A stretch of DNA of 64,000 nucleotides from Allobaculum mucilyticum (lineage in GTDB: Bacteria > Bacillota_I > Bacilli_A > Erysipelotrichales > Erysipelotrichaceae): assembly GCF_022701195.1 (NCBI RefSeq), contig NZ_CP078089.1:620001-684000 (forward strand). Direction: 5' to 3'. Below the pieces are notes generated by a model. That model had not been told where the DNA came from, ran no database searches, and saw nothing but the letters and a program-made list of their open reading frames with translations. Positions 1 to 64,000 of this stretch are shown here, piece by piece. The position numbers and the translations under genes are program-made. How positions within the stretch are numbered: position 1 is the first letter of the stretch; each line of letters opens with the position of its first letter.

Positions 1-728
1 CTGAGCGAGTTCAAGAAGAGCTGAATCTTCATTCTTCTCAGAGCCGGGTTGAAGCAGCGCGTCAGTAAAGACGGAGTTGAGGGCGTCGAATTCGGCATTC
101 AAATGAACAAAGTGCCTCTTCTTGCCTTTTTAGAAGCGCCATAGGTGATGTCATTGTCCTGTTCAGGAAGAACTTGAATCTCGCTTCCATCTACAGCGAG
201 GAGGCGATAACCCTTGAAGGTTTTAACATCAGAGCTGGAAGTTGCCTTGTTAAACCGATTGAAGACGTTTTTATAAAGTGAAGAGTTGATTTTGGAACGG
301 GCCTGAGACACAGCAGAGGCTGAAACAGATGATCCGCCCTTAAACAGGATCCAGGGAAAGGAAGCAGCGAGGGATTCCTCTGTCAGCTGAAACGGAAGAA
401 GGACAAGCTCATGCAGGTCAATCTGCCGCTTACGGGTGAAGGCGGACTGAGAAGTAAAATTGGCAGGGTTCGCCGTTTCTGAGCTGATGATATTGAGGAA
501 GGTGTTTCTGAAGAAAGAACATTCTTTGGCGATAGCAGTCATAGGGAAAACTCCTTTAAGTTCTCCCCATCGGCTGCGAAGCAGTAGCGCGGCGGCAGAA
601 ATTTGTCAATAGATTTTTAGAAAAAGTGAAAAACTCGAATCATTCGAGATTTGACTTGAAGAGTAGAAAAAGACCACATCACTGCTTAACGCTGATGTGG
701 TCTGAGAAATCTTAACTTAATGACATTG
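1..728 (-). mobile_element. IS4-family insertion sequence, cut by the window start
   Basis: The 18-base terminal repeat (minus strand CAATGTCATTAAGTTAAG) ends at 728 and matches both ends of the complete copy at 45763-47412. The element lies in the opposite orientation to that copy and at a different site: it is inserted in the last codons of the adjacent HNH gene. The rest of the element lies outside the window, so its target duplication cannot be checked. Confidence 0.93.
99..542 (-). pseudogene. IS4-family transposase, frameshifted N-terminal part
   Basis: The first ~138 codons match the intact transposase at 45952-47262, including the first catalytic Asp in LLAVDGSEI. The frame is lost where the intact copy has six A in GCTTCTAAAAAAGGC and this one has five, so translation ends at ARRGTLFI. 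The remainder of the gene runs on in another frame beyond the window start. This is either a real inactivating slip or an under-called homopolymer; many similar deletions occur in the next 9 kb. Confidence 0.9.
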
Positions 729-1057
729 GCATGAATCCTGGAATGGCAGCTTTTGCACAGGCTCATGAGGTTGTTTTCGTCATGGGTTCCACCTTGTGAG
801 AGCGGAACAATGTGATGAACCTGCTCCATGGGCACGGCTTTGCCATCAGCCAGACACATCTCACAGAGCGGATGCTTCGCTTTGTATTTCTTACGAGCAA
901 CCTGCCAGGCTTTTCCATAACGTGAGCTCGTCTGTGGATCACGTCTGTACTTTTCGTAGCGTCTGTTGGCTGCTTTGGTGTGTTCAGGGCAATAGGCTTT
1001 GTCGGTGAGGTTTGGACAGCCTGGCCAGCCGCATGGGTGTTTAGGCTTCAAGGGCAT
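686..1057 (-). CDS. Phage HNH endonuclease, copy A, C-terminus rewritten by IS4
   Basis: The start chosen is MPLKPK, the usual beginning of phage terminase-linked HNH proteins. The upstream in-frame ATG would add 27 residues overlapping the preceding gene. Zinc-binding cysteines (CGWPGCPN, CEMC, CKSC) surround the HNH core, EQVHHIVPLSQGGTHDENNL followed by SLCKSCHSRIH. In phages this nuclease works with the terminase in packaging-site cleavage. IS4 inserted just after the catalytic core, so the native tail is replaced by about 12 residues read from IS DNA. The active site is intact, so activity may be retained. Confidence 0.85.
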   Translation of the reverse strand: MPLKPKHPCGWPGCPNLTDKAYCPEHTKAANRRYEKYRRDPQTSSRYGKAWQVARKKYKAKHPLCEMCLADGKAVPMEQVHHIVPLSQGGTHDENNLMSLCKSCHSRIHANVIKLRFLRPHQR

Positions 1058-1343
1058 CGGCAAACTCCCAACGAAGACCACACGAACGGGAGATGATTCC
1101 AAGGCAGCAACGCTTGATCCCGTTAGGATTACCGCCACACTCTTTAGCTGCTTCGTAGTGGTCCTTGAAGATCTCTCCGGACTCCACGCACCTCACAGGC
1201 GTGGGTTCCTGCGATCGCTCTCTCATGAGCTCTGTTGCGATCTCATAGGCAAGCTCGCCATCATCCACACGGCAGCGAACCTTCCCGCTGGGATAGAGAA
1301 CCTCGTACTTGTCATCACGTTTTCTTACTCTGTAGCCAGGCAT
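1041..1343 (-). CDS. Small phage protein with NUMOD-like C-terminal helix-turn-helix, copy A
   Basis: The start at 1343 is set by a GGAGGTGAAGTCT ribosome site just upstream. The product has 100 residues. Its basic N-terminal half contains YEVLYPSGKVRCRV; the C-terminal part (VRCVESGEIFKDHYEAAKEC and the following GIKRCCLG) resembles the DNA-binding NUMOD module of homing endonucleases. No nuclease domain is present. It overlaps the HNH start by 17 bases, indicating translational coupling. Function is unknown; DNA binding is inferred from the motif only. Confidence 0.7.
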   Translation of the reverse strand: MPGYRVRKRDDKYEVLYPSGKVRCRVDDGELAYEIATELMRERSQEPTPVRCVESGEIFKDHYEAAKECGGNPNGIKRCCLGIISRSCGLRWEFADALEA

Positions 1344-1412
1344 AGACTTCACCTCCAAAGAAAACCCGCCACAAGGCAGGGAGGGACTTTCGCTCAAAAA
1401 TGGGCGAAAGTT

Positions 1413-1628
1413 TTATGTAGACTGCGCATCGCGCAGGGATTTCAGTTCAAAGTATTTCTCAAGATACATGAGAGCTTTGGACAGGTCCTCATCACCAGCT
1501 TTGGTATTGCAGCGATACAGATACTTAAATGCATTGAGTTTGCAGAAGCTCATAGCTTCATTGATTCCATAAAGTTCGACCATCTTATCGAAGCAATCCC
1601 AGCCGTGATAATGTTCCTGTCCGTTCAT
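1413..1628 (-). CDS. DUF3310-family phage protein, copy A
   Basis: The 71-residue product starts MNGQEHYHG after a GTGGGGGC ribosome site. HYHGWDCFDKM followed by FCKLNAFKYLYR and DLSKALMYLEKY is the signature of DUF3310, short proteins found near phage replication and nucleotide genes. No biochemical role is established. It is the first gene after the regulatory repeats at 1693-1800, so it probably opens the late transcript in this copy. Confidence 0.8.
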   Translation of the reverse strand: MNGQEHYHGWDCFDKMVELYGINEAMSFCKLNAFKYLYRCNTKAGDEDLSKALMYLEKYFELKSLRDAQST

Positions 1629-1643
1629 ATAAGCCCCCACGAA

Positions 1644-1680
1644 AAAGGCCACAGCCTCTATGGATGTGACCTCTTTTTTT
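1644..1680. terminator. Bidirectional stem-loop ahead of DUF3310, copy A
   Basis: GGCCAC pairs with GTGACC (one G-U) across a 13-base loop. It is flanked by an A-run on one side and a T-run on the other, so it could terminate or attenuate in both directions. It lies between the promoter-like repeats and the DUF3310 start. The same structure is at about 48519-48556. Confidence 0.5.
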
Positions 1681-1692
1681 ACTTGCGAGTCT

Positions 1693-1800
1693 ATCATAAC
1701 ACGGCACTTGACGAACCGCGGCGGTTCAGTGCGGTTCATGCCGGTCCAACTTTTCGATAAGCGGTTCACGCCAGTTCAAGGCGGTTCATACCGGTTCATC
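1693..1800 (-). promoter_or_regulatory. Helically phased decamer repeats and candidate activator-dependent late promoter (copy A type)
   Basis: On the plus strand, GCGGTTCA-like units begin at 1721, 1731, 1741, 1761, 1771, 1781 and 1791, an exact 10-base register with one missed position at 1751. Read on the minus strand the unit is TGAACCGC. A palindrome GAACCGC-G-GCGGTTC lies at 1713-1727. Downstream on the minus strand is TATGAT (1698-1693), a good -10 element without a recognisable -35. This pattern suits an activator stacked on one face of the helix. The regulator gene at 1804-2247 ends immediately upstream. Confidence 0.65.
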
Positions 1801-1803
1801 TCT

Positions 1804-2247
1804 TCAGGCGACCAAAGATTGCACATAATCCGGCATCTGTTCAGGAGCTGGAAACTCCTCCAGCGCCTTTTGGTGCCAGCGCTTCACCGTGGAAAGAGAA
1901 GCGTTGAGGCATTCGCTGATTTTTGGCCAGTTCATTCCATCAAGATAGCGCAGGCCAAGTACGAGCTGATAATCCGTATTCTCCATCTTCATCAACAAGG
2001 TTTGTACATCATTGCGCCAGAGCTCCAGTTCCTCACGTGCAGTATCCAGTTGCAGTTCTTTGTCCATGATCTCAGTGGTCATTCTTGCATGATAGCTATC
2101 TCCAAAGCTTGGAGTGTTGTAGTTTGGCTTAAAGGACGGAGACCGCAATGAACCGAGTGTTTCTTTGAGCCGCTTGAGCCTTACCGCTTCATGGTTGATC
2201 TTGCAGGAAAAGTCTGCCATTGCTTGCAGATATTCTTTAGCGTCCAT
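1804..2247 (-). CDS. Sigma-like/DUF1492-type phage late transcription regulator, allele A
   Basis: The 147-residue product starts after AAGGAGGTGAGCAA. Its N-terminal half is helical. The C-terminal part, LVLGLRYLDGMNWPKISECL followed by STVKRWHQKALEEF, is a sigma-region-4-like helix-turn-helix as found in ArpU/RinA/DUF1492-type late activators. Only the first few residues (MDAKEYL) match the corresponding gene of the other copy; the rest is unrelated at sequence level. It probably binds the decamer repeats directly downstream and switches on the leftward late genes. That pairing is inferred from position. Confidence 0.7.
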   Translation of the reverse strand: MDAKEYLQAMADFSCKINHEAVRLKRLKETLGSLRSPSFKPNYNTPSFGDSYHARMTTEIMDKELQLDTAREELELWRNDVQTLLMKMENTDYQLVLGLRYLDGMNWPKISECLNASLSTVKRWHQKALEEFPAPEQMPDYVQSLVA

Positions 2248-2251
2248 TTGC

Positions 2252-3577
2252 TCACCTCCTTAAATCGGCTTTTACAGCCTCGATTAATCTGTTTTGACTG
2301 GCGTCCTTCTTTTCCAAAGCCGCCAGAATGTCTTCGTCTATGGTGTCCTTACAGACCAGGTGGAAGATGCGCACGCTCTCTTTCTGACCTTGTCGATACA
2401 GCCTGGCGTTGGTCTGCTGGTAGAGCCCAAAGACCACGTCAGAGAAAACCAGATCAGCATGCTGCCTCCATCCTGCAGATTGAGGCCATGGCCTGCCGCT
2501 GCAGGATGGAGGGTGGCAACGGCAATCTTTCCAGCATTCCAATCACGAATGTCAGCGTCCGTCCTGATCTCACGAACGGCAAAGCGCTTCTTGATCCGCT
2601 CCAGGTCATGCTTGAACCAGTAAGCGATCAGGATCGGTGCGCCATTGGCTGACTCGATTAAATCCTCTAAGGCATCAAGCTTTCGATCATGAATGGCGAT
2701 CCAGCTCTTGTCTTCCGTGTAGATCGCCCCAGAGGCCATCTGGCAGAGCTTTCCTGACAGAGAAGCGGCATTGGCTGCTGTAATCTCATCTCCATCGAGA
2801 TCAAGCACCAGCGTGCGTTTAAGGGCCTTGTAGCGGTTCATCTCGGACTCGCTCATTTCTACTTCCTGTTTGATCATCACAAGCTCTGGCATGGCTAAAT
2901 GGTCCATCGCCTTCATGGAAATCGTGATATCCGAGATTTTCCTGTAAATGGCTTCTTCCGCTCCAGGCTGTGGCTTGTAGGAGTAGACCACCATTCCGTT
3001 TCTTCGATCAGGTCGCAGGTAGGCTTCTCGGAAGCTGCCGATAAAGCGGCCTAAGCGTTCGCCCTGATCCAGCAAGCGAAACTCAGCCCACAAGTCCTGA
3101 AGACCATTGCTGCTTGGCGTTCCTGTCAGGCCAATCATCCGTTTGATGAATGGCCGCTTGCTCATCAGGGCTTTGTAGCGTTTAGCTTTGTGGTTTTTAA
3201 AGCTGGAGAGTTCATCAACCACAACGGTGTCGAAGTCAAGGGCTGCTGGCAAAGCCAGGGAACATTCTCCCGGTTGATGATGTAGATATCGGCCTGTCGC
3301 TTTAAGGCTTCAAGGCGCTGGGCCGGAGTGCCTTTGATCACGGAATATTCGAGTTCGTGCAGCTGCTCCCATTTCTCGATTTCCGCAGGCCAGGTAGACT
3401 GGGCTACCCGCAAGGGGCGATCACAAGAATGCGATGCGCCTCGAAGGAATCGAAAAGAAGATCCTGCAGGGCAGTCAGGGTAATGATCGTTTTGCCAAGC
3501 CCCATGTCCAGCAGCAGGGCGCAGATGGGATGCTCCTCAATGAAGCGAACGGCATATTTCTGGTAGTCATGCAGCAT
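2252..3577 (-). pseudogene. SNF2-family helicase, copy A, three frameshifts
   Basis: Nearly identical to the intact 442-residue gene at 49032-50360 but interrupted by single-base deletions. One is near 2430 (GAGCCC versus GAGCTCC), one near 3239 (AA versus AAA) and one near 3414 (GGGG versus GGGGG). The pieces still show DELSSFKNH and GLTGTPSSNGLQDLW. The gene would encode a phage DEAD/SNF2 ATPase of the replication block. As written it cannot give a full protein. Confidence 0.88.
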
Positions 3578-3856
3578 GGCTTACCACATCAAGGATCGAT
3601 TCGATCTGCCGTGCATCGTCCAGAACGAACACATGAAAGCCCAGCTGTTTGAGTCTGCGCATTTGTACCTGTTGAAGCGCTCTTGGCTTTTTACCAGGAG
3701 CCTTGACCTCCACAAAGGCCGCAATGCCTCCTGGCATCAGAAGCAATCGGTCCGGAAGTCCTGACGTTCCAGGAGAAGAGAGCTTGAGAGCCCAGCCTCA
3801 AGGTCGGTCACATATTTTACGAGCTTTTGCTCGATTTGTTTTTCATGCATATCCAT
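3567..3856 (-). pseudogene. VRR-NUC nuclease, copy A, frameshifted
   Basis: Matches the intact 96-residue gene at 50350-50640. One C is missing near 3797 (GCCTCAAGG versus GCCTCCAAGG), which breaks the frame after about 20 codons. The PD...EVK nuclease core remains in another frame. It overlapped the SNF2 start by 11 bases, as in the intact copy. Confidence 0.85.
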
Positions 3857-4015
3857 CTCCTTTGGCCACAGAGGGTGATTGGTGATGGTGATTTTTTCCG
3901 TTTTCTCCCTTTTATATATATTTCTATATTTTTCTTTCTATATATTCTTCTTCTATTATTCTTTTTATATTATTTCTTCTTCTTCTTTTAAAGAAGAAGA
4001 ATCAAAGAATCAATA

Positions 4016-5918
4016 GATGCGCCCGACAAAAAAGTAACAAATAGCTGAAGTGTGTTCATAAATCTTGGACTGATCCGAATTTTTCAAAATAATGCTACAA
4101 TTAATTAAAATTAATCTTGATCAAATTAATATTAGTAGTATAATATAATTGAATATTTCGGGGTGTTTCTTATGTCGCAGTCCAAGTTCAAACCCATTCA
4201 GATGAATCTCTTCGATCTAACCTACTCACTTTCTGATCGAAAGCTCAGAATGCTTGAATCCGGCTGGCCGGGCTATTTCAACCGTGTCATTATTCCTGAG
4301 CTGGTTAAACTTGAATCGATTTTTGAGCCTCTTTACTCAAAGAACACCAACACCAGACCTTCAACTCCTACATACCTCGTTTTAGCTATGCTTGTTTTGA
4401 AAGATCTGTTTACTCTGACAGACGAAGAACTGGAGAGAAGCGTTACCTTTTCTCTGGAGTATCAGTTCGCTCTTGGAACAACGTCCTTTGAACATCAGCC
4501 GGTAAACCAGAGAACGCTTAACCGCTTTCGTGCTGCCAATGCCTTTTATATGCAGCAGACTGGCATCGATCTTCTCCATGAATTTGCCGAAAAACTGGCC
4601 AAGTCTCTTAAAGACGCCTATCTTGGCACCAATCTCAAGCGGAGAATGGACTCCATCATGGTCGATAACGGCGCCAGAAAGCTTTCAAGACTGCAGCTGG
4701 CGCATGTGGTCATTAAAAACATGCTCATGGTTTTGGATGAAAACAAAATCGCAATCCCCGAGAATCTTCAACACTATATCGAGGACTTCGATGAGAATAA
4801 GGTTACTTATCACTCCCATACTCCGGCTGCGGCTAAACTGCAGACCGCTTTTCAGGATGCCTGTGCCGTTCGTGATCTGATTCCAGGCACGCTGAATGAC
4901 TGTGAAGAAGCACAGATGCTCATCCGCTTTGTTTCCGAGCAGGTCAACACAAACACCGATGGCTCTTTTCATTCCGTTCGTGACGGAAAAGAGCTGAACT
5001 CGACTGTCCTGAACAATCCAGTTGAGCCGGAATCGACTTTCCGTAAGAAGGCCGGTGAAAATCACCAGGGATACGTTGGCAATTTCGCTGAAACAGTCGA
5101 CCTCGATACCAACCGAAAGATCATCGACTCATTTGATTTCCAGCCCAATATCTACAGCGATTCCAAGTTCGCCAAAGATGAAATTCAGAAGATGGCTGAA
5201 GAAGGAGACGAAACAACTTTGGTTGCCGACGGAGCCTACATCAGCGTGGATAACATCAATGAAGCAGCTGAACACGGAATTCAACTTGTAGGAACTGCTA
5301 TGACGGGTAAAGAAACACCCGATTTGACTGCTGATTTCGAAATCGATGAAGAAACAAAAACGGTAACCTGCCCAAACGGAAAGACTGCAGATCGAGTAAC
5401 CTACTACGAGAAAACCGATTCCTGGAATATCTCATTCCACAAAGAAACAACCTGTAAAGATTGCCCATTCGCTGCAACTGGCCGATGCCCGATGAAAAAT
5501 CACAAAAGAGTCAGATCTGGAACCATTTCCCAGAAGAAGATCCAAAGAGCACACCTTCAGCGGACCATGAAAAGTGAAGAGGCAATTGCCAATTACCGGT
5601 TCAGAAACGGTGTTGAAGCTATTCCAAACCAGCTAAGAAGGAATCAAAAAATTGATACCCTTCCGTTCAGGGGTTAGTGCGCAAAAAATTCGGATATACG
5701 TTAGCTATTACGGCAATAAACGTAAGACGAGTGCTGAAATACGCACAAGAAGATGCCAAACAGGCATTGGATCTTCTTGTATCTTCGCTGATTCAAGCTA
5801 TGTATGTGAAATATGCCCCAATTTCACATATTGAACTCAATTTAGCTTTTGTTTGCGTTCACTATTGATGAACACCAAATCTGCCGTCAGCAAAATTGGG
5901 TATTTTGTCTGACGCATC
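4016..5918 (+). mobile_element. IS1182-family insertion sequence with 7-bp target duplication
   Basis: The terminal inverted repeats are GATGCGCCCGACAAAA (4016) and, reversed, GATGCGTCAGACAAAA (ending 5918), with two mismatches. The target ATCAATA is duplicated at 4009-4015 and 5919-5925. The uninterrupted target is visible in the other copy around 50796 (GAATCAATAATAAG). The insertion lies between the primase-helicase and VRR-NUC genes of copy A only, so it post-dates the divergence of the two prophage copies. Confidence 0.95.
4172..5868 (+). pseudogene. IS1182-family transposase, frameshifted near its end
   Basis: About 500 codons run from MSQSKFKPI, with the acidic catalytic region (GNFAETVDLD, LVADGAYIS) and the CPNGK / CKDCPF zinc-like segment followed by RFRNGVEAIPNQLRR. 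The frame stops at LPFRG; the expected C-terminus (GLVRKKFGYTLAITAINVRR and onward) continues in the neighbouring frame from a GGGG run at 5670-5673. This is probably a one-base deletion in that run, either real or technical. The late position means the catalytic core is intact. Confidence 0.88.
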
Positions 5919-6009
5919 ATCAATAATAAGAATAAGAGCTTTATATAAAGTAAAATAGAGGTGAAAGATGGGTTTCACCATGGATCATCCTGTGGCTGTG
6001 AATGATCAC

Positions 6010-8287
6010 TCAGAAGGGCAGATCGTCGTAATCGATCGTGTTTGACGCCTCTTCTGGGTCCCAAAACTCATCAAAAGTTTTCTGTACTCTGTTTCAGTTT
6101 CTTTTTTGGAATCAGAGTTTTGTAGAAATTTCCGGCTTTACGGTGCTTTGTCAGGTCCGAAAAAGTCCCATTGAGCTCTTCGCAGATCTGGTTTCGAAAT
6201 TCTCTGGATGACTTGGGCCTTCTGCCGTTATCCGAACACCAGCGTGAGTAAATGCGATAGAGCGTTTGCGCAGAACACCATGTGTTCGTTGATCCGTCTC
6301 CCATCTCGCAGCACTCATGCAAAAACGACAGAACCGAGTTGTTATCAGAACGGTATTGTGCTCTCATCTCAGCCTGGCTTTTTGGCTCTGTGTACTTATA
6401 ACCACGCTCGACTACTGATTTAGCCACCTGAATGGCTTTATACATCACGCCCGATCTTTCTGCGTACAGCTTTTCGAGAAGCAGTGGATCTCGTTTTTCT
6501 TCGGGAATGATGTTGTGGCACTGAAGACTGATGATACGGTCATATACCCAGGTACCGTCATCTCCTCCAAACTTGGGAATTCGGTTTCCGCAAAACCAGA
6601 GACACCTTTGTAAATAAAGCTGAAGGCACTTTCTCCTTTGAACTCAGCATCGACCGGGTCTCCACCAGTTGTTTTCTTAAAAACGTTCAGTTCCGGGATG
6701 GCACTAAACTTCAGATCTGACGAACCGCAGACCCGTTTTCCATACATCAAAGACGTGCCGAAACGCTTCTCAAGATCATCAAGGTCCTGACCGGTAGAGT
6801 TGTTGCGCCCAACAAGCAGATCGGCGAATTTCCGAATCTGAGATTTGCCGGTATTACCGTCTCCGATCAGAAAGAGAGCTTTTTCATTCGGTATCCGGGA
6901 ACATTCGAAAGAACGATGCCAAGAAACTCCATCAAAGTTGTTTTGCTCTCTTCATCATCGCCAAACATGTCTTGAAGATACTGGTCAAAAATCGGTGTTT
7001 CCTGCTTTTCGCCTGTCCACTGACAGGGAATCTGGATTAATGGAGTACACGGCGGGTGAATGCGGGTAAAGAACCATTGTTGGAAGATGCAGCAGACCGT
7101 TTTCAAAGTTGATGAACTGCTCTTGGGCATCAAGCTGCTCGTGCGTAATAAAAGACGTTTCCATCATCAGCTGGTTGAAAGCCTCGTTAATCACCCGGGT
7201 ACTCACAAGGTAAGGAACGTATTTCATAATCAGCTCTTTAAGAAGACCTTTGAACATGTTGTCGTTATAGATCTGGTAGTGCCCATTTTCATAAACGAAC
7301 ATCTGTGCGTTTTCTTTGCCGGAGCTTTTGACCAGAAGATAGTGGTGCTTTTCCTTAAATGTCTGGGCGAGCTTAACAGGATCGATCTTCTCTCTGTCTT
7401 TATCGTCCAGGTAAACGAACGGGCAATCCGTGGAATAACCCGGGTCATAGAATTTCCCATCCAGGATTTGTACCGATTTATAGATTGTGGTCGAAGAGTA
7501 GTCCTCGCGATCCCACTTGGGGCGATAGAGGGCTGACGACCGAAAAGCTTTGTCAATCAGCAGCGGATCGTTGCCGATCCGAAAAGCCAGCATGCTGCAA
7601 AGCGCAGCGTCCGCTTCGGAATGTGAGCTGTATCCCGACCAGTCTCCTTTGTCATAGAGCTTGATGAAATTCTCCCCATTCTTGAAACGGCGACAGTCGC
7701 AGATCATGTCAAAGAGCTCTTCATCATCGCCATGGACTTCAGGCACGTGTTTTCTTGTGACTTCCTGCTTGAGCATTTCATGGCGCAGCGTAACCAGAAG
7801 CGATTGTGTGCAATCAGCTATGGGCAAATCTTTAAAACGTCATCGGTAAAGCAGGCGAAGCGGCTGGTCAGCCCACCAATATAGATCTCGAGGCCGAGAA
7901 AACGGTTGTTGGTGTAGAAACGGGAAGCAAGCTTTCCGTTTGCCTGGGAATCTGGCTAAGATCGCATTTTCCATAGATGTGAAAGCCTTCTTTGCTCTGG
8001 GATCGTTCACAATAGCTTTCAAAGCGCTCGAAGAGGGTCTGGCAAAGCGGATCATCCTGTGGGCGATGATCGATATCCAGGAAGAAGTATCCTTCCGGAA
8101 TCACAAAGCCTACTCCGGTATAGCCTTTTTCCTCTTTGGCCTGCAGCGCTTCCTCATAGGTCACATAGGTATGACCGTGTTTACGGACATTCGCACTGGT
8201 CGGCGTTCCATGAGCGCTGATGGGCTTTTTCGTTCCTTTGGAAAGCGTCCAGCAGATCCAGATCTTTTGCTTCTTAAGATCTTCCAT
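6010..8287 (-). pseudogene. Primase-polymerase/SF3 helicase, copy A, multiple frameshifts
   Basis: Equivalent to the intact 760-residue gene at 50887-53169 but broken by at least seven indels. These include A5 to A4 near 6074, T7 to T6 near 6106, a lost G near 6600, T6 to T5 near 6882, an extra base near 7037, a lost base near 7835 and G4 to G3 near 7950. Recognisable blocks remain in different frames (FLDIDHRPQDDP, VYLDDKDREKIDPVKLAQTF). Scattered substitutions in 7735-8180 show it is a distinct copy, not a simple assembly duplicate. Confidence 0.9.
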
Positions 8288-8290
8288 CGC

Positions 8291-8749
8291 TCATTTCCTC
8301 CATCGTTTTCCAGAGCAGCTCAAGATAGGAGCCCTAAGCTCTTTGGCATATCCCGAATTGGTGTGGATCATCTTTTTGAGTCTGGACCGCGCTTCTCTAG
8401 GCGCTTTGTACCCGCTTGGCCAGTACAGCTCCTGTGCTCGCTCCTTGAGCCCTACAAGTCTGGAGTGATTGTTGAATCCCCGTTTAACGAGTTCCCCTAC
8501 AAATTTTTCATAGAAGTCCAGAACTTCTTTGAGCCCATCTTTTGGGATGTCGTAGTAGTTCAGATATGGACCGCGTTCCTCGAACCACAGATAGACATCG
8601 CAGCGACCTTTTCCAGCGGTTCTGCTGACTTCGATGTCAAAGCCATTATGGAAATCGCGGTAGATTACGTACTCCAGATCAAAGAGCTTGATCTCGTAGT
8701 CGGGACCGAGCGAACGGCAGAGTTTGCGTTGTGTTGAAGTTGGTGTCAT
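8291..8749 (-). pseudogene. Phage protein of unknown function, copy A, C-terminus frameshifted
   Basis: Identical in most of its length to the 158-residue gene at 53156-53632 up to KELR. A CCCC run is CCC here (near 8332), so the tail GSYLELLWKTMEEM becomes APILSCSGKRWRK. Only the final ~18 residues are affected, so the protein might still fold. Function is not recognised. Confidence 0.75.
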
Positions 8750-8924
8750 TGTTATTCCTCCTTAATGACCGGCCTGCCTTATAGGCTTCCAAATACAGAA
8801 GGCAGGCAATTTCGGTGGAAGCCTTTCTACCTCCCTAAGGTATAGGCGGTGCGATTCTGGCTTTTTGCGGGTCTGGAAAAGAAAAATGGACTTTTTCTCA
8901 AAATCGAGAAAAGTCCAAAGATGA

Positions 8925-9271
8925 TTATTTCGGAAGCTGCGCTTTTCCATAGAACTTCCCTATGCATTCCCAGTCTGCTGTCAGTGGCTCGTCAGGAATA
9001 TTGACATTTAACGAACGCAGTATTCCGTTGCCCTTTGCTTGATGAAAAATCTGTCGCCTTTCAGGTAAACACCAAGCTGGCCAATTTCGATATCATTCTG
9101 TTTGGTGAACAGAAGAAAATCTCCTTTCTTGAAAAACGGCTCAAATTGCCAATCTTCGATTTTCAAAACGAAGACATCGAGCCCTGACAGATTTCCGTCA
9201 TCGACCACTTCCAACATTTCGTATTTCATTTCATTCAATTTCATGGCTTCACTATAATAGACGCGTAACAT
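8925..9271 (-). pseudogene. S24/LexA-like fold protein, copy A, frameshifted
   Basis: Corresponds to the 115-residue gene at 53810-54157. A TTTT run reduced to TTT near 9031 changes FIKQKGNGILRS to FIKQRATEYCVR and ends the frame at 9008. The GDFLLF...IEIGQLGVYLKGDRFFIKQ core is retained. See the intact copy for discussion. Confidence 0.75.
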
Positions 9272-9277
9272 TTACGC
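9263..9277. promoter_or_regulatory. Immunity operator palindrome, copy A
   Basis: GCGTAACATTTACGC is a perfect 6+3+6 palindrome between the leftward S24-like gene and the rightward repressor. It is identical to the intact-copy operator at 54149-54163. A functional repressor from the complete prophage could therefore still bind here. Confidence 0.65.
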
Positions 9278-9352
9278 AATATTGCTTAGCTGATGCGCAT
9301 ATGATAATCTATATCCGTAAGCCAACAGATAACGATTTAGAGGAGAAACAAT

Positions 9353-9439
9353 ATGACTTTTGGAGAATTATTGAAAGAGTTACGGCTTAAGCACAATCTT
9401 TCCATCAGAGAGGCCGCCAGGAAGGCAGGAATTTCCTGA
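9353..9439 (+). pseudogene. Truncated phage repressor (28 codons)
   Basis: It begins exactly like the intact repressor at 54239 (MTFGELLKELRLKHNLSIRE), with the same GAGGAG ribosome site, then runs into IS66-derived DNA near 9430 and stops at TGA 9437. The helix-turn-helix recognition helix is lost, so this prophage copy has no repressor of its own. Confidence 0.92.
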
Positions 9440-9684
9440 GATGGTGGAGAGAACAGATCCGGCGGTATCTCCAGGAACTGGACAGGTTGTGCTTCGGATC
9501 CGCTGGTAGCAGGAGCTCCAGATCTGGATTTCCTCAGGTGATAGTTGAAAGTCGATAGCGGAACCTGATGCTTCTCACAGAAAGCCCTCTGGGTAAGCTT
9601 CTGGGTTTTGTAAAGAGAGATGAGAACATCCCAGTTTACCTCTCTAGTGTGATTAGCCGTTTCAAAGCTAGTTGATGTCTGCAT
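9431..9684 (-). pseudogene. IS66-family accessory protein TnpA, N-terminal remnant
   Basis: The sequence starts MQTSTSFETANHTREVNW after GGAGGTCTTTAT and continues LYKTQKLTQRAFCEKHQVPL with STFNYHLRKSR. This is the helix-turn-helix of IS66 TnpA-type proteins (usual form AFCEKHN...SSFSYWLRK). After about 83 residues the frame passes into the repressor stub at 9430. No TnpB or TnpC is present, so this is a deletion remnant marking the junction where the rightward arm of prophage A was lost. Confidence 0.75.
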
Positions 9685-9762
9685 ATAAAGACCTCCATTT
9701 TTTCAAAGAATATCTGAAATAAATGGAGGTTAATATACCGTAGAAATATTGAGTTTTACAAA

Positions 9763-9907
9763 CAGAAAACGGAATCCTGATGAAGATCAGGCGTTTTCTG
9801 CTGCCGGAGAACGAAACAAGACCGGACCTGGTCCTGACATGGAAAGTCAGAGATCAGATCCGGTCTATTTATATGAGTGAGACGCAGACTGATCCATGGA
9901 TCAGTCT
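9763..9907. repeat. Three consecutive hairpins beside the IS66 remnant
   Basis: First: CAGAAAACG (9763) pairs with CGTTTTCTG (ending 9800), with an inner CCTGAT/ATCAGG stem. Second: AGACCGGA (9819) pairs with TCCGGTCT (ending 9866), with inner CTGAC/GTCAG. Third: a 22-base perfect palindrome at 9886-9907 centred on CCATGG. No gene lies between 9685 and 9979. They could be stacked terminators or structured IS-end DNA; none has a clear T-run. Confidence 0.6.
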
Positions 9908-9979
9908 AGACCTGTGGCAGACACATGGGTAGATGGGGAGCGTTTGATGCTTACCTTTCAGCGATATGAGATTTTGATA

Positions 9980-10923
9980 CTATTCACCTTGTGGAATTGT
10001 AGGATCAAAAGTTGTGATTCGATCAGCTGAAGTCGCATAGAATGCAATTCCTTCCGCTTTCCACCCCAGTTTTACCAAACTGTCATATTCCTTTTTATCT
10101 GTGGTGAAATGGTGACTTCCAGCTTTCGCATTCGGGTTATAGCAACGATATACAGGAATGTCTTTTTCACTCTCGGAATAGAGTGCTGTTCCATCCAGTT
10201 TCCATCCAGCTTTCACCAGATAATCTTCTCTTTCATCCATCGTATAATGATGATCTCCTGCATTTGGATTATACAGGCGACGAATAGGCAGTCTCTGATC
10301 TTCGCGATTGTTCCAACTGATGCGCTCAGGAGTCCAACCCAGGCGAGCTAGTTCTTTACGCTCCGCACGATCCGTTGTAAACAGATGCTCACCGGTATTT
10401 GGATTATACAAGCGGAAAACCGAGATAATATTGCTTACTGTGACGGTGAATGTTTCTACTGTATCTGTTGAAACAAAGGCATAACCAGGATATTTTTCTT
10501 TCAGAGCATCCATTGTCTCTTTCGAATACTCCCATTCATATGCAACCGGTACAACACCTTCTTTTTAGCTATCCAGTTATTGTTTTCATCAACCTCCAAA
10601 TACTCCGGCGCCATAGATCGAAGGCGAATTGTTCCAGTTGGGTGAATGTCGTGATCTTCTCCAAAAAGCACTTCGAACGTTCCGTTTTCCCCAGGTTTGC
10701 ACAAGGCATGATCATCAGGATCTTTAAATAGAATTGTTGCATGGAGAACGATGGTTTTGTCTTTATCTTGAGTTTCAGACAGTTTCGGAGGAACAAAATC
10801 ATCTCCCAATTCAACCGGCGGTTCGGGTACAACCTGATCCTCAGCAAATGTTGGAGTAAAGCCAATTACCATCATTGCTGCTGTTATTGTCGATAGTGCA
10901 GATGTATAAAACGTCTTTCTCAT
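9980..10923 (-). pseudogene. Secreted DUF5648-repeat protein, frameshifted in the middle
   Basis: The start at 10923 (MRKTFYTSALSTITAAMM) follows AAGGAG. A signal peptide ends near TFAED. About 110 residues of unrecognised extracellular sequence follow, then the frame breaks at an A5 run near 10568; one extra A joins NNWIAKK to EGVVPVAYEWEYSKETMDAL. The downstream half has three DUF5648 repeats (FRLYNPNTGEHLFT, RRLYNPNAGDHHYT, YRCYNPNAKAGSHHFT). DUF5648 is common in secreted proteins of gut Bacillota; its ligand is unknown. It is probably intact in reality if the run is under-called. Confidence 0.78.
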
Positions 10924-10967
10924 AGATATCACCACTCCTTACGTCAATATGTGAGGGAGGATAAGCC

Positions 10968-12269
10968 TCAGTATCCCAGCCAAGCTACTCCTTCATTAGT
11001 CCATCCCATGTTAATGAGAGCATCTTTTTCACGTGCAGAAATAGTGTAATGGTGGTTGTTGCTGTTTTGATTGGGATTGTACATTCGATAAACAGGATAC
11101 GCATCTGACTGAGGTGCATACCATGCAACTTTTTCATATGTCCATCCCAGATTTACTAAACCGTTCTTCTCTGCAACATCCGATGTATAGTGATGCTCAC
11201 CACCATTTTTATTATACAGCCGGTAAATTGGCACTCCTGATGAAGAAGTTGCCCAAGCGTTTCCTTCATCCTGCCATCCCATCTGTACTAATGATGTTTT
11301 TTCTGTAGCATCAATCGTATAGAAGTGCTCACTCGAATTTGGATTGTATACCCGATACACAGGTATATGAGTTTGTCTTACTTTATTAATCCAGTTAATT
11401 TTAGATGTCGTTAAGCGGACTCCAACATTATATCTTGGTGTATCTGCTCTTTCATGACCAAAGTTGACACCGACCACTCTGTTACTAGAATCTAACATTG
11501 GACTTCCACTGGATCCGCCAAATGTATCAGCATTATGTTTGAATTGCTCAGTTGTTAGATCATATGCAATCCCAACAGATTTATACTGACTAAATTTCTT
11601 ATCTACAGCTTTATCGGCCGGATAACCAAGAACCGTCAGTCTTTGATTCAAAGAAAGTCCTGTAGATAAGGATAAAGTGCTTACTTCACTGCCAAAAGAC
11701 TTATTGAGTTTCAGGACTGCAAGATCGTAGTCCTGATTAATTCGATTGCCACTAAGATACATCGGATGCATCGCAGCTACAGTCGCAACCGCTGATCCTA
11801 AATGTGCGATGTGGTCGTTGACACCAGGATATACTTCAATTTTTTTAGCCCAGGCTCTGGTATCAGAATTGTAAACTCCATGAGCATTTGTGACCACAGT
11901 GTCTGGTGCTACTAAAAATCCTGTTAAAGAATTATAGGTTCCGTCTTCTCTGCGTACAGACAACCATGCAACGGCAGAATAAGGATGAATCTTAGTATTA
12001 GCTACTTTCTCGCGATCATCCGATCCAATGACCGCATCTGGATCATTATCATCGCTAAAGAGTTCTATTCCACCACGTTGCTCTATAAGCTCTTCGAAAT
12101 CTGGCAACTGATCTTTACCGAGATCTTCAAAATCAGAAAATACATGAATATTACTCACTTCATCCACGTCTTCTTGAGCTGCAACAGAGAGCATAGGAGC
12201 CATACTGAAGGACATCAATAACGCACAAATCAACGCTCCTATGTTTCGACCTTTCTTTTTAAACCTCAT
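10968..12269 (-). CDS. Secreted V8/trypsin-like serine protease with three DUF5648 repeats
   Basis: 433 residues. A signal peptide (MRFKKKGRN, then a hydrophobic stretch to about residue 31) precedes an acidic pro-region (32-90) and an S1-type protease domain (about 93-300). The triad is His130 (VVTNAHGVY), Asp182 (NQDYDLAVL) and Ser256 (GGSSGSPML). Residues 307-433 hold three DUF5648 units (YRVYNPNSSEHFYT, YRLYNKNGGEHHYT, YRMYNPNQNSNNHHYT). The pro-region suggests secretion as a zymogen. Its neighbour at 9980 shares the repeat, so the two probably act on the same surface or polymer. It is not a phage structural gene. Confidence 0.88.
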   Translation of the reverse strand: MRFKKKGRNIGALICALLMSFSMAPMLSVAAQEDVDEVSNIHVFSDFEDLGKDQLPDFEELIEQRGGIELFSDDNDPDAVIGSDDREKVANTKIHPYSAVAWLSVRREDGTYNSLTGFLVAPDTVVTNAHGVYNSDTRAWAKKIEVYPGVNDHIAHLGSAVATVAAMHPMYLSGNRINQDYDLAVLKLNKSFGSEVSTLSLSTGLSLNQRLTVLGYPADKAVDKKFSQYKSVGIAYDLTTEQFKHNADTFGGSSGSPMLDSSNRVVGVNFGHERADTPRYNVGVRLTTSKINWINKVRQTHIPVYRVYNPNSSEHFYTIDATEKTSLVQMGWQDEGNAWATSSSGVPIYRLYNKNGGEHHYTSDVAEKNGLVNLGWTYEKVAWYAPQSDAYPVYRMYNPNQNSNNHHYTISAREKDALINMGWTNEGVAWLGY

Positions 12270-12763
12270 TTTTTCTACCTTTCTTATATAAATTTGTCCT
12301 CTAGGAAAAGGAGGAAAGCATGCGAGGTGCTATTTTGATTCCTATTTCCATTTGAATTTAAACGCCATCCCACCAAGCTAACATGACTATAAACTGAGTC
12401 TATTACCATTCCTTTTTTAGTCATCTCGGTCGTGAGAGTACTGAAGTGTACCCCATGTCAAGGACACGATAATTAGAGAGAACCCTTTGTTCGGACACGT
12501 TATCCCTGTTATCTGTTTGTCTGTTGTTTGAGCAGGATTTGTGAACAAATCCGATGAAGCGATGCGCTCAGAGTTTTTCTGAAGCGCTCCTTTACAGAGG
12601 GTTGCCCCCTAGTACACTGCTGAGCCTTCAGCTGAATGGTGAACTATTCACTTTTCTGCTGAAGGCGGCTTTTGTGGGTCCAGGGGGCAAGGGCCCCGCT
12701 GTCAAGGACGGTCCCGCAGGGACCGAGTGGAAGAAAAATTCTGCGCGCCCCCTTAAATCCCAT

Positions 12764-13699
12764 TCACTCTGAAAGAGGATATCGGCCGGTTGTTACGTAT
12801 TTGTAGAACTCATCTGGTGACAGCTTCGCCAGATCCCACTGATACCGCTCTTCATTGTAGTAGCGGATCTGCTCGTCCAGCAGCGAACAGATCTCCTGGA
12901 GAGGCCGGCACTTCCTCAGATCATCACAGATCTCGTCCTTCATATGGCCGAAGAAGCTTTCCTGAGGAGCGTTGTCCCAGCAGTTTCCTCTGCGTGACAT
13001 TGACTGGCGCAGTTTCTTCTGACGGAGCAGTTCCCGAAACCCGACACTTGTGTAGAGGCACCCCTGATCTGAGTGCACAATCACATCTGTTTCCAGCTCG
13101 TCTCCGTGATTCTCCACCAGCTGCTTTACTGTCTCCAGAACAAAGTCGACCTTGAGATTGTCGCTGACTCTGTAAGCCAAGACCTGTTTGGTGCAGGCAT
13201 CAAGAATCGTTGAAAGATAGGCAAACTTCCCCTGGTAAGGGATGTAAGTAATATCAGTCAGCAGGATCGTTCTGGGCCTGTGCTCTTCGAATTCCCGACG
13301 GACAAGGTTCTCACTGATATTGTCCGCACGCAGCGCCTTCGCCATACGGCGGTAAGGATTCGCTTTACGTATCGGACATTCCAGATTGAACTTTCTCATG
13401 AGCCTCCGGATCTTTTTCATGTTGAACCTGATACTGGGGCTTTGATGGAGAAGGATCATCTGGATCTGTCTGGCACCGGCATGGCTGCGCGCTTTCCGGA
13501 AAGCCTGCAGAATCAGTTCGAAATCTGCTCTGTCCCGGGCTTCTCTTTGTGCACGGCTTTCTGCCTGGGCACACCAGCTGTAGTAACCTGAACGACTGAC
13601 ACCGTTCATTGCACACAGCTCAGTCACAGTCAGGACGTTTTCCGGATCCATAATGACATCCTGAATCAGCACGTATTTTGAAGCAGGCCTGTTCATCAT
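12764..13699 (-). CDS. IS3-family transposase OrfB (DDE integrase domain)
   Basis: 311 residues from MMNRPASKY. An HTH-like segment (VTELCAMNGVSRSGYYSWC) is followed by the rve integrase core with the catalytic triad in ILLTDITYI, VIVHSDQGCLYTS and GNCWDNAPQESFFGHMKDE. Full length and apparently intact. It is normally made as an OrfAB fusion by -1 frameshifting; an A7 run lies just upstream at 13737-13743. Confidence 0.93.
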   Translation of the reverse strand: MMNRPASKYVLIQDVIMDPENVLTVTELCAMNGVSRSGYYSWCAQAESRAQREARDRADFELILQAFRKARSHAGARQIQMILLHQSPSIRFNMKKIRRLMRKFNLECPIRKANPYRRMAKALRADNISENLVRREFEEHRPRTILLTDITYIPYQGKFAYLSTILDACTKQVLAYRVSDNLKVDFVLETVKQLVENHGDELETDVIVHSDQGCLYTSVGFRELLRQKKLRQSMSRRGNCWDNAPQESFFGHMKDEICDDLRKCRPLQEICSLLDEQIRYYNEERYQWDLAKLSPDEFYKYVTTGRYPLSE

Positions 13700-13741
13700 G
13701 ATCGGCCTGGCTTCCTCGAGTTCGCCAGTACAATAATTTTT

Positions 13742-14056
13742 TTAGCGTATCGAGCTCTTTGCGCAATGCCCGGACTTCGCCTTCCAGTCTGGCCACTTCA
13801 TCTCCTTTATCACATGTCTTTTCCGGCTTTGGGAAATGAGATAGGCAGTGTTGGACATTCTGCTCTCCCCGATGATTTTCGGATCATATCCGAGCTTCAC
13901 AAAGATCTCCCGTGGAAAGCAGCCCTGGTTGTAAAGGCGGAGGAACTCGGCCTTGAATTCGTCAGTGAATTTGATCGTGGTTGGAAAGACAGCCTTTGTG
14001 TATGGATTAGCTGCCAGAGCTGTCATCTGTTCTTCGCTGAAGCGATTTCTGTTCAT
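13742..14056 (-). pseudogene. IS3-family OrfA, probably frameshifted
   Basis: It starts MNRNRFSEEQMTALAANPY after AAAGGAGACCTTT, with the helix-turn-helix in TDEFKAEFLRLYNQGCFPRE. The frame then runs KRHVIKEMKWPDWKAKSG and stops at the A7 run. One extra A in the AAAA run near 13820 would instead give KKTCDKGDEVARLEGEVRAL followed by a leucine-zipper-like RKELDTLKKLLY, the expected OrfA C-terminus leading into the slippery run. So one base is probably missing, in the gene or in the read. Confidence 0.72.
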
Positions 14057-14247
14057 AAAGGTCTCCTTTGGGGATTTCCGTCACGAACAATATGCGGTCT
14101 GAAAGTGATCAGTGAAAGAATGTCGATTAGAAAGTGTCCACAATTAGGGAACAGATCAAAACGATCGTCCAGTAGTTGGGGTCGCTGCTAATCGGGTGTC
14201 CTTGGAATAGGTTGGCTCTAAAAAAATTGTCCACTTTCTGGGGTACA

Positions 14248-14690
14248 GTTTATACCGATAGCCAGATGTTTATACGATTTGCAGCTGTGATATATGTTTA
14301 ATGTTTAGAGATCGGAAAGTATTGTAGATATTTTCCTGTACTTTACTTTACACCGGAGCTGATTGAAATTTCTGCTGATTCAACTCGCCCATCCTATGGA
14401 CATATATTTGTTGTGTTTTTCACTCCGTAAAGCTTTGACCAGCCACGAATGGACTCTAAATTCAGAGGATATTACATCTTTCCGAAAGCGCTTTCTTAAT
14501 CTATATTGTATTGTTATAATTCCTGCTGTCAAATAGATTTTATATCGGATGTTTTCCGATTTTATGAAATAATACGTTTCAAAATTAGTTATACTATCCT
14601 ATTTTGGTCAGCTAGGCTAAGTCCACTTCAATAGGCAAAACCCGAACTTTCGGGTCTTTTTCTTTGCCCTGTTATTAGGAGGGATACCTA
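14248..14690. other. AT-rich intergenic region, probable left prophage boundary (attL side)
   Basis: I see no gene here. The sequence is AT-rich and lies between the IS3 element and the first helper gene of the serine recombinases, where an attL is expected for this kind of phage. An 8-base word TATACTAT (14590-14597) recurs at 60770-60777 beyond the polymerase gene, but a shared 8-mer is expected by chance in regions of this size. Confidence 0.4.
14640..14662 (+). terminator. Rho-independent terminator before the recombinase operon
   Basis: ACCCGA pairs with TCGGGT across a 4-base loop and is followed by CTTTTTC. It would stop rightward transcription arriving from outside the prophage just ahead of the gene at 14691. 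Confidence 0.65.
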
Positions 14691-14951
14691 ATGACAGACA
14701 AGATTCGAGACCTGCGAAGAGCCGGCTTCACGCTGGCTGCGATTGCGGATCTAACCGATTCATCTATTTCAGCAATCAAATCCTATTGCTCCCGCAACAA
14801 TATCCGTTCTGTGCTTTACCAGGAGTGCCTGTGCTGCGGAAAGCCACTCAACCAGATGCCAGGCAGGAAGCGGGCCAAGTACTGTTGCCGTAAGTGCAAA
14901 GACGACTGGTGGAACCACCACCGCAAGGAGATGAAACATGGGCGAGATTGA
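14691..14951 (+). CDS. HTH/zinc-finger helper protein upstream of serine recombinases
   Basis: 86 residues after AGGAGGGATACCTA. The N-terminal helix-turn-helix is IRDLRRAGFTLAAIADLTDS and the following SISAIKSYCSRNN. The C-terminal half is a four-cysteine zinc site (ECLCCGKPL and KYCCRKCKDDWW). Proteins of this layout recur just before large serine recombinase genes in Bacillota prophages. Its role is not established; directing recombination or regulating the operon are possible. It overlaps the next gene by 14 bases. Confidence 0.78.
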   Translation: MTDKIRDLRRAGFTLAAIADLTDSSISAIKSYCSRNNIRSVLYQECLCCGKPLNQMPGRKRAKYCCRKCKDDWWNHHRKEMKHGRD

Positions 14952-15093
14952 CTACCAGATCTGCCTGATGGTGACGGAAAAACTGGCAGCTCAACGGATG
15001 ATCACCAGTGAGGAGAAAGATCAAATATCCGCCTTACTTAAAAAAGAATTTGAACCTGAGATCACTTTGTTGCTGGATAGTTCTCCCCTTTAG
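14938..15093 (+). CDS. SHOCT-like small protein of the recombinase operon
   Basis: 51 residues from MGEIDYQICLMVTEKL to LLLDSSPL. The central AAQRMITSEEKDQISALLKK has the pattern of short SHOCT-type helical domains (x-x-G/M-I-T/S-x-E-E) that accompany recombinase genes. It overlaps the preceding gene, implying coupling. Function is unknown. Confidence 0.7.
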   Translation: MGEIDYQICLMVTEKLAAQRMITSEEKDQISALLKKEFEPEITLLLDSSPL

Positions 15094-15121
15094 AGTGATG
15101 AATACGAACGAGGAGGATACG

Positions 15122-16672
15122 ATGATTACAAAACTCAGAAAGAAGCCCGTAATGCTTCTGAAAAAGAAAAAAGTGGCAGCCTATTGCAGGGTCTCCACCA
15201 TCAGCGAAGAGCAGGAAAGCTCCTATGCCATGCAGGTCAGCTATTTCACCAGGATGATCCAATCGCATCCAGAATGGGAGTTCGCTGGCGTCTATGCAGA
15301 TCACGGCATCAGCGGAACAGGAACAAAGAGGCGTGTTGGCTTTCAGGAGATGATGAAAGCCGCGGATGAGGGGAAGATCGATCTGATCCTGACCAAGTCG
15401 ATTAAACGGTTTGCCCGCAATACTGTCGATCTGCTCAAAGCCATCCGCCATCTCAAGGAGATTGGCGTTGAGGTCCGCTTCGAGCAGGAGAACATCTCGA
15501 CGTTCTCGGAAGATGGAGATCTGATGCTCACATTGCTGGCTGCATTTGCGCAGGACGAAAGTCGCAGTCTTTCCGAAAACATCAAATGGGCAGTGAAGAA
15601 ACACTTTGAGAATGGTATTCCATGGACACTCAAGGATTGCTATGGGTACGTTTCCAGGGATGGACAACTCCATCCGCAGCCGGAACAGGCGCCAATCGTA
15701 AAACGGATCTATCAGGAGTTTCTGGCCGGAGAGCGGATGGTCAACATTGTTACCCGACTCAACGAGGAAGGCATTCTTTCTCTTAGAGGAAGCGCATGGA
15801 CAATTGGGCAGATCAGACGCGTTCTTGAAAACATAAACTACACCGGAAACCTTCTGCTTCAGAAAACTTACACAACAGATCCAGGCAAACACGTGAGCAA
15901 ACTGAATAAAGGAGAGCTGGATCAATATTTTGTTCCCGATACTCACGAGGCTCTGATCAGCATGGATGACTGGCAGCAGGTTCAGAAGATGTTAAAGAAG
16001 ATCCCTGACCGTAAACCAGACAGGACAGATGATCTGTTTCAGGGGAAGGTTTTCTGTGGACAATGCGGTTCAACCTGCTGGCTCCACGATGAATCTTATA
16101 TCTGCAGTGAAAAGACAAAAGGAGGCCGAACCGGAATCAAAACCTGCCAGGCAAAGTCGACTCCAAAATACGCGCTGGAAGAGGCCGTAGAGGGCCTGGA
16201 AGACGATGAATGGGAAAGAATCTCGGTATTCCCTGAAAAGCGGTTAGTGGTCCTTCTGACAAGCGGAGAAGAACATGTTCATCAGTATCGATCACGCGCG
16301 TATGATTCGCGAAAGGGGTTCTACGAGAACAGAAAAAAAGGAATGATGTTTCGTGCGACCAATCACATGGTGAAGCTCTATGGGGAGTTGGCCTGCTTCG
16401 TCAAATGTGAAGAGTGCGATGAGAATTATGTGGCCGGACGCTACAAGCCCAAGGATCCGGAAAAGCTCTTCTTCAGCGCCCCCTGCAAGCATGAGGGAGC
16501 ACCAAGATTTAGAAAAGGCGAGATGAAAAAGCTCATTGCAGACGTGCTTGGCATCGATGAATTCGATGTTGAAGTGATGGATGCCAATCTGAGCCATTGT
16601 ACCGTCAGTGGGAAAAGAGTCACCTTCTACTTTCACGACGGAAGAGAGGAAGTGAGGTACCTCAATGGCTAG
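15122..16672 (+). CDS. Large serine recombinase 1 (phage integrase)
   Basis: 516 residues. The start MITKLRKKP follows GAGGAGG at 15112; longer in-frame starts lack such a site. The resolvase catalytic domain has Ser25 (AAYCRVSTISEEQESSYAMQ) and KSIKRFARNTVDLL. A recombinase domain follows (ERMVNIVTRLNEEGI, RRVLENINYTGNLLLQKTY), then a zinc ribbon (FCGQCG...YICSE). Unusually, the C-terminal 150 residues lack the usual coiled coil and carry a second Cys pair (VKCEECDENYVAGRY, APCKHEG). It overlaps recombinase 2 by 8 bases, and the two probably act together in integration and excision. Confidence 0.92.
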   Translation: MITKLRKKPVMLLKKKKVAAYCRVSTISEEQESSYAMQVSYFTRMIQSHPEWEFAGVYADHGISGTGTKRRVGFQEMMKAADEGKIDLILTKSIKRFARNTVDLLKAIRHLKEIGVEVRFEQENISTFSEDGDLMLTLLAAFAQDESRSLSENIKWAVKKHFENGIPWTLKDCYGYVSRDGQLHPQPEQAPIVKRIYQEFLAGERMVNIVTRLNEEGILSLRGSAWTIGQIRRVLENINYTGNLLLQKTYTTDPGKHVSKLNKGELDQYFVPDTHEALISMDDWQQVQKMLKKIPDRKPDRTDDLFQGKVFCGQCGSTCWLHDESYICSEKTKGGRTGIKTCQAKSTPKYALEEAVEGLEDDEWERISVFPEKRLVVLLTSGEEHVHQYRSRAYDSRKGFYENRKKGMMFRATNHMVKLYGELACFVKCEECDENYVAGRYKPKDPEKLFFSAPCKHEGAPRFRKGEMKKLIADVLGIDEFDVEVMDANLSHCTVSGKRVTFYFHDGREEVRYLNG

Positions 16673-18203
16673 AACGGTATTCAAGATTCCGAAGGCAGGA
16701 GCGCAACCCAACGCAAGTACTCCCAAGGCCAGACCCAAAAAGCGAGTAGCAGCTTACGCCCGTGTGAGCACGCTTCTTGAAGAGCAGGCTTCTAGCTATC
16801 AGACGCAGGTGAACTTCTATAACGAGTACATCAGCAGCCGTGAGGACTGGGAGATGGTCAAAGTGTATGCCGACGAGGGCATCAGCGCGACCAACACCAA
16901 GCGGCGTGAAGGTTTTAAGGAAATGGTCCATGACGCTCTGGACGGAAAGATCGACCTCATTATCACAAAGTCCATCAGCCGCTTTGCCCGCAATACGGTA
17001 GATTCCCTTCAGACGATTCGCCAACTCAAGGAAAAAGGCGTAGAGGTCTACTTCGAAAAGGAAAACATCTGGACTCTGGACAGCAAAGGTGAGGTACTGC
17101 TGACGATCATGTCCTCGCTGGCGCAGGAAGAAAGCCGATCCATTTCAGAGAATGTGAAATGGGGCGCCCGGAAACGCTTCGCGGAAGGTAAAGCGTCAGT
17201 GGCGTATTCGAGATTTCTGGGTTATGACAAGGACTTCAAGATTAACGAGGCAGAAGCGGCCACGGTCAGGAAAATATTCGGCTGGTTCCTGCAGGGTCAC
17301 AGCTATATTGGAATTGCCCGAATGCTTAATGATGGCAATTATCCAACAGCCTCAGGTAAGGGAAAATGGAACGACAGCACAGTCAAACGAATCCTCACCA
17401 ACGAAAAATACAAAGGAGACGCCCTGCTTCAGAAGACCTATTCCGTTGACTTTCTGACAAAGAAATCCGTGATCAATACCGGAGAGGTCCAGCAATACTA
17501 CGTGACCGAACATCACGACCCGATTATCGATCCTGAAGTGTTTGACAGAGTGCAGGTTGAAATCGCCAACCGCACCCAGCGAAAAAGAGGATACGCCTTT
17601 TCCGGAAAACTGATCTGCGGAGAGTGCGGAGAGCGCTACACCCACAAGACCTGGCACTCCACAGACAAGTACAAGAAAACCATCTGGCAATGCAAGGGCA
17701 AGTTCAAAACGAAACACTCCACCTCGTTTCTGACAGAAGCGGAAGTTGAACAGGCATTTGTGAGCGCGGTCAATAAAATGATCAGCCGGAAAGATGACCT
17801 CCTGCCGACGCTCAATAACGTTGTCAAATCCGGCCTTGGAATTGATGAGCTTGAAGAGCAGGCGCAAACGATCACAGAGCGCCAAAAAACAATTGAAAGC
17901 CAGCTCACAGATCTGGTTGACGAGACCACTCAAAGCCCGCTTTCCGTCCGGACTATAGAAACTCTTTCTGAAGAGTATGGCAGACTGGATCATGAGCTTG
18001 GCGAACTGACGAAGGAGATCAGCAAGCGAAAAAGCAGGCTGTATCGAATCCAGGAATATTGTGAGAATCTCACCTCAACCAAAGTGTTCGACGCTTACGA
18101 CGAGGACAAATTCCGAAATATGGTGGATATCATAACGGTTCTGGCCAACAAGGAGCTATGCTTCAAATTCATGGATGGCAGTGAAGTCACTGTCAAAGTT
18201 TAA
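16665..18203 (+). CDS. Large serine recombinase 2
   Basis: 512 residues. The resolvase domain has catalytic Ser35 (VAAYARVSTLLEEQASSYQT) and KSISRFARNTVDSL. The recombinase domain contains YIGIARMLNDGNYPTASG and KRILTNEKYKGDALLQKTY. The zinc ribbon is LICGECGERYTHK...IWQCKGK, followed by a coiled coil (about residues 390-470) as in large serine integrases. It overlaps recombinase 1. Tandem pairs of unlike large serine recombinases are known in Bacillota prophages and SCC-like islands. It is more canonical than recombinase 1 and may be the true integrase. Confidence 0.93.
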   Translation: MARTVFKIPKAGAQPNASTPKARPKKRVAAYARVSTLLEEQASSYQTQVNFYNEYISSREDWEMVKVYADEGISATNTKRREGFKEMVHDALDGKIDLIITKSISRFARNTVDSLQTIRQLKEKGVEVYFEKENIWTLDSKGEVLLTIMSSLAQEESRSISENVKWGARKRFAEGKASVAYSRFLGYDKDFKINEAEAATVRKIFGWFLQGHSYIGIARMLNDGNYPTASGKGKWNDSTVKRILTNEKYKGDALLQKTYSVDFLTKKSVINTGEVQQYYVTEHHDPIIDPEVFDRVQVEIANRTQRKRGYAFSGKLICGECGERYTHKTWHSTDKYKKTIWQCKGKFKTKHSTSFLTEAEVEQAFVSAVNKMISRKDDLLPTLNNVVKSGLGIDELEEQAQTITERQKTIESQLTDLVDETTQSPLSVRTIETLSEEYGRLDHELGELTKEISKRKSRLYRIQEYCENLTSTKVFDAYDEDKFRNMVDIITVLANKELCFKFMDGSEVTVKV

Positions 18204-18210
18204 AAACATA

Positions 18211-18255
18211 AAAAGCGTTGATCTGACCGAGCAGGGTTGCAGATTAACGCTTTTT
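18211..18255 (+). terminator. Terminator of the recombinase operon
   Basis: AAAAGCGTTGATCTG at 18211 pairs with CAGATTAACGCTTTT ending 18254 (one mismatch), followed by T-rich sequence. It is eight bases after the recombinase 2 stop. Confidence 0.85.
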
Positions 18256-18936
18256 ATATTGGGTCTGTTCATACGGCCTTGTATCCCCCTCATCAGCGCA
18301 ACGAAATACAGGCGGTTTTCTTATTTATGCTTTATATAAGGGGTATTTTTTGTATCCTTCTTCCTCAATGCGGTATCTCACTGAAGGAAATAGGATACAA
18401 AGAATTCAGGTCGCATTTTAACGCTTTTTGTCTGAGTGCCACTTTTGCTTTATATAAAGAAAAAAATCCAGCAAATCTCGATTTAGGTTTACTAGACAAT
18501 TTTATTTCAGACTGTCCCATTTGAATACTTTTTGTTTGAATACATCCCGTTATTGTTTTTGTATTAAAAACAGCCAGGGGCCTCATAGTTTTTGAAGAAA
18601 CCAGCTTTACAAGATTCAATGAACTCTATCTTGCCTTTTCCGTAAAATTGCCGGAGCAAGTATCATTCTTATGGCTGTTGAAATTTGCTTCAGAACGCCG
18701 AGAAGCTCTTCGAGTGACTTTCCTGAGGATCTCTTCCAGTACGAGTCAGACAACGGGAATAGCGATTATCGTCAGAGTAGATTGAATCCAACGTGTAAAG
18801 ATAACCTTAGAAATATCGAGATAAGAATCTGGGCAATTTTGCTACTTGTTTCCAACATAATGGCTATACTTTTGGTAAATAACATATATTAAATTAGATG
18901 CATCGATCAGGTTTCAATTAGTGCAAGGCATGAGTT
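18256..18936. other. Degenerate AT-rich region without a convincing gene
   Basis: There is no good gene here. A 73-codon frame at 18671-18892 (MAVEICFRTPRSSSS, ending in one hydrophobic segment) lacks a ribosome site and is probably a fragment. The palindrome CTTTATATAAAG is at 18448-18459, with a near match GCTTTATATAAG at 18329-18340; the same 12-mer is at 5939 and 50816. This looks like eroded lysogeny-region DNA. Confidence 0.5.
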
Positions 18937-19047
18937 ATGACTGGAGATATCAGATATGAGGTACTTGAAATTACTGATATTAATCCTTACGCTCTAAACT
19001 GCGGAAAATCTGTTTTTGCCATACAAGATTGGGAGTTTGGCTTTTGA
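18937..19047 (+). pseudogene. Remnant of an S24/LexA-like immunity protein
   Basis: 36 codons, MTGDIRYEVLEITDINPYAL followed by NCGKSVFAIQDWEFGF. It lines up with the start of the gene at 53810-54157 (KYEMLEVVDDGNLSQLDVFV followed by LKIEDWQFEPF): YEVLEITD against YEMLEVVD and AIQDWEFGF against KIEDWQFEPF. It then stops. This suggests an older immunity region once lay next to the recombinases. Confidence 0.6.
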
Positions 19048-19115
19048 GCGTAAGGGAAAGTAGATACCAAAGACAATTTTGAAAAATTCATAGATCATAT
19101 AAAGGATTTTTTTTG

Positions 19116-19511
19116 ATGGAACATAAATTTCATTCAAAAGCCAAGTTAGGTGCTGTTTTACTTGCCTCAACTCTGTGCGTTTGCGTCCCTTTAGCGCCTA
19201 TTAATGCGAAAAGCGTTGAATCTTCACCGACAGCTGTCCAACCAAGATGGTGGCCTGGAGATCCAAATCCTCGTCCGGGATCTGAAGCTTGGCTACAGCA
19301 ACACGCAAGTGTTAAACCCGGAAATATGGAGGTGGCTCGGCGTTGTGCTCTCCAGGCATTGGCCCCATCTGGAATTGGCGCTGGAGCCGGCGAGTTTCTT
19401 TCATGGCTTGCCAAAGGCGTCTGGTCGGTAGGAAGTTTTGCTCAATCATTCGGTGTTAGCTGGGTGGTGGGATACTTTGATTGTATTATCCAAGATGCAG
19501 CAACTCATTAA
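19116..19511 (+). CDS. Putative secreted peptide precursor (bacteriocin-like)
   Basis: 131 residues from MEHKFHSKAKLGAVLLAS; the start follows AAAGGA. A Sec signal peptide is expected to be cleaved after PINA (about residue 31). The mature part has a proline/tryptophan-rich head (PRWWPGDPNPRPG) and a hydrophobic glycine-rich tail (SGIGAGAGEFLSWLAKGVWS, VGSFAQSFGVSWVVGYFDC). It holds exactly two cysteines (RRCAL, FDCII), suitable for one disulfide. I do not recognise a family. The next two genes (thioredoxin-like lipoprotein, small membrane protein) make a secreted antimicrobial the best guess. Confidence 0.55.
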   Translation: MEHKFHSKAKLGAVLLASTLCVCVPLAPINAKSVESSPTAVQPRWWPGDPNPRPGSEAWLQQHASVKPGNMEVARRCALQALAPSGIGAGAGEFLSWLAKGVWSVGSFAQSFGVSWVVGYFDCIIQDAATH

Positions 19512-19971
19512 TGGCAGTACATCCGATTATACAAAGTTAATTTTAAAACTAGTAATAGTGCTTATAACAATGTTCAATTTGATATGTTTTTCTGGATGCT
19601 CAAAATCGGAACCTATTTCAGATACAATTGAAAATATAGATTTTGAGACATTAAAAAATGAAGTTAATAGTGGTGAAGCATTCATTTTAGAACTTGCTAT
19701 GTCGAATTGTCATTATTGTAAGGAATTTGAATCGGAATGTCTAAATATACCATCCAGAAACGAAATTAGGTATTTGCGTTTATATTTAGATAATATAGAT
19801 ATTTCAGAACTCGAAAGCTTGCTGAATAGTAATATTGACTCTGTTCCTGTGGTGAGTTGGATCCAAGATGGAAAAAATCAGGATAATTTCCCTGTGAGCT
19901 ATCAATATAGTAGAAAAAGACTATTTCAGGAGTGGATAGACGATAATATCGCTTATTTTGAGGTTCAATGA
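19495..19971 (+). CDS. Thioredoxin-like lipoprotein, bacteriocin-accessory type
   Basis: 158 residues from MQQLINGSTSDYTKLILKL. One hydrophobic segment ends in a lipobox-like ICFSGC. The exported domain has the thioredoxin-fold active site ELAMSNCHYCKEFE (CxxC) and the cis-Pro loop SVPVVSWIQDG. This resembles PedC/BrcD-type accessory proteins needed for disulfide formation in class II bacteriocins. It overlaps the precursor gene by 17 bases and has no strong ribosome site, so it is probably coupled. The unit is visibly AT-richer than neighbouring phage genes, suggesting separate acquisition. Confidence 0.68.
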   Translation: MQQLINGSTSDYTKLILKLVIVLITMFNLICFSGCSKSEPISDTIENIDFETLKNEVNSGEAFILELAMSNCHYCKEFESECLNIPSRNEIRYLRLYLDNIDISELESLLNSNIDSVPVVSWIQDGKNQDNFPVSYQYSRKRLFQEWIDDNIAYFEVQ

Positions 19972-19978
19972 AAGAAGA

Positions 19979-20152
19979 ATGATAAATAAAGGTTCGGTTA
20001 GACAAGTCGTTTTCAGCATAGCTTTCACCTTAATCGTTATTGTGCTGATCAGAGCGCTTAAAGAGGGCGATACTTCTAAAACATTTAGCTGTGTTGTGAT
20101 ATTCCTTTTGGTTGCCGTGCTCTATGGCTTTATTTTGAAGCGAACTAAATGA
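19979..20152 (+). CDS. Small two-helix membrane protein, candidate immunity protein
   Basis: 57 residues, MINKGSVRQVVFSIAFTLIV followed by a charged loop (RALKEGDTSKTF) and a second hydrophobic helix (VVIFLLVAVLYGFILKRTK). The start follows GAAAGAAG seven bases after the accessory gene. Size, topology and position as last gene of the cassette match bacteriocin immunity proteins, but there is no sequence motif to prove it. Confidence 0.55.
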   Translation: MINKGSVRQVVFSIAFTLIVIVLIRALKEGDTSKTFSCVVIFLLVAVLYGFILKRTK

Positions 20153-20203
20153 CTTGTTGAAATGATAATTTGAACGTCTGCAAAATGGACTAAACACAAG
20201 AAT

Positions 20204-20246
20204 AGCCAGCAAGCCTCACCACTGACGGTGAAGCCTGCTGGCTGTT
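20204..20246. terminator. Bidirectional terminator between convergent units
   Basis: AGCCAGCA at 20204 pairs with TGCTGGCT ending 20243, with an inner TCACC/GGTGA stem. It is followed by GTTT rightward and a short T-rich stretch leftward. It separates the rightward peptide cassette from the leftward amidase gene. Confidence 0.6.
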
Positions 20247-20249
20247 TCG

Positions 20250-21206
20250 CTATTTCAGAATTTCGTTTACGTGCTTCTGCACGCTTGCTGGATCATACCC
20301 GGCTTTCTTCAGTCGATTCACCCTGTCCTGACCATTGCCCCATTTTCCTGCAATGACCTCTCGGGCAATCGTATCAATGCTCTTCTTTCCCGCTCCCAGT
20401 TTCTGGTTGACCAGAGCCTGAATAGCAGTCGGATCATATCCAGCAGCTTTCAAACGGTTGATTCGGTCGTTTCCGTTTCCCCACTTGCCATTGATGACTT
20501 CCTGGGCAATCACATCATTGGACTTCTTTGTCTGAGTGGCAGGAGCTGCTTTCTGACCTACCAGTTCGTTGACCTTTGCCTGAACGGCATTGTAGTCGTA
20601 TCCGGCTGCAATTAGGCGGTTCTTCCGATCATCCCCGTTGCCCCATTTTCCGTTGATGACTTCCTTTGCGATGACATCAACGGATTTTTTGGTTGGCTCG
20701 TTGTTTACAGTGCTGCCGTTGACCAGGCGTACCAGTTCTGGGAATTTCGATTTCAGATATGGACCAGGACAATTGGTCGCCGCAAACATGTCATGACATG
20801 TCAGAGTTCCATTGGAGTGTCCTGTCCAGGTCAGATTGATGCCGTAACGCTCACAGATATCTTTGCAGAGTCTGACCAGAGAATTGAAAGCTGCATCGGA
20901 GATGGGCCAGTCTCCGCCAGTTGCAGAATTAGCGACCTCGATTGTGATAGCCTGGTTATCATTCTCCCAGGAACTGGACGTCCAGGCCCTGAATTCTTCC
21001 GGAACACCACCCCAGATGGTTCCATCCGTACCGATGTAGTAGTTGGAAGATGCCTGTCTGTCACAGTCCCGGTGATACTTTGCACAGGCTGCAGCTCCCA
21101 TGTTTCCAGCCATGTGATGAGGGGTGATCTTGGTGATTTTGGATGTTCGAGGGTTGCATTTATTGTAGATCGGTGTTGATCCGTTAATCAGTGTTGAATA
21201 GGTCAT
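20250..21206 (-). CDS. Endolysin: N-acetylmuramoyl-L-alanine amidase with three Cpl-7-type repeats
   Basis: 318 residues after AAGGAGGAACT. The Amidase_2 domain (about 20-165) has zinc ligand candidates in ITPHHMAGNMG and in LTCHDMFAATNCPGPYLKSK. The C-terminal half has three near-identical CW_7 wall-binding units (KSVDVIAKEVINGKWGNGDD, KSNDVIAQEVINGKWGNGND, KSIDTIAREVIAGKWGNGQD). It cleaves peptidoglycan to lyse the host. It is the last gene of the leftward late block, directly after the holin genes, and overlaps the preceding gene by 4 bases. Confidence 0.95.
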   Translation of the reverse strand: MTYSTLINGSTPIYNKCNPRTSKITKITPHHMAGNMGAAACAKYHRDCDRQASSNYYIGTDGTIWGGVPEEFRAWTSSSWENDNQAITIEVANSATGGDWPISDAAFNSLVRLCKDICERYGINLTWTGHSNGTLTCHDMFAATNCPGPYLKSKFPELVRLVNGSTVNNEPTKKSVDVIAKEVINGKWGNGDDRKNRLIAAGYDYNAVQAKVNELVGQKAAPATQTKKSNDVIAQEVINGKWGNGNDRINRLKAAGYDPTAIQALVNQKLGAGKKSIDTIAREVIAGKWGNGQDRVNRLKKAGYDPASVQKHVNEILK

Positions 21207-21562
21207 AGTTCCTCCTTAATGCTGCTGCCACGCGCGAATACGAGATCGTCGATTCGTCTGGCGCAGTCCATCATCTGTTTTGTATTGTTGCCATCCACGT
21301 TGTGCTTGAGCAGGTTAGAAGTAGATTCCAGCAATAACCGGTTCACATCCTGCTGCAGAAGAAAGCTGTGATGGTCTTTGTTGAGTTTTTCCTGATGCTC
21401 AGCCAGCTCGTCTTTCAGTGCGCGGACCTCTTCTTCCAGATCGCTTACGCGCTCTTTGAGTTTTAAAAATGGCTTGAAAGCCAAAGACAGAAGCGCTGCT
21501 ATCGAAGACAGCGCTCCTGCAATGGCTCCAAGCCAGACAATGCTTGTTTCCAGTTCAGGCAT
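21203..21562 (-). CDS. Membrane-anchored coiled-coil protein, holin accessory type
   Basis: 119 residues. The N-terminal hydrophobic helix (IVWLGAIAGALSSIAALLSL) is followed by a coiled coil (LKLKERVSDLEEEVRALKDE). This resembles XhlA-like or Rz-like partners of holins and probably assists lysis at the cytoplasmic membrane. It overlaps both the holin gene (8 bases) and the amidase gene (4 bases). Confidence 0.65.
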   Translation of the reverse strand: MPELETSIVWLGAIAGALSSIAALLSLAFKPFLKLKERVSDLEEEVRALKDELAEHQEKLNKDHHSFLLQQDVNRLLLESTSNLLKHNVDGNNTKQMMDCARRIDDLVFARGSSIKEEL

Positions 21563-21758
21563 TGTCCACCTCCGGAAGACCGGCTACAGAGGTCAGAAGG
21601 CTGACCAGTCCAGCCAGTGCGGAAGCGGAAAGGACGACCAAAAAGTCGACCTCGGTAATCAGAGCAGAGGCTCCAATAACGCCAACAGCCGTCTGCGCTA
21701 CTGTTTTAATGGCGCGGACGGCTGCTGCTTTGATCCAGATTTTCGTTTTGTTGCTCAT
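21555..21758 (-). CDS. Phage holin, r1t-like
   Basis: 67 residues; the start MSNKTKIWIKAAAVRAIKT follows AAAGGAGATGTTTCA. There are two hydrophobic helices (TVAQTAVGVIGASALI, DFLVVLSASALAGLVSLLT). The pattern KxWIKAAxxRAIKTxAQTA with LSxxxAGLVSLLTSVAGLPE matches the r1t holin family. It forms the membrane lesion that releases the endolysin. Confidence 0.85.
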   Translation of the reverse strand: MSNKTKIWIKAAAVRAIKTVAQTAVGVIGASALITEVDFLVVLSASALAGLVSLLTSVAGLPEVDNA

Positions 21759-21772
21759 TGAAACATCTCCTT

Positions 21773-22204
21773 TCATACTTGTTTTTCCCAAGCGGTTGGA
21801 AGATCCATTGGACTGAACGCTGTATCTTCAAGTGCCTTATAGATAGATCCATCCGTGAAAGTCATGAACTCTCCAGATTTGTACAGATCATGAGCTCCGC
21901 TAGGCGTAGACCAGGGATAAGCGTGCTCTTTGTCTTTTCCGTGATGCGGCTTCCAGATCGTCGCTACGGATTGATTCCAGTCGGGATGAATGCTGCCGTC
22001 GTAGTCGACAAGGCATTCAAAAGGCTGGTCAGATTCCCGATCCCGGAAGATCTCACCAGCCTTGTAAGTGGAATTCTGCTTGTACACAGGAAAGCCAAGA
22101 TCAAACTCTGCTGGATCACCACCAGCGTTTACGACCTCTTTGGTCAGAAAGACAATCAGATTTCGTAAAAAGCGGATCAGTTTATCGTCTTCATTCATCA
22201 ACAT
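21773..22204 (-). CDS. Phage protein with carbohydrate-binding-like W-rich repeats
   Basis: 143 residues. YKAGEIFRDRESDQPFECLV followed by HPDWNQSVATIWK, and later YKSGEFMTFTDGSIYKALED and PTAWEKQV, repeat a CBM5/12-like pattern (Y-x-x-G-x-x...Y-K-C/A-L...W). Such modules occur in phage tail-tip and lysis regions as receptor- or wall-binding proteins. It overlaps the upstream gene by 14 bases. Confidence 0.55.
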   Translation of the reverse strand: MLMNEDDKLIRFLRNLIVFLTKEVVNAGGDPAEFDLGFPVYKQNSTYKAGEIFRDRESDQPFECLVDYDGSIHPDWNQSVATIWKPHHGKDKEHAYPWSTPSGAHDLYKSGEFMTFTDGSIYKALEDTAFSPMDLPTAWEKQV

Positions 22205-22913
22205 TCACTCCTCTCAAGATATTCAGAATCCGATCTGTCCGGTCTTCCACTTTGCCGATTTGTCTGGGCTTGAACCATTCCAACACCGGTGGGTTCTCAA
22301 TTTTGGCTGACGTCCAATCTGCTGTTGGATTTTCTTCAAACCGGCTGCTTCGACGCACCGGAAGGCTGGGATCGTACAAAGAGTCATCCCCAATGTGCTG
22401 AACCGTTACTGGAATGGTGGAAAGCACCGGAATCTGCTTGTGTTTGAGAAAGCTGAGAATTCCATGGCTTTCCAGAACACCTTCACCAAAGACGGCCTCG
22501 ATATAGTTGAAGCATTCTTCGACAATACCAATTGGCAGCAGAATGGCGCATCCCCACATCGACCAGTCGTGCTGGATATAGGGGCTATCCAGTCCGCTAA
22601 TGAAGTCGTTGTAACAATCTCCGTCAAAGGCCATGGTGAAAAGCGAAAAAGCGCAATCAGGATGTGACTGCGCCATTTGCTCAATGATCCGTTTGAATCC
22701 ACTACATACCTGGACATCATCATTCAACACGACTCGGTGGGTAACTCCTTCCTCATGAGGAAGAAGCCAGGTTTGCTTGACTGGAAGATAGGGGTTTCCG
22801 GTTTCGGTGCTTTCATCATAGAAAATATCCTGATCTGTAAGTTCCAACGCATCCCGTAAGTTTTCCACCATCTCCTGACGCTGGCGGGAAGCGACAATTT
22901 TGATATCGACCAT
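22191..22913 (-). CDS. Putative glycosyltransferase-like phage protein
   Basis: 240 residues; the start MVDIKIVASRQRQEMV follows AGGAGGTGATAAGG. The early sequence (VASRQRQEMVENLRDALE), a DxD-like HRVVLNDDVQVCSGFKRII and WGCAILLPIGIVEECFNYIE resemble GT-A type sugar transferases that occasionally sit in phage tail regions. It might glycosylate tail fibres or surface sugars. The assignment rests on weak motifs. Confidence 0.45.
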   Translation of the reverse strand: MVDIKIVASRQRQEMVENLRDALELTDQDIFYDESTETGNPYLPVKQTWLLPHEEGVTHRVVLNDDVQVCSGFKRIIEQMAQSHPDCAFSLFTMAFDGDCYNDFISGLDSPYIQHDWSMWGCAILLPIGIVEECFNYIEAVFGEGVLESHGILSFLKHKQIPVLSTIPVTVQHIGDDSLYDPSLPVRRSSRFEENPTADWTSAKIENPPVLEWFKPRQIGKVEDRTDRILNILRGVNVDE

Positions 22914-22925
22914 CCTTATCACCTC

Positions 22926-24455
22926 CTAGGCCGATGTTCTCCACTCAATACAGTTGAGAATGCAAGTGGACGAACACGATGTGGATGGGTAGTACAACTT
23001 CAAGCATTTTTGGCCACAGACCTCATACGGCTCGACAAAGATGACTTGATAATAGTTGTTGTTGGTGAAGATCACCGGCATGATTCCCATCTGGATAGAA
23101 GACAAGGCTGCGTCACCTTGGGCTGTATCCAATGTGCTTTGATATCCGGTGTAGTTCAAGATCAGACCGGATGCTGATCCGGAGGCCTGGTAAGTTCGCA
23201 ACAGAAATACATTCGAGTAAACAACATGGGTGGAAGAAGATCGATGGGCATAGAACGTAAAGCGCAAATGACACCAAAGATAAGGACTGCCGGATGTGAG
23301 GGTTGGAACCGATGTTGTCCATCCCGAAGCAGAGCTTGAGGGCGTATCAGAAGTCGTGGTTAACAGGAAATAGGCGCTCACAGAGCTTAACCGTTCGTTG
23401 TAATTTCCAATCAGCACGGGTTGGCTGTCTACGCTTGAACCGTCCTCGTAGTTCACTTTGAAATACGTCCACATCGTCGGATAAGAAGAGCTCAGGGTTG
23501 GAAGGGTTGTACTCCATCCGGAAGTGGCAGTAGGAGCTGTTGAATTGCTCGAAGAGCGGCAATAGTACTGGACAATGCTGGAGATTTTGCTGGTGACATC
23601 ACTTCCATCGGTTCCATCGATTCCGTCTAGGATTTGAGCGAGCTCTCTGGTCCCGTTAGCATCTGTGATCGTAATGGTTGTTGTTTTATCCGCCTTTGTT
23701 GCACTCAAGGTTGGTGAAACGCCGGAGGGACCTTGGGCTCCTGTATTTCCGTAAACACCCATGATCATTTTGGCTGTTTCTGTTGTCTGGTTATTGGTCA
23801 GCGTGAATCGTAAATAGCCCCAAAGATAGCGGTAGCCAGACGTAAGCGTCGGGACACTTGTCGAGTAGCCGCTGGTTGGTGCGGAGGTGCTGCTTGTCGA
23901 TCTGGCTAGATAAACAGAGACTGACTGTACGCCGACTCCTTGTGCACCTTTGATATTGACCGGACTTGGATTATCCAGTCCACCATCATTGGTCCATGAG
24001 ATGACGCCAGCAGAAGAAACGGAAGGTGTGAAGGTTGTTCCTGTCCGCTTTCCGGTAATACCGCCAGTATCCGCAAGAGCCTCGTTCACCAGATCCATCA
24101 AAGAATGAACCGTATCGGGATCAAGAAGATCCGTTACACTGGCTCCCACACCAACACGGTATCGAACGAGGGAGGATGTGATTCTCTGGTTTCCTTTCTC
24201 GCCCATGATGCCAATGAAAATCGTTCCGGACTCTTCCAGGACAGCTGTAGGAATAAGGGTCTGGCCAGAATTGTCCAGATCAGAAAAATAGCAGTCCAAT
24301 CCGTTTCTGGAAAAGACCGCTGTCTTAGCAAAGCCGCTCCACTCCGTATCAAAAGTGACCTGAATCGAATCCACGTTTTGGGTTCCGGAAAAGATCGGAT
24401 TGAGATCAGAACCAGTCAGAACGCGCTGACTGATTTGTAATGGCAGGATACTCAT
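22926..24455 (-). CDS. Baseplate/tail fibre protein (BppU-like N-terminus, repeated tips)
   Basis: 509 residues after GGAGGTGGACA. The N-terminus (about 1-110) has the BppU baseplate-attachment pattern (SIQVTFDTEWSGFAKTAVFS). Then come short collagen-like segments (VYGNTGAQGPSG, GIDGTDGSD). Three repeats share a form such as TAPTATSGWSTTLPTLSSSY ending in LWxxLRFT/MWTYFKVN. The C-terminal domain (ASGLILNYTGYQSTLDTAQG onward) is probably the receptor-binding tip. Overlaps the upstream DUF1617-like gene by 4 bases. Confidence 0.82.
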   Translation of the reverse strand: MSILPLQISQRVLTGSDLNPIFSGTQNVDSIQVTFDTEWSGFAKTAVFSRNGLDCYFSDLDNSGQTLIPTAVLEESGTIFIGIMGEKGNQRITSSLVRYRVGVGASVTDLLDPDTVHSLMDLVNEALADTGGITGKRTGTTFTPSVSSAGVISWTNDGGLDNPSPVNIKGAQGVGVQSVSVYLARSTSSTSAPTSGYSTSVPTLTSGYRYLWGYLRFTLTNNQTTETAKMIMGVYGNTGAQGPSGVSPTLSATKADKTTTITITDANGTRELAQILDGIDGTDGSDVTSKISSIVQYYCRSSSNSTAPTATSGWSTTLPTLSSSYPTMWTYFKVNYEDGSSVDSQPVLIGNYNERLSSVSAYFLLTTTSDTPSSSASGWTTSVPTLTSGSPYLWCHLRFTFYAHRSSSTHVVYSNVFLLRTYQASGSASGLILNYTGYQSTLDTAQGDAALSSIQMGIMPVIFTNNNYYQVIFVEPYEVCGQKCLKLYYPSTSCSSTCILNCIEWRTSA

Positions 24456-24781
24456 TGTCCACCTCCTTTCAGAATCGGTACTAATGCCATGGCTTGTCTT
24501 GGCGTCATGGTGTCCAGCGCTTTAAAAAGCTCTGCTGAATCAATGGGCTCAATGGCCACCTCATTTTCGATCGCCAGCAATTCCGTGAACGGCTCTTCTT
24601 CCGGAACTCCATTTTCGCCTTTGGGCAATTTCTCAATGACCAGAGCGATAGAACGTCTCAGACTTTCAAGACTCAGAAAGATCTGACTGATCTGAAACGC
24701 CAGTTTCACCGGAAGAGTCTGTTCCATCAGCCCTTCCAGCGAGCAGGCTAAGTCGAAGATCTGTGCGTTTGTTAATTTCAT
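24452..24781 (-). CDS. DUF1617-like phage protein
   Basis: 109 residues after GAAAGGAGCAACCG. The start MKLTNAQIFDLACSLEGLME and LPVKLAFQISQIFLSLESLR follow the DUF1617 pattern of short helical proteins in tail regions. Role unknown. Confidence 0.6.
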   Translation of the reverse strand: MKLTNAQIFDLACSLEGLMEQTLPVKLAFQISQIFLSLESLRRSIALVIEKLPKGENGVPEEEPFTELLAIENEVAIEPIDSAELFKALDTMTPRQAMALVPILKGGGQ

Positions 24782-24899
24782 CGGTTGCTCCTTTCAGTTC
24801 CTCTTGTGTCACGACAGATTGCGTCCTCTGCTGAACCGAATGGTCCATTGGCTGGACTTCATCCGCCTTGCTGCATGCCGGGAATATATATTCACTCAA
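24666..24899 (-). CDS. Possible small tail-region protein, start TTG
   Basis: A 77-codon frame starting at TTG 24899 (LSEYIFPACSKADEVQPMDH, then SVQQRTQSVVTQEELKGATD), preceded by GGAGGTGTGATCTA. Its last third overlaps the DUF1617-like gene in another frame, which argues against it. It fills an otherwise empty 114-base gap. Confidence 0.3.
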   Translation of the reverse strand: MSEYIFPACSKADEVQPMDHSVQQRTQSVVTQEELKGATDEINKRTDLRLSLLAGRADGTDSSGETGVSDQSDLSES

Positions 24900-27766
24900 T
24901 AGATCACACCTCCAGAGATTTTGCAGTTGTACCACTCCTGAACGGTTCCATCTGAATTGATGGAAATTGGCAGTTTGATGCTGGTGGGAGATGACCAGCT
25001 GCCAAAACCGGAATACCCGCTGCTGTTGACAATATCCGGCTGCTGCAGATTGCAGTTTTTCAGGTGGTGGTAATGAAAGTCGGCATTGTCGAAAAAGTCT
25101 ACTTCACAGCTGAAGTAGAGATGATCACGAACATAATCACCAAAGCTCTTATTTGCATAGAGCATCTGGACAATATAATTTCCAGAGCTGCTGACTTTAG
25201 CCGCCCAGGCCATATAAGCGCCATCAGGATCAAGATCGAATACGAGTCCTCGAGCTGAAGAATAGCCCGTGAAAGAATTGACACCGATTCGTCCCAGGTT
25301 ATAGCTGTCGCGCCAGAAAGTCATTCCGCTTTGACCAAGCTGCATGAGCCGATTGGCAGCTGTCTTTGAAGAGGCGGAGAAGATATTGATCGTCCCGCCG
25401 CTGAATTCGATGTAATTGGAAATATTGCTCCAGGCGATGCGAACTGCTTCAGCATTCTGTTGAATATAGGAAGCGATCTGGCTGGTTCCAACCTTGGTGG
25501 AAACGGTCGAAACGATGGAATCGTAGTTCATCTGAATTGATGCCTGCGTGGTGGTCAATTCCGACATCTTTTTCTGATAGTCCGTCGCTTTCTGTCCTTC
25601 TTCCAGTTTGAAACGAGAGAAAGTTACGAAATTGGAGGTACCAGGTGCTCCAGTCTTCTTGAGAGTGATTCCAAACGATGAAGATGAAGCAATGGTACCC
25701 ACCCGGAATGTGATGGAAATCCGGTAATCGTAGGAAGGCGGTTTAATCGTGGTAGTAACCACACCGGTTGTCTGATCCGCCTGAAGAGTCACGGTGCTGC
25801 TGCTGTTGGTGGTTTTCACAGCTTCCAGCAGCTTTCTTCCAGTTCGGATCTCAAGTGTTACCGGTGAGGTTGTTGTTCCTCTTATATAGGCGCTGAAGGT
25901 GTAGTAATGATTTTGGTTGAACGGGATGCTGATTCCCTGAGATGTCAGGATCTCCACATCACCAGAGATGGAATCGTCAAATTGCATCGTCTTTGCTCCA
26001 TTCACATAGGAGCTGGAAACCGTACAATTGGCATGCCTTTTCCATGTGTACGTACTTCCCCAATCCGCTGTATAAGGAAGCAGGTTATTTGGCATTGCGT
26101 ACTCCTGATAAACCTGCAGCTGAATCGAATCGGTCTTCAGGTCAATCTCGCTTTTGGAATAGTACTGAGCAAGCTGCTCTCGAAACTGACCATCTGTATA
26201 GTCCTTAGCCTGCTGATAAACGGAAAGACTGATGGAGTCCATGGCGTTGGTGATCCGTGATTCTGTCTCCACCTGTGTCCAGTAAGCTTTGAGCTTCTCG
26301 GATGTATCTGCTTTGGCTGCAGCCAGACTGTCCGAGATATTTTGCTCGACACTCGTTCGATAGGATATGTCGAGCTTTTCTGCTGCAATGGAATTTGCGG
26401 CGACCATGTTACCGGCAATGGTTCCATCCATGGTCATGGCTGTCTGGTATGGACCGGCATAACCATTGGAGGAGAAGCCAAGACCACCCATATTCCATCT
26501 CCAGACGTTTTGAGCTGTTTCCAGATCTTTTGTATCAATAATGCAGATTTCCTGAATCTGTCCTTGCTCATCCTGAACCTGAACAACGTGTCCATGTTTT
26601 CCAAATGTGGTCAGAAGCTGTGTAGCTTGTTCTTTGGCCTCTTCAAGAAGAGAATTTGGTGTTCGAAGTGCCTGGACTTTTTGGGCAATGGAAACTTGCG
26701 AGGCTTTGGAGCTGCTGGTAAAGGAGATGGGTTTTCCTCCAAGGTGATACAGATTCTGATCCGGCTGCAGCAGATGAATGGTCATGCTGGTCAGCGGAAA
26801 GACTTCATTGATCTGGTGATAGTCGGATTGAACACGGATGCGGTCAAGCAGCCGGAAGTCATCGACATTCACATCCAACATCGAGAGATCTACAGCGCTG
26901 ATTTCCAGTTGCAGGTCTTCGTACTGGTTATGCTCCAGCCACTCCTGGCCTTTGGTTTTCAAAAGAGAAGGCGTATGGATGTCTTCGAATGTGACGACTT
27001 TGCAAATCCGTCCGTACTTCGTAATAGCAGTAGATGCTTCTAGGTAGTCTTTCTGGTTATTGACGGCGGCAATGGAAACTCTCTCTTCCAGGGCTTCAAT
27101 CTGACGGTCTTCTAAAGTTGCACCTAGAGGAATGACAACTGTTGCCAGTTCCGTCGATTCGCTGTTACAGACGTAATCCATCAGGTTTTCCCTGAAATGG
27201 ATCTGCTGTCCACAAACACGAGGGTAGCTATTCAGGATATCCAGATACCGGTGATTGTTTTCATGCCGAATCTGGAGAATCCCACCCAGGCGATTGATGA
27301 CCTTATCCATCAGGCAAAACAGGGTATCTTCATAATTCGTATAGCGATAGAGCGAGTCATTGGGATCGGTGATGTTCACCACTCCAAGCTCGAAGGTTTC
27401 ATCAGACTGTCCGTTGTGGTGGTTCAGAAGCGTTTGGATAAATCCGCGAACGGACATGTCATGGTATTCGGTCGGACGTTGAATGGAGTCGGACAGATAG
27501 GACAGCTCGCCTTGGACTTCCACAGCTTTCGTTCCATAGAAGTCAGTCTCGATTCGTCTGATTCTTCCATAGAAGATCGGCTCATTGTCCTTGGAAACGA
27601 TGATTCTCAGACCATGAGCGATGAGATCAAAAGCTGGATGGGCGGATGTGATGGAAAAAGAAAAAGACCCTGCTTCGTTCATTGCAAGGTCCAACACAGG
27701 ATCGATCAGCAATAAAGAGCTGGAAGGATCCATGAGGCAGGTCGCATCGGAATAAACGGTATACAT
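24896..27766 (-). CDS. Tail-associated protein/tail endopeptidase (Prophage_tail family)
   Basis: 956 residues; the start MYTVYSDATCLMDPSSSLLL overlaps the stop of the Dit gene and follows AAAGGAGCCTTTG. The N-terminal ~380 residues carry the siphovirus Tal hub fold (YGRIRRIETDFYGTKAVEVQ, RPTEYHDMSVRGFIQTLLNH, NYEDTLFCLMDKVINRLGGI). The long C-terminal part has coiled-coil segments (SDSLAAAKADTSEKLKAYWT) and a carbohydrate-binding-like domain (TFSAYIRGTTTSPVTLEIRT). It caps the tail and contacts the host. Confidence 0.88.
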   Translation of the reverse strand: MYTVYSDATCLMDPSSSLLLIDPVLDLAMNEAGSFSFSITSAHPAFDLIAHGLRIIVSKDNEPIFYGRIRRIETDFYGTKAVEVQGELSYLSDSIQRPTEYHDMSVRGFIQTLLNHHNGQSDETFELGVVNITDPNDSLYRYTNYEDTLFCLMDKVINRLGGILQIRHENNHRYLDILNSYPRVCGQQIHFRENLMDYVCNSESTELATVVIPLGATLEDRQIEALEERVSIAAVNNQKDYLEASTAITKYGRICKVVTFEDIHTPSLLKTKGQEWLEHNQYEDLQLEISAVDLSMLDVNVDDFRLLDRIRVQSDYHQINEVFPLTSMTIHLLQPDQNLYHLGGKPISFTSSSKASQVSIAQKVQALRTPNSLLEEAKEQATQLLTTFGKHGHVVQVQDEQGQIQEICIIDTKDLETAQNVWRWNMGGLGFSSNGYAGPYQTAMTMDGTIAGNMVAANSIAAEKLDISYRTSVEQNISDSLAAAKADTSEKLKAYWTQVETESRITNAMDSISLSVYQQAKDYTDGQFREQLAQYYSKSEIDLKTDSIQLQVYQEYAMPNNLLPYTADWGSTYTWKRHANCTVSSSYVNGAKTMQFDDSISGDVEILTSQGISIPFNQNHYYTFSAYIRGTTTSPVTLEIRTGRKLLEAVKTTNSSSTVTLQADQTTGVVTTTIKPPSYDYRISITFRVGTIASSSSFGITLKKTGAPGTSNFVTFSRFKLEEGQKATDYQKKMSELTTTQASIQMNYDSIVSTVSTKVGTSQIASYIQQNAEAVRIAWSNISNYIEFSGGTINIFSASSKTAANRLMQLGQSGMTFWRDSYNLGRIGVNSFTGYSSARGLVFDLDPDGAYMAWAAKVSSSGNYIVQMLYANKSFGDYVRDHLYFSCEVDFFDNADFHYHHLKNCNLQQPDIVNSSGYSGFGSWSSPTSIKLPISINSDGTVQEWYNCKISGGVIY

Positions 27767-28197
27767 CAAAGGCTCCTTTCCAGCGGACTTCCCAGTTTGG
27801 TCACTGGTTGTTTAAACGGATCACAATCCGCCGTGATGACAACTTCTGTGATAGCGGGACAATTCTTCTGAACATGAACGGAGAGTCTACCAATCCAGTA
27901 GTATTCCGGATCATTGTCCAAGATAAAAGCCATCCGCTTTCCGTGCAGAGCATTCATCAGCTCGGATTGCAGATGGCCATCATGGTCGAATTCTGTCCAA
28001 AAGTTTATTGTAATTGTCCGGTTCAGGTAGGTTGTGTGTCCATAGAGAGCATCCGTCAGGTCAAGAACACCATCACGGCCTGGAACGGAAAGCTGGTAGG
28101 TTTGGACATCTGGCTCATTGATCTGGAGAGCAGCGAAGTGCAGTTTCCAGTCTTTGGCGGTGTGGTAGAGATTGTCGAATGTGACTCCGAGTTTCAT
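27766..28197 (-). CDS. Distal tail protein (short Dit)
   Basis: 143 residues: FDNLYHTAKDWKLHFAALQI, VPGRDGVLDLTDALYG and RTITINFWTEFDHDGHLQSE match the N-terminal ring domain of siphovirus Dit proteins. The usual galectin-like second domain is missing, so it is a minimal Dit. It lies between an inserted HEPN gene and the tail hub gene; a terminator (28214-28258) stands just upstream. Confidence 0.8.
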   Translation of the reverse strand: MKLGVTFDNLYHTAKDWKLHFAALQINEPDVQTYQLSVPGRDGVLDLTDALYGHTTYLNRTITINFWTEFDHDGHLQSELMNALHGKRMAFILDNDPEYYWIGRLSVHVQKNCPAITEVVITADCDPFKQPVTKLGSPLERSL

Positions 28198-28213
28198 AGC
28201 TGCCTCCTTTCAT

Positions 28214-28258
28214 GAAAAAAGCCTGAAAATCATCAACTCCAAGTTGGAGGTTCAGGCT
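28214..28258 (-). terminator. Terminator at the end of the inserted HEPN gene, inside the late block
   Basis: On the minus strand AGCCTGAA pairs with TTCAGGCT, with an inner CTCCAA/TTGGAG stem, followed by a run of six T. The stop codon of the gene at 28233 lies within the hairpin. It would stop transcripts before the Dit, tail hub, fibre and lysis genes unless antiterminated. Confidence 0.82.
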
Positions 28259-28994
28259 TAACTGCATTCAATAAATTCAGAACTGATGAGACGATTTCAA
28301 CTACAAATTCAGATTCTACTTTGTTCAAAACAGGATTGTCATGAGCATAACTTTTGTTATTTCGAATGTCGTTAAAAGCTTCTAATAGACTGATTGAGCT
28401 TTTCAATGCCCGCAAAGAGAATTCACTTTCGATCAAATTATTCTCTTCGTAATGATTACATAATCGTCCCATAACACTGTGGAGAGGAAGATAATCACCG
28501 TTACTTTTCTTAATAGGGATTTGGCTATCATCACAGATTGTTCGTAAGAATTTGGTTGTGAAGGTATGTAATCTGTCTAAGGCAAGCGTCGGTTTGCCTT
28601 CTTCAATTAAAGCGGTTATCTCTGGTCGTAATGTTTCGAGAGTGGGATCCGGTTTCTCAGGCAAATTAATGGTTGGCTTATCGTGAGGAAGAAATAAAAA
28701 TTCTCTACTCACCAACCCTGTTGTTTCAGGATCTAGAGCTCGATTAAAAACTTGCACAAAATTTGGCTTATTATCTTCGATTATTTCAAGGTCTGTTTCT
28801 GCTCCAAAAATGTCAACATCGATTGCATGAAAGTCCCAGTACCCACATATTCCAGCATAATAGGCATAGCCAACATCTCTATGTTTTATTTCACACCGTT
28901 TAATTGGTTCTAGAAATATCTCCATTTTCATAGCCTTGGCATACTTTGCAAATAGAGCTTTAAAATCTTCCGGGAAGTTGTAATTATAGGACAC
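28233..28994 (-). CDS. HEPN/Abi C-terminal-domain protein inserted in the tail operon
   Basis: 253 residues, GTG start after AGAGGAAAATAAA. The N-terminal ~120 residues are unrecognised. The C-terminal half has the helical Abi_C/HEPN pattern: LHTFTTKFLRTICDDSQIPI, LHSVMGRLCNHYEENN, then LEAFNDIRNNKSYAHDNPVL with Arg211 and His218 as the R-x6-H ribonuclease motif, and a final helix pair. HEPN proteins of this type abort infection by cutting RNA. It replaces the usual tight spacing between tape measure and Dit genes and carries its own terminator, as a moron would. It probably protects the lysogen from other phages. Confidence 0.65.
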   Translation of the reverse strand: MSYNYNFPEDFKALFAKYAKAMKMEIFLEPIKRCEIKHRDVGYAYYAGICGYWDFHAIDVDIFGAETDLEIIEDNKPNFVQVFNRALDPETTGLVSREFLFLPHDKPTINLPEKPDPTLETLRPEITALIEEGKPTLALDRLHTFTTKFLRTICDDSQIPIKKSNGDYLPLHSVMGRLCNHYEENNLIESEFSLRALKSSISLLEAFNDIRNNKSYAHDNPVLNKVESEFVVEIVSSVLNLLNAVKPEPPTWS

Positions 28995-28995
28995 T

Positions 28996-31761
28996 TTATT
29001 TTCCTCTACTTATCTTTGCCAATTCTTGATCCATCGGTTTAACCAGTTGTCTGGCCAGCGTTCTTCCATCCATGGAAAGATTGGCTTCCAGGTTAAGTGC
29101 CAGGACAGCGTTTTTCATTTCCTGGCCAATTTTGGAATAGTCGATTTCCACTACCGGCACCGTTTCAGAAGATCGGCTCATCATGCTGCTTTGCACAGCA
29201 GAATGGATCATCCCCATGAGGGAATTGGCTCCAACGATGACTTCTTTTCCTGCTTCACCACCAGCCAGAAGTGTGTTTCCTCTCATTCCAAATACACTGG
29301 GTCCATCAAGGATCATGCCGCTTGGCATGGCTTTAGCGTACCACTCAATACCAATGGAAGGAAGACCACCATCAAACCAGTCAAGTGGATTGATCGAACC
29401 AGAAATACTGAAATGCGGGAGCGGAATATGGGGCCAGTGGAACTCGAAATTGAAGAATCCCTTGATGGCATCAATTGCACCAGAAACGATGTCCCTGGCT
29501 CCTTCAATCTTATCTTTGATCCAGTTGTAGATGTTTCCAAAGACCTCACTTACCTTATTCCATGCGTCGGAAATGGGGTTGATGATGTGGTCCTTGATGC
29601 CATTCCAAACGGACTGTGTTTTCTCGCTAATCCAATTCCAGGCATTCGAAACTGCTGTTTTGATACCTTCAACCGCTCCGGAAAAGAATCCGGAGATGTT
29701 ATCCCAGATTCCTTCAAAGAAGGATTTGATGCCATTCCAGGTTTCTTCCCAGGTAGTTCCAAACCAACCGCAGACGACATCAAGAATATCCTTCATCGTA
29801 TTGAGGATATTGTCGAACCAGTCCTTGATGCCATTCCAGACGCCTTCGAAGACTTCCTTCACGCCTTGCCAGACCAGATCCCAGTTTCCCGTAAAGAGTC
29901 CTGAGAAAACGTCGAATAGTCCGGTCAAAACATTGAGGACAGTTTCCAGAGTGGTTGCGATAAACTGGAACGCTCCCTCAAACACAGGGGCCAGAAAGGC
30001 GCAGAATCCATCCCAGAGTGTTTTCAAAACCTCGGTGATGTCTTCGAATTGAAAGTCAAGGGCGTTTAAACGATCGACGATCCCTTGAAAGAAGTTTTGA
30101 AATGCCTCAACGATAGAGTTCCAGATTTCCATAATATTCGTTCTGAACTCTTCGTTGGTGTTCCAAAGGTGAACAAACGCTGCGACTAATGCGCCTACTG
30201 CTGCAGCCACTGCAACTACCGGAGCGCTGATTCCACCAATGGCTGCGATGAGTTTTCCGCCCATGGTTTCGGCAGAACCGAAATACTTTATGAGAGCTGA
30301 CAGGCCAGTGCTCATCTTTCCGATTGCGATTAAAGCAGGACCAATCGCAGCGGTAAGACCGCCTGCAACAAGAATCATCTGCTTCTGGCCGTCCGAAAGG
30401 TTGGAGAACCATTCAGCCAGTCTTTTAGCTGCATTCACCAGCTTTTCAAACATTGGGGCCAATGCAGTCAGAAGCGTTTCGCCGATTTCTTTACCCGCAA
30501 TCTTCAAATTGTTCATTGCGGTAGTCAGCTTGTCTGGCGCATCCTGAGTTCCCTCGAATGTGTCTGTGACCGTCGTCTTGAAGTCGTCCAGGCTGCTGGA
30601 GAGATCATCGACACTGAAACGACCTTCACGAATGGCCTGAGTCATTTCCAAAGCGCCCTTTTTGCCGAAAAGCTCAGTAGCTATTTGCAAAGCTTCCGTC
30701 TCACTGCTGGCTCCTTTAATCGCCTCCATTGTCTCGCCTAAGGATTGAGAGAGGTTTTTTCCTTCAGCAGTGGCATTCTGCTGGGCTTTCTTCAAACCTG
30801 CCAGGGCAGATTCAGCGTTCACGCCGTTCTTTTCAAACTGAGCGAGCAGATTCACAGACTCATCAATGGAAAGCCCCATCTCCTTGAAGACGGGGCCATT
30901 TTTCTGTACGGAGTTCATCAGATCATCGACAGAGATGCCGGTAGCCTGTGCCTGTGTGGTCAGCAGACCAAGATAGCCCTGGGCATCTTCTGCGCCTAAG
31001 CCAAAGATCTGCAGGTTCTTGTTCACAGAGCCAATGGCGCCATTGAGGTCTGTCTCATTGATCTGTGCGAACTGAATAAACTGCGAAGATAACTGTTCTA
31101 ATGATTCGCCGGTCAGTCCAAAACGAGTGTTGACCTCGCCGATGGCGATGCCTGCATCCGCAGCAGAAGTGGGCAGAGAACCGAAAACGGAATCCATGCT
31201 TTTCTGTAAAGACTCCGCTGCTTCACCTGTAGCACCTGTTTTGGTGATGATGATGTCGTAGCCTTCATCGATTTCGTTGAATGCCGCAACAGAACCGGCA
31301 GCCATGGCGGATACGCCAGCAGTAACGGGAAGCAAGGCAGTTCCGACTTTTTCAGTCTTCTCACCAAACTCTCCCAGCTTAATCCCCATAGCCTGGACGC
31401 TTCCGTTGAAATTGTTCTGCTGGGCTTCCAGATTCTCCAAAGCTTTCTGGGTGGTAGCGATCTTTCTTTCCAGTTCAGTGTATTCCGTTCCGGTCAGATC
31501 TTTACCGGAAGCAACGTATTGCTTTTGGGCTTCCTTTAAAAGAGCCAGCTCTTCTTTGGTGGAGCCGATGGATTTGGATAACAGCTGCTGCTTCTGGTTA
31601 AGCAAATCGACATTCTTGGGATCAAGCTTCAGGGCCGCATTTACATTCTTCAAAGAACTCTGAAGTTCTCTGGATTGTTTGATAGGCGCTTTGAGAGCAT
31701 CCACCAGTTTGGTGGTCGAACCATTGATCTCAAGGGTGATCCCTTTGATGTTGCCAGCCAT
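28996..31761 (-). CDS. Tail tape measure protein
   Basis: 921 residues; the start MAGNIKGITLEINGSTTKLV follows AAAGGAGTGAGATA. The N-terminal coiled coil (about 30-130) is followed by the phage tail tape measure core (ITKTGATGEAAESLQKSMDS, FQ-like ALAGLKKAQQNATAEGKNLS). A hydrophobic middle (VAVAAAVGALVAAFVHLWNT) precedes tryptophan-rich repeats (WNGIKDWFDNIL, WNGIKSFFEGIWDNISGFF) and a C-terminal segment. It sets tail length and is ejected into the host. The stop is two bases from the HEPN gene start. Confidence 0.95.
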   Translation of the reverse strand: MAGNIKGITLEINGSTTKLVDALKAPIKQSRELQSSLKNVNAALKLDPKNVDLLNQKQQLLSKSIGSTKEELALLKEAQKQYVASGKDLTGTEYTELERKIATTQKALENLEAQQNNFNGSVQAMGIKLGEFGEKTEKVGTALLPVTAGVSAMAAGSVAAFNEIDEGYDIIITKTGATGEAAESLQKSMDSVFGSLPTSAADAGIAIGEVNTRFGLTGESLEQLSSQFIQFAQINETDLNGAIGSVNKNLQIFGLGAEDAQGYLGLLTTQAQATGISVDDLMNSVQKNGPVFKEMGLSIDESVNLLAQFEKNGVNAESALAGLKKAQQNATAEGKNLSQSLGETMEAIKGASSETEALQIATELFGKKGALEMTQAIREGRFSVDDLSSSLDDFKTTVTDTFEGTQDAPDKLTTAMNNLKIAGKEIGETLLTALAPMFEKLVNAAKRLAEWFSNLSDGQKQMILVAGGLTAAIGPALIAIGKMSTGLSALIKYFGSAETMGGKLIAAIGGISAPVVAVAAAVGALVAAFVHLWNTNEEFRTNIMEIWNSIVEAFQNFFQGIVDRLNALDFQFEDITEVLKTLWDGFCAFLAPVFEGAFQFIATTLETVLNVLTGLFDVFSGLFTGNWDLVWQGVKEVFEGVWNGIKDWFDNILNTMKDILDVVCGWFGTTWEETWNGIKSFFEGIWDNISGFFSGAVEGIKTAVSNAWNWISEKTQSVWNGIKDHIINPISDAWNKVSEVFGNIYNWIKDKIEGARDIVSGAIDAIKGFFNFEFHWPHIPLPHFSISGSINPLDWFDGGLPSIGIEWYAKAMPSGMILDGPSVFGMRGNTLLAGGEAGKEVIVGANSLMGMIHSAVQSSMMSRSSETVPVVEIDYSKIGQEMKNAVLALNLEANLSMDGRTLARQLVKPMDQELAKISRGK

Positions 31762-32035
31762 TATCTCACTCCTTTCTCTTTCAGCTTCCAAAGAGAAGTA
31801 CGGTCAGGTTCTGTCTTTTCATACAGGAAGCAATTTCTCAGATATTTTCTGCCGTCCTCTGTCTGCTGCATCCGATAGATGTAGGCGTCTTTTCGATACT
31901 GCAGGTACTCTTCATAGAGAAGCTGGTCGATTTCATGGAAATTCAGTCCGGTGTATTCCATGACCAGATGTTCATAGAAGGTCTCAATGTCATACGGCTG
32001 CCCTTCGCTCTGGACAGGATAGAAGGGCAGCTCTA
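31761..32035 (-). CDS. Tail assembly chaperone extension (GT-type), made by -1 frameshift
   Basis: This frame has no start of its own near the upstream gene. It joins to the end of the 32033-32332 gene by a -1 slip at A-AAA-AAC, giving NAKKLELPFYPVQSEGQPYD and then LVMEYTGLNFHEIDQLLYEE to the end. An internal ATG at 31961 also exists. The fusion of about 190 residues matches the lambda G/GT arrangement: the short form and the longer T-containing form both act in tail tube assembly around the tape measure. Confidence 0.82.
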
Positions 32036-32332
32036 GTTTTTTGCGTTGGAACTTTCCTGAATGAAGTTGGTATAGCCCTGTAGGAAGGCTGTCAGATCCT
32101 GATAGTCAAAGAGCGCTTCCAGTTCATTCTGTTCGATCATGATACCTTCCTTGTTGCAGTTCAGGATATAGGTCACTCCGGCATAGATCTCAGCAATGTC
32201 GGTGGTATTGAGAACTGACTGCAGCACGTCCGCATCAGCCTTAGTGGGCTGACGAATGGTCAGCTGTGTGCCATCGGGCATTTCTACTGGCCAGGTGACT
32301 TTCTTGACGTTTTTGAATTTGAAGGACTTCAT
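32033..32332 (-). CDS. Tail assembly chaperone, short form (G-type)
   Basis: 99 residues after AGGAGGTACTACCGA. FKNVKKVTWPVEMPDGTQLT and IRQPTKADADVLQSVLN are typical of siphovirus tail chaperones encoded between the major tail protein and the tape measure. It ends at TAG directly after the slippery site described at 32036, so most ribosomes make this form. Confidence 0.82.
   Translation of the reverse strand: MKSFKFKNVKKVTWPVEMPDGTQLTIRQPTKADADVLQSVLNTTDIAEIYAGVTYILNCNKEGIMIEQNELEALFDYQDLTAFLQGYTNFIQESSNAKN
32036..32042 (-). promoter_or_regulatory. Slippery heptamer A-AAA-AAC for programmed -1 frameshifting
   Basis: The minus strand reads GCAAAAAACTAG at the end of the chaperone gene, with the zero-frame codons AAA AAC TAG. 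The heptamer is in the right phase for a -1 tandem slip one codon before the stop. The following 70 bases contain GCTGCCCTTC and GAAGGGCAGC, which can pair as a perfect 10-bp stem (minus strand, 32028-32019 with 32007-31998), a stimulatory hairpin 7 bases after the slip site. Confidence 0.85.
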
Positions 32333-32898
32333 TCGGTAGTACCTCCTGGTTTATCCATCACAATGATCAGCTTGGTGCCATCTTCATCCAGTCCTTCAGC
32401 GGTGAAGGTCGGATTGAGGATGGTTTCTGCACCCGGCTGGAACGCAAACTGAAGCTCAGCGGTATTCTGGCCAACGATGATCACGTAGATGTTTCCATCT
32501 TTCGCATCCAGGTGTTCGAAGATCACCAGATACGAGGCGTTCTTGGCATTGGCTGTTCCACCAATTTTGATGACCTTTCGATTGGCTGTAGTTTCTTCCG
32601 TTCTGGCGGTGTCCACCAGCACTTTGAGCATATTGGCTCCGATGGTGATCAGACCGCAGCCAAGAGTAACGACCTCTTCCTGAACGATTGTCTTGGTAAA
32701 ACGTCCAAGATCATCACTGGCAGTGTAGTTGGTAGGTGTATAAGTCAGAGTGGCACCGTTCTTCACAGCCCCAAACTCATTAGCTGCCACACAGTATTTC
32801 GTGATCATGGTATCGAGGTTTTCCAGATCTGTATCCAGCGATTCAGGCCGCTCGATAAGATAGATCTTTCCCGATCCAAGTGCGATTCTTTCTTCCAT
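32329..32898 (-). CDS. Major tail protein
   Basis: 189 residues after AAAGGAGTCCGAATA. MEERIALGSGKIYLIERPES, NGATLTYTPTNYTASDDLGR and VVTLGCGLITIGANMLKVLV match tail tube subunits of HK97-like siphoviruses. Position directly before the chaperones is standard. Overlaps the chaperone start by 4 bases. Confidence 0.82.
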   Translation of the reverse strand: MEERIALGSGKIYLIERPESLDTDLENLDTMITKYCVAANEFGAVKNGATLTYTPTNYTASDDLGRFTKTIVQEEVVTLGCGLITIGANMLKVLVDTARTEETTANRKVIKIGGTANAKNASYLVIFEHLDAKDGNIYVIIVGQNTAELQFAFQPGAETILNPTFTAEGLDEDGTKLIIVMDKPGGTTE

Positions 32899-33293
32899 TA
32901 TTCGGACTCCTTTCTGTAGTTTTTGATAAAGACTGCCTCAATTTCTTTGGCAGCGTATTCCTGGCCTTTGGCAAAGTGCGGCTTTCCTGGAACCGTACTT
33001 TCACCGTTTCTGGTGAGATGACCATTTTCCACTAAATGAGAAAGGGATGACTCCTTTCCACCGGCATAGAGCGTGTATTGGAGTTCATCCCTTTCGTCTT
33101 TGGTTTTCTTGCGTTTTAAGCCCTTCTTGTAGATTCCACCGTTTTCCCTGGCTGGGGCGTTCTCTTTAACGACCTTCAAGGCTTCCTTGGAGATCTGATC
33201 CAGGGTTTCATCATTGGCTTTGTTTGCCTGCCGGACACAATCTTCCAGCACAAGTGCGATGGAATCGCCCAGGGTATCAATCGTAGCTTTCAT
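32898..33293 (-). CDS. HK97 gp10-like tail completion protein
   Basis: 131 residues. DNETLDQ-like start (NKANDETLDQISKEALKVVK), ENAPARENGGIYKKGLKRKK and HLVENGHLTRNGESTVPGKP with HFAKGQEYA form the HK97-gp10 signature (HLVENGHxxRxGxxVxxxPH). It is a head-tail joining component. Confidence 0.88.
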   Translation of the reverse strand: MKATIDTLGDSIALVLEDCVRQANKANDETLDQISKEALKVVKENAPARENGGIYKKGLKRKKTKDERDELQYTLYAGGKESSLSHLVENGHLTRNGESTVPGKPHFAKGQEYAAKEIEAVFIKNYRKESE

Positions 33294-33607
33294 ATCGTCA
33301 CCTCAATGGAATAGCTGGAAAGATACATGTCCTCAGAAGATATCCAGACATCCGATGTATTTCGCTGCCAGAGCAGAGGGACGGATGACAGGTACTCTTC
33401 AAATGACTTTTTCTGATTCCAGCATTCATAGTAGAAATCTATGGTGAAGGTATCCCGTAGTCGAAGCATGGAAAGGTCGGACGTGATATTGTCCGATTCA
33501 TCTTCTTTCCATACCGCAAAAGGCAGCTGCTGCTCACTCTGGAAATGATGCCAGGTAATCGGATAAGGACAGTTTTTAAGAAGGGTTTGGAGATCGATGG
33601 CTTGCAT
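33290..33607 (-). CDS. Head-tail joining/tail terminator-like protein
   Basis: 105 residues; the start MQAIDLQTLLKNCPYPITWH follows GGAGGAAAACAC. QQLPFAVWKEDESDNI and DTFTIDFYYECWNQKKSFEE follow the pattern of small tail-terminator-type proteins at this position. It overlaps both neighbours (4 and 32 bases). Confidence 0.65.
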   Translation of the reverse strand: MQAIDLQTLLKNCPYPITWHHFQSEQQLPFAVWKEDESDNITSDLSMLRLRDTFTIDFYYECWNQKKSFEEYLSSVPLLWQRNTSDVWISSEDMYLSSYSIEVTI

Positions 33608-33932
33608 GTGTTTTCCTCCTGGCATGAAGTGTAATAAACCGATCCGAAGCGGAATCCAGCTCCACATGAGTAATGTCGTAGAGTTCTTCCATATAGAACA
33701 GCTGATACAAGTCCGGTCGGATCGCTCTTGTTTTCTGGTAAGAGCGCAGCGTGATCAGCAGCTCTCTGGCTTCGTGGACGTGACCGTTTCCATCCGTTTC
33801 AGTGATCCCTTTATCCGTCACATGGGCGTAGGTGGAAAATGAAGTTTCCACTTCAGGAGAATCCCCATAAAAATCGGCCGATGATTTCAGCTTCTGGACA
33901 ACCACGGTACGGTTGAGATCTGCAATCCGCAT
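33576..33932 (-). CDS. Head-tail adaptor (SPP1 gp16-like)
   Basis: 118 residues. MRIADLNRTVVVQKLKSSAD, SFSTYAHVTDKGITE and RPDLYQLFYMEELYDITHVE match the stopper/adaptor family that closes the portal after packaging. Overlaps the next gene by 32 bases. Confidence 0.75.
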   Translation of the reverse strand: MRIADLNRTVVVQKLKSSADFYGDSPEVETSFSTYAHVTDKGITETDGNGHVHEARELLITLRSYQKTRAIRPDLYQLFYMEELYDITHVELDSASDRFITLHARRKTHASHRSPNPS

Positions 33933-34204
33933 CAGAACGCCGCCTTTCGTTCCGGTTCAAGCAGTGCTCGAAGATTCTTCTTCAAACCATCAAGATCCGC
34001 ATCTTCCCGGTGTTCGAACAGGTAAGCCATGGTAAAGAGAATGGCAATCCTGTTCAGCGGTGTTGGTTCCAGATCATCTACACGGTCCAGACGAAGGACA
34101 TCCGCACAAATAGAAGAAGCTGACTGAAGCAGTTCCTCAGTCAGCTCGTCGTAGTCATCCTGGTCAACCTTCAACCATTCTTTGACCTGTTCAAGAGTAA
34201 TCAT
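33932..34204 (-). CDS. Head-tail connector (gp6-like DNA packaging protein)
   Basis: 90 residues. MITLEQVKEWLKVDQDDYDE, LLQSASSICADVLR and LNRIAILFTMAYLFEHREDA are the standard gp6/SPP1 gp15-type connector pattern. It lies between capsid and adaptor genes and follows GAAGGTGACAGAGA. Confidence 0.88.
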   Translation of the reverse strand: MITLEQVKEWLKVDQDDYDELTEELLQSASSICADVLRLDRVDDLEPTPLNRIAILFTMAYLFEHREDADLDGLKKNLRALLEPERKAAF

Positions 34205-34220
34205 TCTCTGTCACCTTCTA

Positions 34221-35396
34221 TCAGGAACCGGATCCGATAGTCAGAATCTGAACGGCTTCCGGCAGTACCAGTTTTCCATCAACACGCTCTTTGGCTACAA
34301 AACCTACCATGCCATTTCCCGCAAACAGCTCACGCAGTTCAGAGAAAGAGCGGCTGCCACGGTCTCCGATGTTGTAGTAGGAGAAGTCACCAAAGGCGAT
34401 CTTGTCTTCCGGAGCATAGGCAGAAGTGTAGACCGGATAGCCAAGAATGCGATCCGGTTCACCTTCTACGAAAGTGGGCTGCCAGATGTACTCCTTGCCA
34501 TCCGCATATTTGAGCTTTCGAATCTTTGCGATCAGCTTGTCGTTGAGAATGAAGGCAGCATTCTTACGGTATGGACGCTTCAGCGCATAGACCAGGTCGA
34601 TCACGTCGTCTGCTTTCAGAGAAGTGGTTGTGACTGCTGCTGTTCCACCACCCGTTGCAGCGAAAATTCCGGTAGGCTTTCCGGTCGTAGAACCGTTCAG
34701 GAAGGCGTCTTCTTCCGCGTTGGCCAGCGCTTTACCAAAGGCATCCATCAGATAGCCTTCCAGATTAAAGGCATTGTCGTTGAGCAGTTCTTCGGTGACT
34801 TTGACTGCCACATGCAGCTTGTGAGCATCCAGCAGAATCTGGGAGAACTTCGCATCACCAAAAGTCAGAGCATCCCCTTCATCGATCCAGGAAGCAGCGG
34901 GTTTAGAACCGGCTACGTTGATACGGTGCTCTCCAGCCGTTGTGATGGTAGTGGCCAGCTTTCTCATGATGTTCTCTTCAGTCAGAACGTCGATCAGACG
35001 GCTGTCATACTCAACGGGAACCAGATAACCACCATCTGCCGCAGTCCCTTCCTGCAGAACGTTGGACACATTCTTGAAGTTAGAGCGGAAAGCGGCGAGC
35101 AGAGCGTCCTTGTAGTCTTTGCTTTCACGGATGTTCTGTGGTTTGGCAGAGTAGGTTTCCGGTTTAGTTGTCAGTGGTGCACTCATCGGACGGTTCAGCT
35201 CGTTTTCCAGAGCTTCCATTTTCTGCAGACGTTCGATTTCGGCAGAGTAGTCTTTGACTTTCGCCTCAAGAGACTCATATGTTTTCGCGTCTTCTTTGGA
35301 AAGCAGTCCGTCCGCGTCCTGATTTGTCTCCACAAAGGACTTTGCAGCGTTCCAGGCTGCGTTTCGCTTTTCGATCAGCGACATCAGTTTATTCAT
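34221..35396 (-). CDS. HK97-family major capsid protein
   Basis: 391 residues; the start MNKLMSLIEKRNAAWNAAKS (35396) has GGAGGGATGACA at good spacing. The N-terminal ~110 residues form a coiled-coil delta domain (ESLEAKVKDYSAEIERLQKM). The mature shell domain has AADGGYLVPVEYDSRLIDVL, AFNLEGYLMDAFGKALANAE, EDAFLNGSTTGKPTGIF, FILNDKLIAKIRKLK and GYPVYTSAYAP. The delta domain is probably removed by the ClpP-like protease encoded just upstream. Confidence 0.96.
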   Translation of the reverse strand: MNKLMSLIEKRNAAWNAAKSFVETNQDADGLLSKEDAKTYESLEAKVKDYSAEIERLQKMEALENELNRPMSAPLTTKPETYSAKPQNIRESKDYKDALLAAFRSNFKNVSNVLQEGTAADGGYLVPVEYDSRLIDVLTEENIMRKLATTITTAGEHRINVAGSKPAASWIDEGDALTFGDAKFSQILLDAHKLHVAVKVTEELLNDNAFNLEGYLMDAFGKALANAEEDAFLNGSTTGKPTGIFAATGGGTAAVTTTSLKADDVIDLVYALKRPYRKNAAFILNDKLIAKIRKLKYADGKEYIWQPTFVEGEPDRILGYPVYTSAYAPEDKIAFGDFSYYNIGDRGSRSFSELRELFAGNGMVGFVAKERVDGKLVLPEAVQILTIGSGS

Positions 35397-36126
35397 TGTC
35401 ATCCCTCCATGTTTTCATCAGGTCCAGTCGTTCAAACAGCGAAGCGGAAGAGACCTGATCCTTCCGATCGACTTTGAGCTTGTTGACAAAGCTGTTTATG
35501 ACTTTTCGAGACGAAAAAAGCATGGAATCTGTGATCTCCATGCCTGTATCTTTCTGTTCGTCTTTTCGATTCATGAGACTGTCGGCAAACCCCAGCTCTA
35601 TAGCTTTGCCGGCATCCATCCACGTTTCATCGTCCATCAGCTTTGAAATCTTCGTTCTTGCCAGTCCGGTTTTTCTCTCATAGGCGTTGATGATGGATTT
35701 TTTGACCTCGGCTAACATTGCCGCAGCCTTCTTCATCTCATACACGTCTCCCATGGCCATCGTTGCCGGGTTATGGATCATCAGCATCGACACCGGAGAA
35801 ACAAGAACCTCATCGCCGGCCATTGCGATCACAGAAGCGGCGGAAGCGGCGATGCCGTCGATTTTAATGGTGACCCGACCCGGATATTCAGCCAGCATGT
35901 TGTAAATCTGCGCAGCCGCAAAGCAATCTCCACCGGGAGAATTGATCCAGATCGCAATATCGCCATCGTCTTCCATCAACTCATCCTTGAACTGCTTTGG
36001 AGAAACGTCATCATCGAACCATGTCTCTTCAGCAATTGTTCCGTTGAGAAACAGAGTTCTGACTTCTTTGGTTTCTGGCTCAAGAGCAGGATCAGCTTCG
36101 TTCTTTACCCATTTCCAGAATTTCAT
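35389..36126 (-). CDS. ClpP-like (S14) prohead protease
   Basis: 245 residues. IAIWINSPGGDCFAAAQIYN, then KIDGIAASAASVIAMAGDEV with catalytic Ser95, and LMIHNPATMAMGD with His118, are the ClpP-fold active-site elements. It cleaves the capsid delta domain during head maturation. The usual portal-protease-capsid order is kept, with 4- and 8-base overlaps. Confidence 0.94.
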   Translation of the reverse strand: MKFWKWVKNEADPALEPETKEVRTLFLNGTIAEETWFDDDVSPKQFKDELMEDDGDIAIWINSPGGDCFAAAQIYNMLAEYPGRVTIKIDGIAASAASVIAMAGDEVLVSPVSMLMIHNPATMAMGDVYEMKKAAAMLAEVKKSIINAYERKTGLARTKISKLMDDETWMDAGKAIELGFADSLMNRKDEQKDTGMEITDSMLFSSRKVINSFVNKLKVDRKDQVSSASLFERLDLMKTWRDDNE

Positions 36127-37358
36127 TCACTTGTCTCCTTTCCAGAATAAAAGCCCCCTGCTTTTTCAAGTGGGAGCATGTTTCCATTCACTAAATACAG
36201 ATCACCACCGGCCTCGGCTGGCAGTGGATCCAGTTCTTCCAACCGACGGATATCGTTCGCTGACATCCAGCCATTTTGCCTGGCGATCGCATAACCATTC
36301 ATACGGCTTTGATAATCCCCTCGAAGCAGACCATCCACATTGAACTTGATAGAAAAGCTCTGCTTCTCATCGTCGCTGAAGAGCACCTTAGTCATTGCCT
36401 GTTCCCAACGGGAAACCCAGGGATCAAGCGTGTATTTCACAAACTCCAAGGACTGCTGCTCGATGTTGGAAAAGGAAGATTTCTCCAAATCTCCAACCAT
36501 GTGAGGAGGCACCCGGAAGATTCTGGCGATCTCGTTGATCTGAAACTTACGTGTTTCCAGAAACTGGGCTTGCTCGGGTGGTACGGAGATTGGGGTGTAC
36601 TTCATACCTTCTTCCAACACAGCTACCTTACCAGAGTTTGATGAGCCACCGAAGGTAGCCTGCCAGCTTTCACGAACACGGGATGGATCTTTCAACGTTC
36701 CAGGGTGTTCGAGAACTCCGGAAGGTGCGGCGCCATGAGCGAAGAATTTCGCTCCATATTCTTCACAGGCTATCGCCATTCCGATGGCGTTCTTGGCCAT
36801 CGCAATCGGTGAATAACCGACAAGACCATCAAAGCCTAGACCAGGGATATGAAGAACATCATGCGGATGCAGCCTGACCATTCCGGATTTGTTGACTGCC
36901 GGATCGGCTTTCGAGACCTGATATTCATAGTAGAGTTGTCCGCTGTCGTCCCTGTCGACCTTCATGCGATCTGGCATCAGCGGATATAGTGCCACGACTT
37001 CACCTTTGCCATTTCGGATGATCTGCGCATAGGCGTTTCCCCAAAGCAGCAGATGGGTCATCAAAGTTTCCCGGAAGATGAACGAGGTCATCTCCGGATT
37101 AGGCTCATCGTGCAGCAGAAAGTACAGAGGATGGTCTCTGGCTTTCTGGGAGCTGTTGTCAGATTGCTCATAGACTTGAAGTGGCAAAGAAGCGATGGCT
37201 TCAGAGAGAATTCGCACACACGAATAGACTGCCGTCATCTGCATGGAGGAGCGTTCGTTGACTCGCTTTCCGGAAGTGGAAGTTCCCAGGAAGAAGCGGT
37301 AACCAGCTCCTGCGGTCTGGTCTCTGACTTTTCGATGAAACAGATTCTTGAGTTTCAT
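36123..37358 (-). CDS. Portal protein (HK97/SPP1 type)
   Basis: 411 residues; the start MKLKNLFHRKVRDQTAGAG follows AAAGGAGAAACC. SVNERSSMQ-like VNERSSMQMTAVYSCVRILS, NPEMTSFIFRETLMTHLLLW, GNAYAQIIRNGKGEVVALYP and MVGDLEKSSFSNIEQQSLEF are typical of phage portals. It forms the dodecameric DNA gate. Just upstream is a terminator ending an inserted two-gene unit. Confidence 0.95.
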   Translation of the reverse strand: MKLKNLFHRKVRDQTAGAGYRFFLGTSTSGKRVNERSSMQMTAVYSCVRILSEAIASLPLQVYEQSDNSSQKARDHPLYFLLHDEPNPEMTSFIFRETLMTHLLLWGNAYAQIIRNGKGEVVALYPLMPDRMKVDRDDSGQLYYEYQVSKADPAVNKSGMVRLHPHDVLHIPGLGFDGLVGYSPIAMAKNAIGMAIACEEYGAKFFAHGAAPSGVLEHPGTLKDPSRVRESWQATFGGSSNSGKVAVLEEGMKYTPISVPPEQAQFLETRKFQINEIARIFRVPPHMVGDLEKSSFSNIEQQSLEFVKYTLDPWVSRWEQAMTKVLFSDDEKQSFSIKFNVDGLLRGDYQSRMNGYAIARQNGWMSANDIRRLEELDPLPAEAGGDLYLVNGNMLPLEKAGGFYSGKETSE

Positions 37359-37370
37359 GGTTTCTCCTTT

Positions 37371-37401
37371 CCAAAAAGAAAACACCTCGTGATGAGGTGT
37401 T
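37371..37401 (-). terminator. Terminator between an inserted gene pair and the portal gene
   Basis: AACACCTC pairs with GAGGTGTT over a 5-base loop. On the minus strand it is followed by TTCTTTTTGG. It closes the unit 37428-38290. Confidence 0.72.
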
Positions 37402-37427
37402 GGTAGTCTGAACAGACTTGTCGGTTT

Positions 37428-37883
37428 TCAGAAGCAAAGTTCCAGCTCCGGAAAGCGTTTCTGGATAGCGTCTGCATCGACGGATTCATAATTTCCTGTC
37501 ACAGAAGCGGCCAAGTATTCCGCCAGAGGATGGAAGTGCTCCTCGTTGTAAACGGGATATTCCTCAGATTCAATATAAGGAATCAAAGCTTTCTTGAATT
37601 CCGAAAGATCAGAATTTGCTACCGCTCTTTCCTGAAAAAGAACAATAGTCTTCTGAAGGCGAACCAGAAAAGCTGTCTTCAGTTGGTCCGTGAGACGGTT
37701 TGCCTCAAGGAAGGAAAGCAACATGCTGGGTTTGTCACAGAGAACCAGATCTGTCTGGCGATCGAGCCACATGGCGAGCCCGTATCTTTTGATTTCTTCA
37801 TTTTTCATGGGCAGATGATACCGGTCCCATATAGAATAACTATTCCCTGTGCCCAGAAAGTTTGTAAGAAAAGTCTCCAACAT
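37428..37883 (-). CDS. Unknown protein in an insertion between terL and portal (gene 2)
   Basis: 151 residues, mostly helical, starting MLETFLTNFLGTGNSYSIWD; no family recognised. Notable segments are YGLAMWLDRQTDLVLCDKPS and YPVYNEEHFHPLAEYLAASV. It follows the gene at 37928 in the same direction and has its own terminator. In related phages terL and portal are normally adjacent, so this is an acquired unit, perhaps a superinfection-exclusion or toxin-antitoxin type moron; no motif supports a choice. Confidence 0.6.
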   Translation of the reverse strand: MLETFLTNFLGTGNSYSIWDRYHLPMKNEEIKRYGLAMWLDRQTDLVLCDKPSMLLSFLEANRLTDQLKTAFLVRLQKTIVLFQERAVANSDLSEFKKALIPYIESEEYPVYNEEHFHPLAEYLAASVTGNYESVDADAIQKRFPELELCF

Positions 37884-37927
37884 TTCAGTGATTGCAGATG
37901 TTCGGGAAACAATAGTCCAGAGTTTAT

Positions 37928-38290
37928 TTAGTGGAAACGGTGAGGATGGTTCAGAGCTCTGATTCCCAAAGACAGCGTAGCCAGAATTCCTTGTTTCCTT
38001 TCCTCGATGACTTCATCCTGATCTGACCACTGCTCGAATTCTTCACTCAAACCTTGAAGCTCAATTTCGTTTAGGTACTGTTCAGCACGTTCTTGTTCAA
38101 TGGCTCCGCAGGACATCAAGTAGGAGATGGCAGCATTCTTTGGATAGCCGAGTTTACAAAGGTGATCGACGATGAAGCTTCTGCGGGTATCGAGATACTC
38201 GGCATAATCCGACACAACCAGCAGGCTCGAAAGAGCGTTCATGAATAATTCTTGATTCATGAGGACGAGTCTACAGATGAAGTGTGTCAA
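37928..38290 (-). CDS. Unknown protein in an insertion between terL and portal (gene 1)
   Basis: 120 residues in the longest frame. Its TTG start is weak, and MNQELFMNALSSLLVVSDYA (38260) is an alternative start. Acidic and helical (IELQGLSEEFEQWSDQDEVI). No family is recognised. The upstream gap to terL (38291-38343) contains a TTGACA but no clear -10. It pairs with the following gene as an inserted unit. Confidence 0.55.
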   Translation of the reverse strand: MTHFICRLVLMNQELFMNALSSLLVVSDYAEYLDTRRSFIVDHLCKLGYPKNAAISYLMSCGAIEQERAEQYLNEIELQGLSEEFEQWSDQDEVIEERKQGILATLSLGIRALNHPHRFH

Positions 38291-38343
38291 AGTCCTGACT
38301 TTACGGGAGTTTAGAAAATGATTAGAAGTCGGTCGGATGTGGA

Positions 38344-40965
38344 CTAGAACACCAGTAGACCCCGACTGTCATAAACGCTCTCTGTGCTGATGTTTCCACA
38401 GCGAATGGCACGGTCGAGACCCATGATGGTGGCAATCACACCGTCGATCTTCTCTGTGGACTTCTCCTTATCTGCTTTGATATTACCCGCAGGGTCGGTT
38501 CGGATAAATATGTTATCCATCATCCATCGAAGAACCGGATGACCTCCATGAGCGATCTTCTTTTCAAGCACCAGCTTCATCAGCTCCTTGGTTGGTGGAG
38601 ACATATCCTTGAACCCCTGACCGAAGGGGACGACGGTGAATCCCATGCCTTCCAGGTTCTGAACCATTTGGACTGCACCCCAACGATCGAAAGCGATCTC
38701 CTTGATGTTGAACTTCTCACCAAGCTGCTCGATGAACTTCTCGATGTATCCGTAGTGAATGACATTGCCTTCGGTGGTTTCCAGAAAGCCTTGCTTCTTC
38801 CATATATCATAGGGAACATGATCCCGCTTTACTCGCAGATCCAGACTGTCTTCCGGAATCCAGAAGTACGGCAGGATCTGGTAAGGCTCATCCTCCTCAA
38901 TTGGTGGAAAGACCAGTACGAATGCGGTGATATCGGTTGTGCTAGAAAGGTCAAGACCTCCATAACAAACACGGCCTTCGAGCTCTTCAGGGATAACCGG
39001 GAAAGCGCATAGGTCCCATTTGTCCATTGGCATCCACCGGACGGATTGTTTGACCCATTGGCAAAGCCTTAGCTGCCGGAAAGCATTCTCTTCAGCAGGA
39101 TTCTGCTTGGCAGATTCACAAGCGTCCTGGACTTTTTCAATTGGGACAGTAATCCCCAAGGAGGGATTCACCTTTTTCCAAACCTTGGGATCGGTCCAAT
39201 CATCATCCGGATCAGCACCATAGATGACCGGGTAGAAGGTTGGATCGACCTTCCTGCCTTCCAGAATGTCTTTGGCTTTCTGATGAACCTCGTAACAGAT
39301 CGAGTTGGTATCTGTTCCTGCAGTGGTGATCTGAAAGAAGAGCGGCTGCATCCTGGCATCGCCAGAGCCTTTGGTCATAACATCGTGTAGTTTTCGGTTT
39401 GGTTGGGAATGTAGCTCATCAAAGATTACTCCGTGAATGTTGAAGCCGTGCTTCGAGTAGGCTTCAGCGGAAAGAACCTGATAGAAGCTATTCGTGGGCA
39501 GATACACCAGCCGTTTCTGAGAAGCGAGGATTTTGCAGCGCTTGTTCAAAGCCGGACACATCCGGACCATGTCAGCAGCTACATCAAACACAATGGATGC
39601 CTGCTGACGATCCGAAGCGCAGCCGTACACTTCAGCTCGCTGCTCTCCATCTCCGCAGGTGAGGAGCAATGCAATGGCCGCTGCAAGCTCTGAGTTGTGC
39701 GTTGGAAGACAGCTTTTGCCAATCAAGTATTGATGGGACGGGCTATCCACCTGGATGCATTGCATTCCTCGGTTCTCGATTTTCTCAATCGAGTCGATAT
39801 ATCGAAAATGGGATCTGGTCGTTGGATTTCTGGGAATCCGATTCTTTAGTTTTCTGGATAGACCAGCAACTTTCACATCGTCAAAGCAGGTGAATTTAAC
39901 CATATAGCAGGTTTCACCGGTAGCAACTCTGCCACATTCCTGGCTTGGCACATCCCTATTAGCCGGTTGGGTGGATGGAGTTGAGGTGATCGCATTTTTG
40001 ATCCCCAGCGTCCACAGGAGTTCACTAACTGTTTCCGCTAACCTCTTTTCTGTGGAGTAGTAAACTCCTTGTCCTTTTACTCCTGAGATACATCCATCAG
40101 AGTCCATCAATCCCTGCAAAAGGCGGAGCCGTTGTTCTTTAGAGGCACGAAGATATTCAATCGGAATCACTTTGTCATGGAATGACTTGAGCAGGACTGG
40201 CTTCAGCTCGTTGATTTTGAAAATTAGTGAGTCGCCAACATTCAACCAGGCGTTGTTGACTACAGTGTTCTGCTGGACATTAAAAAGGACTTCCGGAACA
40301 TCGGAAGTCTTTACAGTAATTTCTGGCTTGGTGGCATGTCCGTTACCAAGCCAATACCCCATCAGGTATGGATCGATCGGCAGCTCCGCTTCAGGGGCTT
40401 CCAGCGCTCCATTGACAGCAATCCGAAAATTGTAGGATTTGGTTTGGAAATACCTGTACAAGTCACCGGTTGTCATCATTATCGGTTTTTGATGCTTCTC
40501 TCCAATCCACTGATGGTTCTCACCAGCTTCGATGACCTCTCCATCTTTGAACACAATACGATAGGCCTGCTCGTCAAAATCGACCTGACTCTTGGCCACT
40601 ACGTGACACGGAGATCCGGTTTCATCGAATACGGTATCGCCAACCTTGATCTCCCCCATCGTGGTAAAGCCTTTTGGAGTAGGAATTAATGTATTTAACG
40701 CAACTTGTTTGCCCATCTTTTTTCCTATCTCAATATAGGCTGTATTGAACTGACGATAACCGTTCTTTTTTTTGATTCCAAACAGATCCCTCACGATCTG
40801 TTCCTGCCAGTCGATCAGCTCAAAGGGTTTACCAGCCCAGGTTCCTTTGGTGTGGCACAGGCACTGGATAAAGTTAACCGCGTAGTCGGCAGCTTCCTTA
40901 TCGTAATGAGATGTGCGAGCCTTGAACTTTGTAGGTTTGTATTTTTTCAACTTTCGCATTGCCAT
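38344..40965 (-). CDS. terL: Terminase large subunit interrupted by an intein
   Basis: 873 codons after GGAGGTTTCCTT. The exteins (1-86 and 425-873, 535 residues when joined) form a normal phage terminase. Walker A is completed only on splicing (GKKMGK joined to SELAAAIALLL), Walker B is HGVIFDELHSQP, and the nuclease domain has VCYGGLDLSSTTDITAFVLV and KEIAFDRWGAVQM. It packages DNA into proheads. The intein splits the ATP-binding loop, so the protein is inactive until spliced. A terminator lies just upstream (40984-41003). Confidence 0.95.
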   Translation of the reverse strand: MAMRKLKKYKPTKFKARTSHYDKEAADYAVNFIQCLCHTKGTWAGKPFELIDWQEQIVRDLFGIKKKNGYRQFNTAYIEIGKKMGKQVALNTLIPTPKGFTTMGEIKVGDTVFDETGSPCHVVAKSQVDFDEQAYRIVFKDGEVIEAGENHQWIGEKHQKPIMMTTGDLYRYFQTKSYNFRIAVNGALEAPEAELPIDPYLMGYWLGNGHATKPEITVKTSDVPEVLFNVQQNTVVNNAWLNVGDSLIFKINELKPVLLKSFHDKVIPIEYLRASKEQRLRLLQGLMDSDGCISGVKGQGVYYSTEKRLAETVSELLWTLGIKNAITSTPSTQPANRDVPSQECGRVATGETCYMVKFTCFDDVKVAGLSRKLKNRIPRNPTTRSHFRYIDSIEKIENRGMQCIQVDSPSHQYLIGKSCLPTHNSELAAAIALLLTCGDGEQRAEVYGCASDRQQASIVFDVAADMVRMCPALNKRCKILASQKRLVYLPTNSFYQVLSAEAYSKHGFNIHGVIFDELHSQPNRKLHDVMTKGSGDARMQPLFFQITTAGTDTNSICYEVHQKAKDILEGRKVDPTFYPVIYGADPDDDWTDPKVWKKVNPSLGITVPIEKVQDACESAKQNPAEENAFRQLRLCQWVKQSVRWMPMDKWDLCAFPVIPEELEGRVCYGGLDLSSTTDITAFVLVFPPIEEDEPYQILPYFWIPEDSLDLRVKRDHVPYDIWKKQGFLETTEGNVIHYGYIEKFIEQLGEKFNIKEIAFDRWGAVQMVQNLEGMGFTVVPFGQGFKDMSPPTKELMKLVLEKKIAHGGHPVLRWMMDNIFIRTDPAGNIKADKEKSTEKIDGVIATIMGLDRAIRCGNISTESVYDSRGLLVF
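39694..40707 (-). other. Intein with LAGLIDADG endonuclease domain in the TerL Walker A loop
   Basis: 338 residues (87-424 of TerL). Block A QVALNTLIPTPKGFTTMGEI has Gln where Cys, Ser or Ala is usual. Block B is IVFKDGEVIEAGENHQWI. The endonuclease motifs are DPYLMGYWLGNGHA and LLQGLMDSDGCIS. Block F/G ends YLIGKSCLPTHN before Ser+1. The terminal His-Asn and Ser+1 are canonical. Gln1 inteins are a recognised minority that begin splicing without the usual N-S acyl shift. The endonuclease core still has acidic residues, so homing may be active. Confidence 0.93.
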
Positions 40966-40983
40966 AAGGAAACCTCCAATCTA

Positions 40984-41003
40984 AAAAGGCCCGCAGGCCT
41001 TTT
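40984..41003 (-). terminator. Terminator just upstream of terL
   Basis: AAAAGGCC pairs with GGCCTTTT around a 4-base loop (CGCA), with T-rich sequence following on the minus strand. It lies between the 41014 gene and the terL ribosome site. Confidence 0.72.
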
Positions 41004-41013
41004 GGTTGTTCTT

Positions 41014-41328
41014 TTAGTAGGTTGCTTTCACGTAGCGTTTGAATTCAGCCTGAACCATGTCATCCATCTTCTTTTCCAGGCGACGTTCGATTTCTTTCTT
41101 GCTCAGCTTTGCTTTGTAGGGGTTGATACCTTCTTCGAAGTACAGGGTGTAATCTCTCCAGAGTTTTTCGTGGGCTTCAGTGAAATCCCAGTCTGCCCAA
41201 ACCATCTCGTTGAGGTCGTCCTGATACTTTCCAGCGTTCTCGTTGTAGCCGTAATGCTTAGCCTGATTGGCCAGCCATTTTGCGTGGGCTTCCATGAAAA
41301 TCTGTCTTTTTGCTTCTTTGTTTGTCAT
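41014..41328 (-). CDS. Phage protein of unknown function under a repeated promoter
   Basis: 104 residues after CGGAGGACAAAACA. Charged and helical (MTNKEAKRQIFMEAHAKWLA, NEMVWADWDFTEAHEKLWRD). No family recognised. Its upstream region is one of two copies of a ~69-base promoter-like repeat, and a terminator follows it, so it is a single-gene unit. Confidence 0.7.
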   Translation of the reverse strand: MTNKEAKRQIFMEAHAKWLANQAKHYGYNENAGKYQDDLNEMVWADWDFTEAHEKLWRDYTLYFEEGINPYKAKLSKKEIERRLEKKMDDMVQAEFKRYVKATY

Positions 41329-41349
41329 TGTTTTGTCCTCCGTTTTTGT

Positions 41350-41418
41350 ACTGTATATATCACTCTAACGAAGATACATAGCAAGCGAATAAACGGAAAA
41401 AGAACGATAAATAAAGCA
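41350..41418 (-). promoter_or_regulatory. Promoter-like repeat, copy 1
   Basis: About 80% identical to 43076-43144. The shared core on the minus strand is GCTTGCTATGTATCT, then TTAGAGTGATATATACAGT. TTGCTA and GATATA can serve as -35 and -10 with 17-base spacing, and TGTAT/ATACA make an imperfect dyad across the element. It precedes the 41328 gene; copy 2 precedes the amidoligase gene. Probably a shared, co-regulated promoter and operator. Confidence 0.65.
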
Positions 41419-41441
41419 GATTCAGAGCTCTCTGAATCTGC
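41405..41441 (-). terminator. Terminator after the zinc-ribbon gene
   Basis: GCAGATTCAGA (41416) pairs with TCTGAATCTGC (ending 41441), a perfect 11-bp stem, followed on the minus strand by TTTATTTATCG. It closes the amidoligase operon. Confidence 0.8.
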
Positions 41442-41448
41442 TTGTTTG

Positions 41449-41664
41449 TTAGCCTTTCTGTCGGGCCTGTGTGCTGTAGAAATCGATGGTTGCAAGGATG
41501 TGTTCCTGCTCCAGGCGATCAATTCCAAGGGCGTCCAGGGCCTCACGTGTGCCACACAGCGGGCAAATTTCCGTCTTGTTGTCCACACGGGAAATGGCAG
41601 GCGGCTCTTTGAACTTGCGCCCACAGCGCGGGCAAACCTGGGGTACAGCGGGGATGTCGTTCAT
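41449..41664 (-). CDS. Small zinc-ribbon protein of the amidoligase operon
   Basis: 71 residues after AAGGAGAACGAA. Two Cys pairs (VCPRCGRKF and EICPLCGTREALDALG) form a zinc ribbon, followed by a helical tail ending DFYSTQARQKG. It overlaps the GGCT gene by 4 bases. Function unknown. Confidence 0.72.
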   Translation of the reverse strand: MNDIPAVPQVCPRCGRKFKEPPAISRVDNKTEICPLCGTREALDALGIDRLEQEHILATIDFYSTQARQKG

Positions 41665-42113
41665 TTCGTTCTCCTTGAAGCCATCAAGGCTTCTTCTAAG
41701 CAGGTCAGGTCGAAGCCAAAGTCTTCATAGCCGTCCATGCAGGTGATCAGGTAGTGTTTGGTGGGCATTCCCAGCTTTGCGCTGGTGGGCATGGCATAGA
41801 AGAAGATCTTCATGCGCTTGGTTGTGCCATCGGTCAAACACACTTTGACCCGCTTCTCGAACTTCTGATAGAAAGTTGGGAAGCCTTCGTAGATGTCGAG
41901 CTGGTTTTCATTGGATTCGTTGACCCGCCAGATTCCAATGGGAACCCGTGAACCCTTCCTGGGTTCAACGGTAAGGTAGGAACCGGTCTTGCTTCCTTTG
42001 AAGAGAAGCTTCCAGTCTTCAAGCCAGGCAGTACCCAGGAGCTTGGCTCCTGGGCATCTGTGGCTCATCTGACCGATGTTGAGGTTGCTGCCGTAGGCTG
42101 CGTAGTTTTTCAT
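41661..42113 (-). CDS. Gamma-glutamylcyclotransferase-like (AIG2/GGCT) protein
   Basis: 150 residues after GGAGGACAAC. YAAYGSNLNIGQMSHRCPGA is the GGCT substrate loop, and LDIYEGFPTFYQKFEKRVKV carries the catalytic Glu in the usual place. The family releases 5-oxoproline from gamma-glutamyl compounds. Here it directly follows an amidoligase, a pairing predicted from comparative genomics to make and break gamma-glutamyl or other amide links. Either self-protection or control of the ligase product is possible. Confidence 0.85.
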   Translation of the reverse strand: MKNYAAYGSNLNIGQMSHRCPGAKLLGTAWLEDWKLLFKGSKTGSYLTVEPRKGSRVPIGIWRVNESNENQLDIYEGFPTFYQKFEKRVKVCLTDGTTKRMKIFFYAMPTSAKLGMPTKHYLITCMDGYEDFGFDLTCLEEALMASRRTK

Positions 42114-42123
42114 GTTGTCCTCC

Positions 42124-43050
42124 TTAAGCCATCCGGAAGGCTGCGTTTCCGCTCAGTCTCTTCGTCAGGGTTTCGCGTGCGGTTTTGAATTCTTCTCCAA
42201 TGAAGCCCAGGCGAAGGAGCCAGGTTCTCATCGCGTACTTGGGGTTTTCGTTCTGCTGTGGCTTTGGGGAAGCGCTCTTGGCATCTTTTGCCATTTGGCT
42301 CAGTGCCAGGCAAAACTGGATGTAGCTCTTGAGCTGTCCCGCGTGAAGTCCGCCCTTGCGATCTTCGGTTGGGTTGTCAAATTGGAAAAGTCTGAACTCG
42401 ATGGTTCCCTTGGTGAAGGTGGCGTGGAGGTTAAGCATGTGGTATCTCGATTCGTTGTAATGGGCGTTTCTGGAACCCCAGGTTCCTGCGTACCAAAGGT
42501 CTGCCAGCTGGCTCATGGTGGTTGGCTTTTTGTCGTTGAGCTTTTCAAGGAAGTCTGCGTCAACCATCCGGCAGTAGCGTCTGACGCGTGCGTTGTCGAG
42601 GTTGAGTGCTTCTTTGATCAGGGCTTCATGGCTTGCCATGATGTTGACCAGATTCCGCAGGGTTTTTGCGTTGTGGCCGTCGGCTCCGATATGGATGTGC
42701 ACTCCGCAACCGTGCTCAGGGTTGGAAATGGCTCCGCGTTTGCGAAGGGCTCTGACCAGCTCCTGCAGGGTTTCGATGTCTTCGTAGTGAAGAATCGGGG
42801 TGACCATTTCGGTCTGCTTGCTGAAGGTGTCCTGGATGCTGACGTCCTTCATGATCTGCCAGGTTCTGCCCTGGTTGTCTTTGCAGGTGTAGCGGTCGTA
42901 TCCGCCGCCCTGGTGTTCGATGGTGTCTTCGGTGTTGAAGTACTTTGCGATGACCTTGATGGCTGCCTTTCTGGTAATGCCTGCCATTTCGATCTCGACC
43001 CCAATCGTCTGTTTCTTCATGTTTTCGATCTGTTTCGCTGTGTTTTTCAT
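42124..43050 (-). CDS. Putative amidoligase (COOH-NH2 ligase of the glutamine-synthetase-like fold)
   Basis: 308 residues; the start MKNTAKQIENMKKQTIGVEI follows GGGAGAACAAGC. TIGVEIEMAG, SKQTEMVTPILHYEDIETLQ, then NPEHGCGVHIHIGADGHNAK and GTIEFRLFQFDN are the Amidoligase_2 motifs: metal- and ATP-binding Glu residues, the GxHxH loop and ExR. Such enzymes ligate amino acids or peptides. In phages the substrate is unknown; peptidoglycan stem peptides or capsid lysines have been suggested. It heads an operon with GGCT and zinc-ribbon genes under promoter repeat copy 2. Confidence 0.85.
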   Translation of the reverse strand: MKNTAKQIENMKKQTIGVEIEMAGITRKAAIKVIAKYFNTEDTIEHQGGGYDRYTCKDNQGRTWQIMKDVSIQDTFSKQTEMVTPILHYEDIETLQELVRALRKRGAISNPEHGCGVHIHIGADGHNAKTLRNLVNIMASHEALIKEALNLDNARVRRYCRMVDADFLEKLNDKKPTTMSQLADLWYAGTWGSRNAHYNESRYHMLNLHATFTKGTIEFRLFQFDNPTEDRKGGLHAGQLKSYIQFCLALSQMAKDAKSASPKPQQNENPKYAMRTWLLRLGFIGEEFKTARETLTKRLSGNAAFRMA

Positions 43051-43075
43051 GCTTGTTCTCCCTTGCCCTCCGGGC

Positions 43076-43144
43076 ACTGTATATATCACTCTAAAGGAGA
43101 TACATAGCAAGCTATAATTTGGAAAAAGACCGATAGATAAAGCA
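43076..43144 (-). promoter_or_regulatory. Promoter-like repeat, copy 2
   Basis: Same element as 41350-41418, here just upstream of the amidoligase gene. The core again reads GCTTGCTATGTATCT and AGAGTGATATATACAGT on the minus strand. Differences cluster in a short AT-rich block upstream of the core, while the putative -35/-10 portion is conserved. Confidence 0.65.
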
Positions 43145-43146
43145 CT

Positions 43147-44403
43147 TTATTCCGACTCTTCCGAAGCAGGAACAACAGCGGAGTACGGGAGCTTTTTACC
43201 ATCACGAATGACAAACACATCCTGGTTAGAACCCGTGTACTCGATGTATCGCTTGACGGCTACATCGACAAACTTCGGTTCCAGCTCGATGCCGTAGCAG
43301 ATGCGATTGATCTGTTCACAGGCCATCAGGGTGGAAGCAGAACCCAGGAAGCAATCCAGCACCAGTCCGTTGGTCGCAGTGGATTGCTCGATCAGATAAG
43401 CAATCAGCGGGATTGGCTTGGAAGATGGATGGCCGTGTCCGTCTTTCTTGGAGTCCTTGATTCCGTCGAACTCAAACACAGCGGTCTGCTTTTGGTCGCC
43501 ATACCATTTGTGCTTTCCATCCTTCCGCCAACCAAAGATGATCGGCTCCATGTTGAACTTCCAGTCGGTTCGCATGAATGGAGCACGAGGTTTCTTCCAG
43601 ACAAGGCCAGCACCAACTTTGAAACCAGCGTCTTCAAAGGCGTCGTAGAAGATTCTGGATTTCATGGTGGCGTAGAACTCGTAGATGGAAGCGTCCATGG
43701 CCATGGCGGTTTTCAGGTTGGTGAAAACCTTCATCAAAAACTCATAGGCTTCTTTGTCGTTGAGGTTGTCGTTTTTGATCTTTCCGGACGTGCTGTTCAG
43801 ATCGACGAAATAGGGGGCATCGGTGCACACCAGATTGACCTTGGTGTCCTGGAGCAGTCGTTCAAAGACCGTTGGGTCCGTTGAATCCCCACAGATGACT
43901 CGGTGTTTTCCGATCTGCCAAAGATCACCAGGCATAGAAAAAGCAGGCTTATCCAACTCAGCCTGCACGTCAAAATCATCTTCTTTAGCTTCATCGTTTC
44001 CTCCTAAAAGGTCATCAATCTCATCCGGGTCAAAGCCGGTCAGAGAAACATCGAAATCCGCTGCCTGCAGATCGGTGATCAGCAGAGCCAGCTTGTCTTT
44101 GTCCCATTCACCGTTCACTTTGTTCATGGCAATGTTGAGCGCCTTTTCTGCTTCTACATCAAGGTCAACGAGTACACATTCTGCTTCTTTAATTCCGATT
44201 TCTTTAAGAACATTCAACCGCTGATGTCCCGAAATAACTGTATTTCCAGTTCTGGCGTTCACTACGATCAATTCCACATAGCCAAAGTTTAGGATGGAAT
44301 TCTTTAACTTCTCAAACTCTGGATCTCCTGGTTTGAGAGTTATACGAGGGTTATAAATTGCAGGGTTGAGATCCGTCAGCTGCAGAGTTTTTATGTTTAA
44401 CAT
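43147..44403 (-). CDS. ParB-N domain/DNA N6- or N4-methyltransferase fusion
   Basis: 418 residues. The ParB-like domain (1-110) has YNPRITLKPGDPEFEKLKNS and NTVISGHQRLNVLKE. The beta-class methyltransferase has motif IV in VNLVCTDAPYFVDL and motif I in LVLDCFLGSASTLMACEQ. Motif IV reads DAPY instead of DPPY, which may alter activity. It probably modifies phage DNA against host restriction. The first 53 bases overlap the HNH gene and no good ribosome site is visible, as if the HNH gene had displaced it. Confidence 0.9.
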   Translation of the reverse strand: MLNIKTLQLTDLNPAIYNPRITLKPGDPEFEKLKNSILNFGYVELIVVNARTGNTVISGHQRLNVLKEIGIKEAECVLVDLDVEAEKALNIAMNKVNGEWDKDKLALLITDLQAADFDVSLTGFDPDEIDDLLGGNDEAKEDDFDVQAELDKPAFSMPGDLWQIGKHRVICGDSTDPTVFERLLQDTKVNLVCTDAPYFVDLNSTSGKIKNDNLNDKEAYEFLMKVFTNLKTAMAMDASIYEFYATMKSRIFYDAFEDAGFKVGAGLVWKKPRAPFMRTDWKFNMEPIIFGWRKDGKHKWYGDQKQTAVFEFDGIKDSKKDGHGHPSSKPIPLIAYLIEQSTATNGLVLDCFLGSASTLMACEQINRICYGIELEPKFVDVAVKRYIEYTGSNQDVFVIRDGKKLPYSAVVPASEESE

Positions 44404-45010
44404 ATGGCGTATTGCTTAACCTTCCTTTCACGATTCTGCGAATCAATTCCCAATCTTCCAAAAGATTAAAGAGTTCATACTGAGCACTTTCGACTATTCG
44501 ATGGCAACGCGAACAAAGAACTACAAGATTCGATCGATCTCTGCTTCCTCCTTTTTTGGCAGGAATAATGTGATGAACGTGTAAATAATCTGTAGAGCCA
44601 CACCTCGAGCAAACCGCACCATCACGTAATTCTTCGCTCAATTTATGCCACTCTGTGTCGTAAGTTCCGTAGGTTCTTTTAGAAGCTCCATTATTTCGCA
44701 AAACTTTAATTAATCGTTCCTTCTTGTCATCCGTATAACTCTCCCAGTGTTCACGCGTAGCTAAACCGATTTTCTTCTTTGTTTCAGGGGAGTGATAATC
44801 TTCTTTGAGAATCTGTTTTCTTCTCTTCAAACCAGCTGAAACCTTCTTGCGGAATTCAGGATCTTTGTTTTTCTCAACGATATCCTGTCTCGTTTTTTGC
44901 CATACGTTCTGACAAGCTCTGCTGCAGAAGAAATGTTTAGGGATACTATTTTGTGAATAAGAACGACGAACAGCTTTGCCACAGGTTTCACAATTGAATT
45001 CAATGATCAC
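44351..45010 (-). CDS. NUMOD3-HNH homing-type endonuclease
   Basis: 219 residues, GTG start after AAGGAGGTTTTTGA. N-terminal zinc site (CETCGKAVRR, FFCSRACQNVW), then NUMOD3-like DNA-binding units (KDPEFRKKVSAGLKRRKQIL, SPETKKKIGLATREHWE), then HNH (VCSRCGSTDYLHVHHIIPAK, NLVVLCSRCHRIVE). It lies between terS and the methyltransferase gene and overruns the latter by 53 bases. This is typical of a free-standing mobile endonuclease that invaded a phage genome. Confidence 0.88.
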   Translation of the reverse strand: MIIEFNCETCGKAVRRSYSQNSIPKHFFCSRACQNVWQKTRQDIVEKNKDPEFRKKVSAGLKRRKQILKEDYHSPETKKKIGLATREHWESYTDDKKERLIKVLRNNGASKRTYGTYDTEWHKLSEELRDGAVCSRCGSTDYLHVHHIIPAKKGGSRDRSNLVVLCSRCHRIVESAQYELFNLLEDWELIRRIVKGRLSNTPYVKHKNSAADGSQPCNL

Positions 45011-45022
45011 TCAAAAACCTCC

Positions 45023-45553
45023 TTAACCTTTCTTCCTGAGCAGTAGCTCCATCACGTTATCCTGCGGTGTGTTTCCGCTCCAGGACTCGGTGCAGTTTTC
45101 CTTTACCACCTGGAAGATCTGATACCAGATCTGGTTGGCCTGCTTCATGTAGTTCTGGCTCATCGCCACATAGGGAGACTGCATTGGATTTCCACTTGTA
45201 GGGTGTTTAGCCAGAAATCCGTAGTCAGAAATAGCGGTCTCGCACTGAATATATCGAGCAACGGACATTGCGTACTGCTCGATCAGATTTTGAGAGACCA
45301 GCTTTTCGCACCCTCTGGCAGCCAGCCACTTCCATGTATCCTCAAACACATCGGCTGCGGACAGGTCAATGCCGCATTTCTGATTGGCTTTCAGGTATTC
45401 CTTGACCGGAGGACAATCCGTCCCAATCAGGTCTACCGGTTCTGGTAAGATCAAAGAAATGGCCTCTCCAGCATCCATTTTTTCAATTGCGGACTTCTTT
45501 TTTCGACCTGCTCCAGGTCTTGCTCCGCCTCGTCTAGTACCGTCTTTTGCCAT
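45023..45553 (-). CDS. terS: Terminase small subunit, P27 family
   Basis: 176 residues; the start MAKDGTRRGGARPGAGRKKK follows GAAAGGAGGTCCGAA. The basic RRGGARPGAGRKK head is common in P27 proteins. Later PVKEYLKANQKCGIDLSAAD, LIEQYAMSVARYIQCETAI and LLLRKKG fit the family. It recognises the packaging site and loads TerL. It lies just downstream of the candidate cos region, separated from it by the IS4 insertion. Confidence 0.85.
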   Translation of the reverse strand: MAKDGTRRGGARPGAGRKKKSAIEKMDAGEAISLILPEPVDLIGTDCPPVKEYLKANQKCGIDLSAADVFEDTWKWLAARGCEKLVSQNLIEQYAMSVARYIQCETAISDYGFLAKHPTSGNPMQSPYVAMSQNYMKQANQIWYQIFQVVKENCTESWSGNTPQDNVMELLLRKKG

Positions 45554-45576
45554 TTCGGACCTCCTTTCAAAGCTCC

Positions 45577-45744
45577 TTAAACTGTTTTGGTGAATATGAA
45601 GAGGTACGTCGACATATCTGGGAAATGCTGAATAGACTTCAAATCCCATCCCTTTTTTGCATATTTGTTAACAAAACTCTCCATTTCAGTAAGTGATGAG
45701 ACAAGATTGCCTGACCTCATGATTTCAAATTTGTATTGCTTCAT
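45577..45744 (-). CDS. Small DUF4177-like protein upstream of terS
   Basis: 55 residues, MKQYKFEIMRSGNLVSSLTE, then FVNKYAKKGWDLKSIQHFPD and YLFIFTKTV. EMESFVNKYAKKGWDLKSI resembles DUF4177. A perfect ribosome site (AAAAGGAGGGTGAGAA) precedes ATG 45744. The IS4 target duplication CCAAAAGGA forms part of this site, so the insertion left it intact but cut the gene off from upstream transcription. Confidence 0.7.
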   Translation of the reverse strand: MKQYKFEIMRSGNLVSSLTEMESFVNKYAKKGWDLKSIQHFPDMSTYLFIFTKTV

Positions 45745-45787
45745 TTCTCACCCTCCTTTTGGCAATGTCATTAAGTTAAGATTTCTC

Positions 45788-45825
45788 AGACCACATCAGC
45801 GTTAAGCAGTGATGTGGTCTTTTTT
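45788..45825 (+). terminator. Terminator at the left end of IS4
   Basis: AGACCACATCA pairs perfectly with TGATGTGGTCT, followed by TTTTTCT. It shields the transposase from rightward read-through of outside promoters, a common IS control device. Confidence 0.85.
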
Positions 45826-45951
45826 CTACTCTTCAAGTCAAATCTCGAATGATTCGAGTTTTTTCACTTTTTTCTAAAAATCTATTGACAAATTTCTGCC
45901 GCCGCGCGGCTGCTTCGCAGCCGATGGGGAGAACTTAAAGGAGTTTTCCCT

Positions 45952-47262
45952 ATGACTGCTATCGCCAAAGAATGTTCTTTCTTCAGAAACACCTTCCTCA
46001 ATATCATCAGCTCAGAAACGGCGAACCCTGCCAATTTTACTTCTCAGTCCGCCTTCACCCGTAAGCGGCAGATTGACCTGCATGAGCTTGTCCTTCTTCC
46101 GTTTCAGCTGACAGAGGAATCCCTCGCTGCTTCCTTTCCCTGGATCCTGTTTAAGGGCGGATCATCTGTTTCAGCCTCTGCTGTGTCTCAGGCCCGTTCC
46201 AAAATCAACTCTTCACTTTATAAAAACGTCTTCAATCGGTTTAACAAGGCAACTTCCAGCTCTGATGTTAAAACCTTCAAGGGTTATCGCCTCCTCGCTG
46301 TAGATGGAAGCGAGATTCAAGTTCTTCCTGAACAGGACAATGACATCACCTATGGCGCTTCTAAAAAAGGCAAGAAGAGGCACTTTGTTCATTTGAATGC
46401 CGAATTCGACGCCCTCAACTCCGTCTTTACTGACGCGCTGCTTCAACCCGGCTCTGAGAAGAATGAAGATTCAGCTCTTCTTGAACTCGCTCAGCGTTCT
46501 TCATTTCAGAAAGCCATCTTCATCGCTGATCGGGGATACGAAGCTCTTATGTCTTTCTATCGCCTGCAGAAGGAACATGTCCCTTTTGTCATACGTATCA
46601 AAGACGAGACATCATCTACAAGCATTCTCAAGTACTATAAGACTCCCGAGTCAGAAGAGTATGACATTCCTTTCAATGTGATTCTGACCAGTAAAAACAA
46701 CAGGCATGTCAAAGACCATTGGGATGTCTATAAGTACATCTCTTCGTACAGGAAGCAGCCTGAATTTGACGGTCAAACGACTGAACTCCCTTTAAATATC
46801 AGGGTTGTGAGGTTCAAAGCTGCCTGCGAAGGGAATGAATCATTCATTACCGTCTGCACCAATCTGTCGGAAGCTGAGTTTGGGACCGAGGACATCAAGC
46901 AGATCTACCGTCTGCGCTGGCAGGTTGAAGTCGGCTTCAGGGGACTGAAACGAAACACCGATCTTGAATGGACTCATTCAAGGAAGCTTGATCTGGTCCA
47001 GGCAGAGATCTATGCCAAAATGACTCTCTACAATCTTTGTTCCCGTTTGCGCAACAAGGTAGAAAGATCTCGTCAGCACCAGAAGCGCATCGCTCAGGCC
47101 AAAAAGCACAAGCAGAAGGCAGATTTCGGATTCATCATCAAAACGATTCAACAGTGGCTGTTCAAAAAAGCCAGAATCAGCTTGAGTACACTGGAAGATC
47201 TTCTTCTGGCCAGGATATCTCCGATCAGAGAAGGAAGAGCTGATACCAGAAAGAAGAAGTGA
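45952..47262 (+). CDS. IS4-family transposase (intact)
   Basis: 436 residues after AAAGGAGTTTTCCCT. The DDE catalytic residues lie in LLAVDGSEIQVL, AIFIADRGYEAL and the YREK signature (IYRLRWQVEVGFRGLKRN, Y-x2-R-x3-E-x6-K). The beta-strand insertion between the second D and E, typical of IS4 proteins, is present. The gene begins just after a GC-rich hairpin (GCGGCTGCTTCGCAGCCG), which may limit translation. Confidence 0.95.
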   Translation: MTAIAKECSFFRNTFLNIISSETANPANFTSQSAFTRKRQIDLHELVLLPFQLTEESLAASFPWILFKGGSSVSASAVSQARSKINSSLYKNVFNRFNKATSSSDVKTFKGYRLLAVDGSEIQVLPEQDNDITYGASKKGKKRHFVHLNAEFDALNSVFTDALLQPGSEKNEDSALLELAQRSSFQKAIFIADRGYEALMSFYRLQKEHVPFVIRIKDETSSTSILKYYKTPESEEYDIPFNVILTSKNNRHVKDHWDVYKYISSYRKQPEFDGQTTELPLNIRVVRFKAACEGNESFITVCTNLSEAEFGTEDIKQIYRLRWQVEVGFRGLKRNTDLEWTHSRKLDLVQAEIYAKMTLYNLCSRLRNKVERSRQHQKRIAQAKKHKQKADFGFIIKTIQQWLFKKARISLSTLEDLLLARISPIREGRADTRKKK

Positions 47263-47288
47263 CAGATTTGAAAACCGAAAAGTCATCA

Positions 47289-47328
47289 GGATGATTTTTT
47301 CAACAGGTAGAAAATCATCCTTTTCGTC
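47289..47328 (+). terminator. Terminator after the IS4 transposase
   Basis: GGATGATTTT (47289) pairs with AAAATCATCC (ending 47320), followed by TTTTCG. It ends transposase transcription inside the element. Confidence 0.7.
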
Positions 47329-47421
47329 ATGCCTGAGACGCAAAATATAAGAAATGACAACGCTCATGAACAGGGTATACGATTTTTATCCCTCCTTAAC
47401 TTAATGACATTGTCCTTTTGG

Positions 47422-47578
47422 ATTAAAAAATTTTTTTCTTTCGATTTTTTTGCTTCGGCCTATTTACCCGTTTGAAATCGAATTTTCGTGCGTTAAAGGC
47501 CGCCCCCGTTATTTGTCAAGCAGCAGGCTTGAGATTTAGACCGCCCCTGGGCAAAAAATGGTGAAAATCATACATTTT
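47422..47578. other. Non-coding GC-block region between HNH and terS, candidate cos/packaging site
   Basis: No gene of useful length is present; a 19-codon frame (MYDFHHFLPRGG) follows a GGAGGTAAAAA site after the HNH stop. Two similar GC-rich blocks, GGCCGCCCCCG near 47500 and GACCGCCCCTG near 47541, stand out of T-rich sequence. In related siphoviruses the cohesive-end site lies between the HNH and terS genes and is GC-rich. IS4 now separates this block from terS. Confidence 0.4.
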
Positions 47579-47932
47579 TTACCTCCAATGTCCTTTTTCT
47601 TTTGCATGAATCCTGGAATGGCAGCTTTTGCACAGGCTCATGAGGTTGTTTTCGTCATGGGTTCCACCTTGTGAGAGCGGAACAATGTGATGAACCTGCT
47701 CCATGGGCACGGCTTTGCCATCAGCCAGACACATCTCACAGAGCGGATGCTTCGCTTTGTATTTCTTACGAGCAACCTGCCAGGCTTTTCCATAACGTGA
47801 GCTCGTCTGTGGATCACGTCTGTACTTTTCGTAGCGTCTGTTGGCTGCTTTGGTGTGTTCAGGGCAATAGGCTTTGTCGGTGAGGTTTGGACAGCCAGGC
47901 CAGCCGCATGGGCGTTTAGGCTTCAAGGGCAT
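47579..47932 (-). CDS. Phage HNH endonuclease, intact copy
   Basis: 117 residues from MPLKPKRPCGWPGCPNLTDK. Cysteine clusters and the HNH core (VHHIVPLSQGGTHDENNLMS, LCKSCHSRIHAKEKGHWR) are complete. HNH proteins next to terminase genes act with TerL at the cos site in several siphoviruses, so a packaging role is likely. Compared with copy A the native C-terminus AKEKGHWR is preserved. Confidence 0.9.
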   Translation of the reverse strand: MPLKPKRPCGWPGCPNLTDKAYCPEHTKAANRRYEKYRRDPQTSSRYGKAWQVARKKYKAKHPLCEMCLADGKAVPMEQVHHIVPLSQGGTHDENNLMSLCKSCHSRIHAKEKGHWR

Positions 47933-48218
47933 CGGCAAACTCCCAACGAAGACCACACGAACGGGAGATGATTCCAAGGCAGCAACGCTTGATCCCGTTA
48001 GGATTACCGCCACACTCTTTAGCTGCTTCGTAGTGGTCCTTGAAGATCTCTCCGGACTCCACGCACCTCACAGGCGTGGGTTCCTGCGATCGCTCTCTCA
48101 TGAGCTCTGTTGCGATCTCATAGGCAAGCTCGCCATCATCCACACGGCAGCGAACCTTCCCGCTGGGATAGAGAACCTCGTACTTGTCATCACGTTTTCT
48201 TACTTTGTAGCCCGCCAT
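47916..48218 (-). CDS. Small phage protein with NUMOD-like C-terminus, copy B
   Basis: 100 residues from MAGYKVRKRDDKYEVLYPSG, with GGAGGTGAAGTCC upstream. Nearly identical to copy A (1041-1343). The C-terminal VESGEIFKDHYEAAKECGGN and GIKRCCLG form the NUMOD-like helix-turn-helix. Overlaps the HNH gene by 17 bases. Confidence 0.72.
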   Translation of the reverse strand: MAGYKVRKRDDKYEVLYPSGKVRCRVDDGELAYEIATELMRERSQEPTPVRCVESGEIFKDHYEAAKECGGNPNGIKRCCLGIISRSCGLRWEFADALEA

Positions 48219-48287
48219 GGACTTCACCTCCAAAAGAAAACCCGCCACAAGGCGGGAGGGGCTTTCGCTCATTTTTAGGCGAAAGTT

Positions 48288-48503
48288 TTATGTTGACTGC
48301 ACATCGCGCAGGGATTTTAGTTCGAAGTATTTCTCAAGATACATGAGAGCTTTGGACAGGTCATCATCACCAGCTTTGCGATCGCAGCGATACAGATACT
48401 TAAATGCGTTCAGTTTGCAGAAGCTCATGGCTTCATGGATTCCATAAAGTTCGACCATCTTATCGAAGCAATCCCAGCCGTGATAATGTTCCTGTCCGTT
48501 CAT
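48288..48503 (-). CDS. DUF3310-family phage protein, copy B
   Basis: 71 residues, MNGQEHYHGWDCFDKMVELY, then FCKLNAFKYLYRCDRKAGDD and DLSKALMYLEKYFE. Start set by GTGGGGGC. Function unknown; first gene downstream of the candidate late promoter. Confidence 0.82.
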   Translation of the reverse strand: MNGQEHYHGWDCFDKMVELYGIHEAMSFCKLNAFKYLYRCDRKAGDDDLSKALMYLEKYFELKSLRDVQST

Positions 48504-48558
48504 ATAAGCCCCCACGAAAAAAGGCCACAGCCTCTATGGATGTGACCTCATTCTTTTT

Positions 48559-48600
48559 CACTATGCATACAATAGCACAAGGTTTTCGACATGCATAGTG
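48559..48600 (-). promoter_or_regulatory. Candidate late promoter with inverted repeat (copy B type)
   Basis: CACTATGCAT (48559-48568) and ATGCATAGTG (48591-48600) form a perfect 10-bp inverted repeat. Between them, on the minus strand, TGCTATTGT (48577-48569) is an extended -10 element. GTTCACCC and GTTCAC lie further upstream. It occupies the same position, just after the regulator gene, as the unrelated decamer repeats of copy A. A related palindrome GTTATGCATAAC occurs at 55377-55388. Confidence 0.6.
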
Positions 48601-48613
48601 AACGAAGGGTGAA

Positions 48614-49027
48614 CTATGGGTGTCCTCTTTCGAAGGATTCCAGCGCTCTCGAATGGAGCTTCTTGATCCAGCGTGGACTGTAGTTCATTCGTCTGGCGAT
48701 CTGATCAACGTTAAGAAAGCTGAGATACCGATAGCGTAGAACCTGCTGCTCCTTGAAATCGGAAAGCTGATCAATGGAGCGTCCCACATCAGACATCAGG
48801 ACAATCTGCTCTTTGCGATATTCGCGAATCTGATCTTCCAATTCGGCAATACGCAAAAGAGCGTATTCATGGGGCGAGCGGGTATTGGGGTTGGGGGAAT
48901 AATGCTCTTCAAACGTAACTGCTCGAACCCCTGTCAGTTCATGCCGCAGATCCTCCGCTTCTTTCTGACGATTTCGAATCGTTCTTTCCAGCGCCAGAGG
49001 CTGTTCAAGATATTCTTTAGCGTCCAT
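48614..49027 (-). CDS. Sigma-like phage late transcription regulator, allele B
   Basis: 137 residues after AAGGAGGTGAGCAA. The first seven residues (MDAKEYL) match allele A, and then the sequences are unrelated. A coiled-coil part (IAELEDQIREYRKEQIVLMS) is followed by a sigma region-4-like helix-turn-helix (VLRYRYLSFLNVDQIARRMN, then YSPRWIKKLHSRALESF). It probably activates the leftward late genes from the inverted-repeat promoter directly downstream. Confidence 0.72.
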   Translation of the reverse strand: MDAKEYLEQPLALERTIRNRQKEAEDLRHELTGVRAVTFEEHYSPNPNTRSPHEYALLRIAELEDQIREYRKEQIVLMSDVGRSIDQLSDFKEQQVLRYRYLSFLNVDQIARRMNYSPRWIKKLHSRALESFERGHP

Positions 49028-49031
49028 TTGC

Positions 49032-50360
49032 TCACCTCCTTAAATCGGCTTTTACAGCCTCGATTAATCTGTTTTGACTGGCGTCCTTCTTTTCCAAAGC
49101 CGCCAGAATGTCTTCGTCTATGGTGTCCTTACAGACCAGGTGGAAGATGCGCACGCTCTCTTTCTGACCTTGTCGATACAGCCTGGCGTTGGTCTGCTGG
49201 TAGAGCTCCAAAGACCACGTCAGAGAAAACCAGATCAGCATGCTGCCTCCATCCTGCAGATTGAGGCCATGGCCTGCCGCTGCAGGATGGAGGGTGGCAA
49301 CGGCAATCTTTCCAGCATTCCAATCACGAATGTCAGCGTCCGTCCTGATCTCACGAACGGCAAAGCGCTTCTTGATCCGCTCCAGGTCATGCTTGAACCA
49401 GTAAGCGATCAGGATCGGTGCGCCATTGGCTGACTCGATTAAATCCTCTAAGGCATCAAGCTTTCGATCATGAATGGCGATCCAGCTCTTGTCTTCCGTG
49501 TAGATCGCCCCAGAGGCCATCTGGCAGAGCTTTCCTGACAGAGAAGCGGCATTGGCTGCTGTAATCTCATCTCCATCGAGATCAAGCACCAGCGTGCGTT
49601 TAAGGGCCTTGTAGCGGTTCATCTCGGACTCGCTCATTTCTACTTCCTGTTTGATCATCACAAGCTCTGGCATGGCTAAATGGTCCATCGCCTTCATGGA
49701 AATCGTGATATCCGAGATTTTCCTGTAAATGGCTTCTTCCGCTCCAGGCTGTGGCTTGTAGGAGTAGACCACCATTCCGTTTCTTCGATCAGGTCGCAGG
49801 TAGGCTTCTCGGAAGCTGCCGATAAAGCGGCCTAAGCGTTCGCCCTGATCCAGCAAGCGAAACTCAGCCCACAAGTCCTGAAGACCATTGCTGCTTGGCG
49901 TTCCTGTCAGGCCAATCATCCGTTTGATGAATGGCCGCTTGCTCATCAGGGCTTTGTAGCGTTTAGCTTTGTGGTTTTTAAAGCTGGAGAGTTCATCAAC
50001 CACAACGGTGTCGAAGTCAAAGGGCTGCTGGCAAAGCCAGGGAACATTCTCCCGGTTGATGATGTAGATATCGGCCTGTCGCTTTAAGGCTTCAAGGCGC
50101 TGGGCCGGAGTGCCTTTGATCACGGAATATTCGAGTTCGTGCAGCTGCTCCCATTTCTCGATTTCCGCAGGCCAGGTAGACTGGGCTACCCGCAAGGGGG
50201 CGATCACAAGAATGCGATGCGCCTCGAAGGAATCGAAAAGAAGATCCTGCAGGGCAGTCAGGGTAATGATCGTTTTGCCAAGCCCCATGTCCAGCAGCAG
50301 GGCGCAGATGGGATGCTCCTCAATGAAGCGAACGGCATATTTCTGGTAGTCATGCAGCAT
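49032..50360 (-). CDS. SNF2-family DEAD-like helicase/ATPase
   Basis: 442 residues. Walker A is in LLLDMGLGKTIITL (26-30), motif II is VVDELSSFKNHKA (122-125), motif III GLTGTPSSNGLQDLW, motif V TLHPAAAGHGLNLQDGGSML and motif VI QQTNARLYRQGQKESV. These are the small SNF2 proteins of siphovirus replication modules, thought to act in replication fork or recombination processing with the neighbouring VRR-NUC. The start overlaps the VRR-NUC stop by 11 bases. Confidence 0.93.
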   Translation of the reverse strand: MLHDYQKYAVRFIEEHPICALLLDMGLGKTIITLTALQDLLFDSFEAHRILVIAPLRVAQSTWPAEIEKWEQLHELEYSVIKGTPAQRLEALKRQADIYIINRENVPWLCQQPFDFDTVVVDELSSFKNHKAKRYKALMSKRPFIKRMIGLTGTPSSNGLQDLWAEFRLLDQGERLGRFIGSFREAYLRPDRRNGMVVYSYKPQPGAEEAIYRKISDITISMKAMDHLAMPELVMIKQEVEMSESEMNRYKALKRTLVLDLDGDEITAANAASLSGKLCQMASGAIYTEDKSWIAIHDRKLDALEDLIESANGAPILIAYWFKHDLERIKKRFAVREIRTDADIRDWNAGKIAVATLHPAAAGHGLNLQDGGSMLIWFSLTWSLELYQQTNARLYRQGQKESVRIFHLVCKDTIDEDILAALEKKDASQNRLIEAVKADLRR

Positions 50361-50640
50361 GGCTTACCACATCAAGGATCGATTCGATCTGCCGTGCATC
50401 GTCCAGAACGAACACATGAAAGCCCAGCTGTTTGAGTCTGCGCATTTGTACCTGTTGAAGCGCTCTTGGCTTTTTACCAGGAGCCTTGACCTCCACAAAG
50501 GCCGCAATGCCTCCTGGCATCAGAAGCAATCGGTCCGGAAGTCCTGACGTTCCAGGAGAAGAGAGCTTGAGAGCCCAGCCTCCAAGGTCGGTCACATATT
50601 TTACGAGCTTTTGCTCGATTTGTTTTTCATGCATATCCAT
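50350..50640 (-). CDS. VRR-NUC domain nuclease
   Basis: 96 residues, complete for the stand-alone phage family. LKLSSPGTSGLPDRLLLMPG and AAFVEVKAPGKKPRALQQVQ supply the PD-ExK core (PD, EVK, Q). It is predicted to cut branched or single-stranded DNA during replication or recombination. It is coupled to the SNF2 gene by overlap. Confidence 0.92.
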   Translation of the reverse strand: MDMHEKQIEQKLVKYVTDLGGWALKLSSPGTSGLPDRLLLMPGGIAAFVEVKAPGKKPRALQQVQMRRLKQLGFHVFVLDDARQIESILDVVSHAA

Positions 50641-50886
50641 CTCCTTTGGCCACAGAGGGTGATTGGTGATGGTGATTTTTTCCGTTTTCTCCCTTTTATA
50701 TATATTTCTATATTTTTTCTTTCTATATATTCTTCTTCTATTATTCTTTTTTATATTATTTCTTCTTCTTCTTTTAAAAGAAGAAGAATCAAAGAATCAA
50801 TAATAAGAATAAGAGCTTTATATAAAGTAAAATAGAGGTGAAAGATGGGTTTCACCATGGATCATCCTGTGGCTGTGAATGATCAC
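50641..50886. other. AT-rich polypyrimidine region with long palindrome, candidate replication origin
   Basis: No gene. The plus strand has a nearly unbroken C/T-plus-TATA tract (about 50680-50775). A perfect 26-base palindrome of TTC/GAA repeats follows at 50763-50788, and the palindrome CTTTATATAAAG lies at 50816-50827. It sits between the primase-helicase and VRR-NUC genes. Such AT-rich, strand-asymmetric DNA next to a replicative helicase is a plausible origin, but no iterons are visible. Confidence 0.4.
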
Positions 50887-53169
50887 TCAGAAGGGCAGAT
50901 CGTCGTAATCGATCGTGTTTGACGCCTCTTCTGGGTCCCAAAACTCATCAAAAAGTTTTCTGTACTCTGTTTCAGTTTCTTTTTTTGGAATCAGAGTTTT
51001 GTAGAAATTTCCGGCTTTACGGTGCTTTGTCAGGTCCGAAAAAGTCCCATTGAGCTCTTCGCAGATCTGGTTTCGAAATTCTCTGGATGACTTGGGCCTT
51101 CTGCCGTTATCCGAACACCAGCGTGAGTAAATGCGATAGAGCGTTTGCGCAGAACACCATGTGTTCGTTGATCCGTCTCCCATCTCGCAGCACTCATGCA
51201 AAAACGACAGAACCGAGTTGTTATCAGAACGGTATTGTGCTCTCATCTCGGCCTGGCTTTTTGGCTCTGTGTACTTATAACCACGCTCGACTACTGATTT
51301 AGCCGCCTGAATGGCTTTATACATCACGCCCGATCTTTCTGCGTACAGCTTTTCGAGAAGCAGTGGATCTCGTTTTTCTTCGGGAATGATGTTGTGGCAC
51401 TGAAGACTGATGATACGGTCATATACCCAGGTACCGTCATCTCCTCCAAACTTGGGAATTCGGTTTCCGCAAAACCAGAGGACACCTTTGTAAATAAAGC
51501 TGAAGGCACTTTCTCCTTTGAACTCAGCATCGACCGGGTCTCCACCAGTTGTTTTCTTAAAAACGTTCAGTTCCGGGATGGCACTAAACTTCAGATCTGA
51601 CGAACCGCAGACCCGTTTTCCATACATCAAAGACGTGCCGAAACGCTTCTCAAGATCATCAAGGTCCTGACCGGTAGAGTTGTTACGCCCAACAAGCAGA
51701 TCGGCGAATTTCCGAATCTGAGATTTGCCGGTATTACCGTCTCCGATCAGAAAGAGAGCTTTTTTCATTCGGTATCCGGGAACATTCGAAAGCACGATGC
51801 CAAGAAACTCCATCAAAGTTGTTTTGCTCTCTTCATCATCGCCAAACATGTCTTGAAGATACTGGTCAAAAATCGGTGTTTCCTGCTTTTCGCCTGTCCA
51901 CTGACAGGGAATCTGGATTGTGGAGTACACGGCGGGTGAATGCGGGTAAAGAACCATTGTTGGAAGATGCAGCAGACCGTTTTCAAAGTTGATGAACTGC
52001 TCTTGGGCATCAAGCTGCTCGTGCGTAATAAAAGACGTTTCCATCATCAGCTGGTTGAAAGCCTCGTTAATCACCCGGGTACTCACAAGGTAAGGAACGT
52101 ATTTCATAATCAGCTCTTTAAGAAGACCTTTGAACATGTTGTCGTTATAGATCTGGTAGTGCCCATTTTCATAAACGAACATCTGTGCGTTTTCTTTGCC
52201 GGAGCTTTTGACCAGAAGATAGTGGTGCTTTTCCTTAAATGTCTGGGCGAGCTTAACAGGATCGATCTTCTCTCTGTCTTTATCGTCCAGGTAAACGAAC
52301 GGGCAATCCGTGGAATAACCCGGGTCATAGAATTTCCCATCCAGGATTTGTACCGATTTATAGATTGTGGTCGAAGAGTAATCCTCGCGATCCCACTTGG
52401 GGCGATAGAGGGCTGACGACCGAAAAGCTTTGTCAATCAGCAGCGGATCGTTGCCGATCCGAAAAGCCAGCATGCTGCAAAGCGCAGCGTCCGCTTCGGA
52501 ATGTGAGCTGTATCCCGACCAGTCTCCTTTGTCATAGAGCTTGATGAAATTCTCCCCATTCTTGAAACGGCGACAGTCGCAGATCATGTCAAAGAGCTCT
52601 TCATCATCGCCATGGACTTCAGGTACGTGTTTTCTTGTGACTTCCTGTTTGAGCATCTCGTGGCGCAGCGTAACCAGAAGCGATTGCGTGCAGTCCGCTA
52701 AGGGCAAATCTTTAAAGACATCATCAGTAAAACAGGCGAAGCGGCTGGTCAGTCCGCCGATATAAATCTCGAGGCCAAGCAGGCGGTTGTTGGTGTAGAA
52801 ACGGGAGGCAAGCTTTCCGTTTGCCTGGGGAATCTGGCTAAGATCGCATTTTCCATAGATGTGAAAGCCTTCTTTGCTCTGGGATCGTTCACAATAGCTA
52901 TCAAAGCGCTCGAAGAGGGTCTGGCAAAGCGGATCGTCCTCAGGACGATGATCGATGTCCAGGAAGAAGTAACCTTCCGGAATCACAAAGCCTACTCCGG
53001 TATAGCCTTTTTCCTCTTTGGCCTGCAGCGCTTCCTCATAGGTTACGTAGGTGTGACCGTGTTTACGGACATTCGCACTGGTCGGCGTTCCATGAGCGCT
53101 GATGGGCTTTTTCGTTCCTTTGGAAAGCGTCCAGCAGATCCAGATCTTTTGCTTCTTAAGATCTTCCAT
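50887..53169 (-). CDS. Primase-polymerase with SF3 helicase domain (P4/D5-type)
   Basis: 760 residues after GGAGGAAATGAGCG. The N-terminal PrimPol-like domain (1-150) has FFLDIDHRPEDD (Asp71, Asp73), SKEGFHIYGK (His103) and GLEIYIGGLTSRFACFT (Glu134). A D5-N-like linker follows, then the SF3 helicase with Walker A FLIGDGNTGKSQIRK (477-483), motif B and C region LWFCGNRIPKFGGDDGTWVY, and a C-terminal winged-helix-like end (NTWCSAQTLYRIYSRWCSDN). It primes and unwinds phage DNA. Overlaps the upstream gene by 14 bases. Confidence 0.92.
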   Translation of the reverse strand: MEDLKKQKIWICWTLSKGTKKPISAHGTPTSANVRKHGHTYVTYEEALQAKEEKGYTGVGFVIPEGYFFLDIDHRPEDDPLCQTLFERFDSYCERSQSKEGFHIYGKCDLSQIPQANGKLASRFYTNNRLLGLEIYIGGLTSRFACFTDDVFKDLPLADCTQSLLVTLRHEMLKQEVTRKHVPEVHGDDEELFDMICDCRRFKNGENFIKLYDKGDWSGYSSHSEADAALCSMLAFRIGNDPLLIDKAFRSSALYRPKWDREDYSSTTIYKSVQILDGKFYDPGYSTDCPFVYLDDKDREKIDPVKLAQTFKEKHHYLLVKSSGKENAQMFVYENGHYQIYNDNMFKGLLKELIMKYVPYLVSTRVINEAFNQLMMETSFITHEQLDAQEQFINFENGLLHLPTMVLYPHSPAVYSTIQIPCQWTGEKQETPIFDQYLQDMFGDDEESKTTLMEFLGIVLSNVPGYRMKKALFLIGDGNTGKSQIRKFADLLVGRNNSTGQDLDDLEKRFGTSLMYGKRVCGSSDLKFSAIPELNVFKKTTGGDPVDAEFKGESAFSFIYKGVLWFCGNRIPKFGGDDGTWVYDRIISLQCHNIIPEEKRDPLLLEKLYAERSGVMYKAIQAAKSVVERGYKYTEPKSQAEMRAQYRSDNNSVLSFLHECCEMGDGSTNTWCSAQTLYRIYSRWCSDNGRRPKSSREFRNQICEELNGTFSDLTKHRKAGNFYKTLIPKKETETEYRKLFDEFWDPEEASNTIDYDDLPF

Positions 53170-53632
53170 CGCTCATTTCCTCCATCGTTTTCCAGAGCAG
53201 CTCAAGATAGGAGCCCCTAAGCTCTTTGGCATATTCCGAATTGGTGTGGATCATCTTTTTGAGTCTGGACCGCGCTTCTCTAGGCGCTTTGTACCCGCTT
53301 GGCCAGTACAGCTCCTGTGCTCGCTCCTTGAGCGCTACAAGTCTGGAGTGATTGTTGAATCCCCGTTTAACGAGTTCCCCTACAAATTTTCCATAGAAGT
53401 CCAGAACTTCTTTGAGCCCATCTTTTGGGATGTCGTAGTAGTTCAGATATGGACCGCGTTCCTCGAACCACAGATAGACATCGCAGCGACCTTTTCCAGC
53501 GGTTCTGCTGACTTCGATGTCAAAGCCATTATGGAAATCGCGGTAGATTACGTACTCCAGATCAAAGAGCTTGATCTCGTAGTCGGGACCGAGCGAACGG
53601 CAGAGTTTGCGTTGTGTTGAAGTTGGTGTCAT
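53156..53632 (-). CDS. Phage protein of unknown function upstream of primase
   Basis: 158 residues after AAGGAGGAATAACA. RSLGPDYEIKLFDLEYVIYR, DFHNGFDIEVSRTAGKGRCD and VYLWFEERGPYLNYYDIPKD are distinctive but not a family I can name. The first ~70 residues look like a compact alpha/beta domain and the rest is basic and helical. It is coupled to the primase gene and conserved in both prophage copies, so a replication role is likely. Confidence 0.65.
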   Translation of the reverse strand: MTPTSTQRKLCRSLGPDYEIKLFDLEYVIYRDFHNGFDIEVSRTAGKGRCDVYLWFEERGPYLNYYDIPKDGLKEVLDFYGKFVGELVKRGFNNHSRLVALKERAQELYWPSGYKAPREARSRLKKMIHTNSEYAKELRGSYLELLWKTMEEMSDGRS

Positions 53633-53654
53633 TGTTATTCCTCCTTAATGACCG

Positions 53655-53690
53655 GCCTGCCTTATAGGCTTCCAAATACAGAAGGCAGGC
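53655..53690 (-). promoter_or_regulatory. Leader hairpin upstream of the replication operon
   Basis: GCCTGCCTT (53655-53663) pairs perfectly with AAGGCAGGC (53682-53690) around an 18-base loop, 20-60 bases before the 53632 start. It has no T-run and lies just before the ribosome site, so it could affect translation or RNA stability. Confidence 0.4.
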
Positions 53691-53757
53691 AATTTCGGCG
53701 GAAGCCTTTCTACCTCCCTAAGGTATAGGCGGTGTGATTCTGGCTTTTTGCGGGTCT

Positions 53758-53801
53758 GGAAAAAGAAAAATGGACTTTTTCTCAAAATCGAGAAAAAGTC
53801 C
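53758..53801 (-). terminator. Strong terminator after the S24-like gene
   Basis: GGACTTTTTCTC pairs with GAGAAAAAGTCC (53772-53801), followed on the minus strand by ATTTTTCTTTTT. It separates the S24-like immunity gene from the leftward replication operon, so the latter needs its own promoter or antitermination. Confidence 0.88.
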
Positions 53802-53809
53802 AAAGATGA

Positions 53810-54157
53810 TTATTGCGGAAGCTGCGCTTTTCCATAGAACTTCCCTATGCACTCCCAGTCTGCTGTCAATGGCTCGTCTGGAATATTGACATTTAACGAA
53901 CGCAGTATTCCGTTGCCCTTTTGCTTGATGAAAAATCTGTCGCCTTTCAGGTAAACGCCAAGCTGGCCAATTTCGATATCATTCTGTCTGGTGAACAGAA
54001 GAAAATCTCCTTTCTTGAAAAACGGCTCAAATTGCCAATCTTCGATCTTCAAAACGAATACATCGAGCTGTGACAGATTTCCGTCATCGACCACTTCCAA
54101 CATTTCGTATTTCATTTCATTAAGTTTCATGACTTCACTATAATAGACGCGTAACAT
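53810..54157 (-). CDS. S24/LexA-like domain protein without catalytic serine
   Basis: Up to 115 residues. LDVFVLKIEDWQFEPFFKKG followed by DFLLFTRQNDIEIGQLGVYL and KGDRFFIKQ follows the C-terminal fold of LexA/CI repressors (GDSMEP..GD..lv...IeiGelGvf...g..fiK). The serine position is occupied by Trp/Gln, and there is no DNA-binding domain. The first ATG (54157) lies inside the divergent promoter; MKLNEMKYEML (54130) would fit a transcript from TTGCGT-17-TATAGT. It probably modulates immunity by binding a partner instead of by cleavage. Confidence 0.62.
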   Translation of the reverse strand: MLRVYYSEVMKLNEMKYEMLEVVDDGNLSQLDVFVLKIEDWQFEPFFKKGDFLLFTRQNDIEIGQLGVYLKGDRFFIKQKGNGILRSLNVNIPDEPLTADWECIGKFYGKAQLPQ

Positions 54158-54163
54158 TTACGC
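54149..54163. promoter_or_regulatory. Operator palindrome in the divergent immunity promoter region
   Basis: GCGTAACATTTACGC is a perfect palindrome (6+3+6). On the minus strand it overlaps a promoter TTGCGT-17 bp-TATAGT. On the plus strand TTGCTT and GATAAT (15-bp spacing) precede the repressor, with a half-like CCGTAAG nearby. It is the likely binding site of the 54239 repressor and is duplicated exactly at 9263-9277. Confidence 0.72.
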
Positions 54164-54238
54164 AATATTGCTTAGCTGATGCGCACATGATAATCTATAT
54201 CCGTAAGCCAACAGATAACGATTTAGAGGAGAAACAAT

Positions 54239-54610
54239 ATGACTTTTGGAGAATTATTGAAAGAGTTACGGCTTAAGCACAATCTTTCCATCAGAGAGGC
54301 CGCCAGGAAGGCAGGCATTTCTGCGCCCTACTTCAGCGATATGGAGCGCGGACGAAAATCCGCCCCTTCCAGAGAAGTGTTGATGAAGATTGTGGATGTC
54401 CTTGGACTGGATAAAGACGAAGCAGAACAACTGTATGATTGCGCAGGCAAGGCCCAAAATACCATCCCCTATGATCTGCCAGAATACATCATGGACAGGG
54501 ACTATGTGGCAGCCGCTCTTCGTACCGCGAAAGACCTCAATGCAGGAAAAGAACAATGGGAAAAATTTGTAGAGGAGCTTTATGCCAATGAAAAAAGCAA
54601 ACATTCCTGA
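54239..54610 (+). CDS. XRE-family phage repressor
   Basis: 123 residues after GAGGAGAAACAAT. The N-terminal helix-turn-helix is LKELRLKHNLSIREAARKAG followed by ISAPYFSDMERGRKSAPSRE. The C-terminal half lacks a LexA-type protease domain, fitting the type of repressor inactivated by an ImmA metalloprotease, which the next gene encodes (28-base overlap). It should maintain lysogeny by binding the palindrome upstream. Confidence 0.9.
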   Translation: MTFGELLKELRLKHNLSIREAARKAGISAPYFSDMERGRKSAPSREVLMKIVDVLGLDKDEAEQLYDCAGKAQNTIPYDLPEYIMDRDYVAAALRTAKDLNAGKEQWEKFVEELYANEKSKHS

Positions 54611-55334
54611 TCTGCCAAAACTCAAGAATGGATTGCCAGATCTGACAAACAAGGAAATCGAACTGCTGGCTGACCAGATGGCAATTGAGTTTTGTCCGGA
54701 TATAGTCGATAATCCGCAGCCCCTGGATGTGGATTTGTTCATCGAATTTCTAGGATTCACTTTGGACTACCGTTATCTGTCTCATTGCCAGTGTTATCTG
54801 GGCGTGACGGTTTTCAGGAAGATGAAATTTCCAACTTTCAACATGAGCACCTTCAAGCCTGAGCTGACCTGTGTGCCTGCCAACACCATCATCATCGATG
54901 AGGGGTTGTATCAGCAAATGGAGACAGACGGTCATGAGGGAAGATATCGTTTTACGGAAGCGCACGAGTGCGGTCATGCGATTATGCATCCTGACTTCTA
55001 TGCCAGGCAGGCCAAGTCCATTCAAGCCGCCCAACACTCCCTTGCAGCCTACCACTCAGGAGAATGCCAGTCTGCCCTGCCGGTATTGAGCGATTCTGAC
55101 CTGGCGGAAAGACAGGCCAACCACTTTGCTTCCTGTCTGCTCATGCCGCGCAGTTCGATTCTCAACCTGCTGGAGAGACTGGTTAATCCAATGTACTGGG
55201 AAGATATCGACATCATCCAGCTTGTTAAAGAAACATACAACGTATCGTGGCCATCCGCCTTCTACCGACTGAAGCAGCTTGGATGGCTCACAACAGAAAT
55301 GGAGGAGTTTGATTGGGATGCACTGACAACATGA
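54582..55334 (+). CDS. ImmA/IrrE-family metalloprotease (anti-repressor)
   Basis: 250 residues after GAGGAGCTTT. Zinc protease motif FTEAHECGHAIMHPDFYARQ (His128, Glu129, His132). Later LAERQANHFASCLLMPRSSI supplies the downstream Glu/Asn motif of the family, and a C-terminal winged-helix-like part ends VSWPSAFYRLKQLGWL. By analogy with ImmA of ICEBs1 it cleaves the overlapping repressor on induction. Confidence 0.92.
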   Translation: MPMKKANIPDLPKLKNGLPDLTNKEIELLADQMAIEFCPDIVDNPQPLDVDLFIEFLGFTLDYRYLSHCQCYLGVTVFRKMKFPTFNMSTFKPELTCVPANTIIIDEGLYQQMETDGHEGRYRFTEAHECGHAIMHPDFYARQAKSIQAAQHSLAAYHSGECQSALPVLSDSDLAERQANHFASCLLMPRSSILNLLERLVNPMYWEDIDIIQLVKETYNVSWPSAFYRLKQLGWLTTEMEEFDWDALTT

Positions 55335-55363
55335 ACTCCTTTTCTATTTTTGAGAGATGTAAT

Positions 55364-55388
55364 CCGTTAGCTAACGGTTATGCATAAC
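55364..55388. promoter_or_regulatory. Two adjoining palindromes before the rightward early genes
   Basis: CCGTTAGCTAACGG (55364-55377) and GTTATGCATAAC (55377-55388) share one base, and TATAGA follows at 55391 as a possible -10. They lie 35-50 bases ahead of the small gene at 55412. The core TATGCATA also occurs in the late promoter at 48562 and 48592. This is a candidate operator for the rightward replication transcript. Confidence 0.55.
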
Positions 55389-55411
55389 TATAGAGAAAGC
55401 CGAGGAAAGAA

Positions 55412-55552
55412 ATGACGCCATTCAAGAATTCAAATGGGAAACGAGTATGTGATGTGAGCAAAGACCAGAAGGAGGTAGTCATCAAGAACAAGGACTGTGT
55501 CACTACCATCAAAGCGGAAGGCAACGCCAAGCTGATCATCAAAAATTCATAA
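55412..55552 (+). CDS. Small phage protein (46 residues)
   Basis: It begins MTPFKNSNGKRVCDVSKDQK and continues EVVIKNKDCVTTIKAEGNAK. The start follows GAGGAAAGA. The alternating beta-rich pattern is common for tiny phage early proteins; no family name is certain. Confidence 0.6.
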   Translation: MTPFKNSNGKRVCDVSKDQKEVVIKNKDCVTTIKAEGNAKLIIKNS

Positions 55553-55692
55553 TCCACCAGAGCGCCAGACGACAGAGTGGAACCGATGCACAGAAGAAAT
55601 TCTGGGCAGGGTTCAACTTTGTCGTCTTTTTTCGTTCTGATACCGAACTTTTGGTGGCTCAGCATTGCCTGGAATAGCGAGGAGGTGAAGAC

Positions 55693-55839
55693 ATGAGAGA
55701 GTTGCGAACACCATCCGGCAGGCTAGCCGGGAAATACGGATTCAATGAAGGACGTATGATCCTCGAAATCCGTTTCAAGAAAGACCACGGAGTCCGTATT
55801 CGAATCGGACTCGACGGAATCACTGCCGAAGACATTTAA
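55693..55839 (+). CDS. Small basic phage protein (48 residues)
   Basis: The product begins MRELRTPSGRLAGKYGFNEG and continues RMILEIRFKKDHGVRIRIGL. A strong ribosome site GGAGGTGAAGAC fixes the start. No family recognised; a terminator follows at 55874. Confidence 0.62.
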   Translation: MRELRTPSGRLAGKYGFNEGRMILEIRFKKDHGVRIRIGLDGITAEDI

Positions 55840-55873
55840 AAACTGAATATCGAAGTCCTCAGAGCTGCTTGAT

Positions 55874-55925
55874 GGCCAGAAGGAAATTCCTGTTTTACCA
55901 GGAGTTTTCTTCCGGCCTTTTTTTG
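55874..55925 (+). terminator. Terminator between lysogeny and replication operons
   Basis: GGCCAGAAGGAAA pairs with TTTTCTTCCGGCC (imperfect) and is followed by TTTTTTT. It stops transcripts from the repressor/ImmA side before the sigma-like gene at 55987. Confidence 0.85.
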
Positions 55926-55986
55926 TACCTCTAAGGCCGATTTTCCACCTCGTCTCTGAGGATTTCCAACCCCAAGGAGACGAAAA

Positions 55987-56484
55987 ATGAAAATCGACGC
56001 AACGAACGGAACCAGCTATACCTACTACTTTGCTGATGGCAGCAAATGCATTCTCAAAGCCGGAGTGGATGAAGTCACAGAGGAAATGATCTGCGCACTG
56101 AAACGAGCGGACAACCGCGAATATGATCGCAATCTCAAGAACTGGGGACCAGAACCGACAAAAGAACAAAAAGAGCAGTGGAGACAAAAGCATCCCGATG
56201 AGGACTACCCGCGTCTGTGGAATGCATCTCTGGACTACGGCGGAAACGGTGATGAAATCGAAAAATCGCTCTATCGACTGATGAGAGAATCCGCGCCTTC
56301 AGACGAATACGCCCGTCTGTATGAGGCCATTGAGCTTCTCCCGCCAAAGCAAAAGCAGCTGATTGAACTGATTCTGGAAGGCTACAGCCAATCGGAAATT
56401 GCAAGAATGCAGAGTCTTTCAACCTCTACGGTTCGTGACCAGTTCAACGGGGCGAAGAAAAATATCAAGAAAAATTTCGACTGA
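55987..56484 (+). CDS. Sigma-70 region 4-like phage regulator
   Basis: 165 residues after AAGGAGACGAAAA. The N-terminal part is DGSKCILKAGVDEVTEEMIC and the middle is acidic and basic. The C-terminal helix-turn-helix ELLPPKQKQLIELILEGYSQ followed by SEIARMQSLSTSTVRDQFNG is the sigma region 4 fold. It probably controls the rightward replication genes that follow. Confidence 0.78.
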   Translation: MKIDATNGTSYTYYFADGSKCILKAGVDEVTEEMICALKRADNREYDRNLKNWGPEPTKEQKEQWRQKHPDEDYPRLWNASLDYGGNGDEIEKSLYRLMRESAPSDEYARLYEAIELLPPKQKQLIELILEGYSQSEIARMQSLSTSTVRDQFNGAKKNIKKNFD

Positions 56485-56534
56485 CCCGCAAAATTGCCGA
56501 TCCGCAACGCCTATACCATGAGGAGGTTATAACA

Positions 56535-56735
56535 ATGAAACTCAAACACAGAGTCAACATCACCGTCAGCGACAATGACGGAAACAGTCAGCCGATTCTC
56601 CAAGCTGCAGACCGCTGGATCCCGCGCTGGCTTGCCCGGATGCTTTTCGGAAACTATCAGCAGATGTATCTGATCACACCTGGCAAAAGCATCGAAGATA
56701 TCCAGATCAAGGAGGTACTTCATGAAAATGAGTGA
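56535..56735 (+). CDS. Small phage early protein
   Basis: 66 residues, MKLKHRVNITVSDNDGNSQP, then WIPRWLARMLFGNYQQMYLI and a charged tail, after AGGAGGTTATAACA. Function unknown. Overlaps the next gene by 14 bases in the same operon. Confidence 0.65.
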   Translation: MKLKHRVNITVSDNDGNSQPILQAADRWIPRWLARMLFGNYQQMYLITPGKSIEDIQIKEVLHENE

Positions 56736-57015
56736 ACTCGATCTGCTGCTGGGCGAATTCGAACAGGCTGCATGCCACGTCCAGGAGCTGGCCAAAGAAA
56801 TCCGATCGTTCTTCACAACCAAGGAAGAACCCGCAGCAGAAGAAGAAAAGCCGATCAGCTTCACAGAGCTTCGAGCTTTGTGTGCCAACAAGTCCAGAGC
56901 AGGCCATACAGAAGCGATCAAGGCAATGATCCTGGATACAGGAGCACACAAACTCTCAGAAGTCGAACCAAACCGATATCGCGAGCTGTATAAGCGCGTG
57001 GAGGCACTTCGATGA
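56722..57015 (+). CDS. Small helical phage protein preceding DUF2800
   Basis: 97 residues after AAGGAGGTACTTC. An N-terminal coiled coil (LLLGEFEQAACHVQELAKEI) is followed by a SAP/rrp5-like C-terminal motif (TELRALCANKSRAGHTEAIK, AMILDTGAHKLSEVEPNRYR). Proteins of this layout regularly precede DUF2800 genes. A DNA-end or nuclease-partner role is possible. Confidence 0.7.
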   Translation: MKMSELDLLLGEFEQAACHVQELAKEIRSFFTTKEEPAAEEEKPISFTELRALCANKSRAGHTEAIKAMILDTGAHKLSEVEPNRYRELYKRVEALR

Positions 57016-58136
57016 GCAGCCATGCTATCCTCTCCGCCTCTTCCGCTTACAGGTGGCTTGCCTGCCCACCATCAGCGCTCAAGAACGCGGAGGTAGAAGA
57101 CAAGCCCAGTGAATTTGCTCTTCAGGGAACCGATGCACACAGCCTGTGTGAATACAAGCTCAAACATGCTCTGGGAATGGAGGCAACAGACCCAACCGGA
57201 AACCTTGAGTATTACGACCAGGAAATGGAAGAGTGCTCAGACGCCTATGTGGGATTCGTTCTCGAGCAGAAAGCAGAAGCGGAAAAGACCTGCAAAGATC
57301 CACTGGTTTTAGTCGAGCAGAAACTCGATTTCAGTAGGTTCGTTCCTGGTGGATTTGGCACCGGAGATTGCCTGATCATCGCGGATGGCCAGCTTCAGGT
57401 TATCGACTTCAAGTACGGCACAGGAGTACAGGTCGAGGCCGAGAACAATCCGCAGATGATGTGCTATGCCCTTGGAGCCATGCTGCTCTACGACGGCATC
57501 TATGACATCGACTCGGTGAAGATGACCATCTTCCAACCCAGGAAAGACCATGTATCTTCCGCGATCATCAGCAAGGATGATCTGTACTCCTGGGCGGTTG
57601 ATGTTCTTCACCCCATCGCAGAAATCGCTGCTAAAGGCGAAGGAGATTTCAAGGCTGGCGACCACTGCCGCTTCTGCAAAATCAAAGCCGCCTGCCGCAA
57701 ACGGGCGGAATACAACCTGGAACTGGCCAAATACGATTTCAAGCCAGCAGATGAACTGGATGAAGTCGAGATCGCTGCGATTCTCGAAAGAGCAGACGGC
57801 TTTGCGGCATGGCTGGCGGATCTGAAAGATTATGCGCTTAGTCAGGCTCTGAAAGGCCAGAAATACGAAGGCTTCAAACTGGTTGCTGGCAGATCTGTCC
57901 GTAAGTACAAGGACGAAGCAGCTGTCGCACAAACCGTAGAACAAGCAGGGTTTGACCCTTGGGCGAAGAAGTTACTCGGAGTCACCGAGATGACCAAATT
58001 ACTCGGAAAGGACAGATTCAAAGAGCTGCTCTCCGATTTCATCATCAAGCCGGAGGGCAAACCAACCCTGGTTGCTGCCAGTGACAAACGAAAAGAACTG
58101 AACATCGCATCAAGCGATTTTGAAGGAGAAGAATAA
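57012..58136 (+). CDS. DUF2800 protein (Cas4/RecB-like PD-(D/E)XK nuclease)
   Basis: 374 residues. Near the start SSAYRWLACPPSALKNAEVE supplies the first Cys; the nuclease core is LIIADGQLQVIDFKYGTGVQ (D and DFK). The downstream GDHCRFCKIKAACRKRAEYN completes a Cas4-like iron-sulfur or zinc site. It probably resects DNA ends for recombination-dependent replication, with the DUF2815 protein as partner. Overlaps the preceding gene by 4 bases. Confidence 0.9.
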   Translation: MSSHAILSASSAYRWLACPPSALKNAEVEDKPSEFALQGTDAHSLCEYKLKHALGMEATDPTGNLEYYDQEMEECSDAYVGFVLEQKAEAEKTCKDPLVLVEQKLDFSRFVPGGFGTGDCLIIADGQLQVIDFKYGTGVQVEAENNPQMMCYALGAMLLYDGIYDIDSVKMTIFQPRKDHVSSAIISKDDLYSWAVDVLHPIAEIAAKGEGDFKAGDHCRFCKIKAACRKRAEYNLELAKYDFKPADELDEVEIAAILERADGFAAWLADLKDYALSQALKGQKYEGFKLVAGRSVRKYKDEAAVAQTVEQAGFDPWAKKLLGVTEMTKLLGKDRFKELLSDFIIKPEGKPTLVAASDKRKELNIASSDFEGEE

Positions 58137-58138
58137 CT

Positions 58139-58690
58139 ATGACAAAAGTAATCACCGGACCTAAGACACGTTGGAGTTATGCCAACGTCTGGACACCCAA
58201 GAGCATCCAGGGATCGACACCGAAGTATAGTGTCAGCCTGATCATTCCGAAATCGGATACCAAAACGGTCAACAAGATCAAAGCGGCTATCAAGGAAGCC
58301 TATGAGGAAGGACTCTCCAAACTCAAAGGAAACGCGAAAGTCGCCCCTGCCCTGTCTGTGATCAAGACTCCGCTGCGTGATGGAGACCTCGAACGTGCAG
58401 GTGATCCAGCCTATGCTGGCGCATACTTCATCAATGCCAATGCCACCCAGGCACCAGGCATCGTAGACAAGAACCGAGAAGATATCATCGATCACTCCGA
58501 GGTCTACTCAGGCGTATATGGCAGAGCGAGTATCACCTTCTACGCATTCAACAGCAACGGAAACAAGGGTATCGCCTGTGGCCTGAACAACCTGCAGAAG
58601 ATTGCAGATGGAGAACCACTCGGTGGTCATGTCAAAGCGGCAGTTGATTTTGCAGACTGCGACGATGACGACGACGATTTTCTGGATTAA
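58139..58690 (+). CDS. DUF2815 protein (single-stranded DNA-binding-like)
   Basis: 183 residues. TRWSYANVWTPKSIQGSTPK, YSVSLIIPKSDTKTVNKIKA, GAYFINANATQAPGIVDKNR, YSGVYGRASITFYAFNSNGN and an acidic tail (DCDDDDDDF) are the family hallmarks. The acidic C-terminus is like that of SSB proteins. It is always found with DUF2800 and a family A polymerase in this phage type. The start lies two bases after the DUF2800 stop. Confidence 0.9.
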   Translation: MTKVITGPKTRWSYANVWTPKSIQGSTPKYSVSLIIPKSDTKTVNKIKAAIKEAYEEGLSKLKGNAKVAPALSVIKTPLRDGDLERAGDPAYAGAYFINANATQAPGIVDKNREDIIDHSEVYSGVYGRASITFYAFNSNGNKGIACGLNNLQKIADGEPLGGHVKAAVDFADCDDDDDDFLD

Positions 58691-58699
58691 GAAACGTGC

Positions 58700-58732
58700 A
58701 GCAGGCGGAGTGAATTCTCCGTCTGCTTTTTT
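58700..58732 (+). terminator. Terminator between DUF2815 and DNA polymerase genes
   Basis: AGCAGGCGGAG pairs with CTCCGTCTGCT (one G-T) around a 6-base loop, followed by TTTTTT. Strong stem and T-run inside an otherwise continuous operon. It should lower polymerase expression relative to DUF2815. Confidence 0.88.
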
Positions 58733-58743
58733 GGAGGATGAAT

Positions 58744-60696
58744 ATGAAAGATTTAATACTTGATGCTGAAACTTTCAGCAGCGTCGATCTGGCCAAATGT
58801 GGTGTCTACAAGTATGCGGCAAGTGAGGATTTTGAAATCCTCCTTCTTGCCTATTCAGTGGATTATGGACCGGTAGTTGTCGTTGATCTGGCAAATGGAG
58901 AAAAGATCCCGGATGAGATCATCAAGGCTATCAAGAGTCCTGCAGTCATCAAGCACGCCTTTAACGCTGCCTTTGAGCGGGTGTGTTTGTCGTTCTGGCT
59001 TCAGCCAAGGAATGAGTACGGAATTCCAGAATGGCTTTCTGCGGCGAGCTGGCGCTGCGACATGGTCCATTGTGCCTATCTCTCCCTGCCCCTTTCTCTG
59101 GAAAAAGCCGGAGCGGTGCTAAAGGTCGAACAGCAGAAAATGAAAGAAGGCAAAGAGCTGATCAAGTACTTCTGTATCCCCTGTAAGCCAACCAAAGCCA
59201 ATGGAGGAAGAACCAGAAATCTTCCTTGGCATGATCCCGAGAAGTGGGAAATCTTCAAAGCCTACAACAAGCGGGATGTAGAGACGGAAATCGCCATCGA
59301 GAAGAAGATCTCCAAAGTAACCATTCCCCATAATATATGGAAGGAATATGAGCTGGATCAGCAAATCAACGATCGTGGCGTGCTGATCGACATGGATCTG
59401 GTCAAAGCTGCCATGAAGCTGGATGAGCAATCCAGGGATGATCTGGTCAGGGAGATGTGCTCTTTGACCATGCTGGAAAACCCCAACTCTGTGGTTCAGC
59501 TCAAAGGCTGGCTGGTAGAAAAAGGCTATGAGGTCGAGTCTTTGGGCAAGAAGGAAGTTGAGAAAATGCTCGAAGACGCACCAGAGGACATTGCAAAAGT
59601 GCTGGGACTTCGTTTGCAGCTGGCCAAATCGTCCATCAAGAAGTATCAGGCCATGGAAAACTATGCAGGAGCGGATGGAAGAGCAAGAGGACTGTTCCAG
59701 TTTTATGGAGCGTCTCGCACCGGAAGATGGGCGGGACGTGGAGTTCAATTACAAAATCTCAGAAGGAACGATCTGCCCGATCTGGCAGAGGCCAGAGAAC
59801 TGGTTAAAAGCGAAAATGGTGAAGCGGTGGAGCTGCTTTATGACTCCATCCCGGACACACTATCCCAGCTTGTCAGAACCGCATTGATTCCCAAACCGGG
59901 AATCAAGTTTATAGTTGCTGACTTTTCCGCCATCGAAGCTCGAGTCTTATCTTGGCTTGCAGGCGAAACATGGCGTATGGAGACCTTCACATCAGGCGGC
60001 GATATCTATTGTGCGACAGCCAGCAAGATGTTTCATTGCAACGTTGTCAAACACGGAGAAAACGGAGAGCTGCGCCAGAAAGGCAAACAGGCAGAACTCG
60101 CTTGTGGATATGGCGGGTCTGTAGGGGCTATGAAAGCAATGGGAGCTCTGGAAATGGGAATGAAGGAAGAAGAGCTGAAACCACTGGTGGATGCCTGGAG
60201 AGCAGCCAATCCAAAAATCGTCGACTTCTGGTGGGAGGTCGACGAGGCAATCAAAGAATGTGTTCGAAGCAAGGGAGAGAATTCAGTAAGAAATATTGGC
60301 TTTCGATATCAGAGCGGGATGTTGTTTATCAATCTGCCTAGTGGTCGAAGCCTGGTCTATGTCAAACCCAGAATCGAAGAGAACGATTTTGGTGGTGAAA
60401 GTATCACCTACATGGGCGTGGGAGCGAACAAGAAATGGGAACGCATAGAGAGTTACGGTCCAAAGTTTGTGGAGAATATTGTGCAGGCTGTGGCACGGGA
60501 TTTGCTAATGGAAGGGATGCTGCGTATGAGAAAGTATGGAATCGTCGCTCACGTCCATGACGAAGTAATCATTGAAGCGGATGCGGACGATTCGGTAGAT
60601 AAGGTCTGCAGGCTGATGAGCGTTGTGCCAGTGTGGGCGGATGGGCTGGTGCTGAATGCCGATGGATATGAATGCTCGTTCTATATGAAGGACTAA
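58744..60696 (+). CDS. Family A DNA polymerase (phage replicative)
   Basis: 650 residues; ATG 58744 is well spaced from GGAGGATGAAT. The 3'-5' exonuclease domain has LILDAETFSSVDLAKCG, KHAFNAAFERVCL and NKRDVETEIAIEKK. The polymerase has motif A FIVADFSAIEARVLSWLAGE, motif B region RQKGKQAELACGYGGSVGAM and motif C VAHVHDEVIIEAD. Key exonuclease and polymerase acidic residues are present. It is the last phage gene on the right arm and is followed by a terminator. Confidence 0.95.
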   Translation: MKDLILDAETFSSVDLAKCGVYKYAASEDFEILLLAYSVDYGPVVVVDLANGEKIPDEIIKAIKSPAVIKHAFNAAFERVCLSFWLQPRNEYGIPEWLSAASWRCDMVHCAYLSLPLSLEKAGAVLKVEQQKMKEGKELIKYFCIPCKPTKANGGRTRNLPWHDPEKWEIFKAYNKRDVETEIAIEKKISKVTIPHNIWKEYELDQQINDRGVLIDMDLVKAAMKLDEQSRDDLVREMCSLTMLENPNSVVQLKGWLVEKGYEVESLGKKEVEKMLEDAPEDIAKVLGLRLQLAKSSIKKYQAMENYAGADGRARGLFQFYGASRTGRWAGRGVQLQNLRRNDLPDLAEARELVKSENGEAVELLYDSIPDTLSQLVRTALIPKPGIKFIVADFSAIEARVLSWLAGETWRMETFTSGGDIYCATASKMFHCNVVKHGENGELRQKGKQAELACGYGGSVGAMKAMGALEMGMKEEELKPLVDAWRAANPKIVDFWWEVDEAIKECVRSKGENSVRNIGFRYQSGMLFINLPSGRSLVYVKPRIEENDFGGESITYMGVGANKKWERIESYGPKFVENIVQAVARDLLMEGMLRMRKYGIVAHVHDEVIIEADADDSVDKVCRLMSVVPVWADGLVLNADGYECSFYMKD

Positions 60697-60701
60697 TTTT
60701 C

Positions 60702-60736
60702 GCTCAGGTATGGCTATATGTACCTGAGCATTTTTC
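60702..60736 (+). terminator. Terminator after the phage DNA polymerase
   Basis: GCTCAGGTA (60702) pairs with TACCTGAGC (60721-60729), then ATTTTTCG. It marks the end of the rightward phage operon. Confidence 0.85.
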
Positions 60737-60788
60737 GTGGAGGAGCGAAAATTCGGAATGAAACACAGGTATACTATTTCTGATAGTT

Positions 60789-61023
60789 TAACCTGAACTC
60801 CCGACCAAATTATACCCATATAGCTAAAGTATTCTAATAAACGATCTATATAAAGTTAATATTGTGATTTAGCTTCCTTTTCGCGCCTCAATTTTCATAG
60901 TTATAAATATAACTAGTAAAGGGAAGCTCTGCCTAATGTGAGATTCCGCCTATTTGCTTTTGGAAGGGCGTTTATTTGAGTCTTTTTGTTCTATAGGGAC
61001 ATTTTAGGCGGGAGTTCAGGTTA
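60789..61023. repeat. MITE-like element with perfect inverted ends
   Basis: AACCTGAACTCCCG (60790-60803) and its exact complement (61009-61022) bound about 235 bases of AT-rich non-coding DNA. Both outer edges carry TA (left 60789-60790, right 61022-61023), consistent with a TA target as used by IS630/Tc1-type elements. No transposase is inside. It sits at the prophage-host border. Confidence 0.65.
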
Positions 61024-61174
61024 TACCTTTTTTCCATTCATCCTTGCCTCTTTATTTCCATACGTCCTTATATTCTTGTGTCTATCTGGATTACTTTTGA
61101 AGCGAAAGGCCTGGATGAGAAGAGCTGGATGCAAGGCCATCGGATGATGGCATCGACTTTTCAGGGAGGTTTCT

Positions 61175-61756
61175 ATGTCAAAAATCACCAAAAACGCCTT
61201 AAGCGCTTCGCTGAAGAAACTGCTTCTTCAAAAGCCGTTCGACAAAATCACCGTTACAGATATCACCGAAGACTGCGGACTCAACCGCATGACTTTCTAT
61301 TATCATTTCCAGGACATTTATGATCTGCTGGAATGGACGTGTCAGGAAGATGCCCGCAAATATCTGAAAAACAAAAAAACTTATGATACCTGGCAGGAAG
61401 GATATCTCAATATCTTCTATGGAGCCCTTGAGAATAAGGAATTCATACTCAATGTCTACCACTCGGTGCGTCGTGAGTATATCGAACAATACCTCGACCG
61501 GGTTGTCAGCGATCTGCTCCTTGGTGTCGTTGAAGAGCGGGCTGCCAATATGACGGTGCGCGAAAAAGACAAACTGTTTATTGCCAAGTTCTATCAGTTT
61601 TCCTTTGTCGGCACCATGCTCAAATGGATCGACACCGGGATGAAAGAAAAGCCAGAATACATTGTGGAACGAACCGCCACTCTGATTCACGGTTCCATCA
61701 CAAGAGCACTCGAAGCCTCTCGAACAGACAGATGCCCTTCAAATAAAGCCTGTTAA
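61175..61756 (+). CDS. TetR/AcrR-family regulator (DhaS-like)
   Basis: 193 residues after GGGAGGTTTCT. N-terminal helix-turn-helix: ALSASLKKLLLQKPFDKITV and TDITEDCGLNRMTFYYHFQD. The C-terminal domain (YHSVRREYIEQYLDRVVSDL, FSFVGTMLKWIDTGMKEKPE) is of the TetR_C_8 type found in dihydroxyacetone-kinase-linked and stress regulators. It precedes the oleate hydratase gene with a terminator between them and may control it in response to fatty acids. Confidence 0.88.
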   Translation: MSKITKNALSASLKKLLLQKPFDKITVTDITEDCGLNRMTFYYHFQDIYDLLEWTCQEDARKYLKNKKTYDTWQEGYLNIFYGALENKEFILNVYHSVRREYIEQYLDRVVSDLLLGVVEERAANMTVREKDKLFIAKFYQFSFVGTMLKWIDTGMKEKPEYIVERTATLIHGSITRALEASRTDRCPSNKAC

Positions 61757-61791
61757 ACCGGATCTCTTCGATTTCCGGTTTTTGTTTTTTT
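61755..61791 (+). terminator. Terminator after the TetR gene
   Basis: AAACCGGA (61755) pairs with TCCGGTTT (61774-61781), followed by a long T-rich stretch. The TetR stop codon lies inside its left arm. Confidence 0.85.
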
Positions 61792-61890
61792 ACACTTTGA
61801 GCCGAGTGATAAAAATCTGATCACCACCCGCCTGCTGTTTATATCCCATCATTTAAAATTCTTGTATGCTACAACCACCAAGAACAAAGC

Positions 61891-61928
61891 CAGTCTTCAG
61901 AGATCAAATTTGACCGATCGAAAGACTG
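61891..61928. promoter_or_regulatory. Dyad upstream of oleate hydratase, candidate TetR operator
   Basis: CAGTCTT (61891) and AAGACTG (ending 61928) bracket GATC...GATC half-sites, giving an imperfect inverted repeat of 38 bases about 95 bases before the hydratase start. A TetR-family gene is directly upstream. The 265-base gap otherwise holds only a weak promoter (TATGCT near 61865). Confidence 0.45.
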
Positions 61929-62021
61929 TAATCGACCAGTTTATCGATTGGATGACCCTTCTCAAAGAAGAATTGCTCTGAAGCCTTCGTTCTGAGAATT
62001 GTCTAATTCAAGGAGGACATT

Positions 62022-63800
62022 ATGTACTATTCAAGTGGTAACTACGAAGCATTTGCGCGTCCGGAAAAACCGGAAGGCATCGATGAAAAATCTGCCTATT
62101 TTGTCGGCACTGGGCTTGCTGCTCTGACCGCTGGATGTTTCTTAATCCGTGATGGCCAGATGCCTGGCAACCATCTGCACTTCTTCGAACGGGATCCCGT
62201 TGCCGGCGGCGCCTGCGATGGCTGGTACTATCCAGGAAACGGCTACGTTATGCGCGGCGGTCGTGAGATGGATAACCATTTCGAAGTCATGTGGGATCTG
62301 TTCCGTTCTATCCCAAGTATCGAAACCGATGGCGTCAGCGTTCTGGATGAATACTACTGGCTCAACAAAAAGGATCCTAACTTCTCCTTATGCCGTGTAA
62401 CCGAAAAACAAGGCCAAGATGCGCATACCGATGGCAAATTCGGTGTCAGCGATAAAGGCTGCATGGAACTGATGAATTTCTTCATGACACCAGATGAAGA
62501 ACTCGAAGACAAACGCATCACCGACTTCTTTGATGAAGAAGTTCTCGATACCAACTTCTGGCTCTACTGGCGCACCATGTTTGCGTTCTACAACTGCAAC
62601 TCAGCTCTGGAAATGAAACGCTACATGACCCGTTTCATCCACCATATCGATGGTCTGCCAAATCTGAGTGCCTTACGTTTTACCAAATACAATCAGTATG
62701 AATCCATGATTCTGCCAATGCAAAAATACCTGGAAGACCATGGTGCTCAGTTCCACTTCAACACTGAAGTTCTGGATGTAAACTTTGATATTCAGCCTGA
62801 CGGTAAAAAACGTGCGGTAAGCGTTGTATTGCGTCACGATGGCAAAGACTCCACACTTGATCTTGGCGAAAACGACTACCTGTTTATTACGTTAGGAAGC
62901 AACGTTGAAAACTCCTCGATCGGTGGTCAGGACAAAGTCTGCGAATACTTACCAGAAATCAAAGAAGGCGGATCCTTCGATCTGTGGCGCCGGATTGCCG
63001 CTCAGGACCCAAGCTTCGGTCATCCTGAAAAATTCTACTCTCACCCAGAAGAATGCAAATGGATGGGCGTTACGGTAAATACTCTCGATGACAAGATTCT
63101 GCCTTACATCGAAAAAATCACCAAACGTGATCCATTATCCGGCAAAGTTGTTACTGGTGGTATCGTCACTGCCAAAGACTCCGGCTGGCTGATGTCCTGG
63201 ACAATCAACCGTCAGCCTCAGTTCCATTCCCAGCCAAAGAACCAGGTTCTTGTCTGGCTGTATGGTCTGACTCCAGATGAAAAGGGCGACTTCATCAAGA
63301 AACCGATGGGCGAATGCACGGGTAAAGAAATCTGTGAAGAATGGCTCTACCACATTGGTGTGCCAGAAGATCAGATTGAAGACCTCGCAACCAACTCAGC
63401 CAATACGATTCCAGTTATGATGCCATTCGCTTCTTCCTACTTCATGCCGCGTGCCAAAGACGATCGTCCGGCAGTTGTACCAGAAGGCGCTGAAAACTTC
63501 GCATTCCTCGGTGAATTCGTTGAAACACCAAGAGATACCGTCTTCACAACTGAATATGCAATGCGTACCGGTATGGAAGCTGTCTATACCTTATTCAATA
63601 TCGACCGTGGTGTTCCAGAAGTCTGGGGCAGCCAGTATGATATCCGTGAGCTGCTCAAAGCAGCCATCAGTCTGCGTGACGGCCGTCCATTAAGCGATAT
63701 GCACTTCAACTGGATCGAAAAACTCGAACTGCACAAAGTGCTCGGCCTGATCAAGGACACTGATGTTGAAAAACTGCTCAAAGCCTATCACGTACTTTAA
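62022..63800 (+). CDS. ohyA: Oleate hydratase
   Basis: 592 residues after AAGGAGGACATT. FAD-binding fold at SAYFVGTGLAALTAGCFLIR, substrate and FAD residues in VAGGACDGWYYPGNGYVMRG GREMDNHFE (split here by position, about 62-90), RFIHHIDGLPNLSALRFTKY, and the C-terminal NFAFLGEFVETPRDTVFTTE. This is the 67-kDa myosin-cross-reactive-antigen family. It adds water to the cis-9 double bond of unsaturated fatty acids to form 10-hydroxy acids, detoxifying host or dietary fats at the membrane. Length is typical. A host gene, not phage. Confidence 0.96.
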   Translation: MYYSSGNYEAFARPEKPEGIDEKSAYFVGTGLAALTAGCFLIRDGQMPGNHLHFFERDPVAGGACDGWYYPGNGYVMRGGREMDNHFEVMWDLFRSIPSIETDGVSVLDEYYWLNKKDPNFSLCRVTEKQGQDAHTDGKFGVSDKGCMELMNFFMTPDEELEDKRITDFFDEEVLDTNFWLYWRTMFAFYNCNSALEMKRYMTRFIHHIDGLPNLSALRFTKYNQYESMILPMQKYLEDHGAQFHFNTEVLDVNFDIQPDGKKRAVSVVLRHDGKDSTLDLGENDYLFITLGSNVENSSIGGQDKVCEYLPEIKEGGSFDLWRRIAAQDPSFGHPEKFYSHPEECKWMGVTVNTLDDKILPYIEKITKRDPLSGKVVTGGIVTAKDSGWLMSWTINRQPQFHSQPKNQVLVWLYGLTPDEKGDFIKKPMGECTGKEICEEWLYHIGVPEDQIEDLATNSANTIPVMMPFASSYFMPRAKDDRPAVVPEGAENFAFLGEFVETPRDTVFTTEYAMRTGMEAVYTLFNIDRGVPEVWGSQYDIRELLKAAISLRDGRPLSDMHFNWIEKLELHKVLGLIKDTDVEKLLKAYHVL

Positions 63801-63959
63801 GCCTTAAGTGGAAACGGCTTGAGGTCAGAGCTGTTAAAGCCTCACCCCATCCGGAATCAGACAGGGATACCTGTTCATCTGTTCTTGAGGATATGTTCTT
63901 GAGAAGGTATGTTCCTGAAAGCTTGATTCCACCAACTCTCTTCTCATTTTGCCAATCTT

Positions 63960-63986
63960 GCCCCGTCTTACGACGGGGCTTTTTTC
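63960..63986 (+). terminator. Terminator after oleate hydratase
   Basis: GCCCCGTC pairs perfectly with GACGGGGC around TTAC, followed by TTTTTT. It is 160 bases after the hydratase stop, and nothing else is seen in between. Confidence 0.92.
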
Positions 63987-64000
63987 ATGTCTGGCTGTTT

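Follow-up and report, generated by a model that had tools for sequence, protein, structure and literature searches.

A prophage-carried cassette for a putative Sec-dependent, disulfide-bonded bacteriocin in Allobaculum mucilyticum

One of two tandem prophages of Allobaculum mucilyticum carries three adjacent genes that probably (at a rough probability of 0.65) form an EntV-like cassette: a Sec-dependent bacteriocin closed by a disulfide bond, a catalyst for its folding and an immunity protein. The order of the genes is kept in a relative, the precursor has a conserved cysteine pair and belongs to a family of modular construction, and the cassette lies inside the prophage. The roles assigned here, precursor for gene 1, oxidant for gene 2 and immunity for gene 3, draw on the precedents of EntV, sublancin and the bactofencin and pediocin loci. 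The disulfide-stabilised antimicrobial of the original prediction remains the best-supported reading, but the three-gene unit is not universal.

In the proposed mechanism the gene 1 product would leave the cell by the Sec pathway, with signal peptidase cleaving near PINA/KS, and the lipid-anchored thioredoxin encoded by gene 2 would make or isomerise the Cys77–Cys123 bond outside the membrane. The mature peptide would span ~87 residues, starting at about the WWPG box and reaching the C-terminus, or fewer if proteolysis trims it, and would act on the membranes of related bacteria, with the two-helix membrane protein of gene 3 protecting the producer. The benefit to the prophage would be a competitive edge conferred on its lysogen.

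Organization of the cassette

The window (the whole stretch of 64,000 nucleotides analysed) contains the features listed in Table 1. The cassette is flanked by a recombinase gene (end at 18203; read as a serine recombinase) and by an amidase endolysin gene (20250–21206) on the opposite strand. As originally predicted, gene 1 encodes a Sec-exported 131-residue protein with exactly two mature cysteines. Its signal peptide, of the kind found in EntV-type bacteriocins, is recognised by hydropathy (KD19 of 2.18 at residue 11) and by an AxA-like, signal-peptidase-like site (PINA/KS) read by eye; cysteines 21 and 23 lie within it, and Cys77 and Cys123 are the sole pair in the mature region. The tail is Gly-rich, as had been claimed, but its hydrophobicity is no more than moderate (best 19-residue Kyte-Doolittle mean 1.15; GRAVY 0.54 from residue 75).

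Gene 2 starts 17 nt within gene 1 and agrees with the predicted overlapping lipoprotein, with a lipobox (FSGC), a CxxC motif (NCHYCKEF) and a cis-Pro position (SVPVV) identified by reading; the CHYC motif and the cis-Pro are both conserved in Erysipelotrichaceae bacterium RD49. Its thioredoxin-family scores are weak, with E 0.0073 against Pfam Thioredoxin, under the cut-off, and E 0.002 and 18 bits against PedC_BrcD (TIGR01295), which does not reach the cut-off of 120. Gene 3, likewise as predicted, encodes a 57-residue protein with two TM-like segments, at about 9–27 and 35–53. It has no significant domain match in Pfam or NCBIfam, including none to the Pfam SdpI family (PF13630) expected of an SDP-type system.

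Two statements about the surroundings held in part. The cassette was said to lie between terminators, and there is a strong hairpin to its right, but the nearest terminator folded on the left is about 0.9 kb away with a 73-aa ORF in between; this ORF has no significant family match in Pfam, NCBIfam, PHROGs or PADLOC. It was also said to be AT-richer than the phage, which is so for genes 2 and 3 (GC 0.326) and not for gene 1 alone (0.49), compared with 0.478 for window 20250–64000; the whole cassette has a GC of 0.389. A promoter scan of the cassette region performed at chance (6 found versus 6.1 expected). By reading, there is no ABC transporter among the ORFs of at least 40 aa between 18203 and 20250 and no processing protease linked to the cassette.

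Table 1. Features of the cassette and its flanks (window coordinates)
Feature	Position	Strand	Remarks
Left att site of prophage B, where tandem prophage A adjoins it	18373..18375	.	DNA rightward is the phage left arm
Terminator-like hairpin after prophage A recombinase	18208..18257	+	MFE -26.5 kcal/mol for 18200-18262
One-TM ORF between att site and gene 1, a doubtful member of the cassette	18671..18892	+	73 aa; also in G004
Gene 1, precursor, putative bacteriocin	19116..19511	+	131 aa
Gene 1 signal peptide, ~residues 1-31	19116..19208	+	hydropathy; probable cleavage site by reading
WWPGDPNPRPGSEAWLQQ box of gene 1	19248..19301	+	100% identical in RD49, dN 0
Core of gene 1, Cys77 to Cys123, putative disulfide	19344..19484	+	Cys pair kept in family
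Gene 2, thioredoxin-type CxxC lipoprotein	19495..19971	+	158 aa; best start ATG 19495
CHYC motif of gene 2	19708..19719	+	kept in RD49
Gene 3, two-TM protein, putative immunity protein	19979..20152	+	57 aa; RD49 homologue z 8.0
Terminator hairpin between cassette and endolysin	20204..20243	.	18-pair stem; MFE -30.7 for 20181-20260

Location in the prophage

Self-comparison of the chromosome reveals two related prophages in tandem, A (genome ~588663–638375) and B (638373–694876), of about 50 and 56 kb, with an identical junction at genome 588663, 638373 and 694874. The cassette lies within 1.8 kb of the left att site of prophage B and was correctly predicted to be prophage-carried; the possibility that it is host DNA caught between two prophages was rejected, as the att comparison places it inside prophage B. 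The att site falls in a WXG100 gene (Pfam, above cut-off), which lies beyond the last junction on the right and has its 3' end extending into phage DNA; next comes an EssC-like type VII secretion gene (241.9 bits, below cut-off); the gene to the left of the first junction (genome 588663) has no Pfam assignment.

The position is that of a lysogenic-conversion module, between att sites and with other genes in the slot of related phages. Near the equivalent slot prophage A has a DUF285/LRR repeat gene with a DUF5648 end (L017 6791–8388, − strand), and the sister prophage of genome G001, 92% identical over 8 kb, has a T5orf172/DUF4357 gene (L055 1290–2015, − strand) and then a gene 3 remnant whose frame is shifted near the start, with genes 1 and 2 absent from the slot. 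The cassette site is a variable lysogeny-gene slot. A stretch of prophage A also matches the end of the window endolysin gene at 87% identity.

In a second Allobaculum genome, G004, 1395 bp covering the phage left arm and part of the cassette match at 99.86% identity. The match begins at window 18370, with different DNA to the left of the junction, and runs to a contig end inside gene 2. G004 gives no independent proof of a prophage location because window 20200–32000 has no match in this 67%-complete genome; it has none in RD49 (G002) or G003 either.

Several further features of the tandem prophages were recorded. The DUF285/LRR gene of prophage A consists of two ORFs and is apparently split. 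Prophage A ends in two head-to-tail overlapping genes read as serine recombinases (window 15008–18203), and a 95% copy of this stretch ends prophage B. A 1.65-kb insertion-like sequence is present in four copies of >99% identity within and close to the prophages, at genome 582591, 619084, 665762 and 685171.

The precursor family

The gene 1 precursor belongs to a small, unnamed family in the Erysipelotrichaceae, accepted in six genomes: that of the window (G000), RD49, G004, G334, G230 and G092, which are labelled own, same genus or same family. G334 has two intact copies and G092 encodes a divergent member. A first search among 194 relatives matched four genomes, the window's own included, and a two-row profile matched 7/315 genomes of the order at E 0.01. 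With a five-row profile there were matches in 12 of 314 at E 0.05 (the six accepted among them), in 3/395 of a class sample and in 4/392 of a phylum sample, these order, class and phylum samples overlapping. A further search matched 8 of 55 genomes, G230 being one; the other seven matches (E 6e-4 to 0.097) fall in open frames of 297–1568 aa (six) or 107 aa (one).

Five distinct core sequences share the box WWPG[N/D]PNP[Q/R]PG[T/S]E, and 11 box positions are invariant in the family alignment. All five have the cysteine pair, spaced 42–47 residues apart, and a constant 85–87 residues between WPG and the C-terminus, whereas the region ahead of the box varies in length; the divergent G092 protein has one mature cysteine. 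G092 (E 0.01) was retained for its AWPGxP box, its overlapping TM ORF and a like fragment in G334 (C71). Two remnants were treated separately: the probable one, the G121 match (E 1.9e-7), is a C-terminal fragment with no N-terminal part in the frame read and was left uncounted, and the possible one, G320 (E 0.023), has a 38-aa ORF (L034 1267–1383, + strand) that resembles a piece of the core and was dropped.

The remaining candidates were dropped after their loci were read, the gene names that follow resting on that reading. G038 (E 0.007; L021) has an in-frame stop and lies on the strand opposite a kinase-like gene, and G784 (E 0.0053; L028, also read in code 4) is opposite an RNase H-like gene. 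The others are within a larger peptidase-like protein (G070, E 0.023), overlap an RNase J-like gene (G077, E 0.035), are in an alternative frame of a mutase-like gene (G247, E 0.044) or form part of a larger protein with PTWWPD that is cut by a contig end (G290, E 0.013).

Profile searches are consistent with the original statement that the precursor fits no recognised bacteriocin family. No family in Pfam, NCBIfam, PHROGs or PADLOC is named at significance for gene 1, and no bacteriocin model is significant for gene 1 in these libraries or for its relatives in Pfam and NCBIfam. Instead of the double-glycine leader of class II bacteriocins, gene 1 has a Sec signal peptide. Sub-cutoff matches of gene 1 to GP46 (Pfam, E 0.011) and phrog_180 (PHROGs, E 0.0066) were rejected, as were those of its relatives to EF0750_LPXTG (0.01), 7tm_6 (0.013) and RE_BstXI (0.14 and 0.091). 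A PDB sequence search returned no bacteriocin, and its match to surfactant protein D (E 0.09) reflects Pro/Gly composition and was rejected.

Searches of mobile elements gave no relatives of the family. Among phage proteins there is none for gene 1, gene 2, one G334 precursor, the G092 precursor or the four-Cys precursor of G230 described below (two matches at E 0.8 were ignored); among plasmids there is none for gene 1, one G334 precursor, G092 or the first G230 locus (G230-1); and there is none for the precursor family in phage DNA records and viral contigs. A search of the open-licence literature with limited terms found no publication on the family by title or opening of the abstract.

Conservation and partner genes

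RD49 contains all three genes in the same order, with identities of 66% for gene 1, 48% for gene 2 and 25% for gene 3. Comparison of the window and RD49 precursors gives a dN of 0.22 and a dS of 1.1, with 100% identity in the box and 66% in the core; taken whole, the precursor is under purifying selection between the two. The shared gene order in RD49 and a precursor dN far below its dS show that the cassette is not a chance arrangement.

The co-occurrence of the three genes implied by the original prediction thus holds in RD49, but at all four intact loci outside the genus (two in G334, denoted G334a and G334b, together with G230-1 and G092) there is no thioredoxin gene beside the precursor, and the TM protein is kept. 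A TM ORF overlaps or abuts the precursor at each of these four loci versus 6/154 control ORFs, the controls being ORFs of at least 150 aa from eight stretches, gene or not, and longer than the precursors; the window and RD49 score 0 by this measure, gene 2 lying between. Homologues lacking both other genes had been named as evidence against the prediction; what is seen is half of this, with the thioredoxin absent and the TM partner present. The other such evidence, homologues among cell-wall or spore proteins, did not appear, and no accepted homologue reads in this way among the loci examined. The thioredoxin is an accessory, and not every form of the system has all three genes.

Common descent of the putative immunity genes is suggested by sequence for a single pair. 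Among 21 pairs of TM partners only that of the window and RD49 is alike (z 8.0), the other 20 having z of at most 2.7, which counts against the main reading. The weak gene 2 scores, the thioredoxin missing at four of four loci outside the genus, the lack of a significant bacteriocin model, the chance-level promoter scan and the failure to read any linked processing protease also argue against a bacteriocin.

These observations bear on a role in envelope or redox maintenance, with gene 2 encoding a general thioredoxin lipoprotein and gene 1 its cell-surface substrate, which we consider improbable. Generic thioredoxin matches are indeed common, 87 of the 314 genomes matching gene 2 at E 0.001. 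Matches below E 1e-40, however, occur in just three of these genomes (the window's own, RD49 and G004), and the best beyond them is 3.6e-10, taken here as the probable level of generic thioredoxins; moreover the precursor is rare and sporadic and has no anchor motif by reading.

Modularity

In G334 a 312-bp stretch with 87% DNA identity is common to the two intact paralogues and takes in upstream DNA, signal peptide and box. At the protein level the signal peptide, pro-part and box are 78–94% identical (94% in the box), whereas the cores have 32% aa identity and a dN of 0.70, and the TM partners are without likeness (z 0.7). In a third copy the signal peptide is present, the core is lost and an 88-aa TM gene follows, resembling what would be an orphan immunity gene. 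A fourth, cut by a contig end, has an AWPGRPGGNGD box of the G092 kind. A constant leader, an exchanged core and partner, and a partner that outlives its core are what is expected of bacteriocin and immunity genes, a modular build of this sort being typical of bacteriocins.

Variability of this kind between leader and core is also known in pheromones, and the cassette could instead encode a signalling peptide that is secreted and then sensed or processed by a membrane-bound protein. In favour of this, RD49 has a 429-aa HTH_3 regulator, possibly that of the cassette, divergently upstream of it (L011 11725–13014, − strand). The product, in contrast, would have ~87 residues and two cysteines, no histidine kinase or response regulator is seen by reading in the stretches examined, and neither gene 3 nor the 57-aa TM protein of a second G230 cassette has a significant domain match, so that we regard signalling as a poor prospect.

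Similar cassettes in G230 and on Enterococcus plasmids

A weak signal-peptide match (E 0.385) led to a second three-part cassette in G230 (L063 974–2085, + strand), whose precursor is kept apart here from the gene 1 family. It consists of a thioredoxin-type lipoprotein (ResA-like, E 5.7e-7, below cut-off), a 134-aa Sec precursor that lacks the box and has four cysteines in its mature part, and the 57-aa TM protein, for which the SdpI match (E 0.057) is below cut-off. Assignment of the four-Cys precursor to NF053514 (BLB8/JUQZ-1) was rejected (E 0.15, 12.3 bits versus a cut-off of 40).

The G230 precursor resembles WP_002365996.1, encoded by Enterococcus faecalis plasmid NZ_CP121168.1, with a pairwise E of 2e-10 and a tblastn E of only 0.4. 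The plasmid cassette (WP_002365995–997; L065 1969–3220) runs from a thioredoxin lipoprotein through the precursor to a 96-aa protein, a membrane protein by reading. The lipoprotein, annotated TraF, scores above the cut-offs of Pfam TraF and Thioredoxin and has E 1.3e-12 and 47.8 bits against PedC_BrcD (cut-off 120). Fifteen plasmid records, all from Enterococcus, have such a precursor, nine of them this one and six a 48% relative; as these and the G230 cassette were found by following one weak match, their number says nothing about frequency. A second E. faecalis plasmid (L074 718–2263), which has the relative, encodes a thioredoxin lipoprotein, a precursor with a different core, and ORFs of 65 and 66 aa that are membrane-like by reading. 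The same plasmid search with the four-Cys precursor gave two Streptomyces matches (E 0.1, 34% of the query). The first E. faecalis cassette is annotated just as TraF and hypothetical proteins, and L074 is without annotation.

Judged from the sequences, the gene 1 and four-Cys cassettes share a format: a Sec signal, a Gly-rich tail, a cysteine close to the C-terminus, a thioredoxin lipoprotein and a TM partner. The E. faecalis WP_002365995–997 cassette is like that of the window in its thioredoxin lipoprotein, its Sec precursor with Gly-rich tail and C-terminal cysteine, and its TM-like protein; it differs in the order thioredoxin–precursor–TM, in having four cysteines and in lacking a WWPG box. 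A three-row alignment of its precursor with gene 1 did not establish homology.

The occurrence of this architecture on plasmids weighs against superinfection exclusion, in which the three products would alter the envelope and thereby block DNA injection by competing phages. Known exclusion systems include a lipoprotein and a TM protein, the genes adjoin att, where lysogeny genes sit, and the contents of the slot change among related phages, from the DUF285 surface-type gene of prophage A to T5orf172 in G001. Yet no recognisable phage gene was read in the 15.5-kb RD49 contig or in the ~3-kb stretches around the G334, G230 and G092 loci, and exclusion does not call for exchange of core and partner behind a constant leader. 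We therefore consider exclusion unlikely.

Returning to the bacteriocin reading, a broader two-part proposal is put forward tentatively and may well prove wrong. Gene 1 would found a separate Erysipelotrichaceae family of Sec-exported bacteriocins with the invariant WWPGxPNPxPGxE box serving all members for recognition or docking, while the disulfide-closed C-terminal core is exchanged together with its TM immunity partner. In addition, thioredoxin lipoprotein, Sec precursor and TM protein would constitute a general mobile format, found on prophages, plasmids and chromosomes of Erysipelotrichaceae and enterococci and loaded with unrelated cores. If the bacteriocin reading is right, the cassette is a compact system of ~1 kb with no dedicated transporter, given by a phage to its host and drawn from a family unnamed in the libraries searched; the format offers a way to find peptides whose precursors vary too much for homology; and cores exchanged along with their partners open specificity and immunity to direct test.

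Comparison with known bacteriocins

The closest published mechanism found is that of EntV (ef1097) of E. faecalis, which we take to be the same as enterocin O16. The available part of the published account describes a Sec-exported prepropeptide with bacteriocin activity, whose 68-aa active part is cut by GelE and has its ends joined by one disulfide that is required for activity; the oxidant is the thioredoxin DsbA, encoded elsewhere in the core genome (PMC6606811). EntV is like the system proposed for the cassette in Sec export, in two cysteines forming one disulfide and in a thioredoxin-family oxidant outside the membrane. It is unlike it in that the DsbA gene is unlinked and that the part of the account available mentions no prophage, and the likeness drawn here is one of described mechanism.

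EntV also raises the prospect of a secreted factor aimed at a non-bacterial target such as fungi, which is highly improbable here. Allobaculum is a genus living in animal guts, and G004 is an uncultured Allobaculum. EntV itself acts on C. albicans and on Candida hyphae, in the portion of the work available (PMC6606811). The TM partners, present at every intact locus with complete DNA, nevertheless suggest self-protection, which a producer would require only where its own kind is among the targets, and so count against such a target.

For the bacteriocin interpretation, the kind of system is already known, and it is the precursor family that is without a name in the libraries searched. The original description of a possible new type was too strong as regards mechanism, both EntV (PMC6606811) and sublancin (PMC6391423) having been published. 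Sublancin 168, according to the available part of its description, is a disulfide bacteriocin carried by prophage SPbeta, with bonds made by BdbB, BdbA dispensable, and an immunity protein (PMC6391423). It resembles the system proposed for the cassette in prophage carriage, disulfide, thiol-disulfide oxidoreductase and immunity protein, and differs as a 37-residue glycocin exported by SunT with its immunity gene outside the operon.

Pediocin and bactofencin loci, as far as the available section of the source describes them, have a PedC-type thioredoxin-family accessory that helps and is not strictly required in E. coli (PMC5465099). Like the cassette as interpreted here, they bring together a bacteriocin gene, an immunity gene and a thioredoxin-family accessory gene; unlike it they use an ABC transporter that cuts the leader and exports the peptide, and gene 2 matches TIGR01295 at only 18 bits. 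The dispensable accessory described for these loci fits the absence of the thioredoxin from four loci of the precursor family.
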